From assembly GCF_003751785.1 (NCBI RefSeq), contig NZ_RKIE01000001.1, positions 907,564-971,563 of the forward strand: a DNA stretch of 64,000 nt, read 5' to 3'. The stretch is from Frigoribacterium sp. PhB160 (GTDB lineage: Bacteria > Actinomycetota > Actinomycetes > Actinomycetales > Microbacteriaceae). This document shows, in pieces, positions 1 through 64,000 of the stretch (positions within the stretch are counted from its first letter, which is position 1; every line of letters starts with the position of its first letter). A program made the position numbers and the translations under genes. A model generated the notes under the pieces. That model did no database searches. It was not told the DNA's origin and worked only from the letters and a program-made list of their open reading frames with translations.

Positions 1-205
1 CCCACGAGAGCTCACGGCCCGTCGCCCAGCCGTGGTCGACGATGCGGTCGAGGAAGAACCGGGCGTCGGGCTCGCCGTAGGGCGTCGGCACGGTCGTGAA
101 GCGCTGGACGGCCTCGTCCTGGCAGGCGTCGACGATCGCCGGGACGTCGGCCGGGCCGGGGACGAGCAGCTGCAGCCGGGGCGACTGCAGCGTGAAGGGC
201 TGCAC
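1..205 (-). CDS. GNAT-family N-acetyltransferase, N-terminal part (runs off the left edge)
   Basis: Reading from a GTG at 205, the first 68 codons give a protein that begins MQPFTLQSPRLQLLVPG. It continues with a segment containing VQRFTTVPTPYGEPDARFF. This is the usual opening of RimJ/RimL-type GNAT acetyltransferases, with the beta1 strand, an 'evqrft' turn and the helix before beta2. The acetyl-CoA-binding motif would lie beyond the window, so substrate and catalytic residues cannot be judged. The start lies 2 nt after the trpS stop codon on the same strand, so the two genes are probably co-transcribed. Family assignment rests on sequence pattern only. Confidence 0.72.
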   Translation of the reverse strand, partial: MQPFTLQSPRLQLLVPGPADVPAIVDACQDEAVQRFTTVPTPYGEPDARFFLDRIVDHGWATGRELSW

Positions 206-207
206 GG

Positions 208-2172
<1,965 letters not shown>

Positions 2173-2185
2173 CCGGCGGCTGCCG

Positions 2186-3388
2186 TCACCCCTCGTCGCG
2201 GCGCCGGGGGAGGGCGCCGCGCGCCCGGGCCGGCAGGGCCCGCACGGCGGCGAGCAGGCGCCGCGGCCGGGAGCCGCCCCGCGCCTCCGCCGCCCGGCGC
2301 TCGTCGGCGAGCCGCGCCTCCGCCTCCGCCTGGCGTGCCGCCTCCGCCGCCCGCTGCCGCTCCTCCTCCAGCGCGCGCAGCCGCGCCGCCTCGGCGTGCG
2401 GGTCGGCCAGCACGCCGATCTCGTCCATGCCGACGGCGATCCACGACGCCGCGAGCAGCAGCACCTGGCAGAGCAGGTTGATGACGAGCAGGAGGCCGAC
2501 GATCGCCGCGAACCCGGCCAGCAGCGGGTTCGAGCCCGCGGCGCGCAGCAGCACCCCGCCGCCGATCGTGATGAGCACGAAGCCCGCCGCGCCGAGGGCC
2601 GAGCCCGCCAGGAGGCGCCGCCCCGGGATGTGCAGCCCCGCCAGCACCCGGAACAGCGCGACGAGCACCGCGGTGTCGAACGCGAACACGAGCACGATGC
2701 CGACCACCCGCAGCAGCACCGCCGCCGAGTCGGAGGTGGTGGACAGGCCGAGCAGCCGCAGCCCCCAGGTCACGGCGGTCGAGCTGAGGAGCGACAGCGA
2801 GGCCGACACGACGACGGCCAGGCCGAAGGCGACCGCGAGGGCGAGGTCGCGGAGGACGAGCCGCAGCAGCGGGGTCGACGAGGTCGGCGCCCGGAAGACG
2901 GTCCGCACCGAGTCGCGCATGCTGCCGAACAGACGGATCGACGAGAACACCAGGCCGACGAGGGCCACGGCCCCCGTCAGCCCGAAGACGTTGGCGTTCA
3001 TCAGGGCGCCGGGCTCGACCACGCCCGCCCCGCTGTCGTCCTTGATGACGCCGGGCACGGCCGACTGGATGAAGGTGATCAGCTCGTCGCGGACGACCTC
3101 GTTGCCGGCCACCACGAAGCCCGCGACGCTGAAGCCGACCCAGAGGGCGGAGAACAGGGCGAACAGCGCCTGGTAGGTGAGGCCCGCCGCGAGGAGCGGC
3201 CCCTTGAGCACGATGTGCCGCCCGACCACCCGCACCAGTCGCGTCGACACGAGGCGGGCACCGGGACCCGGTCGGTCGGCGCCGGCGCCGGCCCCGCCCT
3301 CGCTCTGGCTCTCGTCCTCGGACGCCGGGGCCGTCGCCGTCGTGGTCGCGGGCTCGGTCGCGGGCTCGTCGTCGGGTCGGCGTCGCAT
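2186..3388 (-). CDS. YihY/BrkB-family inner-membrane protein
   Basis: A 400-residue polytopic membrane protein of the YihY/virulence factor BrkB family (once misnamed RNase BN). The first 60 residues are polar and rich in Ala, Glu and Thr. About six hydrophobic segments follow, and the family segment GPLLAAGLTYQALFALFSAL lies near residue 75. The C-terminal 70 residues are highly charged with many Ala, Glu and Arg (EEERQRAAEAARQAEAEARL), which predicts a cytoplasmic coiled coil. No enzymatic activity is established for the family. The ATG at 3388 follows a TACGCT hexamer by 6 nt. An upstream in-frame start at 3445 would add 19 Pro/Arg-rich residues and looks spurious. Confidence 0.85.
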   Translation of the reverse strand: MRRRPDDEPATEPATTTATAPASEDESQSEGGAGAGADRPGPGARLVSTRLVRVVGRHIVLKGPLLAAGLTYQALFALFSALWVGFSVAGFVVAGNEVVRDELITFIQSAVPGVIKDDSGAGVVEPGALMNANVFGLTGAVALVGLVFSSIRLFGSMRDSVRTVFRAPTSSTPLLRLVLRDLALAVAFGLAVVVSASLSLLSSTAVTWGLRLLGLSTTSDSAAVLLRVVGIVLVFAFDTAVLVALFRVLAGLHIPGRRLLAGSALGAAGFVLITIGGGVLLRAAGSNPLLAGFAAIVGLLLVINLLCQVLLLAASWIAVGMDEIGVLADPHAEAARLRALEEERQRAAEAARQAEAEARLADERRAAEARGGSRPRRLLAAVRALPARARGALPRRRDEG

Positions 3389-3394
3389 CCCCCC

Positions 3395-3400
3395 AGCGTA
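3395..3400 (-). promoter_or_regulatory. -10 hexamer for leaderless YihY-family gene
   Basis: TACGCT is followed by six G residues and then the ATG at 3388. There is no separate Shine-Dalgarno spacing, so a leaderless start is likely. The G-run could alternatively act as a poor ribosome site. Confidence 0.45.
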
Positions 3401-3407
3401 CGGGCGG

Positions 3408-3433
3408 GCCGGAGGCGCGGGCCGGAGGCGCGG
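3408..3433 (+). repeat. 13-bp tandem repeat containing the GGAGGCGCG word
   Basis: GCCGGAGGCGCGG occurs twice head-to-tail (3408-3420 and 3421-3433) in the divergent gap between the YihY-family gene and ptsI. The core 9-mer is the window-wide over-represented word described in the findings. Confidence 0.8.
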
Positions 3434-3465
3434 ACCGCGGGGCACGCCCGTCAGGGGCTCTCGCG

Positions 3466-3471
3466 TACGAT
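3466..3471 (+). promoter_or_regulatory. -10 element of ptsI
   Basis: TACGAT matches the actinobacterial TANNNT pattern. It would start transcription near 3478, giving ptsI a leader of about 60 nt. No clear -35 box is visible. Confidence 0.45.
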
Positions 3472-3538
3472 GACGACGACCGTTCGGCGCCGTCGATCAC
3501 CGTGGCGCCGGTGAGACCCGATAGCGAAGAGGTTGACC

Positions 3539-5188
3539 GTGGCACTACAGGGCGTTGGAGTCGGACGAGGCGTGGCTGTCGGCCCCGTGCTGCGGATGCC
3601 CGAGCCGCTGCCCGAACCGGGCACGGAGGCGCGCACCGCCGAGGCCTCCGTCGAGCTGAAGGCCGTGACCGAGGCGCTCGCCGCCGTCGCCGCCGACCTC
3701 ACGGCCCGCGGCGAGAAGGCGGGCGGCGAGGCGAAGGACGTCCTCGACGCGCAGGCGCTCATGGCGCAGGACCCGACCCTCGTCGACGACGTCGAGCAGC
3801 GCGTCCAGGGCGGCTCGACGGGCGAGCGAGCCGTGTTCGAGGCGTTCTCCGCCTTCCAGGAGATGCTCGTCGGCATGGGCGGCTACATGGCCGAGCGCGC
3901 GACCGACCTCGGCGACGTCAGCCAGCGCGTCATCGCGCAGCTCCGCGGCGTCGCGGCGCCGGGCGTCCCCGAGAGCGACACCCCCTTCCTCCTCGTCGCG
4001 CCCGACCTGGCCCCGGCCGACACGGCCCTGCTCGACCTCGACAAGGTGCTCGCGCTCATCACGCGCGACGGCGGCCCGACGTCGCACACCGCGATCCTCG
4101 CCCGCTCGAAGTCGATCCCGGCGATCGTCGGCGTCGTCGGCGCCCTCGACCTCGCCGACGGCACCGTCGTCGTGGCCGACGCGGCGACCGGCGTCGTCAC
4201 CGTCGACCCGACGGCCGACGAGATCGCGGACGCCGAGTCCCGCATCGCCGAACGGAAGGCGGCCGCCGCGGCCCCCCTGACCGACGGCGCGCTCGCCGAC
4301 GGCCACGCCGTCCCCCTGCTCGCCAACCTCGGCTCGCCCGACGAGGCCGCCGGCGCCGTCGCGCTCGGCGCGGAGGGCGTCGGCCTCTTCCGCACCGAGT
4401 TCCTCTTCCTCGGCTCGAGCCAGGCGCCCACGGTCGAGAGCCAGACCGCCAGCTACACCGCGCTGCTCGAGGCCTTCCCCGGTCGCAAGGTCGTCGTGCG
4501 CGCGCTCGACGCCGGCGCGGACAAGCCCCTCGCCTTCCTTAACGACGCCCACGAGGAGAACCCCGCGCTCGGCCTCCGGGGCCTCCGTGCCCTGCGGGTC
4601 AAGGAGCAGATCCTCCGCGACCAGCTGACGGCGCTCGCCCAGGCCCAGGCCGCCACGACCGCCGACCTCTGGGTCATGGCGCCGATGGTCAGCGACGCCG
4701 ACGAGACCGAGTACTTCGTCGACCTCGGCCGCGAGCTCGGCCTGAAGACCGTGGGCGTCATGGCGGAGGTGCCCTCGCTCGCCGTCATGGCCGACCAGGT
4801 CTTCGCCTCCGCCGACTTCGTCAGCGTGGGCACCAACGACCTGACGCAGTACACGCTCGCCGCAGATCGCATGCTGGGCTCGGTCGCCTCGTACCAGGAC
4901 CCGTGGCACCCGGCCGTGCTGCGCCTGGTGCGCGCCCTCGGCGACGCCGGCGCCACCGCGTCGAAGCCCGTCGGCATCTGCGGCGAGGCCGCGGCCGACC
5001 CGCTGCTCGCGGTCGTGCTCGTCGGCCTCGGCGCGACGACGCTCTCGATGACGCCCGCGGCCCTCGCCGACGTGCGCCTCGAGCTCTCGAAGCACACCCT
5101 CGAGCAGGCCCGCGAGCTCGCCGCCGCCGCCGTGGCCGCGACGAGCGCGGCGGGTGCCCGCGCCGCCGCGGAGGCGGTCGCGGTCTGA
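3539..5188 (+). CDS. ptsI: Phosphoenolpyruvate--protein phosphotransferase (PTS enzyme I)
   Basis: Enzyme I takes phosphate from phosphoenolpyruvate and passes it to HPr, the first step of PTS sugar uptake. The 549 residues show the N-terminal HPr-binding/phosphohistidine domain with GGPTSHTAI around the phosphorylated His183. The PEP-binding barrel follows, with GLFRTEFLF, RALDAGADKP, NPALGLRGLR and SVGTNDLTQY, plus the active-site Cys in GICGEAA. It is slightly shorter than E. coli EI (575). I chose GTG 3539 because AAGAGG at 3527-3532 is 6 nt upstream; the TTG at 3533 abuts that site. No HPr gene lies next to it. Orphan IIA and IIB genes occur at 22.6 kb. Confidence 0.95.
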   Translation: MALQGVGVGRGVAVGPVLRMPEPLPEPGTEARTAEASVELKAVTEALAAVAADLTARGEKAGGEAKDVLDAQALMAQDPTLVDDVEQRVQGGSTGERAVFEAFSAFQEMLVGMGGYMAERATDLGDVSQRVIAQLRGVAAPGVPESDTPFLLVAPDLAPADTALLDLDKVLALITRDGGPTSHTAILARSKSIPAIVGVVGALDLADGTVVVADAATGVVTVDPTADEIADAESRIAERKAAAAAPLTDGALADGHAVPLLANLGSPDEAAGAVALGAEGVGLFRTEFLFLGSSQAPTVESQTASYTALLEAFPGRKVVVRALDAGADKPLAFLNDAHEENPALGLRGLRALRVKEQILRDQLTALAQAQAATTADLWVMAPMVSDADETEYFVDLGRELGLKTVGVMAEVPSLAVMADQVFASADFVSVGTNDLTQYTLAADRMLGSVASYQDPWHPAVLRLVRALGDAGATASKPVGICGEAAADPLLAVVLVGLGATTLSMTPAALADVRLELSKHTLEQARELAAAAVAATSAAGARAAAEAVAV

Positions 5189-5224
5189 CCGGGGCCTGAG
5201 CCGGCCCGGCGCACGGGTGCGGCG

Positions 5225-5270
5225 GGACGACGGCGGGGCGGCACCGAGAGGTGCCGCCCCGCCGTCGTCC
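5225..5270. terminator. Bidirectional hairpin terminator between ptsI and the YezG-like gene
   Basis: A perfect 21-bp stem (5225-5245 with 5250-5270) closes on a GAGA tetraloop between two convergent genes. There is no T-tract, as is common in high-GC actinobacteria. The stem is closely related to the one at 23359-23402, with compensated changes. Confidence 0.85.
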
Positions 5271-5277
5271 GGGCGGC

Positions 5278-6180
5278 CTACGCGGTGACGGCCTGCAGGT
5301 GCTCGGCAACGATCGCGTCCACGAGGCCCGAGACGGCGGCCTCGACGACGGGGACGACCGCGGGCGACGCGACCCGCGCCTCCTCGACCGACCGCTCGGG
5401 GTCGACCTGGTCGACTGCGGCGACGACGGGCAGCACGCCGGCGCCGACCGCCTCGGCGTGCAGGCGCAGCAGCGTGGCCACGCGGTGGGGCTCGATGACG
5501 TCGCTCACGACCGCCTCGCGCACCCGGCGGGAGAGCTGGGCCAGGGTCAGGGCCGGGGCCGACGCGTCGTCGCCCACCACGGCCTCGGCCGTGCTCGCCA
5601 CGGGCGACGAGGCGACCTGCTGCTCGACGCTCGCGACGACGCCGGGCCAGCCCCAGCGGCCGAGCAGCGGCTCGAGGGCCGACGGCACGACGGACGACGT
5701 GGAGGCGCGGGCCGGGTCGCCCGCGCCGCCCGCCCCCGTCGCCTCGGGCAGCCACTCGGGTCGGTACCGGTCGGCGCGGGGGAAGCGGGCGAGGTCGGCC
5801 GCGTAGTCGTCGTCGCCCGGCAGGTCGACGGCGTCGCTCGGCTCGAACGGGGAGGCCGGGTCGACCCACACCCGTCGGTCGTAGTTGAAGCGGGCGGTGA
5901 ACGAGCCGTCGCTCGAGACGGTGAGCGAGAGGGAGAACCAGGCGCCCTTCTCGGGGTCGGCCATGGCCTCGCGCAGCTGCGACCCGAGCGCGGAGACGTC
6001 CGGGACGGCGCCGACCTGCCGGGCCGACCCGGTCGCGTCGGTGGCGTCGACCCAGAGGCGTGCCACGCTGCCGACCTCGAGGAGGAAGAGCGTGGCCTCG
6101 GCCCAGTCGAGGCCCTCGAGGGAGGCCGCGAACCGCGCGGCGATGTCGTTCTGGAGCTGTTGCTGGCGGGTGACGTCCAT
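5278..6180 (-). CDS. YezG/DUF600-like protein of unknown function
   Basis: A 300-residue acidic soluble protein. Residues about 75-150 resemble the DUF600/YezG immunity-protein fold. A Trp-Phe strand (KGAWFSLSLTVSSDG) is followed by ARFNYDRRVWVDP and, after a gap, DDYAADLARFPR and RPEWLPE, the same order seen in YezG antitoxins of Bacillus. The C-terminal half (from about residue 170) is mostly helical, Ala/Val-rich and not recognised. YezG neutralises LXG toxins, but no toxin is adjacent here, so an immunity role is inference only. The ATG at 6180 gives the start that suits the N-terminal helix. The 48 extra upstream codons are Pro/Arg-rich and unconvincing. Confidence 0.6.
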   Translation of the reverse strand: MDVTRQQQLQNDIAARFAASLEGLDWAEATLFLLEVGSVARLWVDATDATGSARQVGAVPDVSALGSQLREAMADPEKGAWFSLSLTVSSDGSFTARFNYDRRVWVDPASPFEPSDAVDLPGDDDYAADLARFPRADRYRPEWLPEATGAGGAGDPARASTSSVVPSALEPLLGRWGWPGVVASVEQQVASSPVASTAEAVVGDDASAPALTLAQLSRRVREAVVSDVIEPHRVATLLRLHAEAVGAGVLPVVAAVDQVDPERSVEEARVASPAVVPVVEAAVSGLVDAIVAEHLQAVTA

Positions 6181-6271
6181 GCGTCTCGGCCTCTCGGTCG
6201 TGGTCGGTGATCGGGGGCGGGTGCCCCGGCGCGACGACGCCGGAGGGCGGACCGGCCGAGACGGCACGGGA

Positions 6272-6277
6272 AGCTTA
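6272..6277 (-). promoter_or_regulatory. Candidate -10 for the YezG-like gene
   Basis: TAAGCT on the minus strand, in the 182-bp divergent gap, would give a leader of about 85 nt. It overlaps a palindromic AAGCTT and is the most AT-rich spot in the gap. Confidence 0.3.
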
Positions 6278-6350
6278 TCCGCCTCGGGCGGCCTGCGCCC
6301 TGTTCCCGGGCGGGGGCCGTGCATCCGGTCACCGCCACCCCGCCGGGAGC

Positions 6351-6355
6351 AGACT
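6351..6355 (+). promoter_or_regulatory. Possible -10 (CAGACT, 6350-6355) of the DUF6177-like gene
   Basis: CAGACT precedes the GTG start at 6363 by 7 nt, the spacing of a leaderless start. A GGGAG sequence at 6345-6349 lies 13 nt upstream of the start and is too far to act as a normal ribosome site. Confidence 0.3.
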
Positions 6356-6362
6356 GGGTGAC

Positions 6363-7577
6363 GTGGGCACCCCTATACGACACCCGTTGGTCGACGCGAT
6401 CACGTCGCGCGTCGTCCGGGTCGACAGCAGGGCCCGCGTGGTGCGACTCAGCCCGCCGATGGCCGACCTGCTGTCGCGTCGTCGCAGCCGCCGGCGACCC
6501 GTCGTCGTCACCAGCGAGCGGTCCCGCCTGACCGTCGGGCTCCGCGCCGCGCTCGTCGACGCGGGCGGTGCCTGGGTCGTCGAGGGCCGGGCGGGAGCCC
6601 TCCGCGACGGCCTCACCGGCCTGCCCTACGCCGACCTCGACGCCGCGGGGCACCCCGTCGAGGAGGCCCCCGAGCCCCTGCCCGTCGAGCTCCCGGTGCT
6701 GGAGGCGGCGGTCGACACCACCTCGCAGCTCTCGGTCGACCTCACGGTGCTGCACCGCGCCTCCCACGACACGAGCCTCGGCGGGGCCGTCGAGGTCCTC
6801 GGGCGCGCCGTCTCGGGCGAGGGGCCGGCGTCGTGGGGAGCGACCGAGCCCCTCGCCCACCCCTGGGACCGCTGGGTGCTGACCCAGCACGCCCGTCACG
6901 CCGCGCCCGAGACCGTGCGCGTCGTCGTCGAGGGCCCGCACCTGTCCGGCACCGTCACGGCCCGAGTCACCGAGCACGGCATCGAGGAGACGACGGCGCT
7001 CACCGTCGACGTCCGGGCGGACGGCGGGCGCGACGGGCTCGACGCCGCCATCGGTCGCCTCACGTCCGCGCTCGGCGAGATCGCCGGGTCGTCGCTGCCG
7101 ACCTTCGCCCTGGTCGTCGCGCGAGAGGGCGAGACCGACCGCTGCGTCCGGGCGGTGACCTACCCGCCCGCCAACCCGGTGGCGCTGCTCATCGGGGCCC
7201 CCTCGGTCAAGCGCCTCGGCCTCGAGCTCTCGGCCATCCCGTCGCCGCGCCCCGTCGTCGTCGTCGGCCGCCCCCGGCTGCCGGCCTACGTCGTGCCGCT
7301 GGGCGACGCCTCGACCTCGGGGTGGCAGGCCCTGCACGAGACGCTCGACGCCGTCGGGCCGGAGCGTCTCGCCACGCTCGTCGCCACGCCCCTCCTGCAG
7401 GCGTGGGAGGAGGACCTCGGCGAGATGGACCTCCTGCACGAGAGCTCGGTCGAGGGCGCCCAAGGCGTGCTCGGCGCGGGCCACATCCCGACGGGCCCCG
7501 ACGACGACGCCGACGACGCCGACGCCGACGCCGACGCCGACGACACTGACGAGGAGGCGCCCTCCGGTGCCCCGTGA
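6363..7577 (+). CDS. DUF6177-like protein
   Basis: A 404-residue soluble protein without signal peptide or membrane segment. Its opening HPLVDAITSRVVRVD and the RRPVVVTSERSR and GLTGLPYADL segments match my memory of the DUF6177 family. I recall that family only from actinobacteria, sometimes near type VII secretion genes. No catalytic motif is visible. The last 20 residues are an acidic Asp/Ala run encoded by GAC/GCC triplets at about 7500-7550, a low-complexity tail that could vary by slippage. The gene overlaps the next one by 11 bp, so the two are coupled. It is divergent from the YezG-like gene, and hairpins bound the trio. Confidence 0.6.
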   Translation: MGTPIRHPLVDAITSRVVRVDSRARVVRLSPPMADLLSRRRSRRRPVVVTSERSRLTVGLRAALVDAGGAWVVEGRAGALRDGLTGLPYADLDAAGHPVEEAPEPLPVELPVLEAAVDTTSQLSVDLTVLHRASHDTSLGGAVEVLGRAVSGEGPASWGATEPLAHPWDRWVLTQHARHAAPETVRVVVEGPHLSGTVTARVTEHGIEETTALTVDVRADGGRDGLDAAIGRLTSALGEIAGSSLPTFALVVAREGETDRCVRAVTYPPANPVALLIGAPSVKRLGLELSAIPSPRPVVVVGRPRLPAYVVPLGDASTSGWQALHETLDAVGPERLATLVATPLLQAWEEDLGEMDLLHESSVEGAQGVLGAGHIPTGPDDDADDADADADADDTDEEAPSGAP

Positions 7578-7914
7578 CATCACCATCCTGAGTCCCCACG
7601 TCGTGGACGCCCTCGACCTCGCCACGGCCGCCCGGGCGGTGGACGAGTCGTTCGGCGTTCGCGAGATCGACGGCGGGGACGCCCTGCAGGTCTTCGCCGC
7701 CGGGGGAGAGGCCGTCCTCACGGTCTGGACGGCGAGCGAGCTCACCGTCGAGGGCGAGGTCGAGCGCCTGCTGCCCGACCCGCCGGCCGTGACCCTGCCG
7801 GTCTTCTGGATCGACGCGGCCGCGCCCCTCGGGCCCGAGGGCGAGCGAGGCGTCTCCGTCGCCCTGCGCCTGGCCCTCGGCGTCGAGGCCACCTGCATCG
7901 TCGAGGACGACTGA
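7567..7914 (+). CDS. Small hypothetical protein coupled to the DUF6177-like gene
   Basis: A 115-residue acidic protein starting at GTG 7567, inside the end of the preceding gene (11-bp overlap in another frame). It shows alternating strands and helices and a central VFWIDAAAPLGPEGERG segment, with no signal peptide, membrane helix or Cys pair. I do not recognise the family. Tight overlap with the DUF6177-like gene implies that the two products are made together and may interact. The frame has normal NNC/NNG codon bias over its whole length, which supports it as a real gene. Confidence 0.6.
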   Translation: MPRDITILSPHVVDALDLATAARAVDESFGVREIDGGDALQVFAAGGEAVLTVWTASELTVEGEVERLLPDPPAVTLPVFWIDAAAPLGPEGERGVSVALRLALGVEATCIVEDD

Positions 7915-7961
7915 GCCCGAGCCCGAGCCCCGGGCCCCTGGTTCGTGCCCGAGCGCACGAC

Positions 7962-7986
7962 GGCCCGGGTCGTGGCGACCCGGGCC
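7962..7986. terminator. Hairpin terminator between the DUF6177 pair and sdhB
   Basis: GGCCCGGGTCG (7962-7972) pairs perfectly with CGACCCGGGCC (7976-7986) around a 3-nt loop. The 11-bp stem lies between convergent genes and can serve both strands. Confidence 0.75.
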
Positions 7987-8020
7987 GGACGTGCGGAGGG
8001 AGGAGCCCTCGAGGTGCTGG

Positions 8021-8776
8021 CTAGGCCTTGCCCCGCAGGACGGCCTGCTTGACCTCGGCGATCGCCTGCGTCACCTGGATGCCGCGCGGGCACGCCTCGG
8101 TGCAGTTGAAGGTCGTGCGGCAGCGCCAGACGCCCTCCTTGTCGTTGAGGATGTCGAGGCGCACCTGCGCGCCCTCGTCCCGCGAGTCGAAGATGAAGCG
8201 GTGCGCGTTGACGATGGCGGCGGGGCCGAAGTACTGGCCGTCGGTCCAGAAGACCGGGCAGCTCGACGTGCAGGCCGCGCAGAGGATGCACTTCGTCGTG
8301 TCGTCGAAGCGCTCGCGCTGCGTGGCGCTCTGGATGCGCTCCTTCTCGGGCTTCGACGAGGCCATGAGGAAGGGCTGGATCTCGCGGTACGACTGGAAGA
8401 ACGGCTCCATGTCGACGATGAGGTCCTTCTCGAGCGGCAGGCCCTTGATCGCCTCGACGTAGATCGGCTGCGAGATGTCGAGGTCCTTGATGAGCGTCTT
8501 GCACGCCAGGCGGTTGCGGCCGTTGATGCGCATCGCGTCCGAGCCGCAGACCCCGTGGGCGCACGAGCGACGGAACGTCAGCGAGCCGTCCTGCTCCCAC
8601 TTGATCTGGTGCAGGGCGTCCAGCACGCGGTCGGTCGGCAGCACCTGCACGTCGAAGTCCTGCCAGCGCGGCTCGTCGTCGACGTCGGGGTCGAAGCGCC
8701 GGATGATCAGCGTCGCCGTGAAGGTGGGGACCGCGTCGGAGGCGGTGGGGGCGTTCTCGAGGACTGCGGAGCTCAT
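8021..8776 (-). CDS. sdhB: Succinate dehydrogenase iron-sulfur subunit
   Basis: The 251-residue electron-transfer subunit of complex II. It carries electrons from the SdhA flavin to membrane quinone. The [2Fe-2S] ligands appear in RRSCAHGVCGSDAM plus LACKTL. The [4Fe-4S] cluster lies in CILCAACTSSCP, and the third cluster motif in CRTTFNCTEACPRGI. The N-terminal 25 residues are an Ala/Thr-rich extension. The gene is last in the sdhC-D-A-B operon; its ATG at 8776 lies 2 nt after the sdhA stop codon. A hairpin at 7962-7986 follows. Nothing is missing from the cluster ligands. Confidence 0.96.
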   Translation of the reverse strand: MSSAVLENAPTASDAVPTFTATLIIRRFDPDVDDEPRWQDFDVQVLPTDRVLDALHQIKWEQDGSLTFRRSCAHGVCGSDAMRINGRNRLACKTLIKDLDISQPIYVEAIKGLPLEKDLIVDMEPFFQSYREIQPFLMASSKPEKERIQSATQRERFDDTTKCILCAACTSSCPVFWTDGQYFGPAAIVNAHRFIFDSRDEGAQVRLDILNDKEGVWRCRTTFNCTEACPRGIQVTQAIAEVKQAVLRGKA

Positions 8777-8778
8777 GC

Positions 8779-10602
8779 TCAGTACTTCCGTTCCATCGGC
8801 GTGTAGTTCGTGATCACGACGGGCTTGGTGTCGAGGCGGATGTGGTCGCCGGCCAGCGACGAGTGGGCGTCGCCCGTGAGGTACGCCATCGTGTGCACGA
8901 GCCAGTTCTCGTCGTCGCGCGTGGGGTAGTCCTCGCGGAAGTGGCCGCCGCGGCTCTCCTGGCGCGAGCGCGCCGAGTACACGACGACCTCGGCGAGGTC
9001 GAGCAGGAAGCCCAGCTCGATGGCCTCGAGCAGGTCGGTGTTGAACCGCTTGCCCTTGTCCTGCACGGAGATGTTCTTGAAGCGGTCGCGGAGGTCGGCG
9101 ATCACGTGGGTGACCTCGTCGAGCGTCTCCTCCGTGCGGAAGACCTGCGCGTTGCGGTCCATGCTGTCCTGCAGCTCCTTGCGGAGGGTCGCGATGCGCT
9201 CGGTGCCGGTGGCGTTCCGCACGTCGGCGACGAGGCCGCGGACGAAGCCGGCCGGGTCGTCGGGCAGCGGCACGAACTCGGCCGTCTTGACGAACTCGAC
9301 GGCGTTGTTGCCGGCGCGCTTGCCGAACACGTTGATGTCGAGCAGCGAGTTCGTGCCGAGCCGGTTGGAGCCGTGCACGCTGACGCAGGCGCACTCGCCG
9401 GCCGCGTAGAGGCCCGGCACGACGGTCGTGTTGTCACGCAGCACCTCGGCGTGGACGTTCGTCGGGATGCCGCCCATCGCGTAGTGCGCCGTGGGGAGGA
9501 CGGGCACCGGCTCGGTGTACGGCTCGACCCCGAGGTAGGTGCGGGCGAACTCCGTGATGTCGGGCAGCTTGGCGTCGATGACAGCGGGGTCGAGGTGCGT
9601 GATGTCGAGGTAGACGTAGTCCTTGTGCGGGCCCGCGCCGCGCCCCTCGCGGATCTCGGTGGCCATGCAGCGGGCGACGATGTCGCGCGGTGCCAGGTCC
9701 TTGATGGTCGGCGCGTAGCGCTCCATGAAGCGCTCGCCCTCGCTGTTGCGGAGGATGGCGCCCTCGCCGCGCGCCGCCTCCGACAGGAGGATGCCGAGCC
9801 CGGCCAGGCCGGTCGGGTGGAACTGGAAGAACTCCATGTCCTCCAGGGGCAGGCCCTTGCGCCAGATGATGCCCACGCCGTCGCCGGTCAGGGTGTGCGC
9901 GTTCGACGTCGTCTTGTAGATCTTGCCGAAGCCGCCCGTGGCGAAGATGACGGCCTTGCCCTGGAAGACGTGCAGCTCGCCCGTCGACAGCTCGTAGGCG
10001 ATGACGCCGGCCGGGCGCTCGACGCCGTCGACCTCGCCCATGACCAGGTCGAGCACGTAGAACTCGTTGAAGAACTCGATGCCGTGCTTGACGCAGTTCT
10101 GGTACAGCGTCTGGAGGATCATGTGCCCCGTGCGGTCGGCCGCGTAGCAGGCCCGACGGACGGGGCTCTTGCCGTGCTCGGCCGTGTGGCCGCCGAAGCG
10201 CCGCTGGTCGATCTTGCCCTCGGGCGTGCGGTTGAAGGGGAGCCCCATGTTCTCGAGGTCGAGGACGGCGTCGATGGCCTCCTTCGCGAGGATCTCGGCG
10301 GCGTCCTGGTCGACGAGGTAGTCGCCGCCCTTCACCGTGTCGAAGGTGTGCCACTCCCAGTTGTCGTCCTCGACGTTGGCGAGGGCCGCGGCCATGCCGC
10401 CCTGGGCCGCGCCGGTGTGCGAGCGGGTCGGGTAGAGCTTCGAGATGACCGCGGTGCTCGCGTTCGGGCCGGCCTCGATCGCCGCGCGCATCCCCGCGCC
10501 TCCGGCCCCGACGATGACGATGTCGTGCTGGTGGTAGTGGATGCCGTCGACCAGGGTGCTCTGGTCGGCGGACGAGGACGAGGCGGGGGGAGTGGTGGTC
10601 AC
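8779..10602 (-). CDS. sdhA: Succinate dehydrogenase flavoprotein subunit
   Basis: The 607-residue catalytic subunit, which oxidises succinate to fumarate. The FAD-binding Rossmann motif is [12 protein letters not shown] near residue 30. The covalent flavin-linking His lies in [11 protein letters not shown]. The dicarboxylate site is represented by [16 protein letters not shown] and [10 protein letters not shown]. The C-terminal Tyr/Arg-rich part ([11 protein letters not shown]) is typical. The start is a GTG at 10602 preceded by GGAAAGAACC. The gene lies 67 bp downstream of sdhD and directly upstream of sdhB. An over-represented GGAGGCGCG word lies in the sdhD-sdhA gap at 10641. Confidence 0.97.
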
Positions 10603-10669
10603 GGTTCTTTCCGGTGGGTCTGGGGAGGACGGGGGGACGAGGAGGCGCGGGTCGGCCCGCGCCCCGAGG

Positions 10670-11116
10670 TCACCGCGAGCAGATGGACGGGAGCAGGTCG
10701 GCCGGGGCGCCGGCGGGGCAGGGCGAGAAGGTCCAGATGACCAGCGAGCCGAGCACCAGCAGCACGACGCTCGAGGCGACGAGCGCGCCGAGGAACACCT
10801 TGCGGGTGGTGGGGCGACCGACGTAGTCGTTGACGATGGTGCGCATGCCGTTCGAGCCGTGGATCAGGGCCAGCCACAGCAGCAGGGTGTCGTAGACCTG
10901 CCAGAACGGGTCGGCCCACTTGCCGGCGACGAACGCGAAGTCGATGGCCTTGACGCCGCCCTCGCCCGCGAGGAGGTTGATGAACAGGTGCCCGAAGACG
11001 AGCACGACGAGCACGACGCCGCTGGCCCGCATGTAGATCCAGCCCCACTTCTCCCAGTTGGTGCTGCGACGTGCGGTGCGGGCCGATCGGGGGGCCTCGA
11101 CGGTCTCTGTGGTCAT
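10670..11116 (-). CDS. sdhD: Succinate dehydrogenase membrane anchor subunit
   Basis: A 148-residue hydrophobic protein with three membrane helices (about residues 33-52, 72-92 and 110-132). [12 protein letters not shown]-like residues precede helix 1. The second helix ends in [17 protein letters not shown], which carries the haem-ligand His and the conserved Asp-Tyr of the quinone site. Together with SdhC it anchors SdhAB to the membrane. Its ATG at 11116 is 4 nt after the sdhC stop codon. The C-terminal extracytoplasmic tail has two Cys residues ([16 protein letters not shown]), a small oddity. Confidence 0.9.
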
Positions 11117-11120
11117 CGCT

Positions 11121-11573
11121 CTACTCCGAGAAGACGTTCATGAGGTGGCGGGGGGCGAAGCCGAGCATCAGCACGGCCCAGAGGCCGATGACGACCCAGA
11201 ACATGACGCGCTGGTGCTTCGTGCCGGCGCCCCAGAAGTCGATGAGGATGATGCGGAGGCCGTTGAGCGCGTGGAAGACGATGGCGGCGACCAGGCCGGT
11301 CTCGCCGAGGCCCATGATCGGGTTCTTGTACGTGCCGATGACGGCGTTGTAGGCCTCGGGGCTGATCCGCACGAGGGCCGTGTCGAGGATGTGCACCAGG
11401 AGGAAGAAGTAGATGCTCACGCCGGTGATGCGGTGGAGGACCCACGACCACATGCCCTCACGGCCGCGGTAGAGAGTGCCCTGGAAGCGCTTCGCCTTGC
11501 GGGGCTGCTCGATGGACGGCGCGCCGCCTCGTCCGGACGGATCCGTCAGTGTGCCCGTCGACTGCTCGGCCAT
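11121..11573 (-). CDS. sdhC: Succinate dehydrogenase cytochrome b556 subunit
   Basis: A 150-residue integral membrane subunit of complex II. The motif SWVLHRITGVSIYFFLLVHILD carries the Ser/Arg quinone-site residues and a His haem ligand, and HALNGLRIILIDF follows in helix 2. Three membrane segments are predicted. This is the first gene of the operon; the ATG at 11573 has GGAGG about 8 nt upstream. The promoter likely lies at 11656-11661 with a palindrome near the transcription start. Confidence 0.93.
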   Translation of the reverse strand: MAEQSTGTLTDPSGRGGAPSIEQPRKAKRFQGTLYRGREGMWSWVLHRITGVSIYFFLLVHILDTALVRISPEAYNAVIGTYKNPIMGLGETGLVAAIVFHALNGLRIILIDFWGAGTKHQRVMFWVVIGLWAVLMLGFAPRHLMNVFSE

Positions 11574-11637
11574 GAGCTGCCCTCCTCGGCTGGGGTGGTC
11601 GGCTGTGGTCAGGGAGGACAGCCGTGTCCACCGTGTG

Positions 11638-11650
11638 CGTTCTCAGAACG
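11638..11650. promoter_or_regulatory. 13-bp palindrome at the start of the sdh transcript
   Basis: CGTTCTCAGAACG is a perfect inverted repeat around a central C. It lies just downstream of the predicted sdh -10 box and covers the predicted transcription start. That is the position of a repressor operator, but the regulator is unknown. Confidence 0.4.
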
Positions 11651-11655
11651 TCCCC

Positions 11656-11661
11656 AGCATA
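11656..11661 (-). promoter_or_regulatory. -10 element of the sdhCDAB operon
   Basis: TATGCT on the minus strand lies 82 nt upstream of the sdhC ATG in the 125-bp gap. The resulting leader of about 75 nt contains the sdhC ribosome site. Confidence 0.5.
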
Positions 11662-11698
11662 CGGTGAGCGCGCGACGGTCGTCGTGCGACGGCCGGGT

Positions 11699-12868
11699 CT
11701 AGTTCGATGTCGAGAGAAGGCCGGGGCGCGACCGGCCGCGGCCCACGGGACGCGCCGCGGCGACCGCGTCGGCGTAGTGGCCGAGCAGCTCGTCGCCGAG
11801 GCGTTCCCAGGTGCGGCCGACGACGGCCCGCCGCCCGGCCTCGCCGAGCCGCGCCCGGAGGCCCGGGTCGTCGACGAGGGTCCGGACCGCTCGCCGCAGG
11901 GAGTGGTCGTGCAGCGGGTCGACGAGGAATCCGTCCTCGCCGTGCCGCACGAGGTCGAGCGGCCCGCCCGCCGCGGGCGCGACGACGGGCACCCCGCTGG
12001 CGTGCGCCTCCTGGACCGTCTGGCCGAAGGTCTCGGTCGCGCCCGTGTGCACGAAGACGTCGAGGGCCGCGTACGCGTCGGCGAGCTCCTCGCCGTGGAG
12101 GGGACCGGTGAAGACCGGGTCGAGGTGGCGGAGGCGACGTCGCAGCGACGGGAGCGCCGGGCCGCCGCCGACCACGACGAGGCGCATGCCCTCGACGGGC
12201 CGGAGCGCCGCGAGCCGCTCGACCTGCTTCTCGGGGGCGAGGCGTCCCACGTAGCCGACCAGCGCCTCCCCGGGTCGTGCCCCGGCCGCCTCGCGGAACA
12301 GGCGGGCACCCTCGCCGGCGCGACGGTTCGGGTGGTACCGGACGGAGTCGACGCCGCGGCCCCAGGTGGCGAGCCTCTCGACGCCGGCCCGCTCGAGGTC
12401 GCGCCGCGAGCTCGTCGACGGCACGAGGGTGACCGTCGCCTGCTCGTGGAGGCGGCGGACGAGCCGCCACGCCACCGCCGAGGTGACCGGCCCCAGCCCG
12501 CTGGTCGCGGCGTAGCGCGCCACGTCGGTCTGGAAGACGGCGACGCTCGGCACGCCGAGCCGGGCCGCGGCGGCGATCGCGTGGCCGCCCAGCAGGAAGG
12601 GGGAGGCGACGTGCACGACGTCGGGCCGGAAGGCCGCCAGGGCGCCCGCCACCTGCGGCGACGGCAGCCCGACCGGGAACTGCCGGTACGCGACCGACGG
12701 CACGCGGACGACCCGGGCGCCGGCGTACGCGTCGTGGCCGCGGCCCGCCGGGGCGACGACGACGGCCTCGTGGCCCCGCCGCTCGAGGTGGTCGAGCACG
12801 CGGAGCACGCTGGTCGTCACCCCGTTCACGGTGGGCAGGAAGCTCTCGGTCACGATGGCGACCCTCAT
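11699..12868 (-). CDS. GT4 glycosyltransferase, alpha-mannosyltransferase (MgtA/PimB'-like)
   Basis: A 389-residue GT-B enzyme. The N-terminal half opens MRVAIVTESFLPTVNGVTTSV, the signature of actinobacterial GDP-mannose-dependent mannosyltransferases and of the related sulfoquinovosyl/glucuronosyl lipid enzymes. The C-terminal half has YVGRLAPEKQ and GATETFGQTVQEAHASG, containing the EX7E nucleotide-sugar motif. A role in mannosylating a lipid or glycolipid at the inner membrane face is likely. The divergent neighbour makes GDP-mannose, which supports the donor assignment. I chose ATG 12868 because GAGGAG lies 5 nt upstream; the GTG at 12874 overlaps that site. Confidence 0.8.
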   Translation of the reverse strand: MRVAIVTESFLPTVNGVTTSVLRVLDHLERRGHEAVVVAPAGRGHDAYAGARVVRVPSVAYRQFPVGLPSPQVAGALAAFRPDVVHVASPFLLGGHAIAAAARLGVPSVAVFQTDVARYAATSGLGPVTSAVAWRLVRRLHEQATVTLVPSTSSRRDLERAGVERLATWGRGVDSVRYHPNRRAGEGARLFREAAGARPGEALVGYVGRLAPEKQVERLAALRPVEGMRLVVVGGGPALPSLRRRLRHLDPVFTGPLHGEELADAYAALDVFVHTGATETFGQTVQEAHASGVPVVAPAAGGPLDLVRHGEDGFLVDPLHDHSLRRAVRTLVDDPGLRARLGEAGRRAVVGRTWERLGDELLGHYADAVAAARPVGRGRSRPGLLSTSN

Positions 12869-13040
12869 GGGCACTCCTCGGCTCGGCGTGCCCCCAGCGT
12901 CGGCCGTCGTCGTGACCCGACGGCGGCGCCGCCGTGACGGCGCGGTGGCGGGTGCGTGAACGGGTGACGACGCCGCCTCGGCGGATGGTCGGCGGGCGAC
13001 CCGGAGGCGCGGCCCGGCCGGGCACCGCCGGTCGCCTCGC

Positions 13041-13046
13041 TAGGGT
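13041..13046 (+). promoter_or_regulatory. -10 hexamer for leaderless manC
   Basis: TAGGGT followed by 7 nt and the ATG at 13054. No Shine-Dalgarno sequence is present. A GGAGGCGCG word lies 30 bp upstream at 13003. Confidence 0.6.
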
Positions 13047-13053
13047 GGCCGAC

Positions 13054-14172
13054 ATGACTGACCCCGACGCCATCGAGCGGTTCTACAGCATCATCCCCGC
13101 CGGCGGGATCGGCTCGCGCCTCTGGCCGCTCAGCCGCGCCGACGCGCCCAAGTTCCTCCACGACCTCACGGGCAGCGGCTCGACCCTGCTCCGGGCGACG
13201 TGGGACCGCCTCGCGCCCCTCGCCGGCGACCAGCGCATCATGGTCGTCACCGGCCGGGCCCACCGCGCGGCCGTCGAGTCGCAGCTGCCCGGCCTCGCCG
13301 ACCCGAACGTCGTGCTCGAGAGCGAGCCGAAGGACAGCACCGCCGCCATCGGCCTCGCCGCCGCGATCCTCCGCCGCCGCGAGCCCGACGTCATCATCGG
13401 CTCGTTCGCCGCCGACCACGTCATCGCCGACCAGCGGGGCTTCGCCCGGGCCGTCCACGAGGCGATCGCCGCGGCCGACGCCGGGTACATCGCGACCATC
13501 GGCATCACGCCGACCGAGCCGGCCATCGGCTTCGGCTACATCCACGTCGGCGAGGCGCTCGACGTCGAGGGGGCGCCGAGCGCGCACCTGGTGGGGTCGT
13601 TCGTCGAGAAGCCCGACCTGGAGACCGCCGAGCGCTACGTGGCGGGCGCCGACTACCTCTGGAACGGCGGGATGTTCATCGCCCGCGCCGACCGGCTGCT
13701 CGAGCAGCTCGGCGAGACCCGGCCCGAGCTGCTCGCCGGCATCGAGGAGCTCGCCGAGGCCTGGGACACCCCGCGCCGGGGCGCCGTCGTCGACCGCGTC
13801 TGGCCCGGCCTCGAGAAGATCGCCATCGACTACACCGTGGCCGAGCCCGCGGCGGCCGCGGGTCGCCTCGCGGTCATCCCCGGCGCGTTCGACTGGGACG
13901 ACGTGGGCGACTTCGCCTCGATCGCCAAGCTGCACTCGGGCGGTCGCAAGAGCGACCTCGCCATCCTCGGCGAGAACGCCCGCGTGCTCTCGGACGCGTC
14001 GAGCGGCATCGTCGTCGGGAACTCCGGTCGGCTGATCTCGCTCATCGGGGTCAACGACATCATCGTCGTCGACACCCCCGACGCCCTGCTCGTCACCACG
14101 ACGGCCAACGCGCAGCGGGTGAAGAGCGTCGTCGACGCCCTCAAGCTCAGCGGCCGCAGCGACGTCCTCTGA
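13054..14172 (+). CDS. manC: Mannose-1-phosphate guanylyltransferase
   Basis: A 372-residue nucleotidyltransferase that makes GDP-mannose from GTP and mannose-1-phosphate. The pyrophosphorylase signature IIPAGGIGSRLWPLSR is at residues 13-28, FVEKPDLE near residue 190 and WNGGMF near 207. The length matches the short GT-A plus left-handed-helix form without the phosphomannose isomerase domain. It lies divergently from a mannosyltransferase-like GT4 gene. The ATG at 13054 sits 7 nt after TAGGGT, so the mRNA is probably leaderless. Confidence 0.93.
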   Translation: MTDPDAIERFYSIIPAGGIGSRLWPLSRADAPKFLHDLTGSGSTLLRATWDRLAPLAGDQRIMVVTGRAHRAAVESQLPGLADPNVVLESEPKDSTAAIGLAAAILRRREPDVIIGSFAADHVIADQRGFARAVHEAIAAADAGYIATIGITPTEPAIGFGYIHVGEALDVEGAPSAHLVGSFVEKPDLETAERYVAGADYLWNGGMFIARADRLLEQLGETRPELLAGIEELAEAWDTPRRGAVVDRVWPGLEKIAIDYTVAEPAAAAGRLAVIPGAFDWDDVGDFASIAKLHSGGRKSDLAILGENARVLSDASSGIVVGNSGRLISLIGVNDIIVVDTPDALLVTTTANAQRVKSVVDALKLSGRSDVL

Positions 14173-14191
14173 CCCGGTCTCATTACGACCT

Positions 14192-14220
14192 CGTTACGGT
14201 GCGGTCGCGTTCGTGTAACG
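14192..14220. promoter_or_regulatory. Inverted repeat CGTTAC-N17-GTAACG upstream of the nucleoside transport genes
   Basis: CGTTAC (14192-14197) and GTAACG (14215-14220) form a spaced dyad 21 bp after the manC stop, about 50 bp upstream of the predicted -10 of the BMP lipoprotein gene. A degenerate third half (TTACGA) lies just before it. It could bind a dimeric regulator; the identity is unknown. Confidence 0.35.
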
Positions 14221-14268
14221 CCTCCGCATCACTACACGGGCTCGTCCGTGGCCGCTCGACACAGTAGG

Positions 14269-14274
14269 TAACAT
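14269..14274 (+). promoter_or_regulatory. -10 element of the BMP lipoprotein gene
   Basis: TAACAT lies 53 nt before the TTG start in an unusually AT-rich stretch for this genome. Transcription would start near 14281, so the leader carries the small hairpin at 14288-14308. Confidence 0.4.
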
Positions 14275-14287
14275 CACAGCCAGACGT

Positions 14288-14308
14288 GCCCGACGTCTCG
14301 TGTCGGGC
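14288..14308 (+). other. Small hairpin in the leader of the BMP lipoprotein gene
   Basis: GCCCGAC (14288-14294) pairs with GTCGGGC (14302-14308) around a 7-nt loop, 8 nt before the GGAGGA ribosome site. It may stabilise the mRNA 5' end. Confidence 0.35.
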
Positions 14309-14326
14309 AGCACCTTGGAGGACAAC

Positions 14327-15418
14327 TTGACTACAACTGCGCGGAAGGCCGTCTTCGGCGGCCTCGCCCTGGCGAGCAGCGTCGCCATCCTGGCCGGCTG
14401 TGCCTCGGCCCCCGAGAGCGGCGGCAGCGCGTCCGGCGGCGCCGCCGGCAGCAGCGACTTCGTGCCCTGCATGGTCTCCGACGCGGGCGGCTTCGACGAC
14501 AAGTCGTTCAACCAGCTCGGCTACGAGGGCCTCACCGAGGCCGCCGACGCCGTGGACACCGAGGCGAAGACGGTCGAGTCGGCCGACGAGACGGTCTACG
14601 ACGCGAACCTGTCGAACCTCGCCGACCAGGGCTGCAACCTCATCGTGACGGTCGGCTTCGCGCTCGCCGACGCGACGAAGACCGCCGCCGAGGCGAACTC
14701 GGGCATCAACTACGCGACCATCGACGACGCGTCGATCACGGCCGACAACGTGAAGCCCATCACCTTCAACACCTCCGAGGCGGCGTTCCTCGCCGGCTAC
14801 GCGGCGGCCAGCTACTCGAAGACCGGCACCGTCGGCACCTTCGGCGGCCAGCAGTTCCCGACGGTCACCATCTTCATGGACGGCTTCGCCGACGGCGTCG
14901 AGTACTACAACGAGCAGAAGGACGGCGACGTCAAGGTCGTCGGCTGGGACGTCGCGTCGCAGACCGGCACCTTCACCGGCGGCTTCGAGGCCGGCACCAC
15001 GGCCAAGCAGAGCGCCCAGACCCTGATCGACCAGGGTGCCGACGTCATCCTCCCGGTCGGCGGCCCGATCTACCAGAGCGCCGCCGAGGCGATCCGCGAC
15101 TCCGGCTCGGACATCGTCCTGGTGGGCGCCGACTCCGACACGTACGAGACCGACAGCGCCAACAGCGACCTCTTCCTCACCTCGGTGCTGAAGGGCATCA
15201 AGCAGGCGACGGACGACGTCACGACGCAGGCCGCCTCGGGCGACTTCTCCAACGAGCCCTACGTCGGCACGCTCGAGAACGACGGCGTCGGCATCGCGCC
15301 GTTCCACGACTTCGAGGACAAGGTCGACGCCGGCCTCTCGGACGAGCTGGACACCATCAAGGCGGGCATCATCGACGGCTCGATCGAGGTCGAGTCGCCC
15401 TCGGCCCTGACCAGCTGA
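14327..15418 (+). CDS. BMP-family nucleoside-binding lipoprotein (ABC transporter)
   Basis: A 363-residue secreted solute-binding lipoprotein of the Bmp/PnrA-like family. A Sec signal ends in a lipobox AILAGC, so Cys25 would be lipidated, followed by a Gly/Ser/Ala linker. The mature part opens PCMVSDAGGFDDKSFNQ, the hallmark ligand site of Bmp proteins, and continues with VTVGFALADATK and VLPVGGPIYQSA. It binds purine or pyrimidine nucleosides outside the membrane and delivers them to the following ABC transporter. The TTG start at 14327 is supported by GGAGGA at 14317-14322. A hairpin separates it from the ATPase gene, allowing higher expression of the binding protein. Confidence 0.9.
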   Translation: MTTTARKAVFGGLALASSVAILAGCASAPESGGSASGGAAGSSDFVPCMVSDAGGFDDKSFNQLGYEGLTEAADAVDTEAKTVESADETVYDANLSNLADQGCNLIVTVGFALADATKTAAEANSGINYATIDDASITADNVKPITFNTSEAAFLAGYAAASYSKTGTVGTFGGQQFPTVTIFMDGFADGVEYYNEQKDGDVKVVGWDVASQTGTFTGGFEAGTTAKQSAQTLIDQGADVILPVGGPIYQSAAEAIRDSGSDIVLVGADSDTYETDSANSDLFLTSVLKGIKQATDDVTTQAASGDFSNEPYVGTLENDGVGIAPFHDFEDKVDAGLSDELDTIKAGIIDGSIEVESPSALTS

Positions 15419-15463
15419 CACCACCCGGCACCACCTCAGGCATGCCTTAGCATGGCCTGACCT

Positions 15464-15504
15464 AGGGCCCGGGCGGACGGTCTCCACCGTCCGTCCCGGG
15501 CCCT
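15464..15504 (+). terminator. Hairpin (terminator or attenuator) between the BMP and ATPase genes
   Basis: An 18-bp stem (15464-15481 with 15486-15504) carries one bulged T and a CTCC loop, followed by CTTCCC. It probably limits read-through into the transporter genes, which also have their own start signal at 15525. Confidence 0.75.
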
Positions 15505-15524
15505 TCCCACGCCTACACCCGAGG

Positions 15525-15530
15525 TAGATT
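15525..15530 (+). promoter_or_regulatory. -10 hexamer for the leaderless ABC ATPase gene
   Basis: TAGATT followed by 6 nt (GACGAG) and the ATG at 15537. The same TAGATTGACG string precedes add at 21467. Confidence 0.6.
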
Positions 15531-15536
15531 GACGAG

Positions 15537-17057
15537 ATGAAGCTCGAGCTCAAGGGCATCACCAAGCGATTCGGCGCACTGACCGCCAACGACCACATCA
15601 GCCTGACCGTCGAGCCGGGGGAGATCCACGCCCTCCTCGGCGAGAACGGCGCCGGCAAGTCGACCCTGATGAACGTGCTGTACGGCCTCTACCAGGCCGA
15701 CGAGGGCGAGATCCTGCTGGACGACGTCGTCCAGCGCTTCTCGGGCCCCGGCGAGGCCATGGCCGCCGGCATCGGCATGGTCCACCAGCACTTCATGCTC
15801 GTGCCCGTGTTCACGGTCGCGGAGAACGTCATGCTCGGCCACGAGGAGACGAAGAGCGGCGGCCGGCTCGACCTGGCCGCGGCCCGCGCGAAGGTGCGCG
15901 AGATCTCGCAGCGCTTCGGCTTCGACATCGACCCCGACGCCGTCGTCGAGGAGCTGCCCGTCGGCGTGCAGCAGCGCGTCGAGATCGTCAAGGCGCTCTC
16001 CCGCGACGCCAAGGTGCTCGTGTTCGACGAGCCCACGGCCGTGCTAACCCCTCAAGAGACCGACGAGCTCATGGGCATCATGCGCCAGCTCCGCGACGCG
16101 GGGACCGGCATCGTCTTCATCACCCACAAGCTGCGCGAGGTGCGCGAGGTGGCCTCCCGCATCACGGTGATCCGCCTCGGCAAGGTCGTCGGCGAGGCCG
16201 ACCCCACCGCGAGCAACGCCGAGCTCGCGTCGCTCATGGTCGGCCGCGCGGTCGAGCTGACCGTGCAGAAGGGCCCCGCCGCCCCCGGCGAGGCCGCGCT
16301 CGTCGTCGAGTCGCTGCGGGTCGTCGACCCGATCGGGCAGGTCGTCGTCGACGACGTGTCGTTCGAGGTGCGCCGCGGCGAGGTGCTCGCCATCGCCGGC
16401 GTGCAGGGCAACGGCCAGACCGAGCTGACGGAGGCGATCCTCGGCCTCCAGTCCCGCGTCCAGGGCCGCGTCTCCCTCGACGGCCGCGACATCACGGGCC
16501 ACAGCGTCCGTCGCGTGCTCGACGCCGGCGTCGGCTTCGTGCCCGAGGACCGCAACGAGGACGGCCTCGTCGGCGAGTTCACCGTCGCCGAGAACCTCAT
16601 GCTCGACCGGTCGCAGTCCGGCCCGTTCGTCCGGCGCGGCTCGCTCCGCCTGGCCGAGCTGGCGGCCTTCGCCGTCGAGAAGGTGCGCGAGTTCGACATC
16701 CGCACGCAGGGCATCACGACCCCGGCCGGCCGCCTCTCGGGCGGCAACCAGCAGAAGGTCGTGCTCGCCCGCGAGCTCAGCCGCGACCTGCGGCTCTTCG
16801 TGGCGGCCCAGCCGACCCGCGGCATCGACGTCGGCTCGATCGAGTTCGTCCACAAGCGCATCGTGGCGACCCGCGACGCGGGCGTGCCCGTCATCGTCGT
16901 CTCGACCGAGCTCGACGAGGTCGTCGCGCTGGCCGACCGCATCGCGGTCATGTACCGCGGCTCGATCATCGGCATCGTGCCCGCCGACACCCCGCGCGAC
17001 GTGCTCGGGCTCATGATGGCCGGCGAGGCCCCCCAGGGAACGGAGCACGCGGCGTGA
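15537..17057 (+). CDS. Nucleoside ABC transporter, double ATPase subunit
   Basis: A 506-residue protein with two fused ABC domains, the arrangement of YufO/NupA-type and ribose RbsA-type ATPases. Domain 1 has Walker A GENGAGKST, a signature-like LPVGVQQR and Walker B VLVFDEPTAVL. Domain 2 has a degenerate Walker A (GVQGNGQTE), a good signature LSGGNQQK and a Walker B ending FVAAQPTRGID that lacks the catalytic Glu. One catalytic and one degenerate site is normal for this family. It energises the two permeases that follow; the permease 1 gene overlaps its stop by 4 bp. Confidence 0.94.
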   Translation: MKLELKGITKRFGALTANDHISLTVEPGEIHALLGENGAGKSTLMNVLYGLYQADEGEILLDDVVQRFSGPGEAMAAGIGMVHQHFMLVPVFTVAENVMLGHEETKSGGRLDLAAARAKVREISQRFGFDIDPDAVVEELPVGVQQRVEIVKALSRDAKVLVFDEPTAVLTPQETDELMGIMRQLRDAGTGIVFITHKLREVREVASRITVIRLGKVVGEADPTASNAELASLMVGRAVELTVQKGPAAPGEAALVVESLRVVDPIGQVVVDDVSFEVRRGEVLAIAGVQGNGQTELTEAILGLQSRVQGRVSLDGRDITGHSVRRVLDAGVGFVPEDRNEDGLVGEFTVAENLMLDRSQSGPFVRRGSLRLAELAAFAVEKVREFDIRTQGITTPAGRLSGGNQQKVVLARELSRDLRLFVAAQPTRGIDVGSIEFVHKRIVATRDAGVPVIVVSTELDEVVALADRIAVMYRGSIIGIVPADTPRDVLGLMMAGEAPQGTEHAA

Positions 17058-18331
17058 GCGACGCGACCACCACGACCACCCCGGCGCCGCAGGGCGCCCC
17101 GACGGGCGGCGTGCCCGAGGCGGAGGACTCGCGCGGCTCACGGCTGCTGCGCGAGATCACGACGGGCAACGCGGCGATCTCGGTCCTCGCCGTCGTCCTC
17201 GCGCTCGTCGTCTCCGGCCTGCTGATCGGCTTCACCGACCCCGACGTGCAGGCGACCACGGGGTACTTCTTCTCGCGCCCCACCGACTTCTTCCAGGCGT
17301 TCTGGGCCTCGGTCGGCGGGTCGTACTCGTCGCTGTTCCAGGGCGCCGTCTACAACTTCCGCGTCGACGGCTTCGCCGCCGGCATCCGACCGCTGACCGA
17401 GACGCTGAACTACGCCGTCCCGCTGATCGCCGCGGGCCTCGGCGTCGCGCTCGCCTTCCGCGTGGGCCTGTTCAACATCGGCGCCCGCGGCCAGATGCTC
17501 GTCGCGGCCGGCGCCGCCGGCTGGGTCGGCTTCTCGTTCGACCTGCCGCTCGCCGTGCACCTGCCGCTCGCCCTCCTCGCGGGCATCGCGGGCGGCGCGC
17601 TCTGGGGCGGCATCGTCGGCCTGCTGAAGGCCCGCACCGGCGCCCACGAGGTGATCCTCACGATCATGCTCAACTACATCGCGTACTACCTGCTGTCGTT
17701 CGCGCTGCGGACGCCCGGCCTCCTCCAGGCCCCGGGCAGCCCGAACCCGAAGGCGCCCGCGACGCTGCCGAGCGCCGTGCTGCCCGACCTGTTCGGCCCG
17801 CGCTACAACCTCAACTGGGGCTTCCTGCTCGTCATCGCCATCACGGCGGTCGTCTGGTGGCTGATCAACCGGTCCACGCTCGGCTTCCGGTTCCGTGCGG
17901 TCGGCGAGAACCCCCACGCAGCCCGGACGGCCGGCATGAACGTCAAGAACATCTACCTCTACGCGATGCTCATCTCCGGTGCGCTGGCCGGCGTCGCGGG
18001 CTCCACGCAGGTGCTCGGCACGCTCACGACCGGATTCACCTCGGGCATCGACGCCGGCATCGGCTTCGACGCCATCACGGTCGCCCTCCTCGGCCGCTCG
18101 CGCCCCTGGGGCGTGTTCGGCGCCGGCGTGCTCTTCGGCGCCCTCAAGGCCGGCGGCTACTCCATGCAGGCGGCCAACGGCGTCCCCATCGACATCGTGC
18201 TCGTCGTCCAGTCCCTGATCGTGCTGTTCGTGGCGGCCCCGCCGCTCGTCCGCAGCATCTTCCGTCTGCCCGCGCCGGGCGCCCGCCGGGCCCCGCGCGG
18301 CTCGAAGAAGGAGGCGGTGGTCACCAAGTGA
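17054..18331 (+). CDS. Nucleoside ABC transporter permease 1 (YufP/BmpB-like)
   Basis: A 425-residue polytopic permease of the branched-chain/ribose (BPD_transp_2) family. A Thr/Pro-rich cytoplasmic tail of about 30 residues precedes roughly nine membrane segments. The cytoplasmic coupling motif is VGENPHAARTAGMNV near residue 285, and NIGARGQMLVAAG near residue 140 is typical of the first permease. The GTG start overlaps the ATPase stop (GTGA), which implies translational coupling. Permease 2 starts with the same 4-bp overlap at its end. Confidence 0.92.
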   Translation: MSDATTTTTPAPQGAPTGGVPEAEDSRGSRLLREITTGNAAISVLAVVLALVVSGLLIGFTDPDVQATTGYFFSRPTDFFQAFWASVGGSYSSLFQGAVYNFRVDGFAAGIRPLTETLNYAVPLIAAGLGVALAFRVGLFNIGARGQMLVAAGAAGWVGFSFDLPLAVHLPLALLAGIAGGALWGGIVGLLKARTGAHEVILTIMLNYIAYYLLSFALRTPGLLQAPGSPNPKAPATLPSAVLPDLFGPRYNLNWGFLLVIAITAVVWWLINRSTLGFRFRAVGENPHAARTAGMNVKNIYLYAMLISGALAGVAGSTQVLGTLTTGFTSGIDAGIGFDAITVALLGRSRPWGVFGAGVLFGALKAGGYSMQAANGVPIDIVLVVQSLIVLFVAAPPLVRSIFRLPAPGARRAPRGSKKEAVVTK

Positions 18332-19617
18332 GCACCCTCACCCCCGACACCGCGGTCCCGGCCGCGCCCACGCCCGGGCTCGCCCGCACGACGACCCGCA
18401 GCTACAAGGCACCCGTCGCGTTCGCCGTCTTCACGGTCATCGCCGCGGTGCTCTTCGTCGCCTTCGCCCGCGAGGGCTCGAGCACGTTCCGCCTCGCGAC
18501 CTCGACCGACTTCGTCGCGCTGCCGGACGCCGTGCTGCCGTCGGCGCCGACCGGCGTCGTGCTCACCGTCGTGCTCGCCGCCCTCACCGTCGTCGCCTTC
18601 GTGACGGCCCGAGGTGCGAAGCGCGTGCCGATCTGGTTCGTCGCCGCGTTCGGCGTGCTCTTCCTCGTGGCCTTCCTCACCTGGACCAGCGCCGACGCGA
18701 CGATCCCCGTCCCCGGCCTGCTGCTCGGCGCCCTGGCGCTCAGCACCCCGCTCATCTTCGGCGCCCTCGGCGGCGTGATCAGCGAGCGCGTCGGCGTCGT
18801 CAACGTCGCCATCGAGGGGCAGCTGCTCGCCGGCGCCTTCGTGTCGGCGGTCGTCGCGTCGGCGACCGGGTCCGCGTACGTGGGCCTCGCCTCCGCGATG
18901 GTGGCCGGCGTGCTCGTCTCGATGGTGCTCGCCGTCTTCAGCATCCGGTACATCGTCGACCAGGTCATCGTCGGCGTCGTGCTCAACGTGCTCGTCACGG
19001 GCCTCACGAGCTTCCTGTACTCGCAGGTGCTCACCAAGTCCGACGCGCTCAACGCCGGCGTCCGCTTCCCGCAGCTGCCGATCCCCGGGCTCAGCCAGAT
19101 CCCGGTCGTGGGCCCGGTCTTCTTCCGCCAGACGATCATCGTCTACCTCATGTACATCGCGATCGCCGTCGTGTTCTACGGGCTGTTCCGCACCCGCTGG
19201 GGCCTGCGCCTCCGCGCCGTGGGGGAGCACCCGCAGGCGGCCGACACCGTGGGCATCAAGGTCAACGCGACCCGGTTCTGGAACGTCTCGCTCGCGGGCG
19301 CCATCGCGGGCCTGGGCGGCGCGTACTTCACGCTCGGCTCGCTCGGCAACTTCCAGAAGGAGATGACGGCGGGCGCCGGCTTCATCGCCCTCGCCGCGGT
19401 CATCTTCGGCCGGTGGGACCCCATCCGCGCCACCCTCGCCGCGCTGCTGTTCGGCTTCGCGTCGAACCTGCAGAACGTGCTGGGGGCCATCGGGTCGCCC
19501 GTGCCCAGCGAGTTCATGCTCATGCTGCCGTACGTCGTCACGATCTTCGCCGTCGCCGGCCTCGTCGGCCAGTCCCGGGGCCCCGCCGCGTCGGGCAAGC
19601 CCTACGTGAAGTCGTGA
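18328..19617 (+). CDS. Nucleoside ABC transporter permease 2 (YufQ/BmpD-like)
   Basis: A 429-residue partner permease. LIFGALGGVISERVGVVNVAIEGQLL near residue 145 is the family signature of the second subunit. RAVGEHPQAADTVGI near residue 295 is the ATPase-contact loop, and MTAGAGFIALAAVIFGRW completes the pattern. Compared with the usual ~310-residue subunit it has an N-terminal extension of about 110 residues with two or three extra hydrophobic segments. The GTG at 18328 overlaps the previous stop by 4 bp, and cdd overlaps its own stop by 4 bp. Confidence 0.92.
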   Translation: MSTLTPDTAVPAAPTPGLARTTTRSYKAPVAFAVFTVIAAVLFVAFAREGSSTFRLATSTDFVALPDAVLPSAPTGVVLTVVLAALTVVAFVTARGAKRVPIWFVAAFGVLFLVAFLTWTSADATIPVPGLLLGALALSTPLIFGALGGVISERVGVVNVAIEGQLLAGAFVSAVVASATGSAYVGLASAMVAGVLVSMVLAVFSIRYIVDQVIVGVVLNVLVTGLTSFLYSQVLTKSDALNAGVRFPQLPIPGLSQIPVVGPVFFRQTIIVYLMYIAIAVVFYGLFRTRWGLRLRAVGEHPQAADTVGIKVNATRFWNVSLAGAIAGLGGAYFTLGSLGNFQKEMTAGAGFIALAAVIFGRWDPIRATLAALLFGFASNLQNVLGAIGSPVPSEFMLMLPYVVTIFAVAGLVGQSRGPAASGKPYVKS

Positions 19618-20033
19618 GCGTCGCCGAGACCACCGACTGGGAGGCCCTCCGCGAGGCCGCCCGGGAGGCGATGACCAAGGCCTACGTGCCGTACTCGAGG
19701 TTCCCGGTGGGGGCCGCGGCGCTGACGACCGACGGCCGCCTGGTGACGGGCTGCAACATCGAGAACGCGTCGTACGGCATCACCCTCTGCGCGGAGTGCT
19801 CGCTCGTCACCGACCTGATCATGGGCGGCGGCGGCACGCTCGTCGCGTTCGCCTGCGTCGACGGCAACGGCGGCGTGCTGATGCCCTGCGGTCGATGCCG
19901 CCAGCTGCTCTACGAGCACTCCGACGCCTCGATGGTGCTCGACACCGTCTCCGGCCTCAAGACCATCGACGAGGTGATCCCGGACGCGTTCGGGCCCCGT
20001 CAACTCGAGCAGTACCGCGACTCCCAGTCGTAG
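19614..20033 (+). CDS. cdd: Cytidine deaminase
   Basis: A 139-residue tetrameric-type zinc deaminase that converts cytidine and deoxycytidine to the uridines after import. VPYSRFPVGAA opens the conserved core, CNIENASYG precedes the catalytic CAECS with the Cys ligand and proton-shuttle Glu, and MPCGRCRQ supplies two more Zn ligands. The GTG start overlaps the permease stop by 4 bp and deoA follows after 14 bp, so uptake and catabolism are one transcription unit. Confidence 0.95.
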   Translation: MSVAETTDWEALREAAREAMTKAYVPYSRFPVGAAALTTDGRLVTGCNIENASYGITLCAECSLVTDLIMGGGGTLVAFACVDGNGGVLMPCGRCRQLLYEHSDASMVLDTVSGLKTIDEVIPDAFGPRQLEQYRDSQS

Positions 20034-20047
20034 CGAGGAGCACCACC

Positions 20048-21352
<1,305 letters not shown>

Positions 21353-21387
21353 CGCGGCGGGGCGACCACCCCGGCGGAGCGGGCGTC

Positions 21388-21412
21388 CAGGAGGCGCGGG
21401 GCGCGCCTCCTG
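21388..21412. terminator. Hairpin terminator after deoA, formed by an inverted GGAGGCGCG pair
   Basis: CAGGAGGCGCG (21388-21398) pairs perfectly with CGCGCCTCCTG (21402-21412) around GGG. Both arms contain the over-represented 9-mer. It lies 36 bp after the deoA stop and 55 bp before the add -10 box. Confidence 0.75.
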
Positions 21413-21466
21413 CGCTCGTCCCGCCCGCGTCCGCCCGGCGTCCAGGATCGTGCCCCGGGTCGCGGG

Positions 21467-21472
21467 TAGATT
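21467..21472 (+). promoter_or_regulatory. -10 hexamer for leaderless add
   Basis: TAGATT, then GACGGG, then the ATG at 21479, a 6-nt gap. The context is nearly the same as at the ABC ATPase gene (15525). Confidence 0.6.
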
Positions 21473-21478
21473 GACGGG

Positions 21479-22603
21479 ATGAGCGCACCGGACAAGGACT
21501 ACCGCATGCCCGACGGAGGGCCGAGCATCGTCTCCCTCCCGAAGGTCTCGCTGCACGACCACCTCGACGGGGGCCTGCGTCCGCAGACCATCGTCGAGCT
21601 CGCCGACGAGATCGGCTACGAGCTGCCCGTCCAGGGAGGCGCCGACGCCCTCGGCCGCTGGTTCGTCGAGAACGCCGACTCGGGCAACCTGCCCGACTAC
21701 CTGAAGACCTTCGACGTCACGACCGCGGTCATGCAGACCGAGTCGGGCCTCGCCCGCGTCGCGCACGAGTTCGTCCTCGACCTCGCGGCCGACGGCGTCG
21801 TGCACGGCGAGGTGCGCTGGGCGCCCGAGCAGCACCTCCGCGGCGGGCTCTCGCTCGACGAGACCGTCGAGGCCGTGCAGTCCGGCATCGACGCCGCGAT
21901 CGCCCAGCTCGCCGACGAGGGCCACGAGATCAGCGTCGGACAGCTCGTCACCGCCATGCGGCACGCCGACCGCGGCCTCGAGATCGCTCAGCTGGCCGTC
22001 CGCCACCGCGAGTCGGGCGTCATCGGCTTCGACATCGCCGGGGCCGAGGCGGGCTTCCCGGCCGGCAACCACCGCCCGGCGTTCGACCTGCTGGCCCGCG
22101 AGTTCTTCCCGGTCACCGTCCACGCGGGCGAGGCCGACGGCCTCGACAGCATCCGCGGCGCCCTGATCGACGGCCGGGCCCTGCGCCTCGGCCACGGCGT
22201 CCGCATCGCGGAGGACATCCGGGTCGTCGAGAGCAAGGGCGAGCAGACCACCGTCGAGCTCGGCCCGATCGCCGCCTGGGTGCGCGACCGCGAGATCGCC
22301 CTCGAGCTGTCGCCGCAGTCGAACCTCCAGACCGGCGCGATCGCCGCCTGGGGCCGCGACCTCGACGACCACCCGTTCGACCTGCTGTACCAGCTCGGCT
22401 ACCGCGTCACCGTGAACACCGACAACCGCCTGATGAGCGACACGAGCATCAGCAAGGAGCTCGCGCTGCTGACGCAGGCGTTCGACTACGACCTGGGCGA
22501 CCTGCAGGCCTTCCAGCTCAACGCGGCCGCCGCGAGCTTCCTCCCGCTGGAGGACCGCGACGACCTCGCCGACCGCATCACGGCCGGGTTCGAGGCGGCC
22601 TGA
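21479..22603 (+). CDS. add: Adenosine deaminase
   Basis: A 374-residue TIM-barrel zinc hydrolase that converts adenosine to inosine for purine salvage. The metal motif HDHLDGG is at residues 26-32; the Asp in place of the usual 'HxHLxG' spacing residue is common in actinobacteria. VTVHAGEADG carries the catalytic His and Glu, RLGHGVRI the next His, and VNTDNRLMS the Asp pair. It continues the nucleoside locus and is followed after 1 nt by the PTS IIA gene. The ATG sits 6 nt after TAGATT. Confidence 0.93.
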   Translation: MSAPDKDYRMPDGGPSIVSLPKVSLHDHLDGGLRPQTIVELADEIGYELPVQGGADALGRWFVENADSGNLPDYLKTFDVTTAVMQTESGLARVAHEFVLDLAADGVVHGEVRWAPEQHLRGGLSLDETVEAVQSGIDAAIAQLADEGHEISVGQLVTAMRHADRGLEIAQLAVRHRESGVIGFDIAGAEAGFPAGNHRPAFDLLAREFFPVTVHAGEADGLDSIRGALIDGRALRLGHGVRIAEDIRVVESKGEQTTVELGPIAAWVRDREIALELSPQSNLQTGAIAAWGRDLDDHPFDLLYQLGYRVTVNTDNRLMSDTSISKELALLTQAFDYDLGDLQAFQLNAAAASFLPLEDRDDLADRITAGFEAA

Positions 22604-22604
22604 C

Positions 22605-23057
22605 GTGGCGCTGCCCCCGCTCCCCGACGAGGCGATCGTCATCGCCGCGGAGGTCGGCGACTGGCGTTCGGCCGTCCACGTCGCGGGTGCGGCGCTCGTC
22701 GACTCGGGCGCGGCCCGCGAGGGCTACGGCGACGAGATGGTGCGCATGATCGACGAGCACGGGCCGTACGTCGTGATCGCGCCGGGGCTCGTGCTGGCGC
22801 ACGCGCGCCCGGGCGACCGCGTCGTCCGTGACGGGCTCGCGGTCGTGACCCTGGCCGAGCCGGTGCCCTTCGGCCACCCTCACAACGACCCGGTCACCGT
22901 CGTGCTCGGGCTCGCCGTCGAGTCGGTCGGGGGCCACCTCGAGTCGATCGCCGACCTGGCGAACGTGTTCAACGACGCCTCGGTCATCCCCGCGCTGGCC
23001 GCGGCGACCACCCCCGACCAGATCCGGGCCCTGATGGGCCTCACGGAGGACGCATGA
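22605..23057 (+). CDS. PTS EIIA component (mannitol/fructose or ascorbate type)
   Basis: A 150-residue EIIA domain that would receive phosphate from HPr. The phosphoacceptor is His66 in VLAHARPGDRV, with the usual upstream AAREGYGDEMVRM and downstream PFGHPHNDPV segments. The second conserved His lies in that GHPHND stretch. It resembles UlaC/SgaA-like IIA proteins. The GTG start lies 1 nt after the add stop and the gene overlaps the IIB gene by 4 bp. No EIIC follows, which leaves transport unexplained. It could supply a IIC elsewhere or act in regulation. Confidence 0.87.
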   Translation: MALPPLPDEAIVIAAEVGDWRSAVHVAGAALVDSGAAREGYGDEMVRMIDEHGPYVVIAPGLVLAHARPGDRVVRDGLAVVTLAEPVPFGHPHNDPVTVVLGLAVESVGGHLESIADLANVFNDASVIPALAAATTPDQIRALMGLTEDA

Positions 23058-23326
23058 AGATCGTCACCATCTGCGGCGCCGGCATCGGCAGCAGCGGCAT
23101 CCTCAAGGTGAACGCCGAGCGCGTCCTCGCCCGGCTCGACATCGAGGCCGACGTGGTGGCGGCCGACGTGGCCTCCATCGCCGAGGTGGGCGACGACGCG
23201 CAGGTGATCCTCACCTCGGCGGAGTTCGTCGAGGCGATCGGGTCGACCTTCGCCGACGTCATCGTCATCCAGAACCACTTCGACCAGCAGGAGCTCACCG
23301 AGAAGCTGCAGAGGTCGCTCGGCTGA
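23054..23326 (+). CDS. PTS EIIB component (ascorbate/lactose type)
   Basis: A 90-residue single-domain EIIB. The phosphorylated Cys7 sits in the P-loop-like motif ICGAGIGSSG right at the N-terminus, typical of SgaB/UlaB and GatB-like IIB proteins. It overlaps the IIA gene by the ATGA quadruplet and is followed by a strong terminator and a convergent gene, so the operon ends here without an EIIC. The full length and intact Cys argue against decay. Confidence 0.87.
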   Translation: MKIVTICGAGIGSSGILKVNAERVLARLDIEADVVAADVASIAEVGDDAQVILTSAEFVEAIGSTFADVIVIQNHFDQQELTEKLQRSLG

Positions 23327-23358
23327 GCCGGACGCGACGCCCTGCCGGGCGCCGGGGG

Positions 23359-23402
23359 GACGACGGAGGGGCGGTGCCGGTCGGCACCGCCCCTCCGTCG
23401 TC
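23359..23402. terminator. Bidirectional hairpin terminator between EIIB and the phosphohexomutase gene
   Basis: A perfect 20-bp stem (23359-23378 with 23383-23402) and a GGTC loop, no T-tract, at a convergent junction. It shares 17 of 20 stem positions with the hairpin at 5225-5270, and the three differences are compensated on the other arm. Confidence 0.85.
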
Positions 23403-23417
23403 GTCGGACGCCCGGAC

Positions 23418-25112
23418 CTAGGCGAGCAGGGCCCGCATGCCGGCGTCGAGGTCGGCGACCGAGGCCTCCGCCGCGGCACGACGGGCGACGGCATCGCCCT
23501 CGGTGCTCGAGGAGTCGATGTAGACCTTGAGCTTCGGCTCGGTGCCGCTCGGGCGCACGATGACGCGCGAGCCGTCGGTGAACCAGTAGCGGAGCACGTC
23601 GCCGGCGGGGAAGTCGCCGAACCCGTCACGGAAGTCGTCGACGTGGTCGACGTCGTGCGTGCCGACCCGGGCCGGGGGAGACTGGCGAAGGCGGGCCGTC
23701 AGCGCGGCGATCCGGTCGAGGTCGTCGACGCGGACGGAGATCTGCGACGAGGCGTACGCGCCGAACTCGGCGTCGAACGCGACCAGGTGCTCGGCGACGC
23801 TCGAGCCCGCCGTGTGCAGCTCGGTCGCGAGGGCGAGCAGGTCGACCGCGGCCGAGATGCCGTCCTTGTCGCGCACCTTGTCGGGGTCGACGAGGTAGCC
23901 GAGGGCCTCTTCGTAGCCGTAGAGGAGGCCGCCGACCCGCGAGACCCACTTGAAGCCCGTGAGGGTGTCGGCGTAGTCGAGGTCGTAGCGCCGGGCCACC
24001 TCGCGGAGGGCGGGGGAGGAGACGATGCTCGCCGCGAGCGTGCCGTCGGCGTCCGCCGCCCGGGCGCGCTCGGCCGCACGCCAGCCGAGCAGGGCGCCGA
24101 CCTCGTTGCCGCTGAGGCGCCTCCAGCCGTCCGACGTCGGCACGGCGACGGCGAGCCGGTCGGCGTCGGGGTCGTTGGCGATGATCAGGTCGGCCTCGAC
24201 GCGGTCGGCCGTCGCGAAGGCGAGGTCGAGGGCGCCGGGCTCCTCCGGGTTCGGGAACGCCACGGTCGGGAACGCCGGGTCGGGAGCCGACTGCTCGGCC
24301 ACGGGGATGGGCTCCATGAAGCCCGCGGTGGCGAAGACGCGCCGCGCGACCTCCCACCCGACGCCGTGCATCGCCGTGTAGACGACGCGGGGCTGGCGAC
24401 CCGTGGCCGACGTGCCCGCCAGGGCGGCCGTCCGGCTGACGTACTCGCCGACGAGGTCGTCCCCGCTCTCGCGGTAGTCGTCCGACCGCGTCAGCTCGCC
24501 GATCGGCCGCGTGGCCGCGTCGTCGATGCAGCGGGCGATCTCGGCGTCGACCGGCGAGACGATCTGCGACCCGGCGTCGGCGCCGCCGAGGTAGACCTTG
24601 TAGCCGTTGTCCTGGGCGGGGTTGTGGCTCGCCGTCACCATGACCCCGGCGCTCACGTCGAGATGCCGCACCGCGAAGGCCAGCACGGGCGTCGGCAGCG
24701 CCCGGGGCAGGACGATCGCGCGCACGCCGGCGCCGGTCATGATCTCGGCGGTGTCGCGCGCGAAGACGTCGGAGTTCGTGCGTCCGTCGTAGCCGATGAC
24801 GATCGAGGGCTCGCGCTCGCGCCCGAGGAGGAAGGCCGCGAACCCGGCCGCCGCCTGGGCGACGAGCACGCGGTTCATGCGGTTCGGCCCGGCGCCGAGG
24901 GCACCGCGCAGCCCGGCCGTGCCGAACGCCAGCCGCGTGGCGAAGCGGTCGCGCAGGTCGGCGAGCGATGCGTCGTGGCCGGCACGCGCCTCCTCGATCA
25001 GGGCGTCGAGCTCGGCACGGGTCCGGTCGTCGGGGTCTTGGTCGCGCCAGGCGGCGGCCGCCGAGAGCAGCGCCGAGGCGTCGTCGTGCCCGGCGGCCCG
25101 CTCGTCGCTCAC
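23418..25112 (-). CDS. Phospho-sugar mutase (phosphopentomutase/phosphomannomutase, PGM family)
   Basis: A 564-residue alpha-D-phosphohexomutase-superfamily enzyme. TAGLRGALGAGPNRMN near residue 60 is the opening motif, and VMVTASHNPAQDNGYKVY carries the phosphoserine. DPDADRLAVAV is the metal loop, TLTGFKWVSRVGG near residue 365 the sugar-specificity loop, and RPSGTEPKLKVY the phosphate-contact motif. The 550-580 residue length matches the PGM2/PgcA subgroup, which often acts on ribose- or deoxyribose-1-phosphate. That fits its overlap (4 bp) with purine nucleoside phosphorylase, which produces such substrates. Substrate choice is inferred from context. Confidence 0.9.
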   Translation of the reverse strand: MSDERAAGHDDASALLSAAAAWRDQDPDDRTRAELDALIEEARAGHDASLADLRDRFATRLAFGTAGLRGALGAGPNRMNRVLVAQAAAGFAAFLLGREREPSIVIGYDGRTNSDVFARDTAEIMTGAGVRAIVLPRALPTPVLAFAVRHLDVSAGVMVTASHNPAQDNGYKVYLGGADAGSQIVSPVDAEIARCIDDAATRPIGELTRSDDYRESGDDLVGEYVSRTAALAGTSATGRQPRVVYTAMHGVGWEVARRVFATAGFMEPIPVAEQSAPDPAFPTVAFPNPEEPGALDLAFATADRVEADLIIANDPDADRLAVAVPTSDGWRRLSGNEVGALLGWRAAERARAADADGTLAASIVSSPALREVARRYDLDYADTLTGFKWVSRVGGLLYGYEEALGYLVDPDKVRDKDGISAAVDLLALATELHTAGSSVAEHLVAFDAEFGAYASSQISVRVDDLDRIAALTARLRQSPPARVGTHDVDHVDDFRDGFGDFPAGDVLRYWFTDGSRVIVRPSGTEPKLKVYIDSSSTEGDAVARRAAAEASVADLDAGMRALLA

Positions 25113-25942
25113 AGGGCCGCCACGATGCGGGCGAGGAGCGCGCTGATGGTCGCCTCGGCGTCGCGGCCGGCCTGCAGCACCTCCTGGTGCGACAGGGGCT
25201 CTTTCTGGATGCCGGCGGCGAGGTTGGTGATGAGCGACATGCCGAGGATCTCCATGCCGGCCTGGCGGGCGGCGATCGCCTCGAGCGCCGTCGACATGCC
25301 GACGATGTGGCCGCCCATGGCCTTGGCCATCTGCACCTCGGCGGGCGTCTCGTAGTGCGGTCCGCGGAACTGCGTGTAGACGCCCTCGTCGAGGGTGGGG
25401 TCGATGCCGCGCGCGAGGTCGCGGAGACGGGCCGAGTAGAGGTCGGTCAGGTCGATGAAGGTCGCGCCCTCGAGGGGCGAGTCGGCGGTGAGGTTGATGT
25501 GGTCGCTGATCAGCACGGGGCTGCCGGGCGTCCACGTCTCCTTGATGCCGCCGGCGCCGTTCGTGAGGATCATCGTCGTCGCGCCGGTGGCGGCCGCGGT
25601 GCGCACGCTATGGACGACGCGGCGGACGCCGTGGCCCTCGTAGTAGTGCGTGCGGGCGCCGATGACGAGCGCGGCCTTGCCGCTCGGCAGGGCGATGCTG
25701 CGGATGGAGCCGGTGTGCCCGACGACCGCGGAGGCGCTGAAGCCGGTGATCTCGGTCGCGGGGACCTCGGCGACGGTCTCGCCGAGGAGGTCGGCGGCGC
25801 GGGCCCAGCCGCTGCCGAGCGTCAGGGCGATGTCGTGGTGGGCGACGCCGGTCGCCCGGGCGATGTCGGCGGCGGCCGTCCTGGCGACCTCGAAGGGGTC
25901 GGCGGTCGGGTCGTCGAGGGGGTGCGTGGGTGTCTCGGACAT
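25109..25942 (-). CDS. punA: Purine nucleoside phosphorylase (PNP family 2, trimeric type)
   Basis: A 277-residue enzyme that phosphorolyses inosine and guanosine. LTLGSGW near residue 45 is the phosphate loop, and RTHYYEGHG the second conserved stretch. LTNGAGGIKETW, LISDHINLT and GPHYETPAEV carry base- and ribose-contact residues, and VGMSTALEAIAAR is the C-terminal signature. The ATG at 25942 has no Shine-Dalgarno sequence but follows TAGAGT by 7 nt. It is co-transcribed with the mutase gene and complements the import/deaminase operon on the other strand. Confidence 0.93.
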   Translation of the reverse strand: MSETPTHPLDDPTADPFEVARTAAADIARATGVAHHDIALTLGSGWARAADLLGETVAEVPATEITGFSASAVVGHTGSIRSIALPSGKAALVIGARTHYYEGHGVRRVVHSVRTAAATGATTMILTNGAGGIKETWTPGSPVLISDHINLTADSPLEGATFIDLTDLYSARLRDLARGIDPTLDEGVYTQFRGPHYETPAEVQMAKAMGGHIVGMSTALEAIAARQAGMEILGMSLITNLAAGIQKEPLSHQEVLQAGRDAEATISALLARIVAAL

Positions 25943-25949
25943 GCGCACC

Positions 25950-25955
25950 ACTCTA
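25950..25955 (-). promoter_or_regulatory. -10 hexamer for leaderless punA
   Basis: TAGAGT followed by 7 nt and the ATG at 25942; no ribosome site in between. Confidence 0.6.
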
Positions 25956-25988
25956 GGGTCTGGGCGGGTCCCGCCCCGCCCCGGGCCC

Positions 25989-27752
25989 CTACGGCTGGTC
26001 GATGCTGAGCAGCACGTGGCCCGACGAGACCGTCTCGCCGACGGTGGCCGAGATGCCCGAGACGACGCCGTCGCGGTGGGCGGCGACCGGCTGCTCCATC
26101 TTCATGGCCTCGAGCACGAGCACGAGGTCGCCCGCGACGACGTGCTGGCCCTCCTCGACGGCGAGCTTGACGACGGTCGCCTGCATGGGCGACTTCACCT
26201 CGGCGCCCGTCGCGGTGACGACCGACGACCGACCGGCGCCGCGGCGGCGGGGGGCGGCGGCCGGAGGCGCGGTGCGGGCACCGAGGCCGGCAGGCAGCGA
26301 GACCTCGACGCGCTTGCCGCCGACCTCGACCACGACCGTCGTGCGCTCGTCGTCGGGTCGGGGCGCCTCGGCCTCGCCGCTCCACGCGGGGATGTCGTTG
26401 ACGAACTCGGTCTCGATCCAGCGCGTGTAGATCGAGAAGGGCTCGTCGCCGGCGGGCGCGAAGGCGGGGTCGCGGACGATGGCGCGGTGGAAGGGCAGCA
26501 CCGTGGGCAGGCCGGCCACCTCGAACTCGTCGAGGGCGCGGCGCGAGCGCTCGAGGGCGTCCTCGCGCGACGAGCCCGTGACGATCAGCTTGGCGAGCAG
26601 CGAGTCGAACGAGCCGCTGATCTCGTCACCGGCCTGCACGCCGCTGTCGACGCGGACGCCGGGGCCGCCCGGGGCCTTGAAGACGTGCACGGGGCCGGGG
26701 GCCGGCATGAAGCCGCGACCGGCGTCCTCGCCGTTGATGCGGAACTCGAACGAGTGGCCGCGGGCCTCGGGGTCGCCGTAGTCGAGCACGCCGCCCTCGG
26801 CGAGGCGGAACTGCTCGCGGACCAGGTCGATGCCCGTCACCTCTTCCGAGACGGGGTGCTCGACCTGGAGGCGCGTGTTGACCTCGAGGAACGAGACGGT
26901 GCCGTCCTTGCCGATCAGGAACTCGCAGGTGCCGGCGCCGACGTAGCCGACCTCGCGGAGGATGGCCTTCGACGACTCGTAGAGGGCGGTGGTCTGCGCC
27001 TCCGTCAGGAAGGGGGCGGGCGCCTCCTCGACGAGCTTCTGGTGGCGGCGCTGCAGCGAGCAGTCGCGCGTCGACACGACGACGACGGTGCCGTGCGCGT
27101 CGGCCAGGCACTGGGTCTCGACGTGTCGGGGCTGGTCGAGGTACTTCTCGACGAAGCACTCGCCGCGGCCGAAGGCGGCGACGGCCTCACGGACGGCCGA
27201 GTCGAACATCTCGGGCACCTCGTCGCGGGTGCGGGCGACCTTGAGGCCGCGTCCGCCGCCGCCGAACGCCGCCTTGATGGCGACGGGCAGGCCGTGCTGG
27301 TCGACGAAGTCGAGCACCTCGTCGGCGCCGGAGACGGGGTTGAGGGTGCCGGGGGCGAGGGGCGCGCCGACCCGCTCGGCGATGTGGCGCGCGCTGACCT
27401 TGTCGCCCAGCTGCTCGATCGCCTCGGGGGAGGGGCCGATCCAGATCAGGCCCGCCGCCGTGACGGCGCGGGCGAAGTCGGCGTTCTCGGCGAGGAAGCC
27501 GTAGCCGGGGTGCACGGCGTCGGCGCCGGAGCGGCGCGCGACCGAGAGGATCTTGTCGATGACGAGGTAGGTCTCGGCGCTCGTCGTGCCGCCCAGGGCG
27601 TAGGCCTCGTCGGCGAGTCGGGCGTGCGGGGCGTCGCGGTCCTGGTCGGCGTAGACGGCGACCGAGGCGATGCCGCTGTCGCGCGCGGCCCGGATCACCC
27701 GGACGGCGATCTCTCCACGGTTGGCGATGAGGACCTTGCTGATACGCGGCAT
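25989..27752 (-). CDS. Acetyl-/propionyl-CoA carboxylase alpha chain (biotin carboxylase + biotin carrier)
   Basis: A 587-residue actinobacterial AccA3/AccBC-type fusion. The biotin carboxylase domain opens [20 protein letters not shown], has the ATP-grasp loop [14 protein letters not shown] and the catalytic [17 protein letters not shown] Pro/Ala-rich linker leads to a C-terminal biotinyl domain with EAMKMEQ, so Lys551 carries biotin. It carboxylates biotin, and the beta subunit encoded at 33.5 kb transfers the carboxyl group to acyl-CoA. BirA, which loads the biotin, is encoded at 35.2 kb. The ATG at 27752 has a GGTGGGGGAC context and TAAGGT 8 nt upstream. Confidence 0.94.
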
Positions 27753-27846
27753 AGTCCCCCACCTTATTCGGAGTCGACACCCGTCCTTTGGCTGACGTGC
27801 ACAAAAACGGGCCGGAGGCGCGTGAGCTTTCCTACCAGGCGCCCGG

Positions 27847-28533
27847 TCAGGCCGGGGTCGCCCCGCTCGTCCACAGTTCGTGCCAAGGCACGCCGAAGCC
27901 CTTCACCAGGGAGCGGAGCACCGGCACCGAGAGGCCGACGACCGCGCTCGGCGTGCCCTCGATCCGGCTGATGAACGCGGAGGCGATGCCGTCGATGGTG
28001 AACGCCCCCGCCACCTCGAGGGGCTCGCCGGTCGCGACGTAGGCGGCGAGCTCGTGCGGGTCGAGGTCGTCGGCGAAGGTGAGGTGCGCGCTGGCGACGG
28101 CGCCGGCGCCCCCGGCCGGGTGCTCCTCGGAGACGCGGGGCGCGCCTCCCCGGTGGTCGACCAGCCAGTGGCCCGACCAGAGGGTGCCCTCCCCGACCTC
28201 GGCCATGCGCTCCCAGCGGGCGAGGGCCAGGGCGGGCTCGTGCGGCTTGCCGTGCACCTCGCCGGCGAACTCGAACGCGCTGTCGCCGCCGAGCACGAGG
28301 CCGTCGAGCGGGCGTCCGTCGACCGTGACGTCGAGCACGGCCTCGGCCTTGAGCCGCGCGAGCAGCGAGACCGTGGCGGCGGCGTCGAGGGGGCGGCCGA
28401 GGCGCTCCTCCTCGTGCGCGACCGCCGCCTCCTCGTCGACGCCGGGGCTGATGAGCACGGGCTCGATCCCGGCGGCCCGCAGCAGTGCGAGGCGGGCGGG
28501 GGAGGTGCTGGCCAGGTAGAGGGGGACGGTCAT
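27847..28533 (-). CDS. maf: Maf-family nucleoside triphosphate pyrophosphatase
   Basis: A 228-residue Maf/YhdE-like protein that hydrolyses non-canonical or excess nucleotides to monophosphates. The N-terminal [18 protein letters not shown] is the family's substrate loop. [12 protein letters not shown] supplies the catalytic Asp region, and [16 protein letters not shown] the conserved Lys-Pro pair. [24 protein letters not shown] near residue 180 is the C-terminal signature, with the usual Gln replaced by SAF. It is divergent from the RNA methyltransferase with only 26 bp between the two start codons. Confidence 0.9.
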
Positions 28534-28540
28534 GCCGACC

Positions 28541-28546
28541 AGCCTG
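28541..28546 (-). promoter_or_regulatory. -10 hexamer for leaderless maf
   Basis: CAGGCT on the minus strand, then 7 nt, then the maf ATG at 28533. It abuts the plus-strand hexamer for the methyltransferase, so both promoters fit in 26 bp. Confidence 0.45.
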
Positions 28547-28547
28547 T

Positions 28548-28553
28548 CAGACT
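28548..28553 (+). promoter_or_regulatory. -10 hexamer for the leaderless RNA methyltransferase gene
   Basis: CAGACT, then 6 nt, then the ATG at 28560; its -35 region would lie inside maf. Confidence 0.45.
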
Positions 28554-28559
28554 CGTCGC

Positions 28560-29801
28560 ATGGGAGACATGCAGGGCCGTGAGGTCGAACTGGACGTGAC
28601 CGGCATCGCACACGGGGGCATCTCGGTGGCGCGCCTCGACGGCCGGGTGGTGTTCGTGTCCGACACCCTGCCCGGCGAGCGGGTGGTCGCGCGCGTCACT
28701 GACGACCGGAAGAAGTCGTTCTGGCGCGCCGAGACGGTCGCCGTGCTCGAGCCGAGCGAGCACCGCCGCGAGCACGTCTGGTCGGCCGCCGCCCTCGACG
28801 TCGCGCCCGAGCGGCGGGCCGGAGGCGCGGAGTTCGGCCACATCGCCCTCCCGCACCAGCGCGCCCTGAAGGCCCAGGTGATCCGTGACGCGCTCGTGCG
28901 CACCGGGGGCATGGGCGAGGCCGAGGCCACGGTCGAGGTCGCCGCGCTGCCGGGCGACGACGAGCGCGGCGGCACCGGCTGGCGCACGCGGGTGCGGCTG
29001 CACGTCGACGCCGACGGCCGCCCGGGCCCCTACGCCGTCCGCTCGCACACGGTCGTGCACGTCGACGACCTGCCCCTGGCGACCCCGGAGGTCGCCGAGG
29101 CGGCGCCGCTCGGCGACGCGTTCCCCGGCGAGCAGCACGTCGACGTGCTCGCCACGAGCGACGGCGGCGCCCGCCTGATCATCGGCGACCAGGCCCGCAG
29201 CACGGTCACCGAGCGCGTCGGCGACCGCGAGTTCCAGCTCGACGACCGCGGGTTCTGGCAGGTCCACCGCCACGCGGCCGAGACGCTGTCGGCCGCCGTC
29301 CGCGACCTCGTCGACCCCGAGGCGTTCGACCCGCGCGCCGCGAACCTCGACCTCTACGGCGGCGTCGGGCTCCTCGCCGCCGCGCTCGGCGACGAGTTCG
29401 GGCCGGCCACCCGGGTCACGAGCGTCGAGAGCGACGAGCGCGCGACCGAGCACGCGTCGGAGAACCTCGCCGAGTGGCTCGGGGCCTCCGCCGTCACGGG
29501 GCGCGTCGAGCGCTGGATCCGCCAGGTCGCCTCGCAGGCGGGCGCCGCCGAGCGCAGCCGTCACCGGGCCGCGACCGTCGTCCTCGACCCGCCGCGCTCG
29601 GGCGCCGGCCGCGAGGTCGTCGAGGCGATCACCGAGCTCGCCCCGGCCCAGGTCGTCTACGTCGCGTGCGACCCCGTCGCCCTCGCCCGCGACGTCGCGC
29701 TCTTCCGTGACGGCGGGTACGACGTGGACGCCCTCCGCGCCTGGGACCTCTTCCCGAGCACCCACCACGTCGAGACGGTCGTGCGGCTCCGACGCCGCTG
29801 A
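28560..29801 (+). CDS. TRAM-domain class I SAM-dependent RNA methyltransferase (TrmA/RlmD family)
   Basis: A 413-residue uracil-C5-type RNA methyltransferase. Residues 1-60 form a TRAM OB-fold (VTGIAHGGISVARLDGRVVFV). The Rossmann domain carries NLDLYGGVGLLAAAL for SAM, LDPPRSGAGREVV and YVACDPVALARD, where Cys370 is the predicted nucleophile. DLFPSTHHVETV closes the family pattern. Unlike RlmD there is no N-terminal four-Cys Fe-S motif. The RNA target (tRNA or 23S rRNA) cannot be read from the sequence. The start is ATG 28560, 6 nt after CAGACT; the ATG at 28569 is an alternative. Confidence 0.88.
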   Translation: MGDMQGREVELDVTGIAHGGISVARLDGRVVFVSDTLPGERVVARVTDDRKKSFWRAETVAVLEPSEHRREHVWSAAALDVAPERRAGGAEFGHIALPHQRALKAQVIRDALVRTGGMGEAEATVEVAALPGDDERGGTGWRTRVRLHVDADGRPGPYAVRSHTVVHVDDLPLATPEVAEAAPLGDAFPGEQHVDVLATSDGGARLIIGDQARSTVTERVGDREFQLDDRGFWQVHRHAAETLSAAVRDLVDPEAFDPRAANLDLYGGVGLLAAALGDEFGPATRVTSVESDERATEHASENLAEWLGASAVTGRVERWIRQVASQAGAAERSRHRAATVVLDPPRSGAGREVVEAITELAPAQVVYVACDPVALARDVALFRDGGYDVDALRAWDLFPSTHHVETVVRLRRR

Positions 29802-29886
29802 GCGACGGTCGTCGCGGGGCGCCGGCACCCCCGAAGGGGAGGCGCGGACCGGCCCGGGCGTCGGGGGCGGGGGACGGGCGTACCGA

Positions 29887-29892
29887 TACGAT
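29887..29892 (+). promoter_or_regulatory. -10 element of the response-regulator operon
   Basis: TACGAT lies 58 nt before the GTG start of the response regulator. Transcription would begin near 29899, and an AAGGAAC ribosome site lies in the leader. Confidence 0.5.
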
Positions 29893-29949
29893 GGGCGGTG
29901 TTGACGGCCAGGATCAGGGACCGGGCCGCACGCCGACCGAAGGAACACC

Positions 29950-30666
29950 GTGACCGAAACCTCGACGGACGCCGCCGCGTCGACCGCGTCGACCTCGTCC
30001 GCCCCCGCGCCCGTGCGCGTCGCCATCGTCGACGACCACGAGTCGGTCCGCCTGGGCATCCAGGCCGCGTGCCAGAACGAGGGCTTCGAGGTCGTGCTCA
30101 CGGCGGCCGGCGTCACCGAGTTCGTCGAGGGCCTGGCCGGTCGTGAGGTCGACGTCGTCGTCCTCGACCTGTCGCTCGGCGACGGGTCGACGGTCACCGA
30201 GAACGTCAAGCGCGTGCAGGCGACCGGCTCGGCCGTGCTCGTCCACAGCATCGCCGACCGCGTCGCCAGCGTGCGCGAGGCGCTCGCCGCGGGGGCGGCG
30301 GGGGTCATCCCCAAGTCGTCGGCCACGAAGACCGTCATGGCGGCCGTCGCGACGGTGGCGCGCGGCGACGTGCTCAACAACCTCGAGTGGGCGAGCGCCA
30401 TCGACGCCGACCGCGACTTCGCCAAGGCCCAGCTCGGTCGCCGTGAGCGCGAGATCCTGCACCTCTACGCCTCCGGCCTGCCGCTCAAGCTGGCCGCGCA
30501 GCAGCTCGGGATCGGCTACTCCACCGCCCGCGAGTACCTCGACCGCATCCGCGTCAAGTACGTCGAGGTCGGACGCCCCGCGCCCACGAAGGTCGACCTC
30601 CTGCGTCGCGCCGTCGAGGACGGCATCCTGCCGGGTCTCGACGCGGACGGCGCCGATGGCCGCTGA
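29950..30666 (+). CDS. NarL/LuxR-family response regulator
   Basis: A 238-residue two-component regulator. After a 25-residue Ala/Ser/Thr-rich start, the receiver domain begins VRVAIVDDHESVRLGIQ. The phospho-acceptor is Asp73 in VVVLDLSLGDGS; the Ser/His of VLVHSIADR and Lys of VIPKSSATK complete the site. The C-terminal LuxR-type helix-turn-helix is QLGRREREILHLYASGLPLKLAAQQLGIGYSTAREYL. The GTG at 29950 has AGGAACACC upstream. It overlaps the downstream kinase gene by 11 bp, so signal and response are coupled. The target genes are unknown. Confidence 0.92.
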   Translation: MTETSTDAAASTASTSSAPAPVRVAIVDDHESVRLGIQAACQNEGFEVVLTAAGVTEFVEGLAGREVDVVVLDLSLGDGSTVTENVKRVQATGSAVLVHSIADRVASVREALAAGAAGVIPKSSATKTVMAAVATVARGDVLNNLEWASAIDADRDFAKAQLGRREREILHLYASGLPLKLAAQQLGIGYSTAREYLDRIRVKYVEVGRPAPTKVDLLRRAVEDGILPGLDADGADGR

Positions 30667-31903
30667 GCGGCCGCCGACCGCTCCCGCCCCGCCGCCCCGC
30701 GCGGCGCGGAACCCCATCAGCCGGGCCCTCTTCGACAAGGTGCTCGGTCGTGTCGTCGGCGCCGCCGGGCTCGTCTTCGGCCTGCAGGCCCTGACCACCG
30801 CGGTGACGCAGTTCGACGACATGCAGCTCGCCTGGGCCTGGATCATCGGCCTGTCGATGTTCGGCGGCTTCGTCGTCATCGGCGTCGCGAGCGTCGTCGT
30901 CCGCGGCGTCGAGACCGCGTGCGCGTTCCTCGCGATCGCGTACCTCATCGCCCTCGTGACCTGGCCCCTCGCCGTCGAGGACCCGGGCGTCGTCCAGCCC
31001 CAGCAGCCCTGGCTCTGGTACCTCTGCACGGTGGCCACCGCCGCGGCCGCCTACTCGTTCTCGGCCTGGGTCGCGACGGCGTACCTCTTCGCCGCCCCGA
31101 TCGTCTACGGCCTCATCCGCCTCACCCCGTCCGGAGGCGCGGTGTCGGTCTCCCGCGCGGTGCTCGACTCGACGTACGCCGTGCTGCTCGGGGGCGGCGT
31201 GCTCATCCTCGTCCTGATCCTGCGCCAGGCCAGCGCCGCGGTCGACGCCGCGCAGGCGACCGCGGTCACCCGCTACTCGTCCGCGATCCGGGAGCACGCG
31301 ACGGAGCTCGAGCGCGTCCAGGTCGACGCGATCGTGCACGACAGCGTCCTCACCACCTTCATCCAGGCCGCCCGGGCGTGGTCGCCGGAGGAGAAGGTGC
31401 TCGCGACGAACATGGCGCGCAACGCCATGGCCCACCTCTCGACGGCGGCGAGCTCGACGCCGTTCGACGAGTCGCACACGACCCTCTGCGCCCTGCGCGA
31501 CCGGCTGGTGGCCGCGATCGCCGAGCTGGGCGTCGAGGTCGACGTCGCCACCGAGGGGCTGGAGGACCACGGCCTGCCGTCGCCGGCGGCCGAGGCGCTC
31601 TGCAGCGCCGCGGTGCAGGCGGTCGTCAACAGCTCGCAGCACGCGGGCGACGGCCCGGGGGTGCGGCGGTGGATCGACCTCGCGCCGACGGAGGACGGCG
31701 GCGCCGAGGTCGCGGTCGGCGACACGGGGGCGGGCTTCGACCCGGCCGAGGTGCCCGAGGGCCGTCTCGGGGTGCGCGTGTCGATCCTCGAGCGGGTCGC
31801 CAACGCCGGAGGCCGCGCCCGGATCGACTCGCGCCCCGGCGAGGGGACCGTGGTGCGCCTCCGCTGGCCGGCCGTCGACGACGCGGCGGAGGCGGCCTCG
31901 TGA
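30656..31903 (+). CDS. Membrane sensor histidine kinase (HPK7/NarX-LytS-like)
   Basis: A 415-residue kinase with about five to six N-terminal membrane helices (residues 25-200) and little extracytoplasmic sequence, so it may sense membrane state. A helical linker with AIREHATELERVQVDAIVHDSVL follows, His228 being the likely phosphorylation site (the HD pair is typical of HPK7). The ATPase domain has an N-box AAVQAVVNSSQHAG, a G1 box VGDTGAGFDP and the GEGTVVRLRWP end. It overlaps the response regulator by 11 bp and the following membrane protein by 4 bp. Confidence 0.88.
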   Translation: MAAERPPTAPAPPPRAARNPISRALFDKVLGRVVGAAGLVFGLQALTTAVTQFDDMQLAWAWIIGLSMFGGFVVIGVASVVVRGVETACAFLAIAYLIALVTWPLAVEDPGVVQPQQPWLWYLCTVATAAAAYSFSAWVATAYLFAAPIVYGLIRLTPSGGAVSVSRAVLDSTYAVLLGGGVLILVLILRQASAAVDAAQATAVTRYSSAIREHATELERVQVDAIVHDSVLTTFIQAARAWSPEEKVLATNMARNAMAHLSTAASSTPFDESHTTLCALRDRLVAAIAELGVEVDVATEGLEDHGLPSPAAEALCSAAVQAVVNSSQHAGDGPGVRRWIDLAPTEDGGAEVAVGDTGAGFDPAEVPEGRLGVRVSILERVANAGGRARIDSRPGEGTVVRLRWPAVDDAAEAAS

Positions 31904-32946
31904 GGGTCTCGGTGCCCCGGTGGCTCATCGTGTCCCTGGCCGCCGTGTTCTCGGCCTACCACCTCGTGCTGGCGGCGGCGTCGCTCGACCGGGTCGCCGA
32001 TCCGGTGCCCGTCGTGGCGTGCATGGCCCTGTACGGGGTGGTCACGGTCATGGTGCTCTGGCCGTCACGGCAGCCGGCCATGCCCGTCTGGCTCGCCGGC
32101 TTCGCGCTCGCCGTCAGCATCGTGGTGCCGCTCCAGGTGACGTCCCAGCTCGACCCGTCCGACAAGAACGGCTACGCGACCTGGTACGTCGCGGCCGTTG
32201 GCACGCTGATGGTCATCGTGTCGACGCGCCGACGACAGGGCTTCGCGTGGCTCGGCGTCGGCTTCATGGCCGTGCACGCCGCGTCGTGGGCCGGGTTCGG
32301 GGCCCTCGCCGACATCGGCGCCGTGGGCAGTGTCAGCTGGGTGGCGTTCTCCCACGCCATCTCGTCGACCCTGACGCGGGCCAGCCGCGAGACCCGCGAG
32401 TTCATCCTCGCCGAGCACGAGGCGGCCGACTGGCAGGCGGCGCAGGAGGCCCACGTCAACGAGCGTCAGTACCGCCTGCTGCAGACGGGACGGACCGCCC
32501 GGCCCATGCTGCAGGCCATCGTCGCCCAGGGCGGCGACCTCGACGCCGGCCAGCGCGAGGAGTGCCTCCACCTCGAGGGCGCCATCCGCGACGAGATCCG
32601 CGGGCGGCGCCTGCTCGACGACGCGGTGCGGGCCGAGGTCATGGCGGCCCGCCGTCGCGGCGCCGTCGTGAGCCTCCTCGACGAGGGCGGCATCGACGAC
32701 CTCGGGGTCGACGACCTCCGGCGCGTCCATGCCGCGCTCGCGGAGGCGCTGCACGGCTCGTCGGCCGACCGCCTCATCGTGCGGACCGTGCCCGGGGGCG
32801 GGGACGACGCGGTGACGGTGGTGGGGATCGGCTCGCCCGACCCGTCGTCGAGCGCCCTCGGGCAGGGAGTCTCGACGGGGGACGACGACGACGAGGACGA
32901 CGACGAGGTGCAGCTCTGGCTGCAGATCCCGCGGCACGTCGACTGA
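31900..32946 (+). CDS. Membrane protein of unknown function in a two-component operon
   Basis: A 348-residue protein with about five N-terminal membrane helices (residues 8-160), then a soluble helical region (EHEAADWQAAQEAHVNERQY) and an acidic C-terminal stretch (GDDDDEDDDEVQLW). The arrangement mirrors the kinase just upstream, with membrane sensor, helical linker and globular end. I see no phospho-accepting His, N-box or Gly-rich ATP loop, so it may be a degenerate kinase-like accessory subunit. The GTG start at 31900 overlaps the kinase stop by 4 bp. A strong terminator follows. I do not recognise a named family. Confidence 0.75.
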   Translation: MRVSVPRWLIVSLAAVFSAYHLVLAAASLDRVADPVPVVACMALYGVVTVMVLWPSRQPAMPVWLAGFALAVSIVVPLQVTSQLDPSDKNGYATWYVAAVGTLMVIVSTRRRQGFAWLGVGFMAVHAASWAGFGALADIGAVGSVSWVAFSHAISSTLTRASRETREFILAEHEAADWQAAQEAHVNERQYRLLQTGRTARPMLQAIVAQGGDLDAGQREECLHLEGAIRDEIRGRRLLDDAVRAEVMAARRRGAVVSLLDEGGIDDLGVDDLRRVHAALAEALHGSSADRLIVRTVPGGGDDAVTVVGIGSPDPSSSALGQGVSTGDDDDEDDDEVQLWLQIPRHVD

Positions 32947-33005
32947 CGGCCGAGGGGGAGTCCTCGGGCGACTCGCGGCGACCGGCGAGAGGGCCCCGGA
33001 GATGA

Positions 33006-33039
33006 CGGAAGGCCCAGACGGTGACGTCTGGGCCTTCCG
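33006..33039. terminator. Hairpin terminator after the kinase operon
   Basis: CGGAAGGCCCAGACG pairs perfectly over 15 bp with 33025-33039 around a GTGA loop, 60 bp after the last stop of the operon. Confidence 0.85.
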
Positions 33040-33048
33040 GAAGATCCC

Positions 33049-33083
33049 GGGTCAGGGCGATAACCCGAATACCGCCCTGACCC
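33049..33083. terminator. Second hairpin in the convergent gap
   Basis: GGGTCAGGGCG pairs with CGCCCTGACCC around a 13-nt AT-rich loop. It may be a back-up terminator or the terminator for minus-strand transcription of the carboxylase genes. Confidence 0.55.
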
Positions 33084-33087
33084 GCCC

Positions 33088-33126
33088 CCGATCGGAGCCC
33101 GCTTACCCTAGTCGGCGTCCGATCGG
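33088..33126. promoter_or_regulatory. Pair of CCGATCGG palindromes 31 bp apart around a TACCCT hexamer
   Basis: CCGATCGG occurs at 33088-33095 and 33119-33126, three helical turns apart, flanking TTACCCTAGT (a possible plus-strand -10 at 33104-33109). No annotated gene starts downstream, so the pair might control a small RNA or be a protein-binding site of another kind. Confidence 0.35.
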
Positions 33127-33251
33127 CGATGCAACTCTGAGAGAGACACCTAGCAAGAACTACTATGCGCCCCGGTGGAGCCCGTGCACAGTCGTCATTT
33201 AGGGGGACACCGGAGGGCAGACGGACGAGTCTGGCCCCTCTCGGCCTCCGC

Positions 33252-33500
33252 TCAGGCGGAGAAGCCGCGCCAGTGCCCGGCGCCGCGCGACTGCGGGCGT
33301 CGGAGTCGCCGCTGCGACCGCGACCAGGCGGTCTCCACCGGCACGGCGGCGGTCGCCGCCTGCGCGGCCTCGGCGGCCTCGACGGCGGCCAGCACGGCCG
33401 TCACGGCCGCGAGCTCCTCCGCGCTCGGGGAGCCCGAGACGACGCGCAGCAGGGCGTCGTCCGCCCCGGGGGACGACGCGGCCGCGTGGCGCCCGGTCAC
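33252..33500 (-). CDS. Acyl-CoA carboxylase epsilon subunit
   Basis: An 82-residue small protein. [27 protein letters not shown] matches the short AccE family that stabilises actinobacterial acyl-CoA carboxylases: a conserved 'v.[11 protein letters not shown]' head followed by an Ala/Glu helix and a basic, Trp-containing tail ([12 protein letters not shown]). The GTG start at 33500 overlaps the stop of the beta-chain gene by 4 bp, the standard arrangement for AccD5-AccE. Length and position agree with that role. Confidence 0.88.
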
Positions 33501-35125
33501 AGGGGGATGTTCCCGTGCTTCTTGGGCGGCTGCTCGGCGCGCTTCGTGCGGAGGGCTCGGAGGGCCTTGATCACGGAGACGCGGGTGGCCGCGGGCTCGA
33601 TGACGCCGTCGAGCTCGCCTCTCTCTGCAGCGAGGAACGGGCTGGCCACGTTGTAGGTGTACTCGCTGGCGAGCCGGGCCCGCACCTCGGCGACGTCCTC
33701 GCCCGCGGCCTCGGCGGCCTTGATCTCGCCGCGGTACAGGATGTTGACGGCGCCCTGTCCGCCCATCACCGCGATCTCGGCCGTGGGCCAGGCGAGGTTG
33801 ATGTCGGCGCCGAGCTGCTTCGACCCCATGACGATGTAGGCGCCGCCGTAGGCCTTGCGCGTGATGACCGTGACGAGGGGCACGGTCGCCTCCGCGTACG
33901 CGTAGAGCAGCTTCGCCCCGCGGCGGATGACGCCGGTCCACTCCTGGTCGGTGCCCGGCAGGTAGCCCGGCACGTCGACGAGCGTGAGGATCGGGATGCC
34001 GAAGGCGTCGCAGAACCGCACGAAGCGGCTCGCCTTCTCGCCGGCCTCGATGTTCAGGGTGCCGGCCATGGCCGAGGGCTGGTTGGCGATGATGCCGACC
34101 GAGCGGCCCTCGACGCGGCCGAAGCCGATGACGATGTTCGGGGCGAAGAGCGGCTGCACCTCGAGGAACTCGCCGTCGTCGACGACGTGCTCGATGACGG
34201 TCGTGACGTCGTAGGGCTGGTTCGGGCTGTCGGGGATCAGCGTGTTCAGCTGCCGGTCGTCGTCGGTCGTCTCGAGCTCGACCGCCCGGTCGAAGACGTG
34301 GGGCTCGGACAGGTTGTTGTCGGGCAGGTACGACAGCAGCGACCGGGCGTAGTCGAGGGCGTCGTCCTCGTCGCTGGCGAGGTAGTGCGAGACGCCGCTC
34401 ACCGTGTTGTGCGTCAGGGCGCCGCCGAGCTCCTCGAAGCCGACGTCCTCGCCCGTCACCGTCTTGATGACGTCGGGGCCGGTCACGAACATGTGGCTGG
34501 TCTTGTCGACCATGATGACGAAGTCGGTGAGGGCGGGGGAGTACACCGCGCCTCCGGCCGCCGGCCCCATGATGAGCGAGATCTGCGGGATGACGCCCGA
34601 CGCGGCGGTGTTGAGGCGGAAGATCTCGCCGTACTTGCCGAGGGCGACGACGCCCTCCTGGATGCGCGCCCCGCCGCTGTCGAGGATGCCGATGATCGGC
34701 ACGCCGGTCTTCAGCGCGAGCTGCATCACCTTGATGATCTTCTCGCCGGCCACCTCGCCGAGCGACCCGCCGAAGACGGTGAAGTCCTGCGAGTAGACGG
34801 CGACCTGGCGGCCGTGGATCGTGCCCGTGCCGGTGACGACGGCGTCGCCGTAGGGGCGCTTGGCCTCCATGCCGAAAGCGTGGGTGCGGTGGCGGACGAA
34901 CTCGTCGAGCTCGACGAACGACCCCGGGTCGAGCAGGCCGTCGATGCGCTCGCGCGCCGTCATCTTGCCCTTGGCGTGCTGCTTGGCGATCGCGGCCTCG
35001 CCGCTCGCCGTCACGGCCTCGTGGTACCGCGAGCGGAGGTCGGCCAGCTTGCCGGCGGTGGTGCGGAGGTCGGGCTGCGCGGCCTCGGGCTGCGGGGCGC
35101 CGGGGGAGGTGGGGTCGGAAGTCAC
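33497..35125 (-). CDS. Acetyl-/propionyl-CoA carboxylase beta chain (carboxyltransferase)
   Basis: A 542-residue carboxyltransferase of the AccD5/PccB type. It moves the carboxyl group from biotin to acetyl- or propionyl-CoA for fatty-acid and methylmalonyl-CoA supply. Crotonase-fold signatures include [29 protein letters not shown] and [13 protein letters not shown] in the N lobe. [28 protein letters not shown] and [16 protein letters not shown] follow in the C lobe. The GTG at 35125 sits 7 nt after TAGAGT. It is coupled to the epsilon gene and divergent from birA. Its alpha chain is at 26-27.7 kb. Confidence 0.95.
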
Positions 35126-35132
35126 GCGCTTC

Positions 35133-35138
35133 ACTCTA
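35133..35138 (-). promoter_or_regulatory. -10 hexamer for the leaderless carboxylase beta gene
   Basis: TAGAGT, then GAAGCGC, then the GTG at 35125. The same arrangement is seen at punA. Confidence 0.55.
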
Positions 35139-35213
35139 CCCAGGGCGTCGGCGCCCGCCGTTGGAGACATCCGCACGTCCGGCGGACCCGGAGTTGTGGG
35201 AGTCCTCGCAGAA

Positions 35214-35219
35214 TATGGT
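35214..35219 (+). promoter_or_regulatory. -10 hexamer for leaderless birA
   Basis: TATGGT, 6 nt, then the GTG at 35226. The divergent carboxylase promoter lies 75 bp away. Confidence 0.55.
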
Positions 35220-35225
35220 GGGCTG

Positions 35226-35999
35226 GTGACCTTCCCGCTCAGCTCAGCCCGCGCCTCCCGCCTCGTCCGGGTCGACGAGACCGGGTCGACGAACGCCGAC
35301 CTGCTGGCCGACGCCGCCGCCCCCGACGGCAGCGTCCTCGCGACCCTCTCCCAGACGGCGGGCCGGGGCCGCCTCGGCCGCACGTGGACGGCTCCGCCCG
35401 GGCGGACCCTCGCGGCGAGCCTCCTCCTCGACGCCCGGCGCCTCGGGCCGGACGCCCTCGGCTGGGTGCCGCTCGTCGCCGGGGCGGCGATGCGCGCCTC
35501 CGTCGCGGCGGTCGTGACCCGGGGCGAGGTCGGGCTCAAGTGGCCGAACGACGTCCAGGTCGACGGCCTCAAGGTGGCGGGCCTGCTGGCCGAGCTGCGG
35601 CCCGACGGGTCGGCCGTCGTCGTCGGCGCCGGCGTCAACCTCGCCCTCGCCGCGGACGAGCTGCCGACCCCGACCTCGACGTCGCTCGGCCTGCACGGTG
35701 CGGAGGGCACGCCGGAGGCGCTGGCCGACCGGGTGCTGTCGGCCTGGCTCGACGGGACCCGAGGGCTGCTCGCCGCGCTCGCCACGGGCGACGAACCGGC
35801 CCGCGAGGCCGTCCGGGCCCGGGTGGAGGCCGAGTGCACGACGATCGGCCGCCGGGTGCGGGTCGAGCTGCCGGGAGGCGCGGACCTCGTCGGCGAGGCG
35901 GTCCGGCTCGACGCCGACGGCCGGCTCGTCGTCCGGGCGCCGGGTCGAGGCGACGTCGCCGTGGCCTCGGGCGACGTGACGCATCTGCGGTATGAATGA
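35226..35999 (+). CDS. birA: Biotin--[acetyl-CoA-carboxylase] ligase
   Basis: A 257-residue biotin protein ligase that activates biotin with ATP and attaches it to the carrier lysine of the carboxylase alpha chain. [11 protein letters not shown] begins the catalytic domain, [18 protein letters not shown] is the biotinyl-AMP loop and [22 protein letters not shown] carries the catalytic Lys. The C-terminal SH3-like lobe ends the protein. There is no N-terminal helix-turn-helix, so it is a class I ligase without repressor function. It lies divergent from the carboxylase beta gene. The start GTG 35226 follows TATGGT by 6 nt. Confidence 0.93.
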
Positions 36000-36003
36000 C
36001 CCC

Positions 36004-36558
36004 ATGAGCGACCCCCGGCAGCCGCAGCCCGAGAGGGTGATCGCGCGCCTGCACCCGCACGCCCGCGTGCTGTTCTGGCCGTCGGTCGTCCTCGTCGTGC
36101 TCTGCGGCGCCGCGGGCTGGTTCGCGGGCAGCTTCGACGAGGAGTGGCAGAACCAGGTGCTGCTCGGCGCCGCGGCCGCGCTCGCCGTGCTGCTCTGGCT
36201 CGTCCCGCTGCTCGTCTGGTCGGGCCGTCACTACGTCGTCACGACCCGGCGCATCGTCATCCGACGCGGGCTCTTCGTCCGCACGCGGCAAGAGCTCCTG
36301 CACAGCCGGGGCTACGACCTCACCGTGCGGAAGAACGGCGTGCAGAGCCTCTTCCGCAGCGGCGACGTGCTCATCAACACCGGGCTCGACCGCCCCGTCG
36401 TGCTCTGGGACGTGCCCGGTGCCGATCTCGTCCAGGCGACGCTGCACGACCTCATGGAGGCGAACGCGAGCCTCGTGGCCGACCGGCGCCGTCACGACCG
36501 GTCCGCCCCCGACGCCGGGGGCCCCGGCTGGCCGCCCGGTCCGCCGCGGCGCGATTAG
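36004..36558 (+). CDS. PH-domain (bPH2) membrane protein
   Basis: A 184-residue protein with two membrane helices (about residues 25-45 and 55-75) followed by a bacterial PH-like domain: [32 protein letters not shown]. The pattern matches the YdbT/bPH_2 group, whose function is unknown. The Pro-rich tail is disordered. Two starts are possible: ATG 35992, which overlaps the birA stop (coupling), or ATG 36004, 7 nt after TATGAA. I list the latter. It sits between birA and ugd with no functional link evident. Confidence 0.8.
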
Positions 36559-36579
36559 TCATCGGACCCCGTCGCCCCC

Positions 36580-36585
36580 TAGGTT
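36580..36585 (+). promoter_or_regulatory. -10 hexamer for leaderless ugd
   Basis: TAGGTT followed by TTTTCCC and the ATG at 36593. The T-run is conspicuous in this GC-rich sequence. Confidence 0.6.
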
Positions 36586-36592
36586 TTTTCCC

Positions 36593-37900
36593 ATGAGGAT
36601 CTCTGTCATCGGTTGTGGCTACCTGGGGGCCGTCCATGCTGCGTGCATGGCCGAGCTCGGACACGACGTCGTCGGCGTCGACGTCGACGAGCGGAAGGTC
36701 GCCGAGCTGTCGGCGGGCCGCGCGCCCTTCTTCGAGCCGGGCCTGCCCGAGGTCCTCGAGCGCGCCACCGCCAGCGGCCGGCTCCGCTTCACGACCGACA
36801 TGAGCGAGGCCGCCGGGGCGCAGGTGCACTTCGTCGCGGTCGGCACGCCCCAGACCGCGGGCAGCCACGCCGCCGACCTGACCTACGTCGACGCCGCGGT
36901 GCAGGGGCTGCTGCCGCACCTGTCGGAGGGCGACCTCGTCGTCGGCAAGTCGACCGTCCCGGTGGGCACCGCGGCGCGCCTCGCCGAGGTGGTCCGCGCC
37001 TCCTCGCCGGGGGCCGACCTGGCCTGGAACCCGGAGTTCCTCCGCGAGGGCTTCGCCGTCGCCGACACCGTCTCGCCCGACCGCTTCGTCTACGGCGTCC
37101 CGGCCGGCGCCGACGGCGAGCGGGCCACCGCGCTGCTCGACGCCGTCTACGAGACGGCCCTCGCGACCGGGACGCCCCGCATCGTCACCGACTACGCGAC
37201 CGCCGAGCTCGTCAAGGTCTCCGCCAACGCCTTCCTCGCCACGAAGATCTCGTTCATCAACGCCATGGCCGAGATCGCCGAGGCCACCGGCGCCGACGTC
37301 ACCCAGCTCGCCGACGCGATCGGGCACGACGCCCGCATCGGCCGGCGCTTCCTCAACGCCGGCATCGGCTTCGGCGGCGGTTGCCTGCCGAAGGACATCC
37401 GCGCCTTCCAGGCCCGCGCCGACGAGCTCGGCCTCGACTCGCTCGCGTTCCTCGCCGACGTCGACGCCGTCAACCTCCGTCGCCGGGAGCGCGTCGTCAC
37501 GCTGGCCGACGAGCTCGTCGGCGGTGCCGCGGGCTCGCGGGTCGCCGTGCTCGGCCTCGCCTTCAAGCCCGACAGCGACGACGTGCGCGACTCGCCCGCC
37601 CTCGACGTCGCCCGGCGGCTGCACGAGATGGGCGCCCACGTCGCCGTCTTCGACCCCGAGGCGAACGTCACGGCCGCGCGACTCGCTCCTCAGCTCGACT
37701 ACGCGCCCGACGCCGAGACCGCCCTGCGCGGCGCCGACGTGGTCCTCGTGCTCACCGAGTGGCGCGAGTTCAAGGCCCTCGACCCCGAGACCGTCGGGTC
37801 GCTCGTCGCCCAGAAGCGCATCGTCGACGGGCGCAACGTGCTCGACCTGACGGCCTGGCGCGCCGCCGGCTTCGACGCGCGCGGCCTCGGCCGCCCCTGA
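36593..37900 (+). CDS. ugd: UDP-glucose 6-dehydrogenase
   Basis: A 435-residue NAD-dependent enzyme that oxidises UDP-glucose to UDP-glucuronate for envelope polysaccharides. The Rossmann start is MRISVIGCGYLGAVHAACMAE. WNPEFLREGFAV and KVSANAFLATKISFIN are substrate loops, GFGGGCLPKDIRAF carries the catalytic Cys264, and LAFKPDSDDVRDSPALDV the C-terminal domain. All catalytic residues appear present. The start ATG 36593 follows TAGGTT by 7 nt. It opens the envelope-polysaccharide part of the window. Confidence 0.95.
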   Translation: MRISVIGCGYLGAVHAACMAELGHDVVGVDVDERKVAELSAGRAPFFEPGLPEVLERATASGRLRFTTDMSEAAGAQVHFVAVGTPQTAGSHAADLTYVDAAVQGLLPHLSEGDLVVGKSTVPVGTAARLAEVVRASSPGADLAWNPEFLREGFAVADTVSPDRFVYGVPAGADGERATALLDAVYETALATGTPRIVTDYATAELVKVSANAFLATKISFINAMAEIAEATGADVTQLADAIGHDARIGRRFLNAGIGFGGGCLPKDIRAFQARADELGLDSLAFLADVDAVNLRRRERVVTLADELVGGAAGSRVAVLGLAFKPDSDDVRDSPALDVARRLHEMGAHVAVFDPEANVTAARLAPQLDYAPDAETALRGADVVLVLTEWREFKALDPETVGSLVAQKRIVDGRNVLDLTAWRAAGFDARGLGRP

Positions 37901-37912
37901 CCGGCCCGGCCG

Positions 37913-37918
37913 TAGCAT
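37913..37918 (+). promoter_or_regulatory. -10 hexamer for the leaderless lipoprotein gene
   Basis: TAGCAT, 7 nt, then the ATG at 37926, 13 bp after the ugd stop codon. Confidence 0.5.
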
Positions 37919-37925
37919 GGCGGGC

Positions 37926-38414
37926 ATGACCGCACCCCACCGCGCCCTCGTCGTCACCGTCGCCCTCGGCGCCGCGCTCGCGCTGAGCGGCTGCGTCGGC
38001 GGCGGCGACGCGGGGCCCAGCACGACGCCGACCCGCAGCGCGTCGGCTCCGGCGTCCCCGTCGGCGTCGGCCTCCCCGTCCGCCCCCGCGACGCCGTCCA
38101 CGTCGGCCGAGCCGGCGCCGGGCGGGGGCACGACGAGCATCGCGCCGGCCCCGCAGCCCTCGTCCGGCACCGCGGACTGGACCGACGAGACCGCCTACCA
38201 GGCCTGCGTCGACTCCGCGACGACGTCGCTCGGCGGCGACTACGCCTGGGCGGCGCGCAGCTCGCAGGCCCTGACGGGCAGCGGCGACGCGCGCACCATC
38301 GAGATCACCGGTCAGTTCACCGGCGGGGACGTGGGCGTCGCGAACGTCTCGTACCGCTGCACGATCGGGGGCACGCCGTCCGCGCCCGTCGTCACCGGCG
38401 CGCTCGTCGGCTGA
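37926..38414 (+). CDS. Putative lipoprotein with Ser/Pro/Ala-rich linker
   Basis: A 162-residue exported protein. The signal ends in ALALSGC, a lipobox with Cys23 as the predicted lipidation site. A 60-residue linker of Ser, Thr, Pro and Ala follows, then a globular domain of about 85 residues starting WTDETAYQACVDSATTSL with two Cys residues (ACVDS and YRCTIGG) that could form a disulfide. I do not recognise the domain; similar small lipoproteins occur widely in Microbacteriaceae. It would sit on the outer face of the membrane. Confidence 0.78.
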   Translation: MTAPHRALVVTVALGAALALSGCVGGGDAGPSTTPTRSASAPASPSASASPSAPATPSTSAEPAPGGGTTSIAPAPQPSSGTADWTDETAYQACVDSATTSLGGDYAWAARSSQALTGSGDARTIEITGQFTGGDVGVANVSYRCTIGGTPSAPVVTGALVG

Positions 38415-38450
38415 CCGTCGTCGCTCCCGGGGCGCCGTCCCGGTCCGTGG

Positions 38451-38948
38451 TCAGCGGTCGCCCGAGGGCGTGCCGACCCCGGCCAGGGCCTGGCGCTCCG
38501 CCGAGGTGGGGGCCTCGGCCGCCGTGCGGCCGGGATGGAAGACCCAGAGCTTGTAGAGGCTGAAGCGGAACACCGAGCCGAGGGCGAGCCCGACGACGTT
38601 GGTCGACAGGTTGTCGGCGGCGGCCGAGCGGAACCCGAGCACGTAGTGCGACACGACGAGGCAGCCGAGCCCGATGGCCAGGCCGCCGAGCGCGACGGCG
38701 AAGAACTCGAGCGCCTCGCGCACGGCCCGCCGTCGGCGGTGGGCGCGGAAGGTCCAGTAGCGGTTGCCGAGCCAGACGGCGACGATGGCCACGAGCCCGG
38801 AGGCGACCTTCGCGAGCACCGGTCCGGCCGCCACGGCGTCGGGGGAGAGGACGGTCGCCCGCAGGGCGTTGAAGAGGGAGAGGTCGAGGACGACGCCGAG
38901 CGCGCCGATCGTGCCGTACCGCAGGAGCTGGCCGATGAGCCGTCGCAT
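38451..38948 (-). CDS. GtrA-family membrane protein
   Basis: A 165-residue protein with four membrane helices. LLRYGTIGALGVVLDLSLFNALRA near the N-terminus and GNRYWTFRAHRRRR after helix 2 are classical GtrA signatures, and FRFSLYKLWVF closes helix 4. GtrA proteins are thought to translocate or scaffold polyprenyl-phosphate sugars in glycosylation systems. The ATG at 38948 has GAGGAGG five nt upstream; the longer frame from TTG 38972 runs through that ribosome site. It is divergent from purK and near glycosyltransferase genes. Confidence 0.88.
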   Translation of the reverse strand: MRRLIGQLLRYGTIGALGVVLDLSLFNALRATVLSPDAVAAGPVLAKVASGLVAIVAVWLGNRYWTFRAHRRRRAVREALEFFAVALGGLAIGLGCLVVSHYVLGFRSAAADNLSTNVVGLALGSVFRFSLYKLWVFHPGRTAAEAPTSAERQALAGVGTPSGDR

Positions 38949-39003
38949 GCGCCTCCTCGTTGCTTCCGCCAAGATGGACCGTGGCTCGACGAGCCGTCAC
39001 GAG

Positions 39004-39009
39004 AACATA
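39004..39009 (-). promoter_or_regulatory. Candidate -10 for the GtrA gene
   Basis: TATGTT on the minus strand, 55 nt upstream of the ATG at 38948, in the 133-bp divergent gap. Confidence 0.4.
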
Positions 39010-39021
39010 CCGCGCCGTCGC

Positions 39022-39052
39022 GGCCGGGCCCGCCGTCGGCGGGCGCCCGGCC
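39022..39052. other. Strong hairpin in the gtrA-purK divergent gap
   Basis: GGCCGGGC (39022-39029) pairs with GCCCGGCC (39045-39052), extended inward by CCGCC/GGCGG with a 2-nt bulge and a GTC loop. No gene ends here, so it would lie in the purK leader 18 nt before the GAGGAG ribosome site and may affect purK translation or transcription. Confidence 0.5.
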
Positions 39053-39081
39053 GGCCCGCGGTGCGACCCCGAGGAGACTCC

Positions 39082-40218
39082 ATGGCCTACCGCATCGGCG
39101 TGATCGGCGGCGGACAGCTCGCCCGCATGATGGTGCCTCCGGCGATCGCGCTGGGGCTCGACATCCGCGTGCTCGCCGAGACCGAGGGCAGCCCGGCCGC
39201 CCTCGCGGCCACCGCGGTGGGCGACTACCACGACGCCGCGACCGTGCTCGACTTCGCCCGCGGGCTCGACGCCGTCACCTTCGACCACGAGCACGTCCCG
39301 CAGGCCGTGCTGGCCGCGCTCGTGGAGGCGGGCGTCGCCGTGCACCCGTCCCCGGCGGCCCTGGCCGTCGCGCAGGACAAGATCGTCATGCGCGAGAGGC
39401 TCGCCGAGCTCGGGCTCCCGCTGCCCGAGTGGGCGGTCGTCCACGACTCCGTCGAGCTCGGCGCCTTCCTCGCCGAGCACGGCGGCCGGGCCGTCGTGAA
39501 GACCCCCCGCGGCGGCTACGACGGCAAGGGCGTGCGCGTCGTGCGCTCGGCCGACGGCGCCGACGACTGGTTCGCCGCGGTCGCCGAGCACGGCGGCGAC
39601 GGCGCGCTGCTCGTCGAGGAGCTCGTCGAGTTCCGTCGCGAGCTCGCGCAGCTCGTCGCCCGGCGACCGTCCGGCGACGTGGTGGCGTGGCCCGTCGTCG
39701 AGACCGTGCAGCGCGACGGCGTCTGCGCCGAGGTGATCGCCCCGGCTCCGTCGAGCACCGGCCGCGTCGCCGCGGTGGCCGACGACATCGCCCGCACGGT
39801 CGCCGAGCGGCTGGACGTCACGGGGGTGCTCGCCGTCGAGCTCTTCGAGACCACCGACGACCGGCTGCTCGTCAACGAGCTGGCGATGCGCCCGCACAAC
39901 ACCGGTCACTGGAGCATCGACGGCGCCGTGACGAGCCAGTTCGAGCAGCACCTCCGGGCGGTGCTCGACCTGCCGCTCGGCGACGCGTCGCCGACGGCCG
40001 CCTGGAGCGTCATGGTCAACGTGCTCGGCGGCCCGGCGTCGGGCTCGTTCGCCGACCGGCTGCCCGCCGTGCTGGCCGACCAGCCGGGCGTCAAGGTGCA
40101 CGACTACGGCAAGGAGCCGCGCCCGGGCCGCAAGGTCGGGCACGTCACGGGCACGGGCGCCGAGCTCGACGACGTGGTCGCGCGGACGCGCGCCGCAGCC
40201 GCCCATCTCGACGACTGA
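39082..40218 (+). CDS. purK: 5-(Carboxyamino)imidazole ribonucleotide synthase
   Basis: A 378-residue ATP-grasp enzyme that carboxylates AIR to N5-CAIR in purine synthesis. MAYRIGVIGGGQLARMMVPPA is the N-terminal signature, VTFDHEHVP the next and VVKTPRGGYDGKGVRVV the ATP-grasp loop. NELAMRPHNTGHWSIDGAVTSQFEQHLRAV carries metal ligands near residue 270. The ATG at 39082 has GAGGAGACTCC upstream. It is followed by purE after 16 bp, the usual partner order. Confidence 0.95.
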   Translation: MAYRIGVIGGGQLARMMVPPAIALGLDIRVLAETEGSPAALAATAVGDYHDAATVLDFARGLDAVTFDHEHVPQAVLAALVEAGVAVHPSPAALAVAQDKIVMRERLAELGLPLPEWAVVHDSVELGAFLAEHGGRAVVKTPRGGYDGKGVRVVRSADGADDWFAAVAEHGGDGALLVEELVEFRRELAQLVARRPSGDVVAWPVVETVQRDGVCAEVIAPAPSSTGRVAAVADDIARTVAERLDVTGVLAVELFETTDDRLLVNELAMRPHNTGHWSIDGAVTSQFEQHLRAVLDLPLGDASPTAAWSVMVNVLGGPASGSFADRLPAVLADQPGVKVHDYGKEPRPGRKVGHVTGTGAELDDVVARTRAAAAHLDD

Positions 40219-40221
40219 GGC

Positions 40222-40227
40222 TATCCT
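40222..40227 (+). promoter_or_regulatory. -10 hexamer for leaderless purE
   Basis: TATCCT, 7 nt, then the GTG at 40235, in the 16-bp gap after purK. Confidence 0.55.
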
Positions 40228-40234
40228 CTAGCTC

Positions 40235-40783
40235 GTGCCCGAGCAGATCGATGACCTCCCGACCGTCCCGACACGGCCGAACGACCCCTCGCGGCCGCCC
40301 GTCGTCTCGATCGTCATGGGCTCCGACAGCGACTGGCCGACCCTCCGCAGCGCCTCCGAGATCCTCAGCGAGTTCGGGGTGGCGCACGAGGTCGAGGTCG
40401 TCTCGGCCCACCGCACTCCCGAGAAGATGATGCGGTTCGGCCGCGAGGCCGCCGGCCGCGGTGTCCGCGTGGTCATCGCCGGCGCAGGAGGCGCGGCCCA
40501 CCTCCCGGGGATGCTCGCCTCGGTCACCACCCTCCCCGTCATCGGCGTGCCGGTCGCCCTGGCGAAGCTCGACGGGCTCGACTCGCTGCTCTCGATCGTG
40601 CAGATGCCGGCCGGCATCCCGGTCGCGACGGTCTCCATCGGCGGGGCGGCCAACGCGGGCCTGCTGGCCGCGCGCATCCTGGGTTCTTCCGACCCCCGCA
40701 TCTCGGCCCGGCTGGCCGAGTACGCGACCAGCCTCGGCGAGCTGGTCGAGGAGAAGAACACGGCCCTCCGCCAGTCGCTGTGA
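40235..40783 (+). CDS. purE: N5-carboxyaminoimidazole ribonucleotide mutase
   Basis: A 182-residue class I PurE that rearranges N5-CAIR to [21 protein letters not shown] is the nucleotide-binding start, and [11 protein letters not shown] carries the active-site His. [24 protein letters not shown] is the next conserved stretch. [27 protein letters not shown] ends the core. A 23-residue Pro/Asp-rich N-terminal extension is present. GTG 40235 follows TATCCT by 7 nt. The following LCP gene overlaps by 4 bp, so wall and purine genes are transcriptionally linked. Confidence 0.96.
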
Positions 40784-42123
40784 GCGTCGCGCTGCCCGTC
40801 CGGCACCCCGACCTCGGGTCGCCGACCTTCATGACGCGGCGGGCCTGGGCCCTCGTGCTGCTGAACGTGCTCATCCCCGGCTCGGCGCAGGTGCTCGCGG
40901 GCAGCAAGCGGCTCGGTCGCTGGGGGCTCGCCTCCACGCTGGTGTCGTGGGCGGTGGCCGTGGTCATCGTCGTCCTGGCCCTGTTCTGGCAGACGCCGCT
41001 GCTCGAGGTCGCGACGAACGTCGTGGCGCTGACCGTCATGCAGGTCTTCCTCGTCTACTACGCGGTGCTCTGGGTCGTGCTCACCCTCGACACCCTGCGG
41101 CTCGTCAAGATCGTCCGCACGCTGCCGACCGCCCGGGGGTTCATCGCCGGCGTCATGGTGCTGCTGACGGCGGCCACGGTGGGGCCCGTAGCCTGGGGCG
41201 CCTACGTCACGGGCGTGCAGCACGGGCTGCTGAACGACCTCTTCACCTCGCAGCAGGCGGCGGCCGACCCCGTCGACGGGCGGTACAACATCCTCCTGCT
41301 CGGCGGCGACGCGGGCTCGGACCGCACCGGCCTCCGGCCCGACAGCATCAGCGTCGCGAGCATCGACGCCGAGACGGGCGCCACGACCATCGTCGGGGTG
41401 CCGCGCAACCTCTACAACGCGCCGTTCTCCGAGGGCTCCCCGCTCTACGGGCCGTTCCCGACCGGGTACACCTGCGGCGACGACTGCCTGGTCAGCTACC
41501 TGTACACCTACGGCGAGGAGCACCCCGACCTCTACCCGGACGCCGAGTCGAAGGGCAGCAACCCGGGCATCGAGGCGATGCGCGACGCGGTCGAGGGCGT
41601 CACCGGCCTGACGCTGCAGTACTACGTGCTGATCGACATGCAGGGCTTCGTCGACCTCATCGACGCGCTCGGAGGCATCTCCGTCGACAACACGGAGGGG
41701 CGGCTGCCCATCAACGGCGGGGTGGACGCCGCAGGCAACCCGATCAACGTCGACGGCTGGATCGAGCCCGGGAAACAGGTGCTCGACGGGTACCACGCGC
41801 TCTGGTACGCCCGTGCCCGCCACGGCTCGGACGACTACCACCGCATGGCACGGCAGCGCGAGGTGCAGCAGGCCCTGCTGTCGCAGTTCCAGCCCGCCCA
41901 GGTGCTGTCGAAGTTCCAGGCGGTCGCGTCGGCGGGCGTGCAGACGGTCGACACCGACATCCCCCAGGGGGCGCTGAGCGCGTTCGTGGGGCTGGCCCGC
42001 GACGCCCGGTCGCAGCCGATCACCGACCTCGAGATCGTGCCGCCGACCTACTCGAACGTCTACCCCGACTACGACGTCATTCATGCCGACGTCGCGGCCG
42101 CCACGGCGTCGAGCGCCGGCTAG
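40780..42123 (+). CDS. LytR-CpsA-Psr (LCP) family wall-polymer ligase
   Basis: A 447-residue membrane-anchored enzyme of the family that attaches undecaprenyl-linked polymers to peptidoglycan. Four N-terminal membrane segments (residues about 18-140, starting [24 protein letters not shown]) precede the extracytoplasmic LCP domain. It begins [28 protein letters not shown], with catalytic Asp and Arg residues, and contains [31 protein letters not shown] and [20 protein letters not shown]. It is coupled to purE by a 4-bp overlap and is a natural partner of the polysaccharide genes downstream. Confidence 0.92.
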
Positions 42124-42128
42124 CCCGC

Positions 42129-43325
42129 GTGGCGAGGCACGGCGCGCCGCGGCGGTCCCGTCCGCTCCCGCGACCCGGCGGCGTAGGGGGAGGCCGCCTC
42201 TCGGGCCTCGACGGCCTCCGTGGCCTCGCCGCCCTCGTGGTGGTGGTCCACCACGTCCTGCTCACGCAGCCGACGCTCGCGGCGCCGTACTACGACCGCC
42301 AGCCCGTCTCCGGGGCCAGCTGGTGGATCGTCCACACGCCGCTGCACCTCCTGTGGGCGGGCACGGAGGCCGTCTACCTCTTCTTCGTGCTGTCGGGGTT
42401 CGTGCTGGGCCTCGCGGCCGCGTCGCCGCGCTTCTCGTGGCGGGCCTACCTGCCGGCTCGTCTCCTGCGCCTCTACCTGCCCGTGTTCGGCGCGGTCGCC
42501 CTCGGCGCCCTGGTCGTCACGACGCTGCCGCGCGGCAGCGGCGCCAGCGCGTGGCTGTCGGCCCGGAGCCCCGGCTGGTCGGGGCTCTCGGTCCTGCGCG
42601 ACCTGACGCTCGTCTCGGGCACGTCCCGCGTGATCAGCCCGCTCTGGTCGCTGCAGTGGGAGGTGGTGTTCTCGCTCCTCCTCGCGGCCTTCCTCTCGTG
42701 GGGCGCCTCCGTGCGCCCGTGGCTGCAGATCGTGGTGGCGCTCGTGGCGTCGACGGCCGGCTTCCAGATCCGGTCGGACGCGCTGTCGTACCTGCCGCTC
42801 TTCGCGGTGGGGACCGCCTTGGCGCAGTGGTGGCCGACCCTGCGCGAGCGCCTGGCGCCGTGGTCGCGGTCGGACCTCGGCTGGGGACTCGTCGTCGGCG
42901 CGGGCCTGCTCCTCACGTGCTCGTACTGGCTCGTGCTGCCGTTCGTGCCCGCCGAGGCGTCGTTCGTCCCCACGCGGCCGGTCACGGTCGTCGGCGTCAC
43001 CGTGCTGGTGCTCGCGGCGGGCGCCTGGGCCCCCCTCGCGGCCGTGCTCTCGTCGCGCCCGCTCCGGTTCGCGGGCACGATCTCGTTCAGCCTCTACCTC
43101 GTGCACGAGCCGATCGTCATCGCGGCCGCGTCGGCCCGGCCGGGGTCCGTCGGCGCCCTCGTCCTCGCCGTGGCGGCCTCCCTCGTCGTGGCCACGGCGT
43201 TCTTCCTCGTCGTCGAGCGGCCGAGCCACGCGCTGGCCCGGCTCCTCGGGCGCCGCCTCGGCCGCGGCACGGCGGAGGCCGCCCCCGCGACGGCGGCACG
43301 CCCGTCGACGGACGACCCGCGCTGA
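42129..43325 (+). CDS. Acyltransferase family 3 membrane protein
   Basis: A 398-residue integral membrane O-acyltransferase. LSGLDGLRGLAALVVVVHHVLL carries the family's catalytic His near residue 40, and LFFVLSGFVLGLA with RLLRLYLPVF is the next conserved block. LWSLQWEVVFSLLL and ISFSLYLVHEPIV follow, with about ten membrane segments in all. Such proteins O-acetylate or succinylate surface polysaccharides, which suits the locus. The GTG at 42129 is 5 nt after the LCP stop codon; no ribosome site is visible, so coupling or the start at about residue 22 is possible. The Arg-rich first 20 residues are uncertain. Confidence 0.86.
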   Translation: MARHGAPRRSRPLPRPGGVGGGRLSGLDGLRGLAALVVVVHHVLLTQPTLAAPYYDRQPVSGASWWIVHTPLHLLWAGTEAVYLFFVLSGFVLGLAAASPRFSWRAYLPARLLRLYLPVFGAVALGALVVTTLPRGSGASAWLSARSPGWSGLSVLRDLTLVSGTSRVISPLWSLQWEVVFSLLLAAFLSWGASVRPWLQIVVALVASTAGFQIRSDALSYLPLFAVGTALAQWWPTLRERLAPWSRSDLGWGLVVGAGLLLTCSYWLVLPFVPAEASFVPTRPVTVVGVTVLVLAAGAWAPLAAVLSSRPLRFAGTISFSLYLVHEPIVIAAASARPGSVGALVLAVAASLVVATAFFLVVERPSHALARLLGRRLGRGTAEAAPATAARPSTDDPR

Positions 43326-43350
43326 CCGGCCGGCTGCCCGCCCCGGTCAG
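43322..43350. terminator. Weak hairpin spanning two convergent stop codons
   Basis: CTGACCGG (43322-43329) pairs with CCGGTCAG (43343-43350) around 13 nt. It overlaps the stops of the acyltransferase and the GT4 gene. Confidence 0.4.
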
Positions 43351-44486
43351 AGGTCGGCGTGCAGCTGCCAGACCTTGTCGGCGGAGTCGCCCCAGCTGTA
43401 GGCACGTGCCCGGTCGAGGCCTGCGACGCCGAGCCTCGACGAGAGCTCGAGGTCGGTGACGACCTGGAAGATCGCCTGCGCGAGCCGGGCCGGGTAGCCA
43501 GCGGCGTCCTCGCGAGGCACGACGACGGCGGCGTCCGCGGCGACCTCGACGAGGGCCGGGGCGTCCGAGACGATGGTGGGGGTGCCGAGGCTCAGGGCCT
43601 CGACCACGGGCAGGCCGAAGCCCTCGGCGAGGCTCGGGAAGACGAAGACCGTGGCGCGCTGCAGCAGCACCGCCAGCTGCGCGTCGGAGACGTGTCCGAG
43701 CACGCGCACCGACTCGGGCGGGAGACCGGCGGAGGCGACGATCTCGTCGACGCGCACGTCGCCCCAGCCCTCGGGGCCCACCACGAGCAGCGGCAGGTCG
43801 GGCGCGTCCTCGTGGGCCAGGGCACGGATGAGGGGCTCGATGCCCTTGCGCGGCTCGAGCGTGCCCACGCTGAGGACGTAGCGCTCGGGGAGGTCGAGCT
43901 GCTCGGCCAGCTCGTCGGCGTCGGCCGGCACGCGGAGGTCGTCGCTCACCGCGCCGCCGATCACCCGGAGGCGGTCGCCGAAGGGGAGGATGTCGCCGAG
44001 CTCGGACGCGACGGCGTGCGTGGGCACGACGACGGCGTCCGCGAACCGGTGGGCCCGCTTCGCCATGGCCCGGTGCCAGCGGACGCCCTGGGGCGTGAGG
44101 GTCTCGGGGTGCGTCCACGGCACGGTGTCGTGGATCGTCACGACCGTCTGGTCGCCGGGGTTCAGACCCCGGTCGTGCCGCCCGAGGGGAGCGAGCAGGC
44201 TCGTGGCGTGCACCATGCCCCGCCCGGGGAGGCCGAGCAGCCCGGTCTGCCAGGCGAGCCCGAGCTCACGCCGCCCGAGGGGCGACTTGGTGAGGTGCGA
44301 CAGGCCCGGCACGAGGTCGGTCAGCCGGTCGTAGTCGGCCTGCGGGTGCGCGGCGACGACGCCCTCGACGTCGCAGCCGCGAGGCGCCCCCGCGACGAGG
44401 GCGCGCGTCAGCTCGGCGGTGTAGCGGCCGATGCCGCCGGGGACCGGTGCCAGGACCTGGTCAACGACTACTCGTAGCGTGGTCAT
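43347..44486 (-). CDS. GT4-family glycosyltransferase
   Basis: A 379-residue GT-B transferase. The donor half has GTLEPRKGIEPLIRAL near residue 195 and PSLAEGFGLPVVEALSLGTPTIVSD with the EX7E motif. The acceptor half has VPGGIGRYTAELTRALV and VTIHDTVPWTHPETLTP, features of mannosyl- or rhamnosyl-transferases acting on lipid-linked oligosaccharides. It is the third gene of the rmlB-rmlD-GT operon and overlaps the rmlD end by 26 bp. Donor sugar is inferred (dTDP-rhamnose plausible from context), not shown. Confidence 0.87.
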   Translation of the reverse strand: MTTLRVVVDQVLAPVPGGIGRYTAELTRALVAGAPRGCDVEGVVAAHPQADYDRLTDLVPGLSHLTKSPLGRRELGLAWQTGLLGLPGRGMVHATSLLAPLGRHDRGLNPGDQTVVTIHDTVPWTHPETLTPQGVRWHRAMAKRAHRFADAVVVPTHAVASELGDILPFGDRLRVIGGAVSDDLRVPADADELAEQLDLPERYVLSVGTLEPRKGIEPLIRALAHEDAPDLPLLVVGPEGWGDVRVDEIVASAGLPPESVRVLGHVSDAQLAVLLQRATVFVFPSLAEGFGLPVVEALSLGTPTIVSDAPALVEVAADAAVVVPREDAAGYPARLAQAIFQVVTDLELSSRLGVAGLDRARAYSWGDSADKVWQLHADL

Positions 44487-45348
44487 CGGTCTCGAGCACC
44501 CCCGTGTCAACGGCCTCGCCCAGGGCTTCCCGCCACGGACGCATGGGGGCGATGCCCGCCCGGTGCCAGGCGTCGTGGCCGAGGACGCTGTAGCTCGGCC
44601 GCGGAGCGGGCCGGACGAACGTCGAGCTGTCGGTCGGCTCGACCCTAGCAGCGTCGAGGCCGGCCGCCCGGAACACCTCGCGGGCGAACTCGAACCAGCT
44701 CGTCTCGCCGGAGTTCGTGCCGTGGTAGACGCCCGCCGGGGCGTCCGCGTCGAGCATCGCCACGATCTGGCGGGCCAGGTCGAGGGTCCAGGTGGGCTGG
44801 CCGACCTGGTCGGCGACGACGCTCAGCGTCGGGCGCGAGGCGGCCAGCGACAGCATGGTCTTCGGGAAGTTCGCGCCGTGGCGTCCGTAGAGCCAGGCGG
44901 TCCGCACGACGTAGGTGCCGTCCGGGTGCGCCGCGAGGGCGAGGCGCTCGCCCTCGGCCTTGGTGCGGCCGTAGGCGTTCAGCGGCTCGTGGGCCGTGTC
45001 CTCGGCGTAGGGCGTGGCGGCGTCGCCCGCGAAGACGTAGTCGGTCGACACCGTGACGAACTTCGCGCCGGAGGCGGCGCAGGCCTCGGCGAGGACGCCG
45101 ACGGCGGTCCCGTTGACCGCGAGCGCCGCCTCCTCGTCGGTCTCGGCGGCGTCGACCGCCGTGTACGCGGCGGCGTTGATCACGACGTCGTGCCCGCGGA
45201 CCGCCCGGAGGACGGCGTCGCGGTCGGTGACGTCGAGGTCGGCGCGCGCCAGGAGGGTGACGTCGCGGCCGTGCAGGGCCTCGACGAGGTCGGAGCCCAG
45301 CATGCCGCGGGCGCCGGTGACGAGGTAGGAGGGGCGTGTCGCGCTCAT
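44461..45348 (-). CDS. rmlD: dTDP-4-dehydrorhamnose reductase
   Basis: A 295-residue short-chain reductase that performs the last step of dTDP-L-rhamnose synthesis. YLVTGARGMLGSDLVEAL is the NADPH-binding start, and INAAAYTAVDAAE, VSTDYVFAG and AYGRTKAEGE (Tyr/Lys catalytic pair) follow. VVADQVGQPTW is the conserved substrate segment. The ATG at 45348 shares a base with the rmlB stop (TGATG), so the two genes are coupled. Confidence 0.94.
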   Translation of the reverse strand: MSATRPSYLVTGARGMLGSDLVEALHGRDVTLLARADLDVTDRDAVLRAVRGHDVVINAAAYTAVDAAETDEEAALAVNGTAVGVLAEACAASGAKFVTVSTDYVFAGDAATPYAEDTAHEPLNAYGRTKAEGERLALAAHPDGTYVVRTAWLYGRHGANFPKTMLSLAASRPTLSVVADQVGQPTWTLDLARQIVAMLDADAPAGVYHGTNSGETSWFEFAREVFRAAGLDAARVEPTDSSTFVRPAPRPSYSVLGHDAWHRAGIAPMRPWREALGEAVDTGVLETDDHATSSR

Positions 45349-46331
45349 CAGAGGGCCGCGCGCTCCTTCAGGGGCTCCCACCACTGACGGTTGTCGCGGT
45401 ACCACTGGACGACGTCGGCGAGGCCCTCGGCGAAGGGCACCTGGGGCTCGTAGCCGAGCTCGGAGCGGATCTTGGAGATGTCGACCGAGTAGCGGAGGTC
45501 GTGGCCGAGGCGGTCCTGGACGCGGTCGACGTACGACCAGTCCTTGCCGGTGGCCTCGAGCAGCATGCCGGTCAGCTCTTTGTTGGTCAGCTCGGTGCCG
45601 CCGCCGATGTTGTAGATCTCGCCGGCGCGACCGCCCACGAGCACCATGGCGATGCCGCGGGTGTGGTCGTCGACGTGCAGCCAGTCGCGGATGTTGTTCC
45701 CCTCGCCGTAGAGGGGCACGTGCTGGTCGTCGATGAGGTTCGTGACGAACAGCGGGATGACCTTCTCGGGGAAGTGGTAGGGGCCGTAGTTGTTGCTGCA
45801 GCGCGTGATCGAGACGTTCAGGCCGTGCGTGCGGTGGTAGCTGCGGGCGAGCAGGTCGCTGCCGGCCTTCGACGCGGAGTAGGGGGAGTTGGGCTCGAGG
45901 GGGCGGTCCTCGGCCCAGGAGCCCTCGGCGATCGAGCCGTAGACCTCGTCGGTGGACACGTGCACGAAGCGCTTCAGGTCGGCGCGGAGCGCGGCGTCGA
46001 GGAGCTGCTGGGTGCCGAGCACGTTGGTCTCGACGAAGATCGAGGCGTCGCGGACGGAGCGGTCGACGTGGGACTCGGCCGCGAAGTGGACGACGGCGTC
46101 GACCTCGGGGAAGAGCGTGTCGAGCAGGGCGCCGTCGCGGATGTCGCCCTCGACGAAGCGGAAGCGGGGCGAGTCGGCGACGCTCGCGAGGTTGGCCTCG
46201 TTGCCCGAGTAGGTCAGGGCGTCGAGGACCACGACCTCGGCGCCCTCGAGCCCCGGGTACGCGTCCTCCAGGGTGCGTCGGACGAAGTTGGAGCCGATGA
46301 AGCCGGCGCCGCCGGTGACGAGGATTTTCAC
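45348..46331 (-). CDS. rmlB: dTDP-glucose 4,6-dehydratase
   Basis: A 327-residue NAD-dependent dehydratase, the second step to dTDP-L-rhamnose. KILVTGGAGFIGSNFVRR begins the Rossmann fold, and VVHFAAESHVDRSV and VSTDEVYG precede the catalytic Tyr and Lys of NSPYSASKAGSDLL. TRCSNNYGPYHFPEKVIPLF and NIRDWLHVDDHTRGI bind the nucleotide sugar. The GTG at 46331 has AAGGAAC upstream. A candidate -10 (TAGGAT) lies at 46370-46375 in the divergent gap with the VanY-type gene. Confidence 0.95.
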   Translation of the reverse strand: MKILVTGGAGFIGSNFVRRTLEDAYPGLEGAEVVVLDALTYSGNEANLASVADSPRFRFVEGDIRDGALLDTLFPEVDAVVHFAAESHVDRSVRDASIFVETNVLGTQQLLDAALRADLKRFVHVSTDEVYGSIAEGSWAEDRPLEPNSPYSASKAGSDLLARSYHRTHGLNVSITRCSNNYGPYHFPEKVIPLFVTNLIDDQHVPLYGEGNNIRDWLHVDDHTRGIAMVLVGGRAGEIYNIGGGTELTNKELTGMLLEATGKDWSYVDRVQDRLGHDLRYSVDISKIRSELGYEPQVPFAEGLADVVQWYRDNRQWWEPLKERAAL

Positions 46332-46369
46332 GCTTGTTCCTTGGGGTTCGATGGCGGACGTGTCGCTCG

Positions 46370-46375
46370 ATCCTA
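46370..46375 (-). promoter_or_regulatory. -10 element of the rmlBD operon
   Basis: TAGGAT on the minus strand, 39 nt from the rmlB start. It overlaps the first of two CCTAGACGC direct repeats (46372-46380 and 46419-46427). Confidence 0.4.
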
Positions 46376-46456
46376 GACGCTGGCCCGTCCTTGTCCCCCG
46401 GAGACGGGTATCGCGGCCCCTAGACGCCGCATCGGGGTACATGCGACCGTTGCCGC

Positions 46457-47347
46457 ATGGATCAGAACGAGACGCTCCTCCGGGGTGCCGCCGCTCCCGC
46501 CGCCCTCGATCGGCGACGCCTGCTGGCGTACGCCGGCGCCACGTCGGCGGTCGCCGTCGTCGGCGCGCTGGCCCGGCCCACGAGCGCGTCCGCGGTGATC
46601 CGCCTCGGCGAGACGACGGCGTCCGTCGACTCGGTGAAGGAGGCCCTCGCCGTGGCGGCGAAGAACGCGTGGGGCGGCTTCCAGAACGGCAAGATCCCCA
46701 GCTCGCAGCTGACCCCGGTCATCTCCTCCGTGCCCGGCTCCGGCTACCTCCGCCAGGACGCGGCCCGCCAGTACACGGCGATGAGCCTCGCCTTCTCGAA
46801 GGCCGTCGGGCGGACCCTCGACATCACGGAGGGCTACCGCGACTACGCCCGGCAGCTCGACTACTGGAACCGCTACCAGGCGGGCACGGGCAACCTGGCC
46901 GCCTACCCGGGCACCTCGAACCACGGCTGGGGCATCTCGGTCGACTTCGGCTCGGGCGTCCAGACCGCGGGCACCGCGGCCAAGCGCTGGATGGACGCCA
47001 ACGCGCCGTCCTACGGCTGGCAGCCGACCGGCAACACCTTCTCCCGGCCCGAGCCGTGGCACTTCGACTACACCCGCGCCTGGACCGGACCGGTCGGGCA
47101 GCGGAACGACCTCGGCTCGGTCATCGCCCGCTGCACCGGCTCCCTGCCGGGCGTCGGGTCGGGCTACGTCGCGCTGATCGGGTTCCGTCACCTGCGTCAG
47201 CTCGAGAACTCCGGGTGGGTCAACTCGCTCCGGGCCCTCGACGTCCCCATCTACGACCTCTCGCCGGCGGCGTTCCTCGACGCGCTGGACGCGCTCTCCG
47301 TCCCTCGCTCGGCCCTCGTCGCCAAGGCCAACTACTGGCTCAGGTGA
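46457..47347 (+). CDS. Tat-exported D-alanyl-D-alanine carboxypeptidase (M15B/VanY type) with an extra C-terminal domain
   Basis: A 296-residue secreted zinc peptidase that trims peptidoglycan stem peptides. A twin-arginine signal (DRRRLLAYAG at residues 18-27) is followed by a hydrophobic run and an Ala-X-Ala site near residue 46. The M15 core carries ITEGYRDYARQ, SNHGWGISVDFGS with the His and Asp metal ligands, and EPWHFDY with the third ligand His and catalytic Glu. Residues 221-296 lie outside the peptidase core and align without gaps to the whole 76-residue protein encoded just downstream. It separates the two halves of the rhamnose gene set. Confidence 0.88.
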   Translation: MDQNETLLRGAAAPAALDRRRLLAYAGATSAVAVVGALARPTSASAVIRLGETTASVDSVKEALAVAAKNAWGGFQNGKIPSSQLTPVISSVPGSGYLRQDAARQYTAMSLAFSKAVGRTLDITEGYRDYARQLDYWNRYQAGTGNLAAYPGTSNHGWGISVDFGSGVQTAGTAAKRWMDANAPSYGWQPTGNTFSRPEPWHFDYTRAWTGPVGQRNDLGSVIARCTGSLPGVGSGYVALIGFRHLRQLENSGWVNSLRALDVPIYDLSPAAFLDALDALSVPRSALVAKANYWLR

Positions 47348-47449
47348 CCTGTGCCCCGCGGTCGGCCACGACCGCGGACGGCCCGCACCGCCCTCTCGCA
47401 CCACCACCACGTCCCCGCGCCTCGGCGTGCTCGACCGGAAGAAGAAGAC

Positions 47450-47680
47450 ATGATCATCGTCACCTGCAACGAGACCCTCGACCGGGTCGGCGTCGGCTTC
47501 ACCTGCGTGGTGGGCGTCCGCACCCTCAAGCACCTCACGTCGACGGGCCAGGTCTCCGCCCTGCAGCTGCTCGGGGCCCCCCGCAAGACGCTCAACCGCG
47601 TCGCCTTCGTCGACATGCTGCGCGCGCTCTCGATCCCCACGACCGCCGTCGCGCCGGGGTCGAACTACTCCGGTCGCTGA
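47450..47680 (+). CDS. Stand-alone copy of the peptidase C-terminal domain (76 residues, unknown function)
   Basis: A 76-residue protein starting MIIVTCNETLDRVGVG at ATG 47450, with GAAGAAGA just upstream as a purine-rich ribosome site. Aligned without gaps to residues 221-296 of the upstream VanY-type protein, I count 27 identities in 76 (about 36%). They include the Cys at position 6, the VG.G pattern at 13-16, G22, F53, D55, the ALS at 59-61 and the terminal NY. No signal peptide is visible, so this copy should stay in the cytoplasm unless the start is wrong. The domain is unknown to me; a partner-binding or immunity-like role is speculation. Confidence 0.68.
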   Translation: MIIVTCNETLDRVGVGFTCVVGVRTLKHLTSTGQVSALQLLGAPRKTLNRVAFVDMLRALSIPTTAVAPGSNYSGR

Positions 47681-47740
47681 CGCGACGTCGTCGTCCCGGG
47701 GCTCGCTGTCCCGCCTCCGGGGCCGACACGGGGTCGTTGG

Positions 47741-47746
47741 TAGGCT
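47741..47746 (+). promoter_or_regulatory. -10 hexamer for leaderless rmlC
   Basis: TAGGCT, 6 nt, then the GTG at 47753. Confidence 0.6.
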
Positions 47747-47752
47747 GCCCCG

Positions 47753-48370
47753 GTGCAGATCCGTGAACTGAAGATCCCTGACAGCTACGAGGTCACGCCG
47801 AAGCAGTTCGGCGACGACCGCGGCGTGTTCCTCGAGTGGTACCGGTTCGACCGGCTGGCCGAGGCCGTCGGTCACTCGATCGACCTCCGCCAGGCCAACA
47901 CCTCGGTGTCGAAGCGCGGCGTCGTCCGCGGCATCCACTTCGCCGACGTGCCGCGGGGCCAGGCGAAGTACGTCACCGCGACGCACGGCGCCGTCCTCGA
48001 CTACGTCATCGACATCCGGGTCGGGTCGCCGACCTTCGGGCAGTGGGACTCGGTCCTGCTCGACGGCGTCGACCGCCGCGCGATCTACCTGGCCGAGGGC
48101 CTCGGCCACGCCTTCGTCGCGCTGACCGACGACGCGACGGTCAGCTACCTCGTCACCGACACCTTCGACGCCCAGCGCGAGCACGGCATCGACCCGCTCG
48201 ACCCCGAGATCGGCCTCGTCTTCCCGCCCGAGGCGGGGGAGGCGCTGCTGTCGCCGAAGGACACCGACGCACCCGGCCTGTCCGAGGCCGCCGCCGCGGG
48301 GCTGCTGCCCACGTGGGACGACATGCGCGCGTACTACGCGTCGCTCGACGCGAAGGAGGACCGCGCGTGA
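47753..48370 (+). CDS. rmlC: dTDP-4-dehydrorhamnose 3,5-epimerase family protein
   Basis: A 205-residue cupin epimerase of the rhamnose pathway. [40 protein letters not shown] with the catalytic His, and [20 protein letters not shown] match Rml[27 protein letters not shown] carries the second active region. The GTG at 47753 follows TAGGCT by 6 nt. rmlA overlaps its stop by 4 bp, so the pair provides the first and third steps of dTDP-rhamnose synthesis. Confidence 0.93.
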
Positions 48371-49230
48371 AGGGCATCATCCTCGCCGGCGGGTCCGGCA
48401 CACGCCTCTGGCCGATCACCAAGGGCATCTCGAAGCAGCTGATGCCGATCTACGACAAGCCGATGGTGTACTACCCCTTGTCGACGCTCATGATGGCCGG
48501 CATCCGCGAGGTGCTCGTCATCACGACCCCGGAGTACAACGACCAGTTCCGGGCCCTGCTCGGCGACGGCTCGCAGCTCGGCATGACCATCGAGTACGCG
48601 GTGCAGCCCTCGCCCGACGGCCTCGCGCAGGCGTTCGTCATCGGCGCGGACTTCATCGGCGACGACAGCGTCGCGCTGGTGCTCGGCGACAACATCTTCC
48701 ACGGGGTGGGCCTTGGCTCGAACCTCAAGAAGAACGCCGAGGTCGAGGGCGCGACGATCTTCGCGTACCACGTCTCCGACCCCAAGGCCTACGGCGTCGT
48801 CGAGTTCGACGAGCAGTTCAAGGCCGTCTCGATCGAGGAGAAGCCCCTCGCGCCGAAGAGCAACTACGCGGTGCCCGGCCTCTACTTCTACGACAACGAC
48901 GTCGTCCGCATCGCGGGGACCATCGAGCCGAGCGCTCGGGGCGAGCTCGAGATCTCGACGGTCAACGAGCGCTACCTCGAGGCCGGTCGCCTGCAGGTGC
49001 AGGTGCTCGACCGCGGCACGGCCTGGCTCGACACCGGCACCTTCGAGTCGATGATGCAGGCGTCGGAGTACGTCCGCGTCATCGAGGACCGGCAGGGCCA
49101 CAAGATCGGCTGCATCGAGGAGATCGCCTGGCGCAACGGGTGGATCGACGACGAGCACCTCGCCGCCCTCGCCGCGCCCCTCGCCAAGAGCGGCTACGGC
49201 GTGTACCTGCAGAGGCTGATCGCCGGCTGA
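48367..49230 (+). CDS. rmlA: Glucose-1-phosphate thymidylyltransferase
   Basis: A 287-residue nucleotidyltransferase that makes dTDP-glucose, the first step to dTDP-rhamnose. [23 protein letters not shown] is the nucleotide-binding start; [27 protein letters not shown] and [17 protein letters not shown] follow in the order expected of RmlA. The length is that of the short, feedback-inhibited form. The GTG at 48367 overlaps the rmlC stop. A strong terminator follows at 49243. Confidence 0.96.
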
Positions 49231-49242
49231 CGGGACGACGCC

Positions 49243-49279
49243 CGAGGGGCCCGCGGTGCACGGCACCGCGGGCCCCTCG
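49243..49279. terminator. Hairpin terminator after rmlA
   Basis: A perfect 17-bp stem (49243-49259 with 49263-49279) and an ACG loop lie between the convergent rmlA and GT2 genes. Confidence 0.85.
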
Positions 49280-49290
49280 CCGTGCGGGGG

Positions 49291-50241
49291 TCAGCGCCGC
49301 GACGCCGACCGGACGCGGCCGCGGTCCCAGGCCCGGCGCCGCAGCGGTGGGCCCAGCAGGCCTCCGCCCCGGCGGAGCTGCTCGGCGTGGAACACGTCCT
49401 TGAGCGGCTTCAGCCGGTGGTACTGGTTGAGCTCCTCCGACACCAGGTCGACGTGCGTGTCGGCCTTGACGACGCGCCAGCCGAGCCGGTGCGCGACGAA
49501 CGACATCCACTGGTCCTCGAGGAACGCGAAGCGGCGGGGCAGGCGCGCGAAGAAGCGGTCGTCGCCGACGAGGGCGGGGTCGAGCACGGTCCCTCCCGTG
49601 CCGGCGTGGTCGGCCGGGTCTCCCGGCGCGATCTCGGCTCGTGCCCAGTACGAGCCGTGCTGCGAGAAGGCCCACCACGCGACGACCGACCGGGGGGCGT
49701 AGTCGTCGAGGAGGTCGCGCACGAACGACGCAGTGACGTCCTGGTCGTCGTCGAGCATGACGACGGGGCCCCGGTGGCCGCCGTTGTGCAGCAGGCGGAT
49801 CGCCACGAAGCGGGCGAGGCCGCCGATGTTCACCGGGCTGTCGTAGAGGTCGACGGAGGCGAGCCCCGGGCCCCTCGGCGAGGCGTCGACCACGGCTCGG
49901 TAGCGGGCCGCGTCGTCCGGGTTGTTGTTCCAGAGCAGGAGGCGCACCGGGGTCGCCGGGTCGAGCCGACCCAGCATGGCCAGGACGGCGGGCAGGCGGT
50001 CGGGTCTGTTCCACAGGCACATCACGAGGGGCACCGAGTCGTCGTCGTGCCGGCCGGCCCACCCGTCGGCCGTCGGCAGCTCGATGCCGTCCCGGAGCCA
50101 GGCGCCGAGCATCGCCTGCCAGCGGCGGTGTCGCCGCTCTTCGGTGACGAGGCGCGCGGCCCGGAGCCCGGCGTCGAGGAACGGCTCGAGCCGCATCCGC
50201 CGGGCGACGGGACGGGCGAGGCGTCTCAGGGGGCTGGACAT
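49291..50241 (-). CDS. Family 2-like glycosyltransferase
   Basis: A 316-residue cytoplasmic transferase of GT-A fold. VPLVMCLWNRPDRLPAVLAML is the nucleotide-sugar start, RLLLWNNNPDD the next strand and VVMLDDDQDV the metal-binding Asp cluster. Near residue 225 the segment RFAFLEDQWMSFVAHRLGW gives the acceptor loop with a possible catalytic ED pair. Donor and acceptor cannot be told. The ATG at 50241 is taken as the start because the 57 upstream codons are Arg/Thr-rich and cross the divergent promoter region. It is convergent with rmlA. Confidence 0.78.
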   Translation of the reverse strand: MSSPLRRLARPVARRMRLEPFLDAGLRAARLVTEERRHRRWQAMLGAWLRDGIELPTADGWAGRHDDDSVPLVMCLWNRPDRLPAVLAMLGRLDPATPVRLLLWNNNPDDAARYRAVVDASPRGPGLASVDLYDSPVNIGGLARFVAIRLLHNGGHRGPVVMLDDDQDVTASFVRDLLDDYAPRSVVAWWAFSQHGSYWARAEIAPGDPADHAGTGGTVLDPALVGDDRFFARLPRRFAFLEDQWMSFVAHRLGWRVVKADTHVDLVSEELNQYHRLKPLKDVFHAEQLRRGGGLLGPPLRRRAWDRGRVRSASRR

Positions 50242-50363
50242 GCGGGTGGTCTGATCCTCAGCGGTGGCGTGAGCCTCGGCGGTGGGCGCCGACGTCGGGC
50301 GCGTCACACGGCACCGCCCCCATCCTGCCATGCGGTCGGCCGCGCTCCGAGCCCGCCGTCGCC

Positions 50364-50369
50364 TAAGCT
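50364..50369 (+). promoter_or_regulatory. -10 element of the large glycosyltransferase gene
   Basis: TAAGCT in the 200-bp divergent gap gives a leader of about 66 nt that ends in GAGGGAG before the GTG. Confidence 0.4.
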
Positions 50370-50441
50370 CGTGCGAGGCCTGCCAGGCCTGCCGTGCCAG
50401 CCGGACTCGCACGACCAGCCGGACCGCATCGAGGGAGCCCC

Positions 50442-52403
50442 GTGACGGACGAGCCGCCGAGCGTGGCTGCGCGCACGCGCCGCGCGCTTCACCGGGCCGC
50501 CGTCGCCGTCGCCCGGCGGACGGCGCCGCCGGTCCCGGAGCCCGGCCCCGCGCCTCCCCGGCACGTCTCCGTCCCCCTGCCCGCGGGCGAGCCGCCCCGG
50601 GTGCGCGCCGACCTCGACGACGGCGTCGTCGACCTCGTCGTGACGATCGACGCCGACGACCTCGAGCAGCGGCCCGCGGTCGTCGAGGCGCTCGCCGCCC
50701 TCGCCGAGGCCTGGGGCCCGCGGGTGACGGCCGTGGTCTACGAGGCCGAGGAGGCGGTCGGGCGCACGCACGCGCCTCCGCGCCTGCCGGCGTCGCTTCC
50801 GCTCGTGGAGCCCGAGGTCGCGCGGGGCTGGGCGGCGGGCCTGGCCCGCACCTACCCGGCGTTGACCGGCGCTCGTGCCGTGGTCGTCGACTCGAGCGTC
50901 GAGATCGGCCTCGAGGCCCTGTGGGCGCTCGTCGACCACGTCCGCGGCGACGTGGTGCTCGCGCAGGCCGTCGTGCGACGGACGAACGAGACGATCGCCA
51001 GCGCGGGGGCGTTCTTCGTCCCGGGCGGCGCCGCCCCGGGAGCGCTGCTGGCCGGGTTCCCGCCGGAGGACCTCGAGGCCGTGGGCGCCGTCGCCGTCAC
51101 CGCGGCCGACTCTCCGGTCTTCGCCGTGCGCACCCGCGACCTCGTCCCGGCGCGGGCGACCGTCGACCAGCCGCTCTCGGTCACCAGCCTGTCGCTGGCC
51201 GTCTCCCGCTCGGCGGAGGCGCGGACGGCGGGAGCAGGCCGGGTGCTGTCGGTGCCCCTCGGGCGGGTGCACCGCCTCCGCGAGCCCGAGCGCCGGTCGG
51301 ACCCCGTCGCGCTCGAGCTCGTGCAGTCGTGGGACGGGATGGTCGACGACGCCGCCGGAGGGCTGCTCGGGCGCCTCGGGCTGCGCCTCGAGGGGGCGAC
51401 CGTGCTGCCGACCGGGCCGGTGCCCGCCCGCGTCGCCCGACCCGTCGTCGGGCGCCTCGAGCCGGTGCGCGTGCACGAGGCCGCCCCGCGCCTCCGGTGG
51501 TCGCTGAAGACGGCCGCCTGGGCCGGCGCGCGCGGCGACGACTGGGGCGACGTCTTCTTCGCTCACGACCTCGCGACCGCCCTGCGGGGCCTCGGGCAGG
51601 CCGTCGTCGTCGACAACCGGGAGTCGAGCGTCCGACCGGAGTCCGAGCACCTCGACGACGTCTCGCTCGTCCTGCGCGGCCTCGACCGGGTGCCGCTCCA
51701 CCCCTCGGCGGTGACGGTGCTCTGGGTGATCAGCCACCCGGACCGCGTGTCGGACGAGGAGCTCTCCGGGTACGACCTCCGCTACGCCGCCGGCCGCGCC
51801 TGGGCGGAGCGGACGACGGCGAGGACGGGCCTGCCGGTCGGCACCCTGCTCCAGGCGACGGCGCCGGAGCGCTTCCACCCCGGCCCGGTCGACCCCGAGC
51901 TGGCCTCCGACGTGCTCTTCGTCGGCAAGACGCGCGAGGTGTTCCGGCCCGTCGTCCGCGACGCCGTCGAGGCGGGCCTCGACCTCAGCGTGTGGGGCGA
52001 GGGCTGGTCGAGCTTCATCGCACCCGAGACCGTGCGGGGGGAGTTCCTGGCGAACGACCGCCTCCCCGCGGCCTACCGCAGCGCCCGCGTGGTGCTCAAC
52101 GACCACTGGGCGGACATGGCGCGCGAGGGCTTCGTCTCCAACCGGGTCTTCGACGCCGTCGCCTCGGGCGCGCTCGTCGTGAGCGATGAGGTCGAGGGGC
52201 TCGTCGACGTCTTCGGCGACGGCGTCCGCACCTACCGGACCGTCGACGACCTGCGCCGACTCGGCGCCGAGTCGAGGGCCGACCGCGCGGTGGAGGCGCG
52301 GCTGGCCGCCGCGGCCGTGGCCCGCGACCACTCCTTCGCTCAGCGGGCCTCGCGGCTGCTCGCGGACGTGCTGACGACGGCGCGGTCGCGCTCGGGTCGC
52401 TGA
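50442..52403 (+). CDS. Large two-part glycosyltransferase (CgeB/Glyco_trans_1_2-like C-terminal domain)
   Basis: A 653-residue soluble protein. Residues about 60-330 resemble a GT2-like region (DLVVTIDADDLEQRPAVVEAL, an AVVVDSSVEIGLEALW strand) but lack a clear DXD, so this half may be degenerate. The C-terminal 300 residues are a GT-B transferase: DWGDVFFAHDLATALRGLGQ, VTVLWVISHPDRVS, SDVLFVGKTREVFRP and VLNDHWADMAREGFVSNRVFDAVASGALVVSD, typical of the CgeB-like group. GTG 50442 has GAGGGAG 6 nt upstream. Its last 64 bp overlap the convergent DUF2142-like gene. Confidence 0.8.
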   Translation: MTDEPPSVAARTRRALHRAAVAVARRTAPPVPEPGPAPPRHVSVPLPAGEPPRVRADLDDGVVDLVVTIDADDLEQRPAVVEALAALAEAWGPRVTAVVYEAEEAVGRTHAPPRLPASLPLVEPEVARGWAAGLARTYPALTGARAVVVDSSVEIGLEALWALVDHVRGDVVLAQAVVRRTNETIASAGAFFVPGGAAPGALLAGFPPEDLEAVGAVAVTAADSPVFAVRTRDLVPARATVDQPLSVTSLSLAVSRSAEARTAGAGRVLSVPLGRVHRLREPERRSDPVALELVQSWDGMVDDAAGGLLGRLGLRLEGATVLPTGPVPARVARPVVGRLEPVRVHEAAPRLRWSLKTAAWAGARGDDWGDVFFAHDLATALRGLGQAVVVDNRESSVRPESEHLDDVSLVLRGLDRVPLHPSAVTVLWVISHPDRVSDEELSGYDLRYAAGRAWAERTTARTGLPVGTLLQATAPERFHPGPVDPELASDVLFVGKTREVFRPVVRDAVEAGLDLSVWGEGWSSFIAPETVRGEFLANDRLPAAYRSARVVLNDHWADMAREGFVSNRVFDAVASGALVVSDEVEGLVDVFGDGVRTYRTVDDLRRLGAESRADRAVEARLAAAAVARDHSFAQRASRLLADVLTTARSRSGR

Positions 52404-53785
52404 CGACCGCCGATCGACGCGCCCCGCCAGGTCGCGACGCCGTGCGCGGCGACGGCCGTGACCACCCCGACGGCCGAGAGCGCGAACGCGACCCGGGCCA
52501 CCGCCAGCACCGAGGCCGGTCCGACCGCGACGGAGAGGTCGACCGCCGTCGTGTACGCGGCGAAGACCCCGGCCGCCCAGACGGCGACGAGCACGACTCC
52601 CGCGCGTCCGCCCCGGCAGAGCGCCCATGCCGTGACCACCGCGATGACCGGCACGACGGGCAGCGAGTAGCGGGTGTTCGCCGCGCCGCCGCCGGCGACG
52701 TAGTTGAGCTGCATGACGACGGTCAGCGCCGTCACGGCCGCGGCCATGACGACCACGAGGACGTCGCCGCGGGACGGCCGGAGGCGCCGGGTCGCCACCA
52801 GCAGGACCGCCGCCACGAGCGCCAGGCCGAGGGGCACGAGGAGCGCGAGCCAGGGCAGCGGGTCCGCCCGGTCGACGTCGTACCGATAGAGGGAGAAGAG
52901 GCCCGTCCAGAAGGTCGGCGCCTGGACGACCTCGACGACCGGGTGGGTGTTCCGGCCGAGGTTGGCGGCGGACCAGTCCGGGTGGCCGCCGGTCACCGTG
53001 CCGGTGAGCGCGACGTTGCGGGCGTAGAACCAGCCGACGGCCAGGAGAGGGGCCACGACCAGGCCGAGCGCCGCGGCGACGCGTGCGAGGAGCTCGCGCC
53101 GGACGGGTCGGCCCCGGTGCGCGGCGACCACGAGGGCGCCGGCCATGGCGACGACGAAGATGCCGAACGAGAGCCGGCTCGCCAGGCCGCCGGCCGAGGT
53201 GAGGGCGAGGAGCACGCCGAGGCGCAGGGTCAGCCCGCCGCGCACGACGGCCGCGGCGAGCCCGAGCGCGAGCGCCGCGAACGTCACGGCGAGGAGGTCG
53301 TTGTAGATCGAGCCGCCGACGAGCACCACCATGCCCGTCATGGCCGTGACGAGGGCCGCCACGCCCGCGACCCGGCGGTCGCCGGGCACGAGCTGGCGGG
53401 CCGCCCACCAGGTGGCGAGGACGGTCGTGCCCGCCACGAGCGCGTTCACGGCGCGGCCGGCGAGCACGGCGGCGTAGAGGTGGCCGCCGTCGGCGAGCGG
53501 GCCGACGACCGGGGCGAGCAGGAGGTAGAAGAGCGGCGGGTGCTGCGAGACCCACTGGACGGGCGGCACCGGCCCGAAGGGCTGGACGAGCTCGACCCCT
53601 CGCTCGAAGACGGGCAGGTGGCCGTGCCAGACCTGCAGGGCGTAGTCGAGGTGCGCCGTCTCGTCCGCCGTCGACAGGAGCGGCGTCGAGGTCGCCCGGG
53701 CGATCGACGCCGCCACGACGACGACGAGCGCCGCGACGAGCACCAGGTCGGTGCGCGCGGCGACCCGACGGGCCAGGCCCGTCAC
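52340..53785 (-). CDS. DUF2142/GT-C-like polytopic membrane protein
   Basis: A 481-residue protein with about ten membrane helices. An extracytoplasmic loop near residue 35 reads STADETAHLDYALQ, followed by QWVSQHPPLFYLLLAP. This is the acidic 'DE..H.D' and 'HPP.YY' pair that marks DUF2142 and related GT-C transferases using polyprenyl-phosphate sugars. It resembles the two DUF2142 paralogs at 56-59 kb in layout but shares no identical block. The GTG at 53785 overlaps the stop of the upstream flippase-like gene by 4 bp. Its 3' end overlaps the convergent large glycosyltransferase by 64 bp. Confidence 0.78.
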   Translation of the reverse strand: MTGLARRVAARTDLVLVAALVVVVAASIARATSTPLLSTADETAHLDYALQVWHGHLPVFERGVELVQPFGPVPPVQWVSQHPPLFYLLLAPVVGPLADGGHLYAAVLAGRAVNALVAGTTVLATWWAARQLVPGDRRVAGVAALVTAMTGMVVLVGGSIYNDLLAVTFAALALGLAAAVVRGGLTLRLGVLLALTSAGGLASRLSFGIFVVAMAGALVVAAHRGRPVRRELLARVAAALGLVVAPLLAVGWFYARNVALTGTVTGGHPDWSAANLGRNTHPVVEVVQAPTFWTGLFSLYRYDVDRADPLPWLALLVPLGLALVAAVLLVATRRLRPSRGDVLVVVMAAAVTALTVVMQLNYVAGGGAANTRYSLPVVPVIAVVTAWALCRGGRAGVVLVAVWAAGVFAAYTTAVDLSVAVGPASVLAVARVAFALSAVGVVTAVAAHGVATWRGASIGGRQRPERDRAVVSTSASSREAR

Positions 53786-54807
53786 GACGCGCTCCGGCCG
53801 GGCACGGCGGCGGAGGGACCGTGGCCGACGTCGTCCCCCGACGCGTCGTCGCCGGCGTCCGTCCGGCGGTGCCCGCGGCGCCGCTCGGCGAGCGACGTCA
53901 CGGCGAAGGCCACGACGTCGACGAGGCTCAGCAGGACGCGGGACGCCAGCGCGATGCTCACGGCGTCCTCGAGGTCGAGGCCCGCGGCGTTCGTCAGCAG
54001 GGTGGTGAGCACGACCTCGCGGCCGCCGAGGCCGGCGGGCAGGAAGAAGACGAGGAACCCCACCAGCCACGCGAGCGCGTACGACCCGGTCGCGAGCACG
54101 ATCGTGCTCGGCCCGGCGGCGCCCAGCGGCCCGGCGAGGAGCGCGACGTGCAGCCCGAAGAGCAGCCACGCGACGGCGGCGAGCACGAAGGCGACGACCA
54201 CGCTGCGCAGCGGCAGGCGGACCTCGGCCAGCTCGCGGCGCAGCAGCCGCGAGGCGGTGCGCAGCGCGAACCGCAGCACGGCCGGGTGCAGGGCGACGAG
54301 CACCACCGGCACGAGCAGCAGCACGTACCAGTAGCGGCCGAGGGCGTCGGCCGACACGAACGGCAGCGTGGCCGCGGCGACGCAGACGCCCGCGGCGCAG
54401 CTCACGAGCAGGGTGAGGAGGCCGACCGTGACCGAGCGGGTCGCCGGCACCCCGTGGCGGCGGCCCAGGTCGGCCTGCGCGACGATCGGCCAGATCGACC
54501 CGGGGATGTACTTGCCGATCTGCGAGACGAAGAAGAGGCGCCGCGCGGCGCCGCCCGGCAGGCGGTGGCCGGCCCCCGCCAGCAGCGCCCGCCACGAGAG
54601 GAACGTCGCGTAGGCGGCCAGGGCGCCGACGACGAACGAGCCCCCGAGCGAGAGGGGCGTCTGGCGTGAGAACGACTCGCCGATCTCGCCCGCGCGGGGC
54701 AGCAGGAAGGCGATGCACAGGGCGAGCGCGACGACGACGAGGGCGGCTCGGACCCAGCGTCCTGGCCCGTGCCGTCGGGGCGTCGCCGGGGGCGCGGTGT
54801 CGGTCAT
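53782..54807 (-). CDS. Lysylphosphatidylglycerol synthase TM-region (UPF0104) family protein
   Basis: A 341-residue membrane protein with eight or nine predicted helices and no soluble domain. FLSWRALLAGAGHRLPGG, FVSQIGKYIPGSIWPIVAQA and FFLPAGLGGREVVLTTLL are the hallmark segments of the AglD/MprF flippase-like fold, which are common in glycan loci. It probably helps move or scaffold lipid-linked sugars. I take ATG 54807, preceded by AGGTGA; the GTG at 54813 is an alternative. It is divergent from the GT4 gene with a shared promoter region of about 50 bp. Confidence 0.85.
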   Translation of the reverse strand: MTDTAPPATPRRHGPGRWVRAALVVVALALCIAFLLPRAGEIGESFSRQTPLSLGGSFVVGALAAYATFLSWRALLAGAGHRLPGGAARRLFFVSQIGKYIPGSIWPIVAQADLGRRHGVPATRSVTVGLLTLLVSCAAGVCVAAATLPFVSADALGRYWYVLLLVPVVLVALHPAVLRFALRTASRLLRRELAEVRLPLRSVVVAFVLAAVAWLLFGLHVALLAGPLGAAGPSTIVLATGSYALAWLVGFLVFFLPAGLGGREVVLTTLLTNAAGLDLEDAVSIALASRVLLSLVDVVAFAVTSLAERRRGHRRTDAGDDASGDDVGHGPSAAVPGRSAS

Positions 54808-54814
54808 GGTCACC

Positions 54815-54820
54815 TAGAGT
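54815..54820 (+). promoter_or_regulatory. -10 element of the GT4 gene at 54.9 kb
   Basis: TAGAGT lies 41 nt before the ATG at 54862, and a GGGGAG ribosome site lies between them. Confidence 0.45.
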
Positions 54821-54861
54821 CTCTCGGGGGCGCGTACAGGACGAGGGCGCCCGGGGAGTGG

Positions 54862-56016
54862 ATGGTCGTGCGGATCCTCGCGTTCGGAACCTATCAAGTC
54901 GAGAACCACCCGCGGGTCGCGGTCCTCGCCGACGGCCTCGCCCGGGCCGGGCACGAGGTGGCGGAGGCCAACGTGCCCCTCGGCCTCTCGACCGCCGAGC
55001 GCGTCGCCCTGCTCGGCCGGCGCACCGGGGCCCTGCGGCTCGGCCTGCGGCTCGTCCGCGCGTGGGCCCGGCTCGCCGTGCGGGCCCGCCGCGAGGCACG
55101 TCGGTCGCGTCCGGACGTCGTGCTCGTCGGCTACCTCGGGCACTTCGACGTGTGGCTCGCGCGCCTGCTCTTCCCGCGGACCGTGGTCGTGCTCGACCAC
55201 CTCGTGTTCGCGGCCTCCACGGCGGCCGACCGCGGCGCCTCCGGATCGCTCCTGCAGCGCGCCCTCCGCCTGCTCGACCGGGGCGCGATCGCCCGGGCCG
55301 ACGTCGTCGTGGTCGACACCGCCGAGCACGGCGAGATGGTCCCCGCGTCGGCCCGGTCGAAGGTCGTCGTGGTGCCGGTGGGCGCCACGGACGCCTGGTT
55401 CGACGCGGCGTCGCCCGATCCGGGCGACGAGCCCGGCGACCGGCTCTCGGTGGTCTTCTTCGGCCTCTTCACGCCCCTGCAGGGCTCGGTCGTCATCGGC
55501 GAGGCGGCGGCACTGCTGGCCGACGCCCCCGTCGACCTCACGGTGATCGGGTCCGGGCAGGACCTCGCGGCCGCCCGGGCGGCCGCCGGCGGGTCGCCGT
55601 CGGTGACCTGGGTGCCCTGGGTGGAGGCGCGTGACCTGCCCGCCGTCGTGGCTCGGCACCAGGTCGGGCTCGGCGTCTTCGGCACCACCGACAAGGCCCT
55701 CAAGGTGGTGCCCAACAAGGTCTACCAGTGCGCCGCGGCCGGGGTGGCCGTCGTCACGAGCGACACCCGCCCGCAGCGCCGTGCGCTGAGGGACGCCGCC
55801 GTCTTCGTCCCGGCGGGCGACGCCCGCGCGCTGGCCGACGCGCTGCTCGGCCTGCAGCGCGACGCGGCGCTGCTCCGCCGTCACCGGGACGCCGCCCGTC
55901 GCGCGGCGGACGAGCGTTTCCGCCCGGAGACGTCGGTCGCGCCGTTGGCGGAGCGGCTCAGCACGACGGTGCGTCCGCGGCCGCGGCGGTCGTCGCGCTC
56001 GCCGGAGGGTCGCTGA
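54862..56016 (+). CDS. GT4-family glycosyltransferase
   Basis: A 384-residue GT-B enzyme. ILAFGTYQVENHPRVAVLADGLARAGHEV begins the acceptor domain, and VVFFGLFTPLQG and VPWVEARDLPAVVARH follow in the donor domain. KVVPNKVYQCAAAGVAVVTSDT takes the place of the usual EX7E block. Some residues of that motif are replaced, as in several polysaccharide GT4 proteins. Starts possible at ATG 54862 or GTG 54868; GGGGAG spacing suits the latter slightly better. The last 59 bp overlap the convergent DUF2142 gene, an unusual 3' arrangement repeated from 52.3 kb. Confidence 0.82.
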   Translation: MVVRILAFGTYQVENHPRVAVLADGLARAGHEVAEANVPLGLSTAERVALLGRRTGALRLGLRLVRAWARLAVRARREARRSRPDVVLVGYLGHFDVWLARLLFPRTVVVLDHLVFAASTAADRGASGSLLQRALRLLDRGAIARADVVVVDTAEHGEMVPASARSKVVVVPVGATDAWFDAASPDPGDEPGDRLSVVFFGLFTPLQGSVVIGEAAALLADAPVDLTVIGSGQDLAAARAAAGGSPSVTWVPWVEARDLPAVVARHQVGLGVFGTTDKALKVVPNKVYQCAAAGVAVVTSDTRPQRRALRDAAVFVPAGDARALADALLGLQRDAALLRRHRDAARRAADERFRPETSVAPLAERLSTTVRPRPRRSSRSPEGR

Positions 56017-57559
56017 CCCGGCCGACGGCGCGCCAGACGAGCGTGCAGGCCGTGACGACGGCCACGGCGACGACCGCGGCGAGGACGGCGAACGCCGCGG
56101 CCGGGACGGGCAGCGACTGCCCGACGGTGAGCGTGCCGACCGAGGCCGGCTCGCCGACGGTGCCCGGGAAGAAGCCCGACACCGCCACCCACAGGCCGTA
56201 GGCCGCGAGGGCGGGGGCGAGGACGACCGCCGTGCGGGCCGTCCGCCGGCGGCCGGGCGCCGTGGCCGCCAGCCGCCGCCAGGCGACGGCGCTGAGGGCG
56301 ACGAGCACGACGAGCGCGGGGTAGAGGTAGCGGCCCTGGACGCCGTAGACGCCCTGGGTCTGGTCGTAGGTGTTCCAGCCGTTGCCGAGCATGGCCGCGG
56401 CGATGACGACGGGGAGGACCGCGAGGAGGACGACCGCCCGACCGCCCCGGACGCGGCGGAACGCCCAGCACGCGACGACGAGCAGCGCGACGACGGTCAG
56501 GCTGTCGCTGACGATCGGGCTGATCGGGAACTTGGCGCGCCCGAGCTGGCCCCAGAACGACGACGAGACGCCGTCCCAGAAGGTCGCGGTGAACACGCCG
56601 AGGTCGGGGCCCTCGCCGGCCGGCCACGGAGTCGGCGGGCGCTGCTCGATCAGTCCGTTGGGTTGGAGGGTGCCGGTGGTGGTGAGGTTGTGGATCCACC
56701 ACCAGGCGCCGAGGGCGGCGGTGGTGGCGCCGACGGCGAGGGTGCGGAGGGCTCGTCGGGCGAGGGGGAGGGTGGTGTCGCCGAGGAGGAGGGCGAGGGC
56801 GACGAAGGGGATGGCGGGGAAGGCGGTGCCCTTGGTGGCGAGCGCGAGGCCGAGGGCGGTGCCGAGGGCGAGGTGGGTGCGCCAGGTGCGGTCGCCGGTG
56901 ATGGTGCGGGTGGTGAGCCAGACGGTGACGGCGCCGAGCAGGATGATCGGGGCGTCGCTGGTGACGGAGGAGCCGATCTGGGCGAGCTGGGGGACGGCGA
57001 GGAGGGTGGTGGCGGCGACGATCGCGGTGCGGGGGGATCGGGTGAGGCGTCGGACGGTGGCCCAGGTGAGCAAGGGGAGCGGGGCGACGAGGGCGACGCT
57101 GAGGAGGCGGAGGGCGAGGACTCCGAGGTCCCAGCGGTGGTGGGTGAAGTCGACGGCGTCGAGGACGGCTCCGGCGAGGGCGTAGTACGTCGGCGGGTGC
57201 TGCGTCATCTGGTTCACGAAGTCGTGGTCGCCCGGGGCGGCCTCGAGCAGGGTGCCGTACGACGAGCGGTCGGCCGGCGGGATGTCGTAGTTCGTCACCC
57301 GGGCGAGCTCCGAGGCGGCGAGGTTCTGCGCCTCGCCGGGAGGGGGCCAGCCCTCGTCGAGCGCGAGCCGCACGGCGGCGTCCCAGTGGGTGAACTCGTC
57401 GGGGGCCTCGAACATCGGCGTGAGCACGGCCCAGAGCGTGAGGAGGAGCGCGAAGGCGGCCGTGACGACGGCGACCACGACCCGCTCGGGACGCGAGGCG
57501 GCGGGGGCGGCGGCGCGTGCGGGTACGAGTGCGGCCTCGGAGGCGCGGGTGCCGCTCAC
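55958..57559 (-). CDS. DUF2142-family polytopic membrane protein A
   Basis: A 533-residue protein with about eleven membrane helices. LTPMFEAPDEFTHWDAAVRL and MTQHPPTYYALAGAVLDAV carry the family motifs in the first loops, placing it with GT-C-like proteins of envelope glycan loci. Residues about 115-303 are encoded by a 567-bp block that appears identical to one in the next gene, while the N- and C-terminal parts differ strongly. The GTG at 57559 overlaps the neighbouring paralog's stop by 4 bp. Its 3' end overlaps the convergent GT4 gene by 59 bp. Confidence 0.85.
   Translation of the reverse strand: MSGTRASEAALVPARAAAPAASRPERVVVAVVTAAFALLLTLWAVLTPMFEAPDEFTHWDAAVRLALDEGWPPPGEAQNLAASELARVTNYDIPPADRSSYGTLLEAAPGDHDFVNQMTQHPPTYYALAGAVLDAVDFTHHRWDLGVLALRLLSVALVAPLPLLTWATVRRLTRSPRTAIVAATTLLAVPQLAQIGSSVTSDAPIILLGAVTVWLTTRTITGDRTWRTHLALGTALGLALATKGTAFPAIPFVALALLLGDTTLPLARRALRTLAVGATTAALGAWWWIHNLTTTGTLQPNGLIEQRPPTPWPAGEGPDLGVFTATFWDGVSSSFWGQLGRAKFPISPIVSDSLTVVALLVVACWAFRRVRGGRAVVLLAVLPVVIAAAMLGNGWNTYDQTQGVYGVQGRYLYPALVVLVALSAVAWRRLAATAPGRRRTARTAVVLAPALAAYGLWVAVSGFFPGTVGEPASVGTLTVGQSLPVPAAAFAVLAAVVAVAVVTACTLVWRAVGRVSDPPASATTAAAADAPSC
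56652..57218 (-). repeat. 567-bp direct repeat, copy 1 (core of DUF2142 gene A)
   Basis: By direct reading it matches 58250-58816 at every base I compared, offset 1598 bp. It encodes 189 residues from VNQMTQHPPTYY to TTTGTLQPNGL. Almost every codon ends in C (GCC, CTC, GTC, ACC), giving a strong G excess on the plus strand, while the flanking parts also use CTG, GTG and GCG. The ends do not coincide with gene boundaries. Confidence 0.93.
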
Positions 57560-59124
57560 GAGGCGGCCGCCGTCTCGGGGGTCGCCGCGACGGGCGCCGG
57601 TACCGGCGGACCTGCCCGGCCGACGAGCCGCCACGTCGCCACGCCGGCGGATGCCGCGACGAGCGCGAGGACGACCATCGCGGCGAGCAGGGCGGGCCCC
57701 CCGACGGGAGTCGTCACGAGCAGGTTCGCGAGGCCGGGACGGGTGACCTCGAGGTCGCTCTGCTCGAAGAAGCCTCGGTAGGCGACGCTGGCGCCGTAGG
57801 CGCCGACGAGGGGGGCGGCGACGACCATGGACCGCCCGACCCGGCGACGCGCCTCCTCGTGGGTGACGAGGCGGAGGCCCGCGACCGCCAGCAGCGCGGC
57901 CAGGGCGACGAGAGACCCGAACAGGTACCGGCCCTGGGCCCCGGAGACCTCCTGCGTGCGGTCGTAGGAGTCGAAGTTGTTGTGCAGGAGGACCAGCAGG
58001 GTGATGAGCGGGAACGACGCGAGCAGCCACGATCGGGCGGCCGACCGGCGCCCGCGGAACGCCCAGCCGGCGACGAGCGCGAGGCAGCCCACCGTCAGGA
58101 CGTCGGTGAGGATCGGGGTCATCGGGTACTCCAGGCGGCCGAACTGCCCCCAGAACGACGACGACAGTCGCGACCACTCCGTGTCGAGGAAGAAGCCGAG
58201 GTCGGGGCCCTCGCCCGCCGGCCAGGGGTTGGGCGTCGACGAGCGGGGGAGTCCGTTGGGTTGGAGGGTGCCGGTGGTGGTGAGGTTGTGGATCCACCAC
58301 CAGGCGCCGAGGGCGGCGGTGGTGGCGCCGACGGCGAGGGTGCGGAGGGCTCGTCGGGCGAGGGGGAGGGTGGTGTCGCCGAGGAGGAGGGCGAGGGCGA
58401 CGAAGGGGATGGCGGGGAAGGCGGTGCCCTTGGTGGCGAGCGCGAGGCCGAGGGCGGTGCCGAGGGCGAGGTGGGTGCGCCAGGTGCGGTCGCCGGTGAT
58501 GGTGCGGGTGGTGAGCCAGACGGTGACGGCGCCGAGCAGGATGATCGGGGCGTCGCTGGTGACGGAGGAGCCGATCTGGGCGAGCTGGGGGACGGCGAGG
58601 AGGGTGGTGGCGGCGACGATCGCGGTGCGGGGGGATCGGGTGAGGCGTCGGACGGTGGCCCAGGTGAGCAAGGGGAGCGGGGCGACGAGGGCGACGCTGA
58701 GGAGGCGGAGGGCGAGGACTCCGAGGTCCCAGCGGTGGTGGGTGAAGTCGACGGCGTCGAGGACGGCTCCGGCGAGGGCGTAGTACGTCGGCGGGTGCTG
58801 CGTCATCTGGTTCACGTCGGCCGTCGTGCCCGGGTGGGCGGCGAGGAGGCCGCCCCAGCTCGGGCGGGCGTCGCGGGGCACCGTGCCGAGCGAGTCGCGG
58901 GCGGCCTGGCTGGCCTGGAGGAAGAGCGCCTCGCCGGCCGGCGCCCACTCGCCGGTCGTCGTCAGCGTCACCGCGGCGTCGACGTGGACGACCTCGTCGG
59001 GGGCCTGGAACATCGGCGTGATGAGGGCCCACACCACCAGCAGGACGCCGAAGGCCGCCGTCACCGACGTGACGGCGGCCGCCTCGAGCCGGGACGTCGC
59101 GGGACGCCCCGGCTCAGTCGCCAT
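57556..59124 (-). CDS. DUF2142-family polytopic membrane protein B
   Basis: A 522-residue paralog of the preceding gene with the same membrane layout: LITPMFQAPDEVVHVDAAVTL near residue 40 and MTQHPPTYYALAG near 108. The middle 189 residues are identical to protein A; the N-terminal 100 and C-terminal 230 residues are only distantly similar, including the extracytoplasmic loop. The ATG at 59124 overlaps the stop of the GT2 gene by 11 bp, so it belongs to the long minus-strand operon that begins beyond the right edge. Confidence 0.86.
   Translation of the reverse strand: MATEPGRPATSRLEAAAVTSVTAAFGVLLVVWALITPMFQAPDEVVHVDAAVTLTTTGEWAPAGEALFLQASQAARDSLGTVPRDARPSWGGLLAAHPGTTADVNQMTQHPPTYYALAGAVLDAVDFTHHRWDLGVLALRLLSVALVAPLPLLTWATVRRLTRSPRTAIVAATTLLAVPQLAQIGSSVTSDAPIILLGAVTVWLTTRTITGDRTWRTHLALGTALGLALATKGTAFPAIPFVALALLLGDTTLPLARRALRTLAVGATTAALGAWWWIHNLTTTGTLQPNGLPRSSTPNPWPAGEGPDLGFFLDTEWSRLSSSFWGQFGRLEYPMTPILTDVLTVGCLALVAGWAFRGRRSAARSWLLASFPLITLLVLLHNNFDSYDRTQEVSGAQGRYLFGSLVALAALLAVAGLRLVTHEEARRRVGRSMVVAAPLVGAYGASVAYRGFFEQSDLEVTRPGLANLLVTTPVGGPALLAAMVVLALVAASAGVATWRLVGRAGPPVPAPVAATPETAAAS
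58250..58816 (-). repeat. 567-bp direct repeat, copy 2 (core of DUF2142 gene B)
   Basis: Same block as 56652-57218, in the same orientation and reading frame. Homology breaks sharply at both ends (after the Asn codon of VNQM on one side and after PNGL on the other), which suggests gene conversion rather than simple tandem duplication. Confidence 0.93.
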
Positions 59125-60055
59125 ACCGTTGGAGCTTCTGCAGGTCGAGCTGCTCCTCGGCGAGGGTGCGGTTCAGCCTCGTGAGGTCGGCGACCACGCC
59201 GATGACGACCGCCAGCAGTGCCGTGATGATCAGCAGCACCCCCAGCAGCAGCGACTGCAGGTGGTCGCCCCCCGGGTCGACCCGCAGGAGCACGAGGTAG
59301 CGGACGAAGGGCACCAGGCCGCAGGCGGCCAGCACGGCGCTGATCCAGGCGAAGAGCGCCATCGGGCGGTACATGAGGTAGACCCGCACGATGGCGGACC
59401 CCGACATGAACATGTGCTGCCAGATGTTGCTGAACAGCCGCGACTCGCGCGTCTTGGGGTTGGTCGTGATCGGGATGCTCGTCAGCGCGAGGCGCTTGTA
59501 GCCGGCCTGCACGATCGTCTCCATGCAGTAGCTGAAGCGGGTGACGATGTTGAGCCGGATGAGCGAGTACTTCGAGTAGGCGCGGAAGCCGCTCGCGGCG
59601 TCGGGCAGGTCGAGCCCGGCGGCGCGGCTCGCGACCCAGCTGCCCGTCGACTGCATCAGGCGCTTGAAGCGCGAGAAGTGCTCGATGGTCTTCGTCTGGC
59701 GGTCGCCGATCACGATGTCGGCGGTGCCGGCGACGATCGGCTGGACCAGCTCGGCGATCTGCGCCTGCGGGTACTGGTTGTCGCCGTCGGTGTTCACGAC
59801 GATGTCGGCGCCGTTCAGCAGCGCGTAGTCGACGCCGTCGCGGAAGGAGCGCGCGAGGCCCATGTTGCGGGTGTGCCGCACGAAGTGGGTCACCCCGTGC
59901 GCGCGGGCGACCTCGACGGTGCGGTCGGTGGACCCGTCGTCGATGACCAGCACGTGGATCTCGTCGATGCCGTCGATCTGCGTCGGGATCGAGTCGAGGA
60001 CGTCCCCGAGGGTCGCCTCCTCGTTCAAGCAGGGCACCTGGACGAACAGCTTCAC
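59114..60055 (-). CDS. Membrane-anchored GT2 (dolichol-phosphate-mannose synthase/GtrB-like)
   Basis: A 313-residue transferase that probably loads a sugar onto polyprenyl phosphate. KLFVQVPCLNEEATLGDVLDS is the GT-A start, LVIDDGSTDRT the donor loop and VNTDGDNQYPQAQI the metal-binding DXD. ASGFRAYSKYSLIRLN and SIPITTNPKTRESRLF follow. Two C-terminal membrane helices (about residues 220-285) anchor it, followed by a short cytoplasmic tail. Its product is a natural donor for the GT-C-like DUF2142 proteins encoded immediately downstream. The GTG at 60055 has GAGGTG upstream. Confidence 0.9.
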   Translation of the reverse strand: MKLFVQVPCLNEEATLGDVLDSIPTQIDGIDEIHVLVIDDGSTDRTVEVARAHGVTHFVRHTRNMGLARSFRDGVDYALLNGADIVVNTDGDNQYPQAQIAELVQPIVAGTADIVIGDRQTKTIEHFSRFKRLMQSTGSWVASRAAGLDLPDAASGFRAYSKYSLIRLNIVTRFSYCMETIVQAGYKRLALTSIPITTNPKTRESRLFSNIWQHMFMSGSAIVRVYLMYRPMALFAWISAVLAACGLVPFVRYLVLLRVDPGGDHLQSLLLGVLLIITALLAVVIGVVADLTRLNRTLAEEQLDLQKLQRYGD

Positions 60056-60141
60056 GGAGAGCACCTCGGGTCGGGAGCGGGGACGCCGACGATCGATCGG
60101 CTCCGGGGAGTTTAGTCGACGGCCGGTGCCCGCCCCGGCAT

Positions 60142-61257
60142 TCAGCCCCGGCGGACCCGCGCGGCGACGGTGTCGACGAGCTTGACGAGCTTGCGCGAGT
60201 TCGCGACCTCGAGGTCGTGCCGGGCGCCCGCGAGCTGCTGCTCGAGGTCGGCCTGCTGGCGGCGCAGCTCGGCCTCGAGCGCGACCGAGGCGGCGGTCTG
60301 CTCGGCGAGGCGGACCTCGGCCTCGGCGACCAGCCGCTCGCGCGCCACGAGGGCGCGGCCGAGGACGGCCAGCTCCTCGGCCCGCCGGGGACTGGTCGGC
60401 ACGTCGTGCGACGGGGCGTCGACGCCGGCGTGCGCGAGGAAGTCCGGGATGGTCGCGTCGAGCGTGAACGGTCCGTCCGCGATCTCGTCCTCGACCGGGT
60501 GCCGCGCCGCGTAGTACGACAGCAGGGTGCCCTCGCGCAGCCGCGCGTAGTCGCGCATGCCGTGGTGGGACGGGCTCGGCGTCAGGTCGGGGTTGGCCTC
60601 GTAGCCGGCGCCGGCGAGCTCGACCTTGTGGCGGAACTGCTGCCACGAGCGCCACGGAAGGTGGAGCACCTCGAGGGCGAGCTCGTCCGGCGGGGTGCCG
60701 GTGCTGGCGACGCTCACCATGTGGTTGCCCTGGACCACGGTGACCTCGGGGTCGCCGACGTGGACCGCGTTCGAGGTCGGCTGCGCGAGCACGCCGACCT
60801 CCTGCAGCTGCTCGTTGCTGCGGCCGTCGCGCCAGACGAGCCGGTCGAAGCCGGCCCCCGACTCGGCGATCGGGCCGACGAGGTTGACGACGCGCACGCC
60901 GAACGAGCCGAGCGCCGGGTCGAGCCGGGCGAAGACGTCGGACAGCCGCAGCGAGCGGTCGACGGGCACGAGGAACTCGTCGGCGTCGGCGTTCACGACC
61001 CAGTCGGCCCCGTGCACGACGGCCGCCTCGCGGGCCATGCCCGTCACGACCGTGCCCTGCTGCTTGCGGTGCACCGGGTCGTGGTGCAGCACGATCGTGC
61101 CGTCGGCCTCGAACTCGCGGAGGATCTCCGTCGTGCCGTCGGTCGAGGCGTTGTCGGTGACGATGATCACGTCGGCGCCCTGCGCCACGTGGTAGAGCAC
61201 CCACGGCCGGATGACGTCGGCCTCGTCGCGGACCATGGCGGTGACGGCGAAGGTCAT
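60142..61257 (-). CDS. GT2/GT92-like glycosyltransferase with coiled-coil tail
   Basis: A 371-residue protein. The catalytic part (1-270) has AMVRDEADVIRPWVLYHVAQGADVIIVTDNASTDG and VNADADEFL with the DXD, the layout of the Glyco_tranf_2_4 group. The last 90 residues are rich in Glu, Ala, Leu and Arg (RLVAEAEVRLAEQTAASVALEAELRRQQADLEQQL) and predict a coiled coil, useful for oligomer formation or for holding neighbouring enzymes. The ATG at 61257 has AGGAGAAC upstream. It belongs to the minus-strand polysaccharide operon. Confidence 0.82.
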   Translation of the reverse strand: MTFAVTAMVRDEADVIRPWVLYHVAQGADVIIVTDNASTDGTTEILREFEADGTIVLHHDPVHRKQQGTVVTGMAREAAVVHGADWVVNADADEFLVPVDRSLRLSDVFARLDPALGSFGVRVVNLVGPIAESGAGFDRLVWRDGRSNEQLQEVGVLAQPTSNAVHVGDPEVTVVQGNHMVSVASTGTPPDELALEVLHLPWRSWQQFRHKVELAGAGYEANPDLTPSPSHHGMRDYARLREGTLLSYYAARHPVEDEIADGPFTLDATIPDFLAHAGVDAPSHDVPTSPRRAEELAVLGRALVARERLVAEAEVRLAEQTAASVALEAELRRQQADLEQQLAGARHDLEVANSRKLVKLVDTVAARVRRG

Positions 61258-61311
61258 GTTCGTTCTCCTGGGGTCGGGTCGAGGAGCCGGGCGGGACGGG
61301 GAGGCGCGGCG

Positions 61312-62187
61312 TCAGCCGTGCAGGCGCGCCCGGACGGCGAGGCCGGCCCGCAGCGCGGCGCGCAGCGGGAGCAGCCAGGGGGCGCCGTACTTGCGCGAGA
61401 GGAAACGATAGGCGCTGCGGTGGTGCTCGCGGCGCATGGCGTCCGACGAGTCGCGGGTCGAGTGGGCGCCCACGTGCGTGACCTCGGCCTCGGGCTGGTA
61501 CAGGTTGCGGAGCCCGGCGCGGCCGATGCGCCACCCCAGGTCGACGTCCTCGAAGTACATGAAGTAGCCGGGGTCGAAGCCGCCGAGCTCGTCGAAGACG
61601 TCGCGGCGGACGAGGAGGCACGCCCCCGACAGCCAGCCGGCGGTGCGGACCTGGTCGAGCTGGCCGTCGCGGTGGTACCGGCGGGTCCACGGGTTCGTCG
61701 GCCACAGGTTCGCGAACAGCGCGTGCCCCAGGCCGGTGCGGAGCGACGGCACGGCCCGCGCCGACGGGTAGACCTCGCCGGTCGGCTCGAGCACGGCGGG
61801 GCCGACGGCGGCGATGCGACGGTCGGCCGTGGCCGTGTCGACGAGCACGTCGAGCGATCCGGGCGAGAGCACGACGTCGGGGTTCGAGACCAGCACGTGC
61901 CGCACGGACGCGGGGAGGGCGGCGACCGCGGTGTTGACGGCGGTGCCGTAGCCGGCGTTCGACCCGACGTCGACGAAGACGGCGCCGGCGGCCTCGGTGG
62001 TGCGCCGCGCCTCCCCGACGTCGTCGGAGCGGTTGTCGGCGACGACGACCGTCATCCGTGACGGGTCGTGCGTGGCGGCCGCCGTCGAGGCGAGGAACTC
62101 GGCGAGGTAGCGGCCGGAGTTGTAGCTGACGGTGACGACCGCGAGCGTCGGCTCGGGTCTCGTCGGGGTGTCGTTCGTCATCGTCAT
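61312..62187 (-). CDS. GT2 rhamnosyltransferase-like protein (WbbL type)
   Basis: A 291-residue GT-A enzyme. LAVVTVSYNSGRYLAEFLAS opens the fold, VVVADNRSDD and VLVSNPDVVLSPGSL carry the DXD-like region, and GFDPGYFMYFEDVDLGWRIGRAG the ED base motif. This is the pattern of WbbL/RfbN-like rhamnosyltransferases, which agrees with the dTDP-rhamnose genes at 44-49 kb. The donor is still an inference. Start codons at 62187 or 62181 (ATGACGATGACG) are both possible. Confidence 0.86.
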   Translation of the reverse strand: MTMTNDTPTRPEPTLAVVTVSYNSGRYLAEFLASTAAATHDPSRMTVVVADNRSDDVGEARRTTEAAGAVFVDVGSNAGYGTAVNTAVAALPASVRHVLVSNPDVVLSPGSLDVLVDTATADRRIAAVGPAVLEPTGEVYPSARAVPSLRTGLGHALFANLWPTNPWTRRYHRDGQLDQVRTAGWLSGACLLVRRDVFDELGGFDPGYFMYFEDVDLGWRIGRAGLRNLYQPEAEVTHVGAHSTRDSSDAMRREHHRSAYRFLSRKYGAPWLLPLRAALRAGLAVRARLHG

Positions 62188-62283
62188 CTCTGGTGGGGCC
62201 GGTGCGTCGTGCGTGGTGCGGGGGAGCCGCGGAGGCGCGCCCACGGTCGCTGAGGGGCCAGTCTGCCACGGGGGCGGCCGGCC

Positions 62284-63435
62284 TCAGTCCGCGACCCTCC
62301 CGACCTGGGCCCACAGGCGGCGGTGCACCGCGGCGCAGGCGGCCCAGGTGAAGGTCGCCGCGCGGGCCGTGCCGGCCTCGGACAGGCGGGCGCGCTCGGC
62401 CGGGTCGGCGAGGAGCGCGCGGAGACCGGCCTCGATGCCGTCGGCGTCGGGCTCGGCGTAGCGGACGGCGTCGCCGCCGACCTCCGGCAGGGCCAGCCGG
62501 TCGGTCGTGAGCACCGTCGCCCCCGTCGACATGGCCTCGAGCACGGGCAGGCCGAAGCCCTCGCCGGTGCTCGGGTACGCCACCACGGTCGCGCCGCCGA
62601 GGAACGCGGGCAGCTCGTCGAGGCGCAGGTAGCCGAGGTGCCGGAGGCGCGCCCCCGGCACGTCGCCGGCCGCGATGAGCAGACGGCGGGCCTCCTCGTC
62701 CCAGCCGAGGCCGCCCGCGACCAGCAGCGGGGGCGCGTTGGGGTCGGACTCGGCGATGCGGCGGTGGGCCTCGACGAGGGCGGGGACGCTCTTGCGGGGC
62801 TCGACGGTGCCGAGGAAGGCCAGCCAGCCGCGTTCGGGATCGACCTGGTGCGCCGTGGCGAAACGGGCGACCTCGTCGCCGGTCGGGACGGGGAACGCGG
62901 CACGGTCGACGCCGTGCAGGGCGACCTCGACGGGTCCTCGGGCGGGACCGGCGTGGCGGGCCGTCTCGGCGGCCGTGGCCGCGCTCGGGGCGACCGAGGC
63001 CGCGGCCAGGAGCCGACCGAGGCGGATCCAGGTCGAGAAGAACGCCCGCTTGCCCCGCGAGTGGTCGTCGGGGCTGCTGAAGAACGTCGCGTCGTGCACC
63101 GTCACGACGACGCGACGCGACGCCACGAGGGGGAACGTGTAGTGCGGCGAGTGGATGACCCGGGCCCCGACGCGCCGGGCCGTGGCCGGGAGGCCGACCT
63201 GCTCCCAGAGCAGCCGCAGGGGCCGGCTGGCCACCCACCCCGGGGCCTCGACGTACCGGTGCTCGGGCGCCTGCTCGGCCAGCCAGGCGCGGTCGCCCGG
63301 CTTCACGACGACGTGCACGCTCTCGCCCTCGTCGCTCAGCCCCCGGAGGAGACCTGCGAGGTACCGGGCGACCCCGCCCTTGTTCGGCGGGAGGGAGGTC
63401 GCGTCGAGCAGGACGGGCAGCGGGGGCGCCACCAC
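62284..63435 (-). CDS. GT4-family glycosyltransferase
   Basis: A 383-residue GT-B transferase. LLDATSLPPNKGGVARYLAGLLRGL is the acceptor-side start, VTVHDATFFSSPDDHSRGKR follows, and the donor domain has FLGTVEPRKSVPALVEA and YPSTGEGFGLPVLEAMSTGATVLTTD with EX7E. Similar enzymes add mannose or rhamnose to polyprenyl-linked glycans. The GTG start at 63435 is 1 nt after the Wzt stop codon, so the two are in one operon; a second GTG at 63432 is in frame. Confidence 0.88.
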   Translation of the reverse strand: MVAPPLPVLLDATSLPPNKGGVARYLAGLLRGLSDEGESVHVVVKPGDRAWLAEQAPEHRYVEAPGWVASRPLRLLWEQVGLPATARRVGARVIHSPHYTFPLVASRRVVVTVHDATFFSSPDDHSRGKRAFFSTWIRLGRLLAAASVAPSAATAAETARHAGPARGPVEVALHGVDRAAFPVPTGDEVARFATAHQVDPERGWLAFLGTVEPRKSVPALVEAHRRIAESDPNAPPLLVAGGLGWDEEARRLLIAAGDVPGARLRHLGYLRLDELPAFLGGATVVAYPSTGEGFGLPVLEAMSTGATVLTTDRLALPEVGGDAVRYAEPDADGIEAGLRALLADPAERARLSEAGTARAATFTWAACAAVHRRLWAQVGRVAD

Positions 63436-63436
63436 G

Positions 63437-64000
63437 TCAGGGAGCGACGGGACGGGCCGAGGCGCTGATGCGGATGACGCCCGAGGCGCGCTCGTCGTCC
63501 GCCATCACGAAGCGGGCCGCCTGGCGCTGGATGGCGATGTGCGCCCCGTTCGGCTGCGCGAAGAAGCTGTGCACGAAGTACGGGCCCCCGCCGAGCTGCA
63601 CGTCGGAGAGCCGGTACTCGACGGCGGCCGTCCCGCGGAGCGGGGCGTGGTCGAGGCCGAGCATCCGGCTGTCGGTGCCGTAGACCTGGGTGCCGAGGTT
63701 CGTCTCGATCTTGAAGCCCGAGTGCCACTTCTCGAGCGGCGTCGTGTGGCTGTACTCCATGCGCACGACGATCGTGTCGCCCGGCTGGATCTCGGCCCCG
63801 GGGGCGCGGCCCTCGGCGTGGACGACGGTCTTCGTCACGTGGCCGGGCGTGGCCTCGACCTCGGGCGCGGCGGCCTCGGCCTCCGCGACGCGGCGACCCT
63901 CGAGGATGTCGCGGAAGTTCTTCACGGCGTCGGCGGCCGAGCCCTCGAACTTGACCTCGCCCTTCGACAGGACGACGGCGCGGTCGCAGAGCTCCTGCAC
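63437..64000 (-). CDS. Wzt-type ABC transporter ATP-binding protein, C-terminal part (runs off the right edge)
   Basis: The visible 187 residues begin inside the ATPase, just after the Walker B/H-loop region (VQELCDRAVVLSKGEV). A linker of about 30 residues leads to a beta-sandwich Wzt_C domain: GDTIVVRMEYSHTTPLEKWHSGFKIET, VYGTDSRMLG, GGGPYFVHSFFAQPNG. Such tails read the modified end of an O-antigen-like or teichoic-acid-like polymer before export. The gene heads the visible minus-strand operon of glycosyltransferases; the permease and N-terminal ATPase half should lie to the right of the window. Confidence 0.88.
   Translation of the reverse strand: MQELCDRAVVLSKGEVKFEGSAADAVKNFRDILEGRRVAEAEAAAPEVEATPGHVTKTVVHAEGRAPGAEIQPGDTIVVRMEYSHTTPLEKWHSGFKIETNLGTQVYGTDSRMLGLDHAPLRGTAAVEYRLSDVQLGGGPYFVHSFFAQPNGAHIAIQRQAARFVMADDERASGVIRISASARPVAP

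Follow-up and report, generated by a model that had tools for sequence, protein, structure and literature searches.

The window analysed here, a stretch of 64,000 nucleotides from Frigoribacterium sp. PhB160, contains a tandem pair of membrane-protein genes, designated A and B, next to a gene for a GT2 family glycosyltransferase (Table 1). The GTG start of gene B overlaps the TGA stop of gene A (GTGA), and the ATG of gene A is overlapped by the stop of the upstream GT2 gene, whose product is probably the maker of the lipid-linked sugar donor. A and B are the sole two PF09913 (DUF2142) matches in the genome, with scores of 46.9 and 47.8 bits against a curated cut-off of 30.1, and both also exceed the cut-offs of PF13231 and PF02366. 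The AlphaFold2 model of gene A (pTM 0.82) has a predicted GT-C fold: its best Foldseek match is ArnT (5f15, E 2.3e-6), and all 13 matches with E <=0.001 are GT-C enzymes or complexes containing one, at modest TM-scores (0.37-0.48, query-normalised). Judging from the Pfam matches and this model, the two genes probably encode GT-C glycosyltransferases.

Table 1. Coordinates of the gene pair, its repeated core and the neighbouring gene within the window.
Feature	Position	Strand	Remarks
GT2 family glycosyltransferase	59114..60055	-	PF00535 E 6.7e-23; start codon chosen by us
Gene A: DUF2142/GT-C membrane protein, probable glycosyltransferase	57556..59124	-	522 aa, ATG start
Gene A N-terminal flank: first helix and first loop (PDE motif), non-homogenised	58817..59124	-	
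Homogenised C/A-skewed core, gene A copy	58250..58816	-	about residues 104-292
Gene A C-terminal flank, non-homogenised	57556..58249	-	
Gene B: DUF2142/GT-C membrane protein, probable glycosyltransferase	55958..57559	-	533 aa, GTG start
Gene B N-terminal flank, non-homogenised	57219..57559	-	
Homogenised C/A-skewed core, gene B copy	56652..57218	-	189 codons; 567/567 identical to 58250-58816
Gene B C-terminal flank, non-homogenised	55958..56651	-	

The preliminary description had reported an identical core inside both DUF2142 genes, and base-by-base comparison bears this out: at an offset of 1598, the ungapped comparison gave no mismatch over 567 bp. The borders, said to be abrupt and to lie within both genes, are indeed so, since the exact match is not extendable by one base at either end. 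Self-comparison identified this core as the sole repeat longer than about 100 bp in the window, and full-length core matches occur at only two places in the 3.34-Mb genome (among the 40 of 585 candidates scored). Outside the core, A and B share about 62% DNA identity. The flanks, which had been called weakly similar, are moderately similar instead, with DNA and protein identities of 63 and 51% on the N side and 58 and 45% on the C side. Synonymous sites are also identical in the core, whereas pS in the flanks is 0.35-0.48, and a chance origin of the 567-bp identity is therefore excluded. The flanks are plausible, putative determinants of acceptor or partner specificity.

The tandem pair was found in one of the 15 other genus genomes searched, that of PhB116 (hereafter, A1 and B1 are the genes of the window genome, A2 and B2 those of PhB116). 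The PhB116 pair, too, is identical over a core, here 571 bp long, whose 5' border is shared with the window pair and whose 3' border lies one base further. The cores of the two species differ by about 13%; divergence within each genome is zero (95% upper bound about 0.5% per pair), less than 4% of the 0.139 between species. In the core tree, A1 pairs with B1 and A2 with B2, whereas the flank tree unites A1 with A2 (99/99) and B1 with B2 (100/99). Because flanks cluster by gene and cores by genome, the core has been homogenised repeatedly in each lineage, by recurrent intragenomic gene conversion with near-identical borders. The recent conversion proposed for the middle of the genes thus stands in part: confinement of conversion to the middle is supported by synonymous identity, conflicting core and flank trees and sharp borders, but a single recent event is wrong, because PhB116 carries an identical core of its own between almost the same borders. 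The two genomes compared show no swapping of blocks, which had been envisaged between related strains: flanks of A type cluster with A, those of B type with B.

No homogenised core was seen in eight further within-genome pairs (the comparison left out both L027 copies), in which core identity is 55-70% and the flanks are less conserved still. A third Frigoribacterium-like pair was not found at 1e-60 among 398 relatives (at most three candidates scored per genome), nor were DUF2142 relatives found on plasmids at 1e-10. Apparent long exact matches in L020, L021, L022 and L025 proved to be artefacts, the ORFs having been read back into the preceding gene.

The core is also extreme in composition. 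Its third-position A+C is 0.86-0.87 in the four Frigoribacterium genes (0.868 in the gene B copy), while it is 0.50-0.62 in 24 homologues (z >9); against the same homologues, A+C gave z of 5.1 and 2.8 at codon position 1, and of 2.8 and 0.8 at position 2. This extreme is limited to the core and absent from the flanks, and at both borders the switch in composition coincides with the switch in identity, within about 10 codons on the 5' side. On the coding strand, GC skew is -0.42 in A1/B1 and -0.36 in the other core, and TA skew is +0.02 in A1/B1 and +0.175 in A2/B2; relative to the homologues (TA skew about +0.28, from base fractions), the core is shifted towards A. Codon usage in the core is foreign to the genome sample, where the two highest of 2208 windows for C3/(C3+G3) fall mostly on the gene A core. 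Usage of optimal codons is disfavoured as a cause, because two codons that are rare in the genome sample, GGA (3 of 13 Gly) and CGA (4 of 12 Arg), are enriched in the A1 core (small counts, and hardly so in A2) and none of four rplB-locus ORFs is C-rich. No C-rich homologue was present among the 24 examined, which came from 14 genomes; 13 of the 18 non-Frigoribacterium family genomes with a match were fetched, and the remaining five lie outside the sample. L015, L016 and L017 were excluded as the same or nearly the same loci as L019, L021 and L020, and the short L034 fragment was dropped. The preliminary description had missed this strong bias.

Sorted by substitution class, the changes in the core run from keto to amino bases on the coding strand. 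In the A1 core, log2 asymmetry is 2.02 for G>C, 1.35 for G>A, 1.46 for T>C and 1.58 for T>A, with all bootstrap intervals above 0, whereas the intervals for G>T (-0.58) and A>C (-0.14) span 0 (five of the 24 homologues were excluded as distant: L034, L035, the divergent L027 copy and both L022 copies). Since the G/T and A/C classes are balanced, pure avoidance of G or preference for C is disfavoured for A1. A1 fits a bias limited to the keto/amino classes; in the A2 core, G>A is non-significant, its interval including 0 (0.58, -0.15 to 1.24), and G>T is non-neutral (-1.15, -1.91 to -0.35). T>C is raised in the flanks as well (A1 0.69, B1 0.72).

The biased classes match the specificity of NucS, which is reported to recognise dG-dG, dG-dT and dT-dT (PMC11551744). 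A NucS_C match is present in both genomes (the window genome and PhB116) and a MutS_V match in neither. In oligonucleotide recombination, NucS reportedly rejects such mismatches and spares nearby NucS-inactive ones (PMC11551744), and it is described as suppressing recombination of diverged, but not of identical, 517-bp repeats (PMC5290159). Deletion of nucS impairs gene conversion in Haloferax (PMC11276520), and a 2026 preprint suggests that NucS repair is reduced during mycobacterial recombination (PMC13061034). In the parts of the literature consulted, no paper was found that links NucS to GRINS (skewed repeats found in polyketide synthase genes) or to strand asymmetry in conversion bias. 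The replication skew of the chromosome is too weak in the sampled stretches, so two single-contig relatives served to place the fork, by way of dnaA and a marker; genes A and B run head-on to it, which for the window would fit one fixed incoming strand, such as the nascent lagging strand.

The explanation that we favour, with somewhat less than even confidence, is recurrent and directional intragenomic conversion, from keto to amino, with NucS/EndoMS as the mismatch filter. In either genome, the core of the tandem overlapping GT-C genes is copied repeatedly between the two. The flanks would be too diverged to recombine and would be kept different by separate functions, and the borders would therefore stay in place. 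Conversion would be directional, C and A on the coding strand replacing G and T wherever the copies differ, and over many rounds this could skew the core towards C and A, nonsynonymous sites included. As the filter, NucS/EndoMS, the actinobacterial mismatch endonuclease that attacks G-G, G-T and T-T, would be the most likely candidate. Suppose that the strand coming in from one copy is usually its coding strand: a keto base that it places opposite an amino site of the recipient copy would form a keto-keto mismatch and be removed, and an amino base would form an amino-amino mismatch and pass. Points against this explanation are the A2 values for G>A and G>T, the raised T>C in the flanks, the preprint suggestion of reduced NucS repair, GRINS in groups where we would not expect NucS, the G/T and L076 A/C values, plasmid orientations and KS-domain results given next, and the presence of the pair in only two species.

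Skewed repeats in actinobacterial polyketide synthase (PKS) loci were examined as well. All six show the four keto/amino classes with one sign each; G/T is non-neutral in these repeats (0.6 to 1.4), and A/C is -0.8 in L076. KS baselines were restricted to third-position A+C of 0.53-0.66. On the linear PKS plasmids, if replication starts at their centre, the skew would be opposite in three of the four skewed loci with a clear arm (L066, L068, L076) and would agree in one (L079). Among 87 KS domains, identity to the nearest copy is not correlated with skew (rho 0.096, p 0.38). The L073 KS pair, 92% identical, is unskewed; three of nine KS domains deviating by more than 0.2 have no copy of at least 90% identity in the stretch fetched, and for the most extreme, L079_37596 (third-position A+C 0.04), the nearest copy in that stretch is 62% identical. 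Nostoc L080 and Janthinobacterium L081, which we take to bear MutS, yielded no repeats of at least 88%.

These results bear on a second explanation, a quite serious contender, in which conversion is recurrent and biased as above and the bias comes from elsewhere, such as strand-asymmetric resection, errors of the polymerase in recombination synthesis, or an unknown property of GRINS. Recurrence and bias are themselves observed, the G/T class is non-neutral in the PKS repeats, and some extremely skewed KS domains lack a close copy in the fetched stretch. GRINS are, moreover, reported from outside actinobacteria (PMC10394414), where we would not expect NucS. Against this explanation, the classes coincide with the published mismatch preferences of NucS, and NucS, unlike MutS_V, has a match in each of the two genomes. 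Import of the core from a C-rich donor, followed by a single copying into the second gene, would account for the foreign codon usage but is very unlikely: both genes of both species have the core within nearly the same borders and yet with different sequences, and none of the 24 homologues is C-rich, within the sampling given above. Had the core been imported once, before the two species separated, its copies should not now be identical within each species yet different between them, and the excess of C at synonymous sites ought to fade with time. We consider an assembly artefact, in which near-identical cores were collapsed to one consensus and used twice, just as improbable. The identity was read from assemblies, but two separate assemblies with different core sequences give the same picture on contigs of 1.9 and 1.39 Mb, and collapse can at most turn near-identity into identity and cannot create skew. 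Least probable of all is strong selection on protein or codon usage (a donor-binding module, translation) keeping the cores alike, since the greater conservation of the core in the eight other pairs amounts to only 55-70% identity, selection on protein leaves the identical synonymous sites unexplained, and the codon usage described above (GGA and CGA in A1, the rplB-locus ORFs) is against it.

Returning to biased conversion with NucS as the filter, a wider and more speculative reading, which we think possible but rather unlikely, is that skewed self-homogenising repeats of actinobacteria are a footprint of NucS, its mismatch specificity acting on the incoming strand as a one-way ratchet from keto to amino. 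If so, codons and amino acids would be rewritten and repeats locked into ever easier mutual conversion, a mismatch-repair enzyme thereby shaping protein sequence directionally. The original GRINS paper is said to have regarded the origin of the repeats and the reason for their skew as unknown; the reading would explain that origin in NucS-bearing bacteria and predict GRINS wherever tandem paralogues convert. The pair is a small and clean example from nature: in two species, two genes share a sharply bordered core, and their nearly unbiased flanks serve as a built-in control. It allows the substitution classes to be told apart and points to a single enzyme, one for which deletion strains of laboratory actinobacteria can be made. 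In the core, dN is about 0.15 and dS about 0.11, and in converting genes such a dN/dS can mimic positive selection.

Among known proteins, DUF2142 is the closest named family of genes A and B, and ArnT (GT83) and PMT have the fold and Pfam matches in common with them. In lactococci and relatives, DUF2142 proteins (WpsI, WpsJ) are proposed to be polysaccharide polymerases or transferases (PMC12599335). Among known repeats, GRINS are described as sharing >80%, often >90%, identity with a second stretch in their own cluster (PMC10394414, PMC9899208), with a length of 500 bp or more in one account (PMC9899208) and of about 1 kb in another (PMC10394414), and as occurring in cyanobacteria, firmicutes and some eukaryotes too (PMC10394414). 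Like them, the core is a local, near-identical coding repeat (100% over 567 and 571 bp), strongly skewed, with recoded protein; gene conversion, to which GRINS are held to be subject, recurs here according to the core and flank trees of two species, and the same four keto/amino classes appear in the six PKS repeats. GC skew (-0.42 and -0.36) exceeds 0.25, whereas TA skew stays below the 0.25 threshold and passes the 0.15 form (absolute) only in A2/B2, with a sign opposite to that of GC skew. Unlike GRINS, the core lies in membrane GT-C proteins (DUF2142/GT-C host genes) and not in polyketide synthases, with a single copy in each of two distinct genes, is above 500 bp but short of about 1 kb, and has nearly the same borders in two species. 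Gene families other than PKS are reportedly mentioned in the original GRINS abstract. Concerted evolution by gene conversion is known from rRNA operons and mycobacterial paralogues; such tandem paralogues resemble the core in identity within genomes and divergence between species, but here only the middle third is homogenised, with sharp shared borders and a strand-asymmetric bias. GC-biased gene conversion also occurs in bacteria and, like the process at the core, fixes changes directionally through conversion, but the bias of the core runs from keto to amino on one strand and not from AT to GC.

Comparison of two adjacent DUF2142/GT-C genes of the window, gene A and gene B (copies A1 and B1), revealed that positions 58250-58816 and 56652-57218 are identical at 567/567 bases, with the match ending at the adjoining base on either side. 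This core encodes residues ~104-292 of A, and in the predicted structure it extends from just ahead of helix 112-124 to just past the long helix 255-284. In Frigoribacterium sp. PhB116 (NZ_SOBE01000001.1), the second genome bearing the pair, the tandem genes A2 and B2 have 571 identical bases in common. The 5' border falls on the same base in both genomes. On the 3' side the PhB116 match runs on for one more base, completing the same leucine codon, and the core there is also longer by one codon. Between the species, the cores show 87% identity in DNA and 81% in protein.

Gene order of the locus in the window
Feature	Position	Strand	Remark
GT2 glycosyltransferase	stop at 59114	-	first of three in the order GT2, A, B
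Gene A	57556-59124	-	start overlaps the GT2 stop
Gene B	55958-57559	-	start overlaps the gene A stop

The genome of the window (3.34 Mb, 4 contigs) belongs to the same genus as PhB116. Both genes have Pfam matches above cut-off to DUF2142, PMT_2 and PMT. The closest fold match of the gene A AlphaFold2 model (mean pLDDT 75.8, pTM 0.82, input of 10 sequences) is ArnT, and every other match with E ≤0.001 is to a GT-C enzyme or a complex that contains one. Judging from operon order, fold and family, the GT2 product probably makes a polyprenyl-phosphate sugar, which A and B probably spend on different acceptors, with the common core as their shared part. DUF2142 proteins of lactococci and relatives are described as proposed cell-wall polysaccharide polymerases or transferases (PMC12599335). 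A predicted 481-aa membrane protein at 52343-53785 (- strand), with a QHPP motif as in GT-C enzymes and without Pfam match, is possibly a third, distant GT-C gene. Self-comparison of the window also detected near-perfect palindromes of 37-46 bp at 5225-5270, 23359-23402 and 49243-49279, which may be terminators.

The core differs sharply in composition from its surroundings. In a genome sample comprising 298 heuristic gene calls with 117,816 codons in total (gene B was not called), scanned in 2208 windows of 189 codons, C3/(C3+G3) averaged 0.616 (sd 0.059), and the top two windows lay mostly on the gene A core. Across all four Frigoribacterium genes the value is 0.856-0.867 in the core and 0.51-0.64 in the flanks, while the same region in 24 homologues from 14 other genomes gives 0.49-0.64. 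Composition and identity switch jointly at both borders, on the 5' side within about ten codons, and neither core has any T-ending codon. Codon position 1 is also shifted in the core (z 5.1 and 2.8), as is position 2 in A1 (z 2.8, against 0.8 in A2), which would explain the odd excess of dN (0.152) over dS (0.11); the low dS is probably due mostly to saturation at C. Elsewhere in the genome, a gene call at 7760-9578 of one fetched stretch (L046, G000:C2) has few G-ending and many A/T-ending codons, unlike the rest of the sample, and is perhaps an import or a false call.

The direction of change was analyzed against 19 homologues, five distant ones being left out. Mean counts for the A1 core (homologue-to-core : core-to-homologue; as the homologues share ancestry, these do not count independent events) were 79.8:19.6 for G>C, 22.9:8.9 for G>A, 27.6:10.0 for T>C and 5.9:1.9 for T>A, all with codon-column resampling intervals excluding zero, while intervals for G>T (3.9:5.8) and A>C (10.8:11.9) span it. 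For A2, zero lies outside the intervals of G>C, T>C and T>A and inside that of G>A; G>T comes out below zero, at -1.15 (-1.91 to -0.35). In the flanks every interval spans zero, apart from T>C, which is elevated in those of A1 (0.69) and B1 (0.72). The fraction of changes from keto (G/T) to amino (A/C) bases is 0.774 in A1 and 0.718 in A2, compared with 0.47-0.535 in control homologues.

The genes are present in 2 of the 16 genus genomes searched, the window's own included. In the core protein tree A1 groups with B1 and A2 with B2, while the flank tree joins A1 with A2 (99/99) and B1 with B2 (100/99); the A and B groups are not sisters there, a part with weak support. Therefore the duplication predates the separation of the species, and the cores became identical only later, in each lineage. 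With zero differences within each pair and 0.139 substitutions per site between species, each lineage last homogenised its cores during roughly the final 4% of the divergence (95% bound, clock assumed). Two such recent events with nearly equal borders argue for repetition. Of ten pairs compared within genomes, the two from Frigoribacterium alone are homogenised; in the remaining eight, identity is 55-70% in the core and 48-65% in the flanks. In Frondihabitans PhB188 (L021), a second repeated pair (9593-10230 and 11154-11791, 75% DNA identity) directly follows the DUF2142 pair, and tandem repeat units, short and 94-96% identical, lie close to the Curtobacterium sp. 9128 DUF2142 gene (L018, 12144-12293).

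The most specific candidate for the bias is NucS, the actinobacterial enzyme whose reported substrates are dG-dG, dG-dT and dT-dT; it refuses these mismatches in oligonucleotide recombination on the lagging-strand template, and NucS-inactive changes nearby can survive (PMC11551744; PMC8228993). For 517-bp repeats, NucS is also reported to suppress recombination when the copies have diverged but not when they are identical (PMC5290159). Each of the two genomes has a NucS_C match, and neither has a MutS_V match. If the incoming strand were usually the coding strand of one of the copies, its keto bases would be rejected and its amino bases let through, so that four classes would be biased and two neutral. 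Should the incoming strand anneal to the lagging-strand template, the genes would have to run against the replication fork. Judged from dnaA and a marker at ~10 kb distance in two relatives assembled as one contig each (shared gene order and replication symmetry assumed), the fork runs in the + direction and the genes lie on the - strand, which fits this variant as one bit of evidence. Another agent may underlie the bias. Two observations speak against NucS: GRINS, the skewed, self-homogenising repeats of polyketide synthases (PKS), are reported from cyanobacteria, firmicutes and some eukaryotes (PMC10394414), and work on paralogues in M. tuberculosis, available as a preprint, suggests less repair by NucS in the course of recombination (PMC13061034). 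Among actinobacterial PKS loci on linear plasmids, assuming a central plasmid origin, the lagging-strand rule would fail in L066, L068 and L076 and hold in L079, L070 being too near the centre to tell. Recurrent biased conversion stands without NucS.

With GRINS defined as in PMC10394414 and PMC9899208, we analyzed 87 KS domains in 14 actinobacterial plasmid loci, from 226 plasmid records with a match. Eight have a copy of at least 90% identity in the same stretch, and six of these have a strong keto excess (third-position A+C 0.27-0.34, median 0.591), both from L073 being the exceptions. Over all 87 domains, skew and copy identity were not correlated (rho 0.096, p 0.38); three of the nine deviating by >0.2, including the most extreme (0.04), have no copy of at least 90% in the ~41-kb stretch. 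In six skewed repeats (L066, two in L068, L070, L076 and L079; L068 and L070 are similar clusters), the four keto/amino classes share one sign in each; the coding strand is enriched in keto bases in five of them and in amino bases in one. The A/C class stays within 0.4 in five of the six (-0.8 in L076), while G/T reaches 0.6-1.4 and is not neutral. In three duplicates with less skew (L072, L073, L078), the four classes are weakly biased, with one sign (0.1-0.9). In L079 (pSCATT, NC_017585.1), a 1131-bp repeat of a Streptantibioticus PKS region (23539-24669 and 28609-29739, 99.9% identical) has the strongest skews among the repeats listed (GC +0.55, TA +0.60), and a nearby KS domain at 37596 has only 4% A/C-ending codons and lacks a close copy within that stretch. 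The TA skew of the core (+0.02 in the window, +0.175 in PhB116) falls short of the absolute value for GRINS. Although the window core is for that reason not assigned as a member, it works like one.
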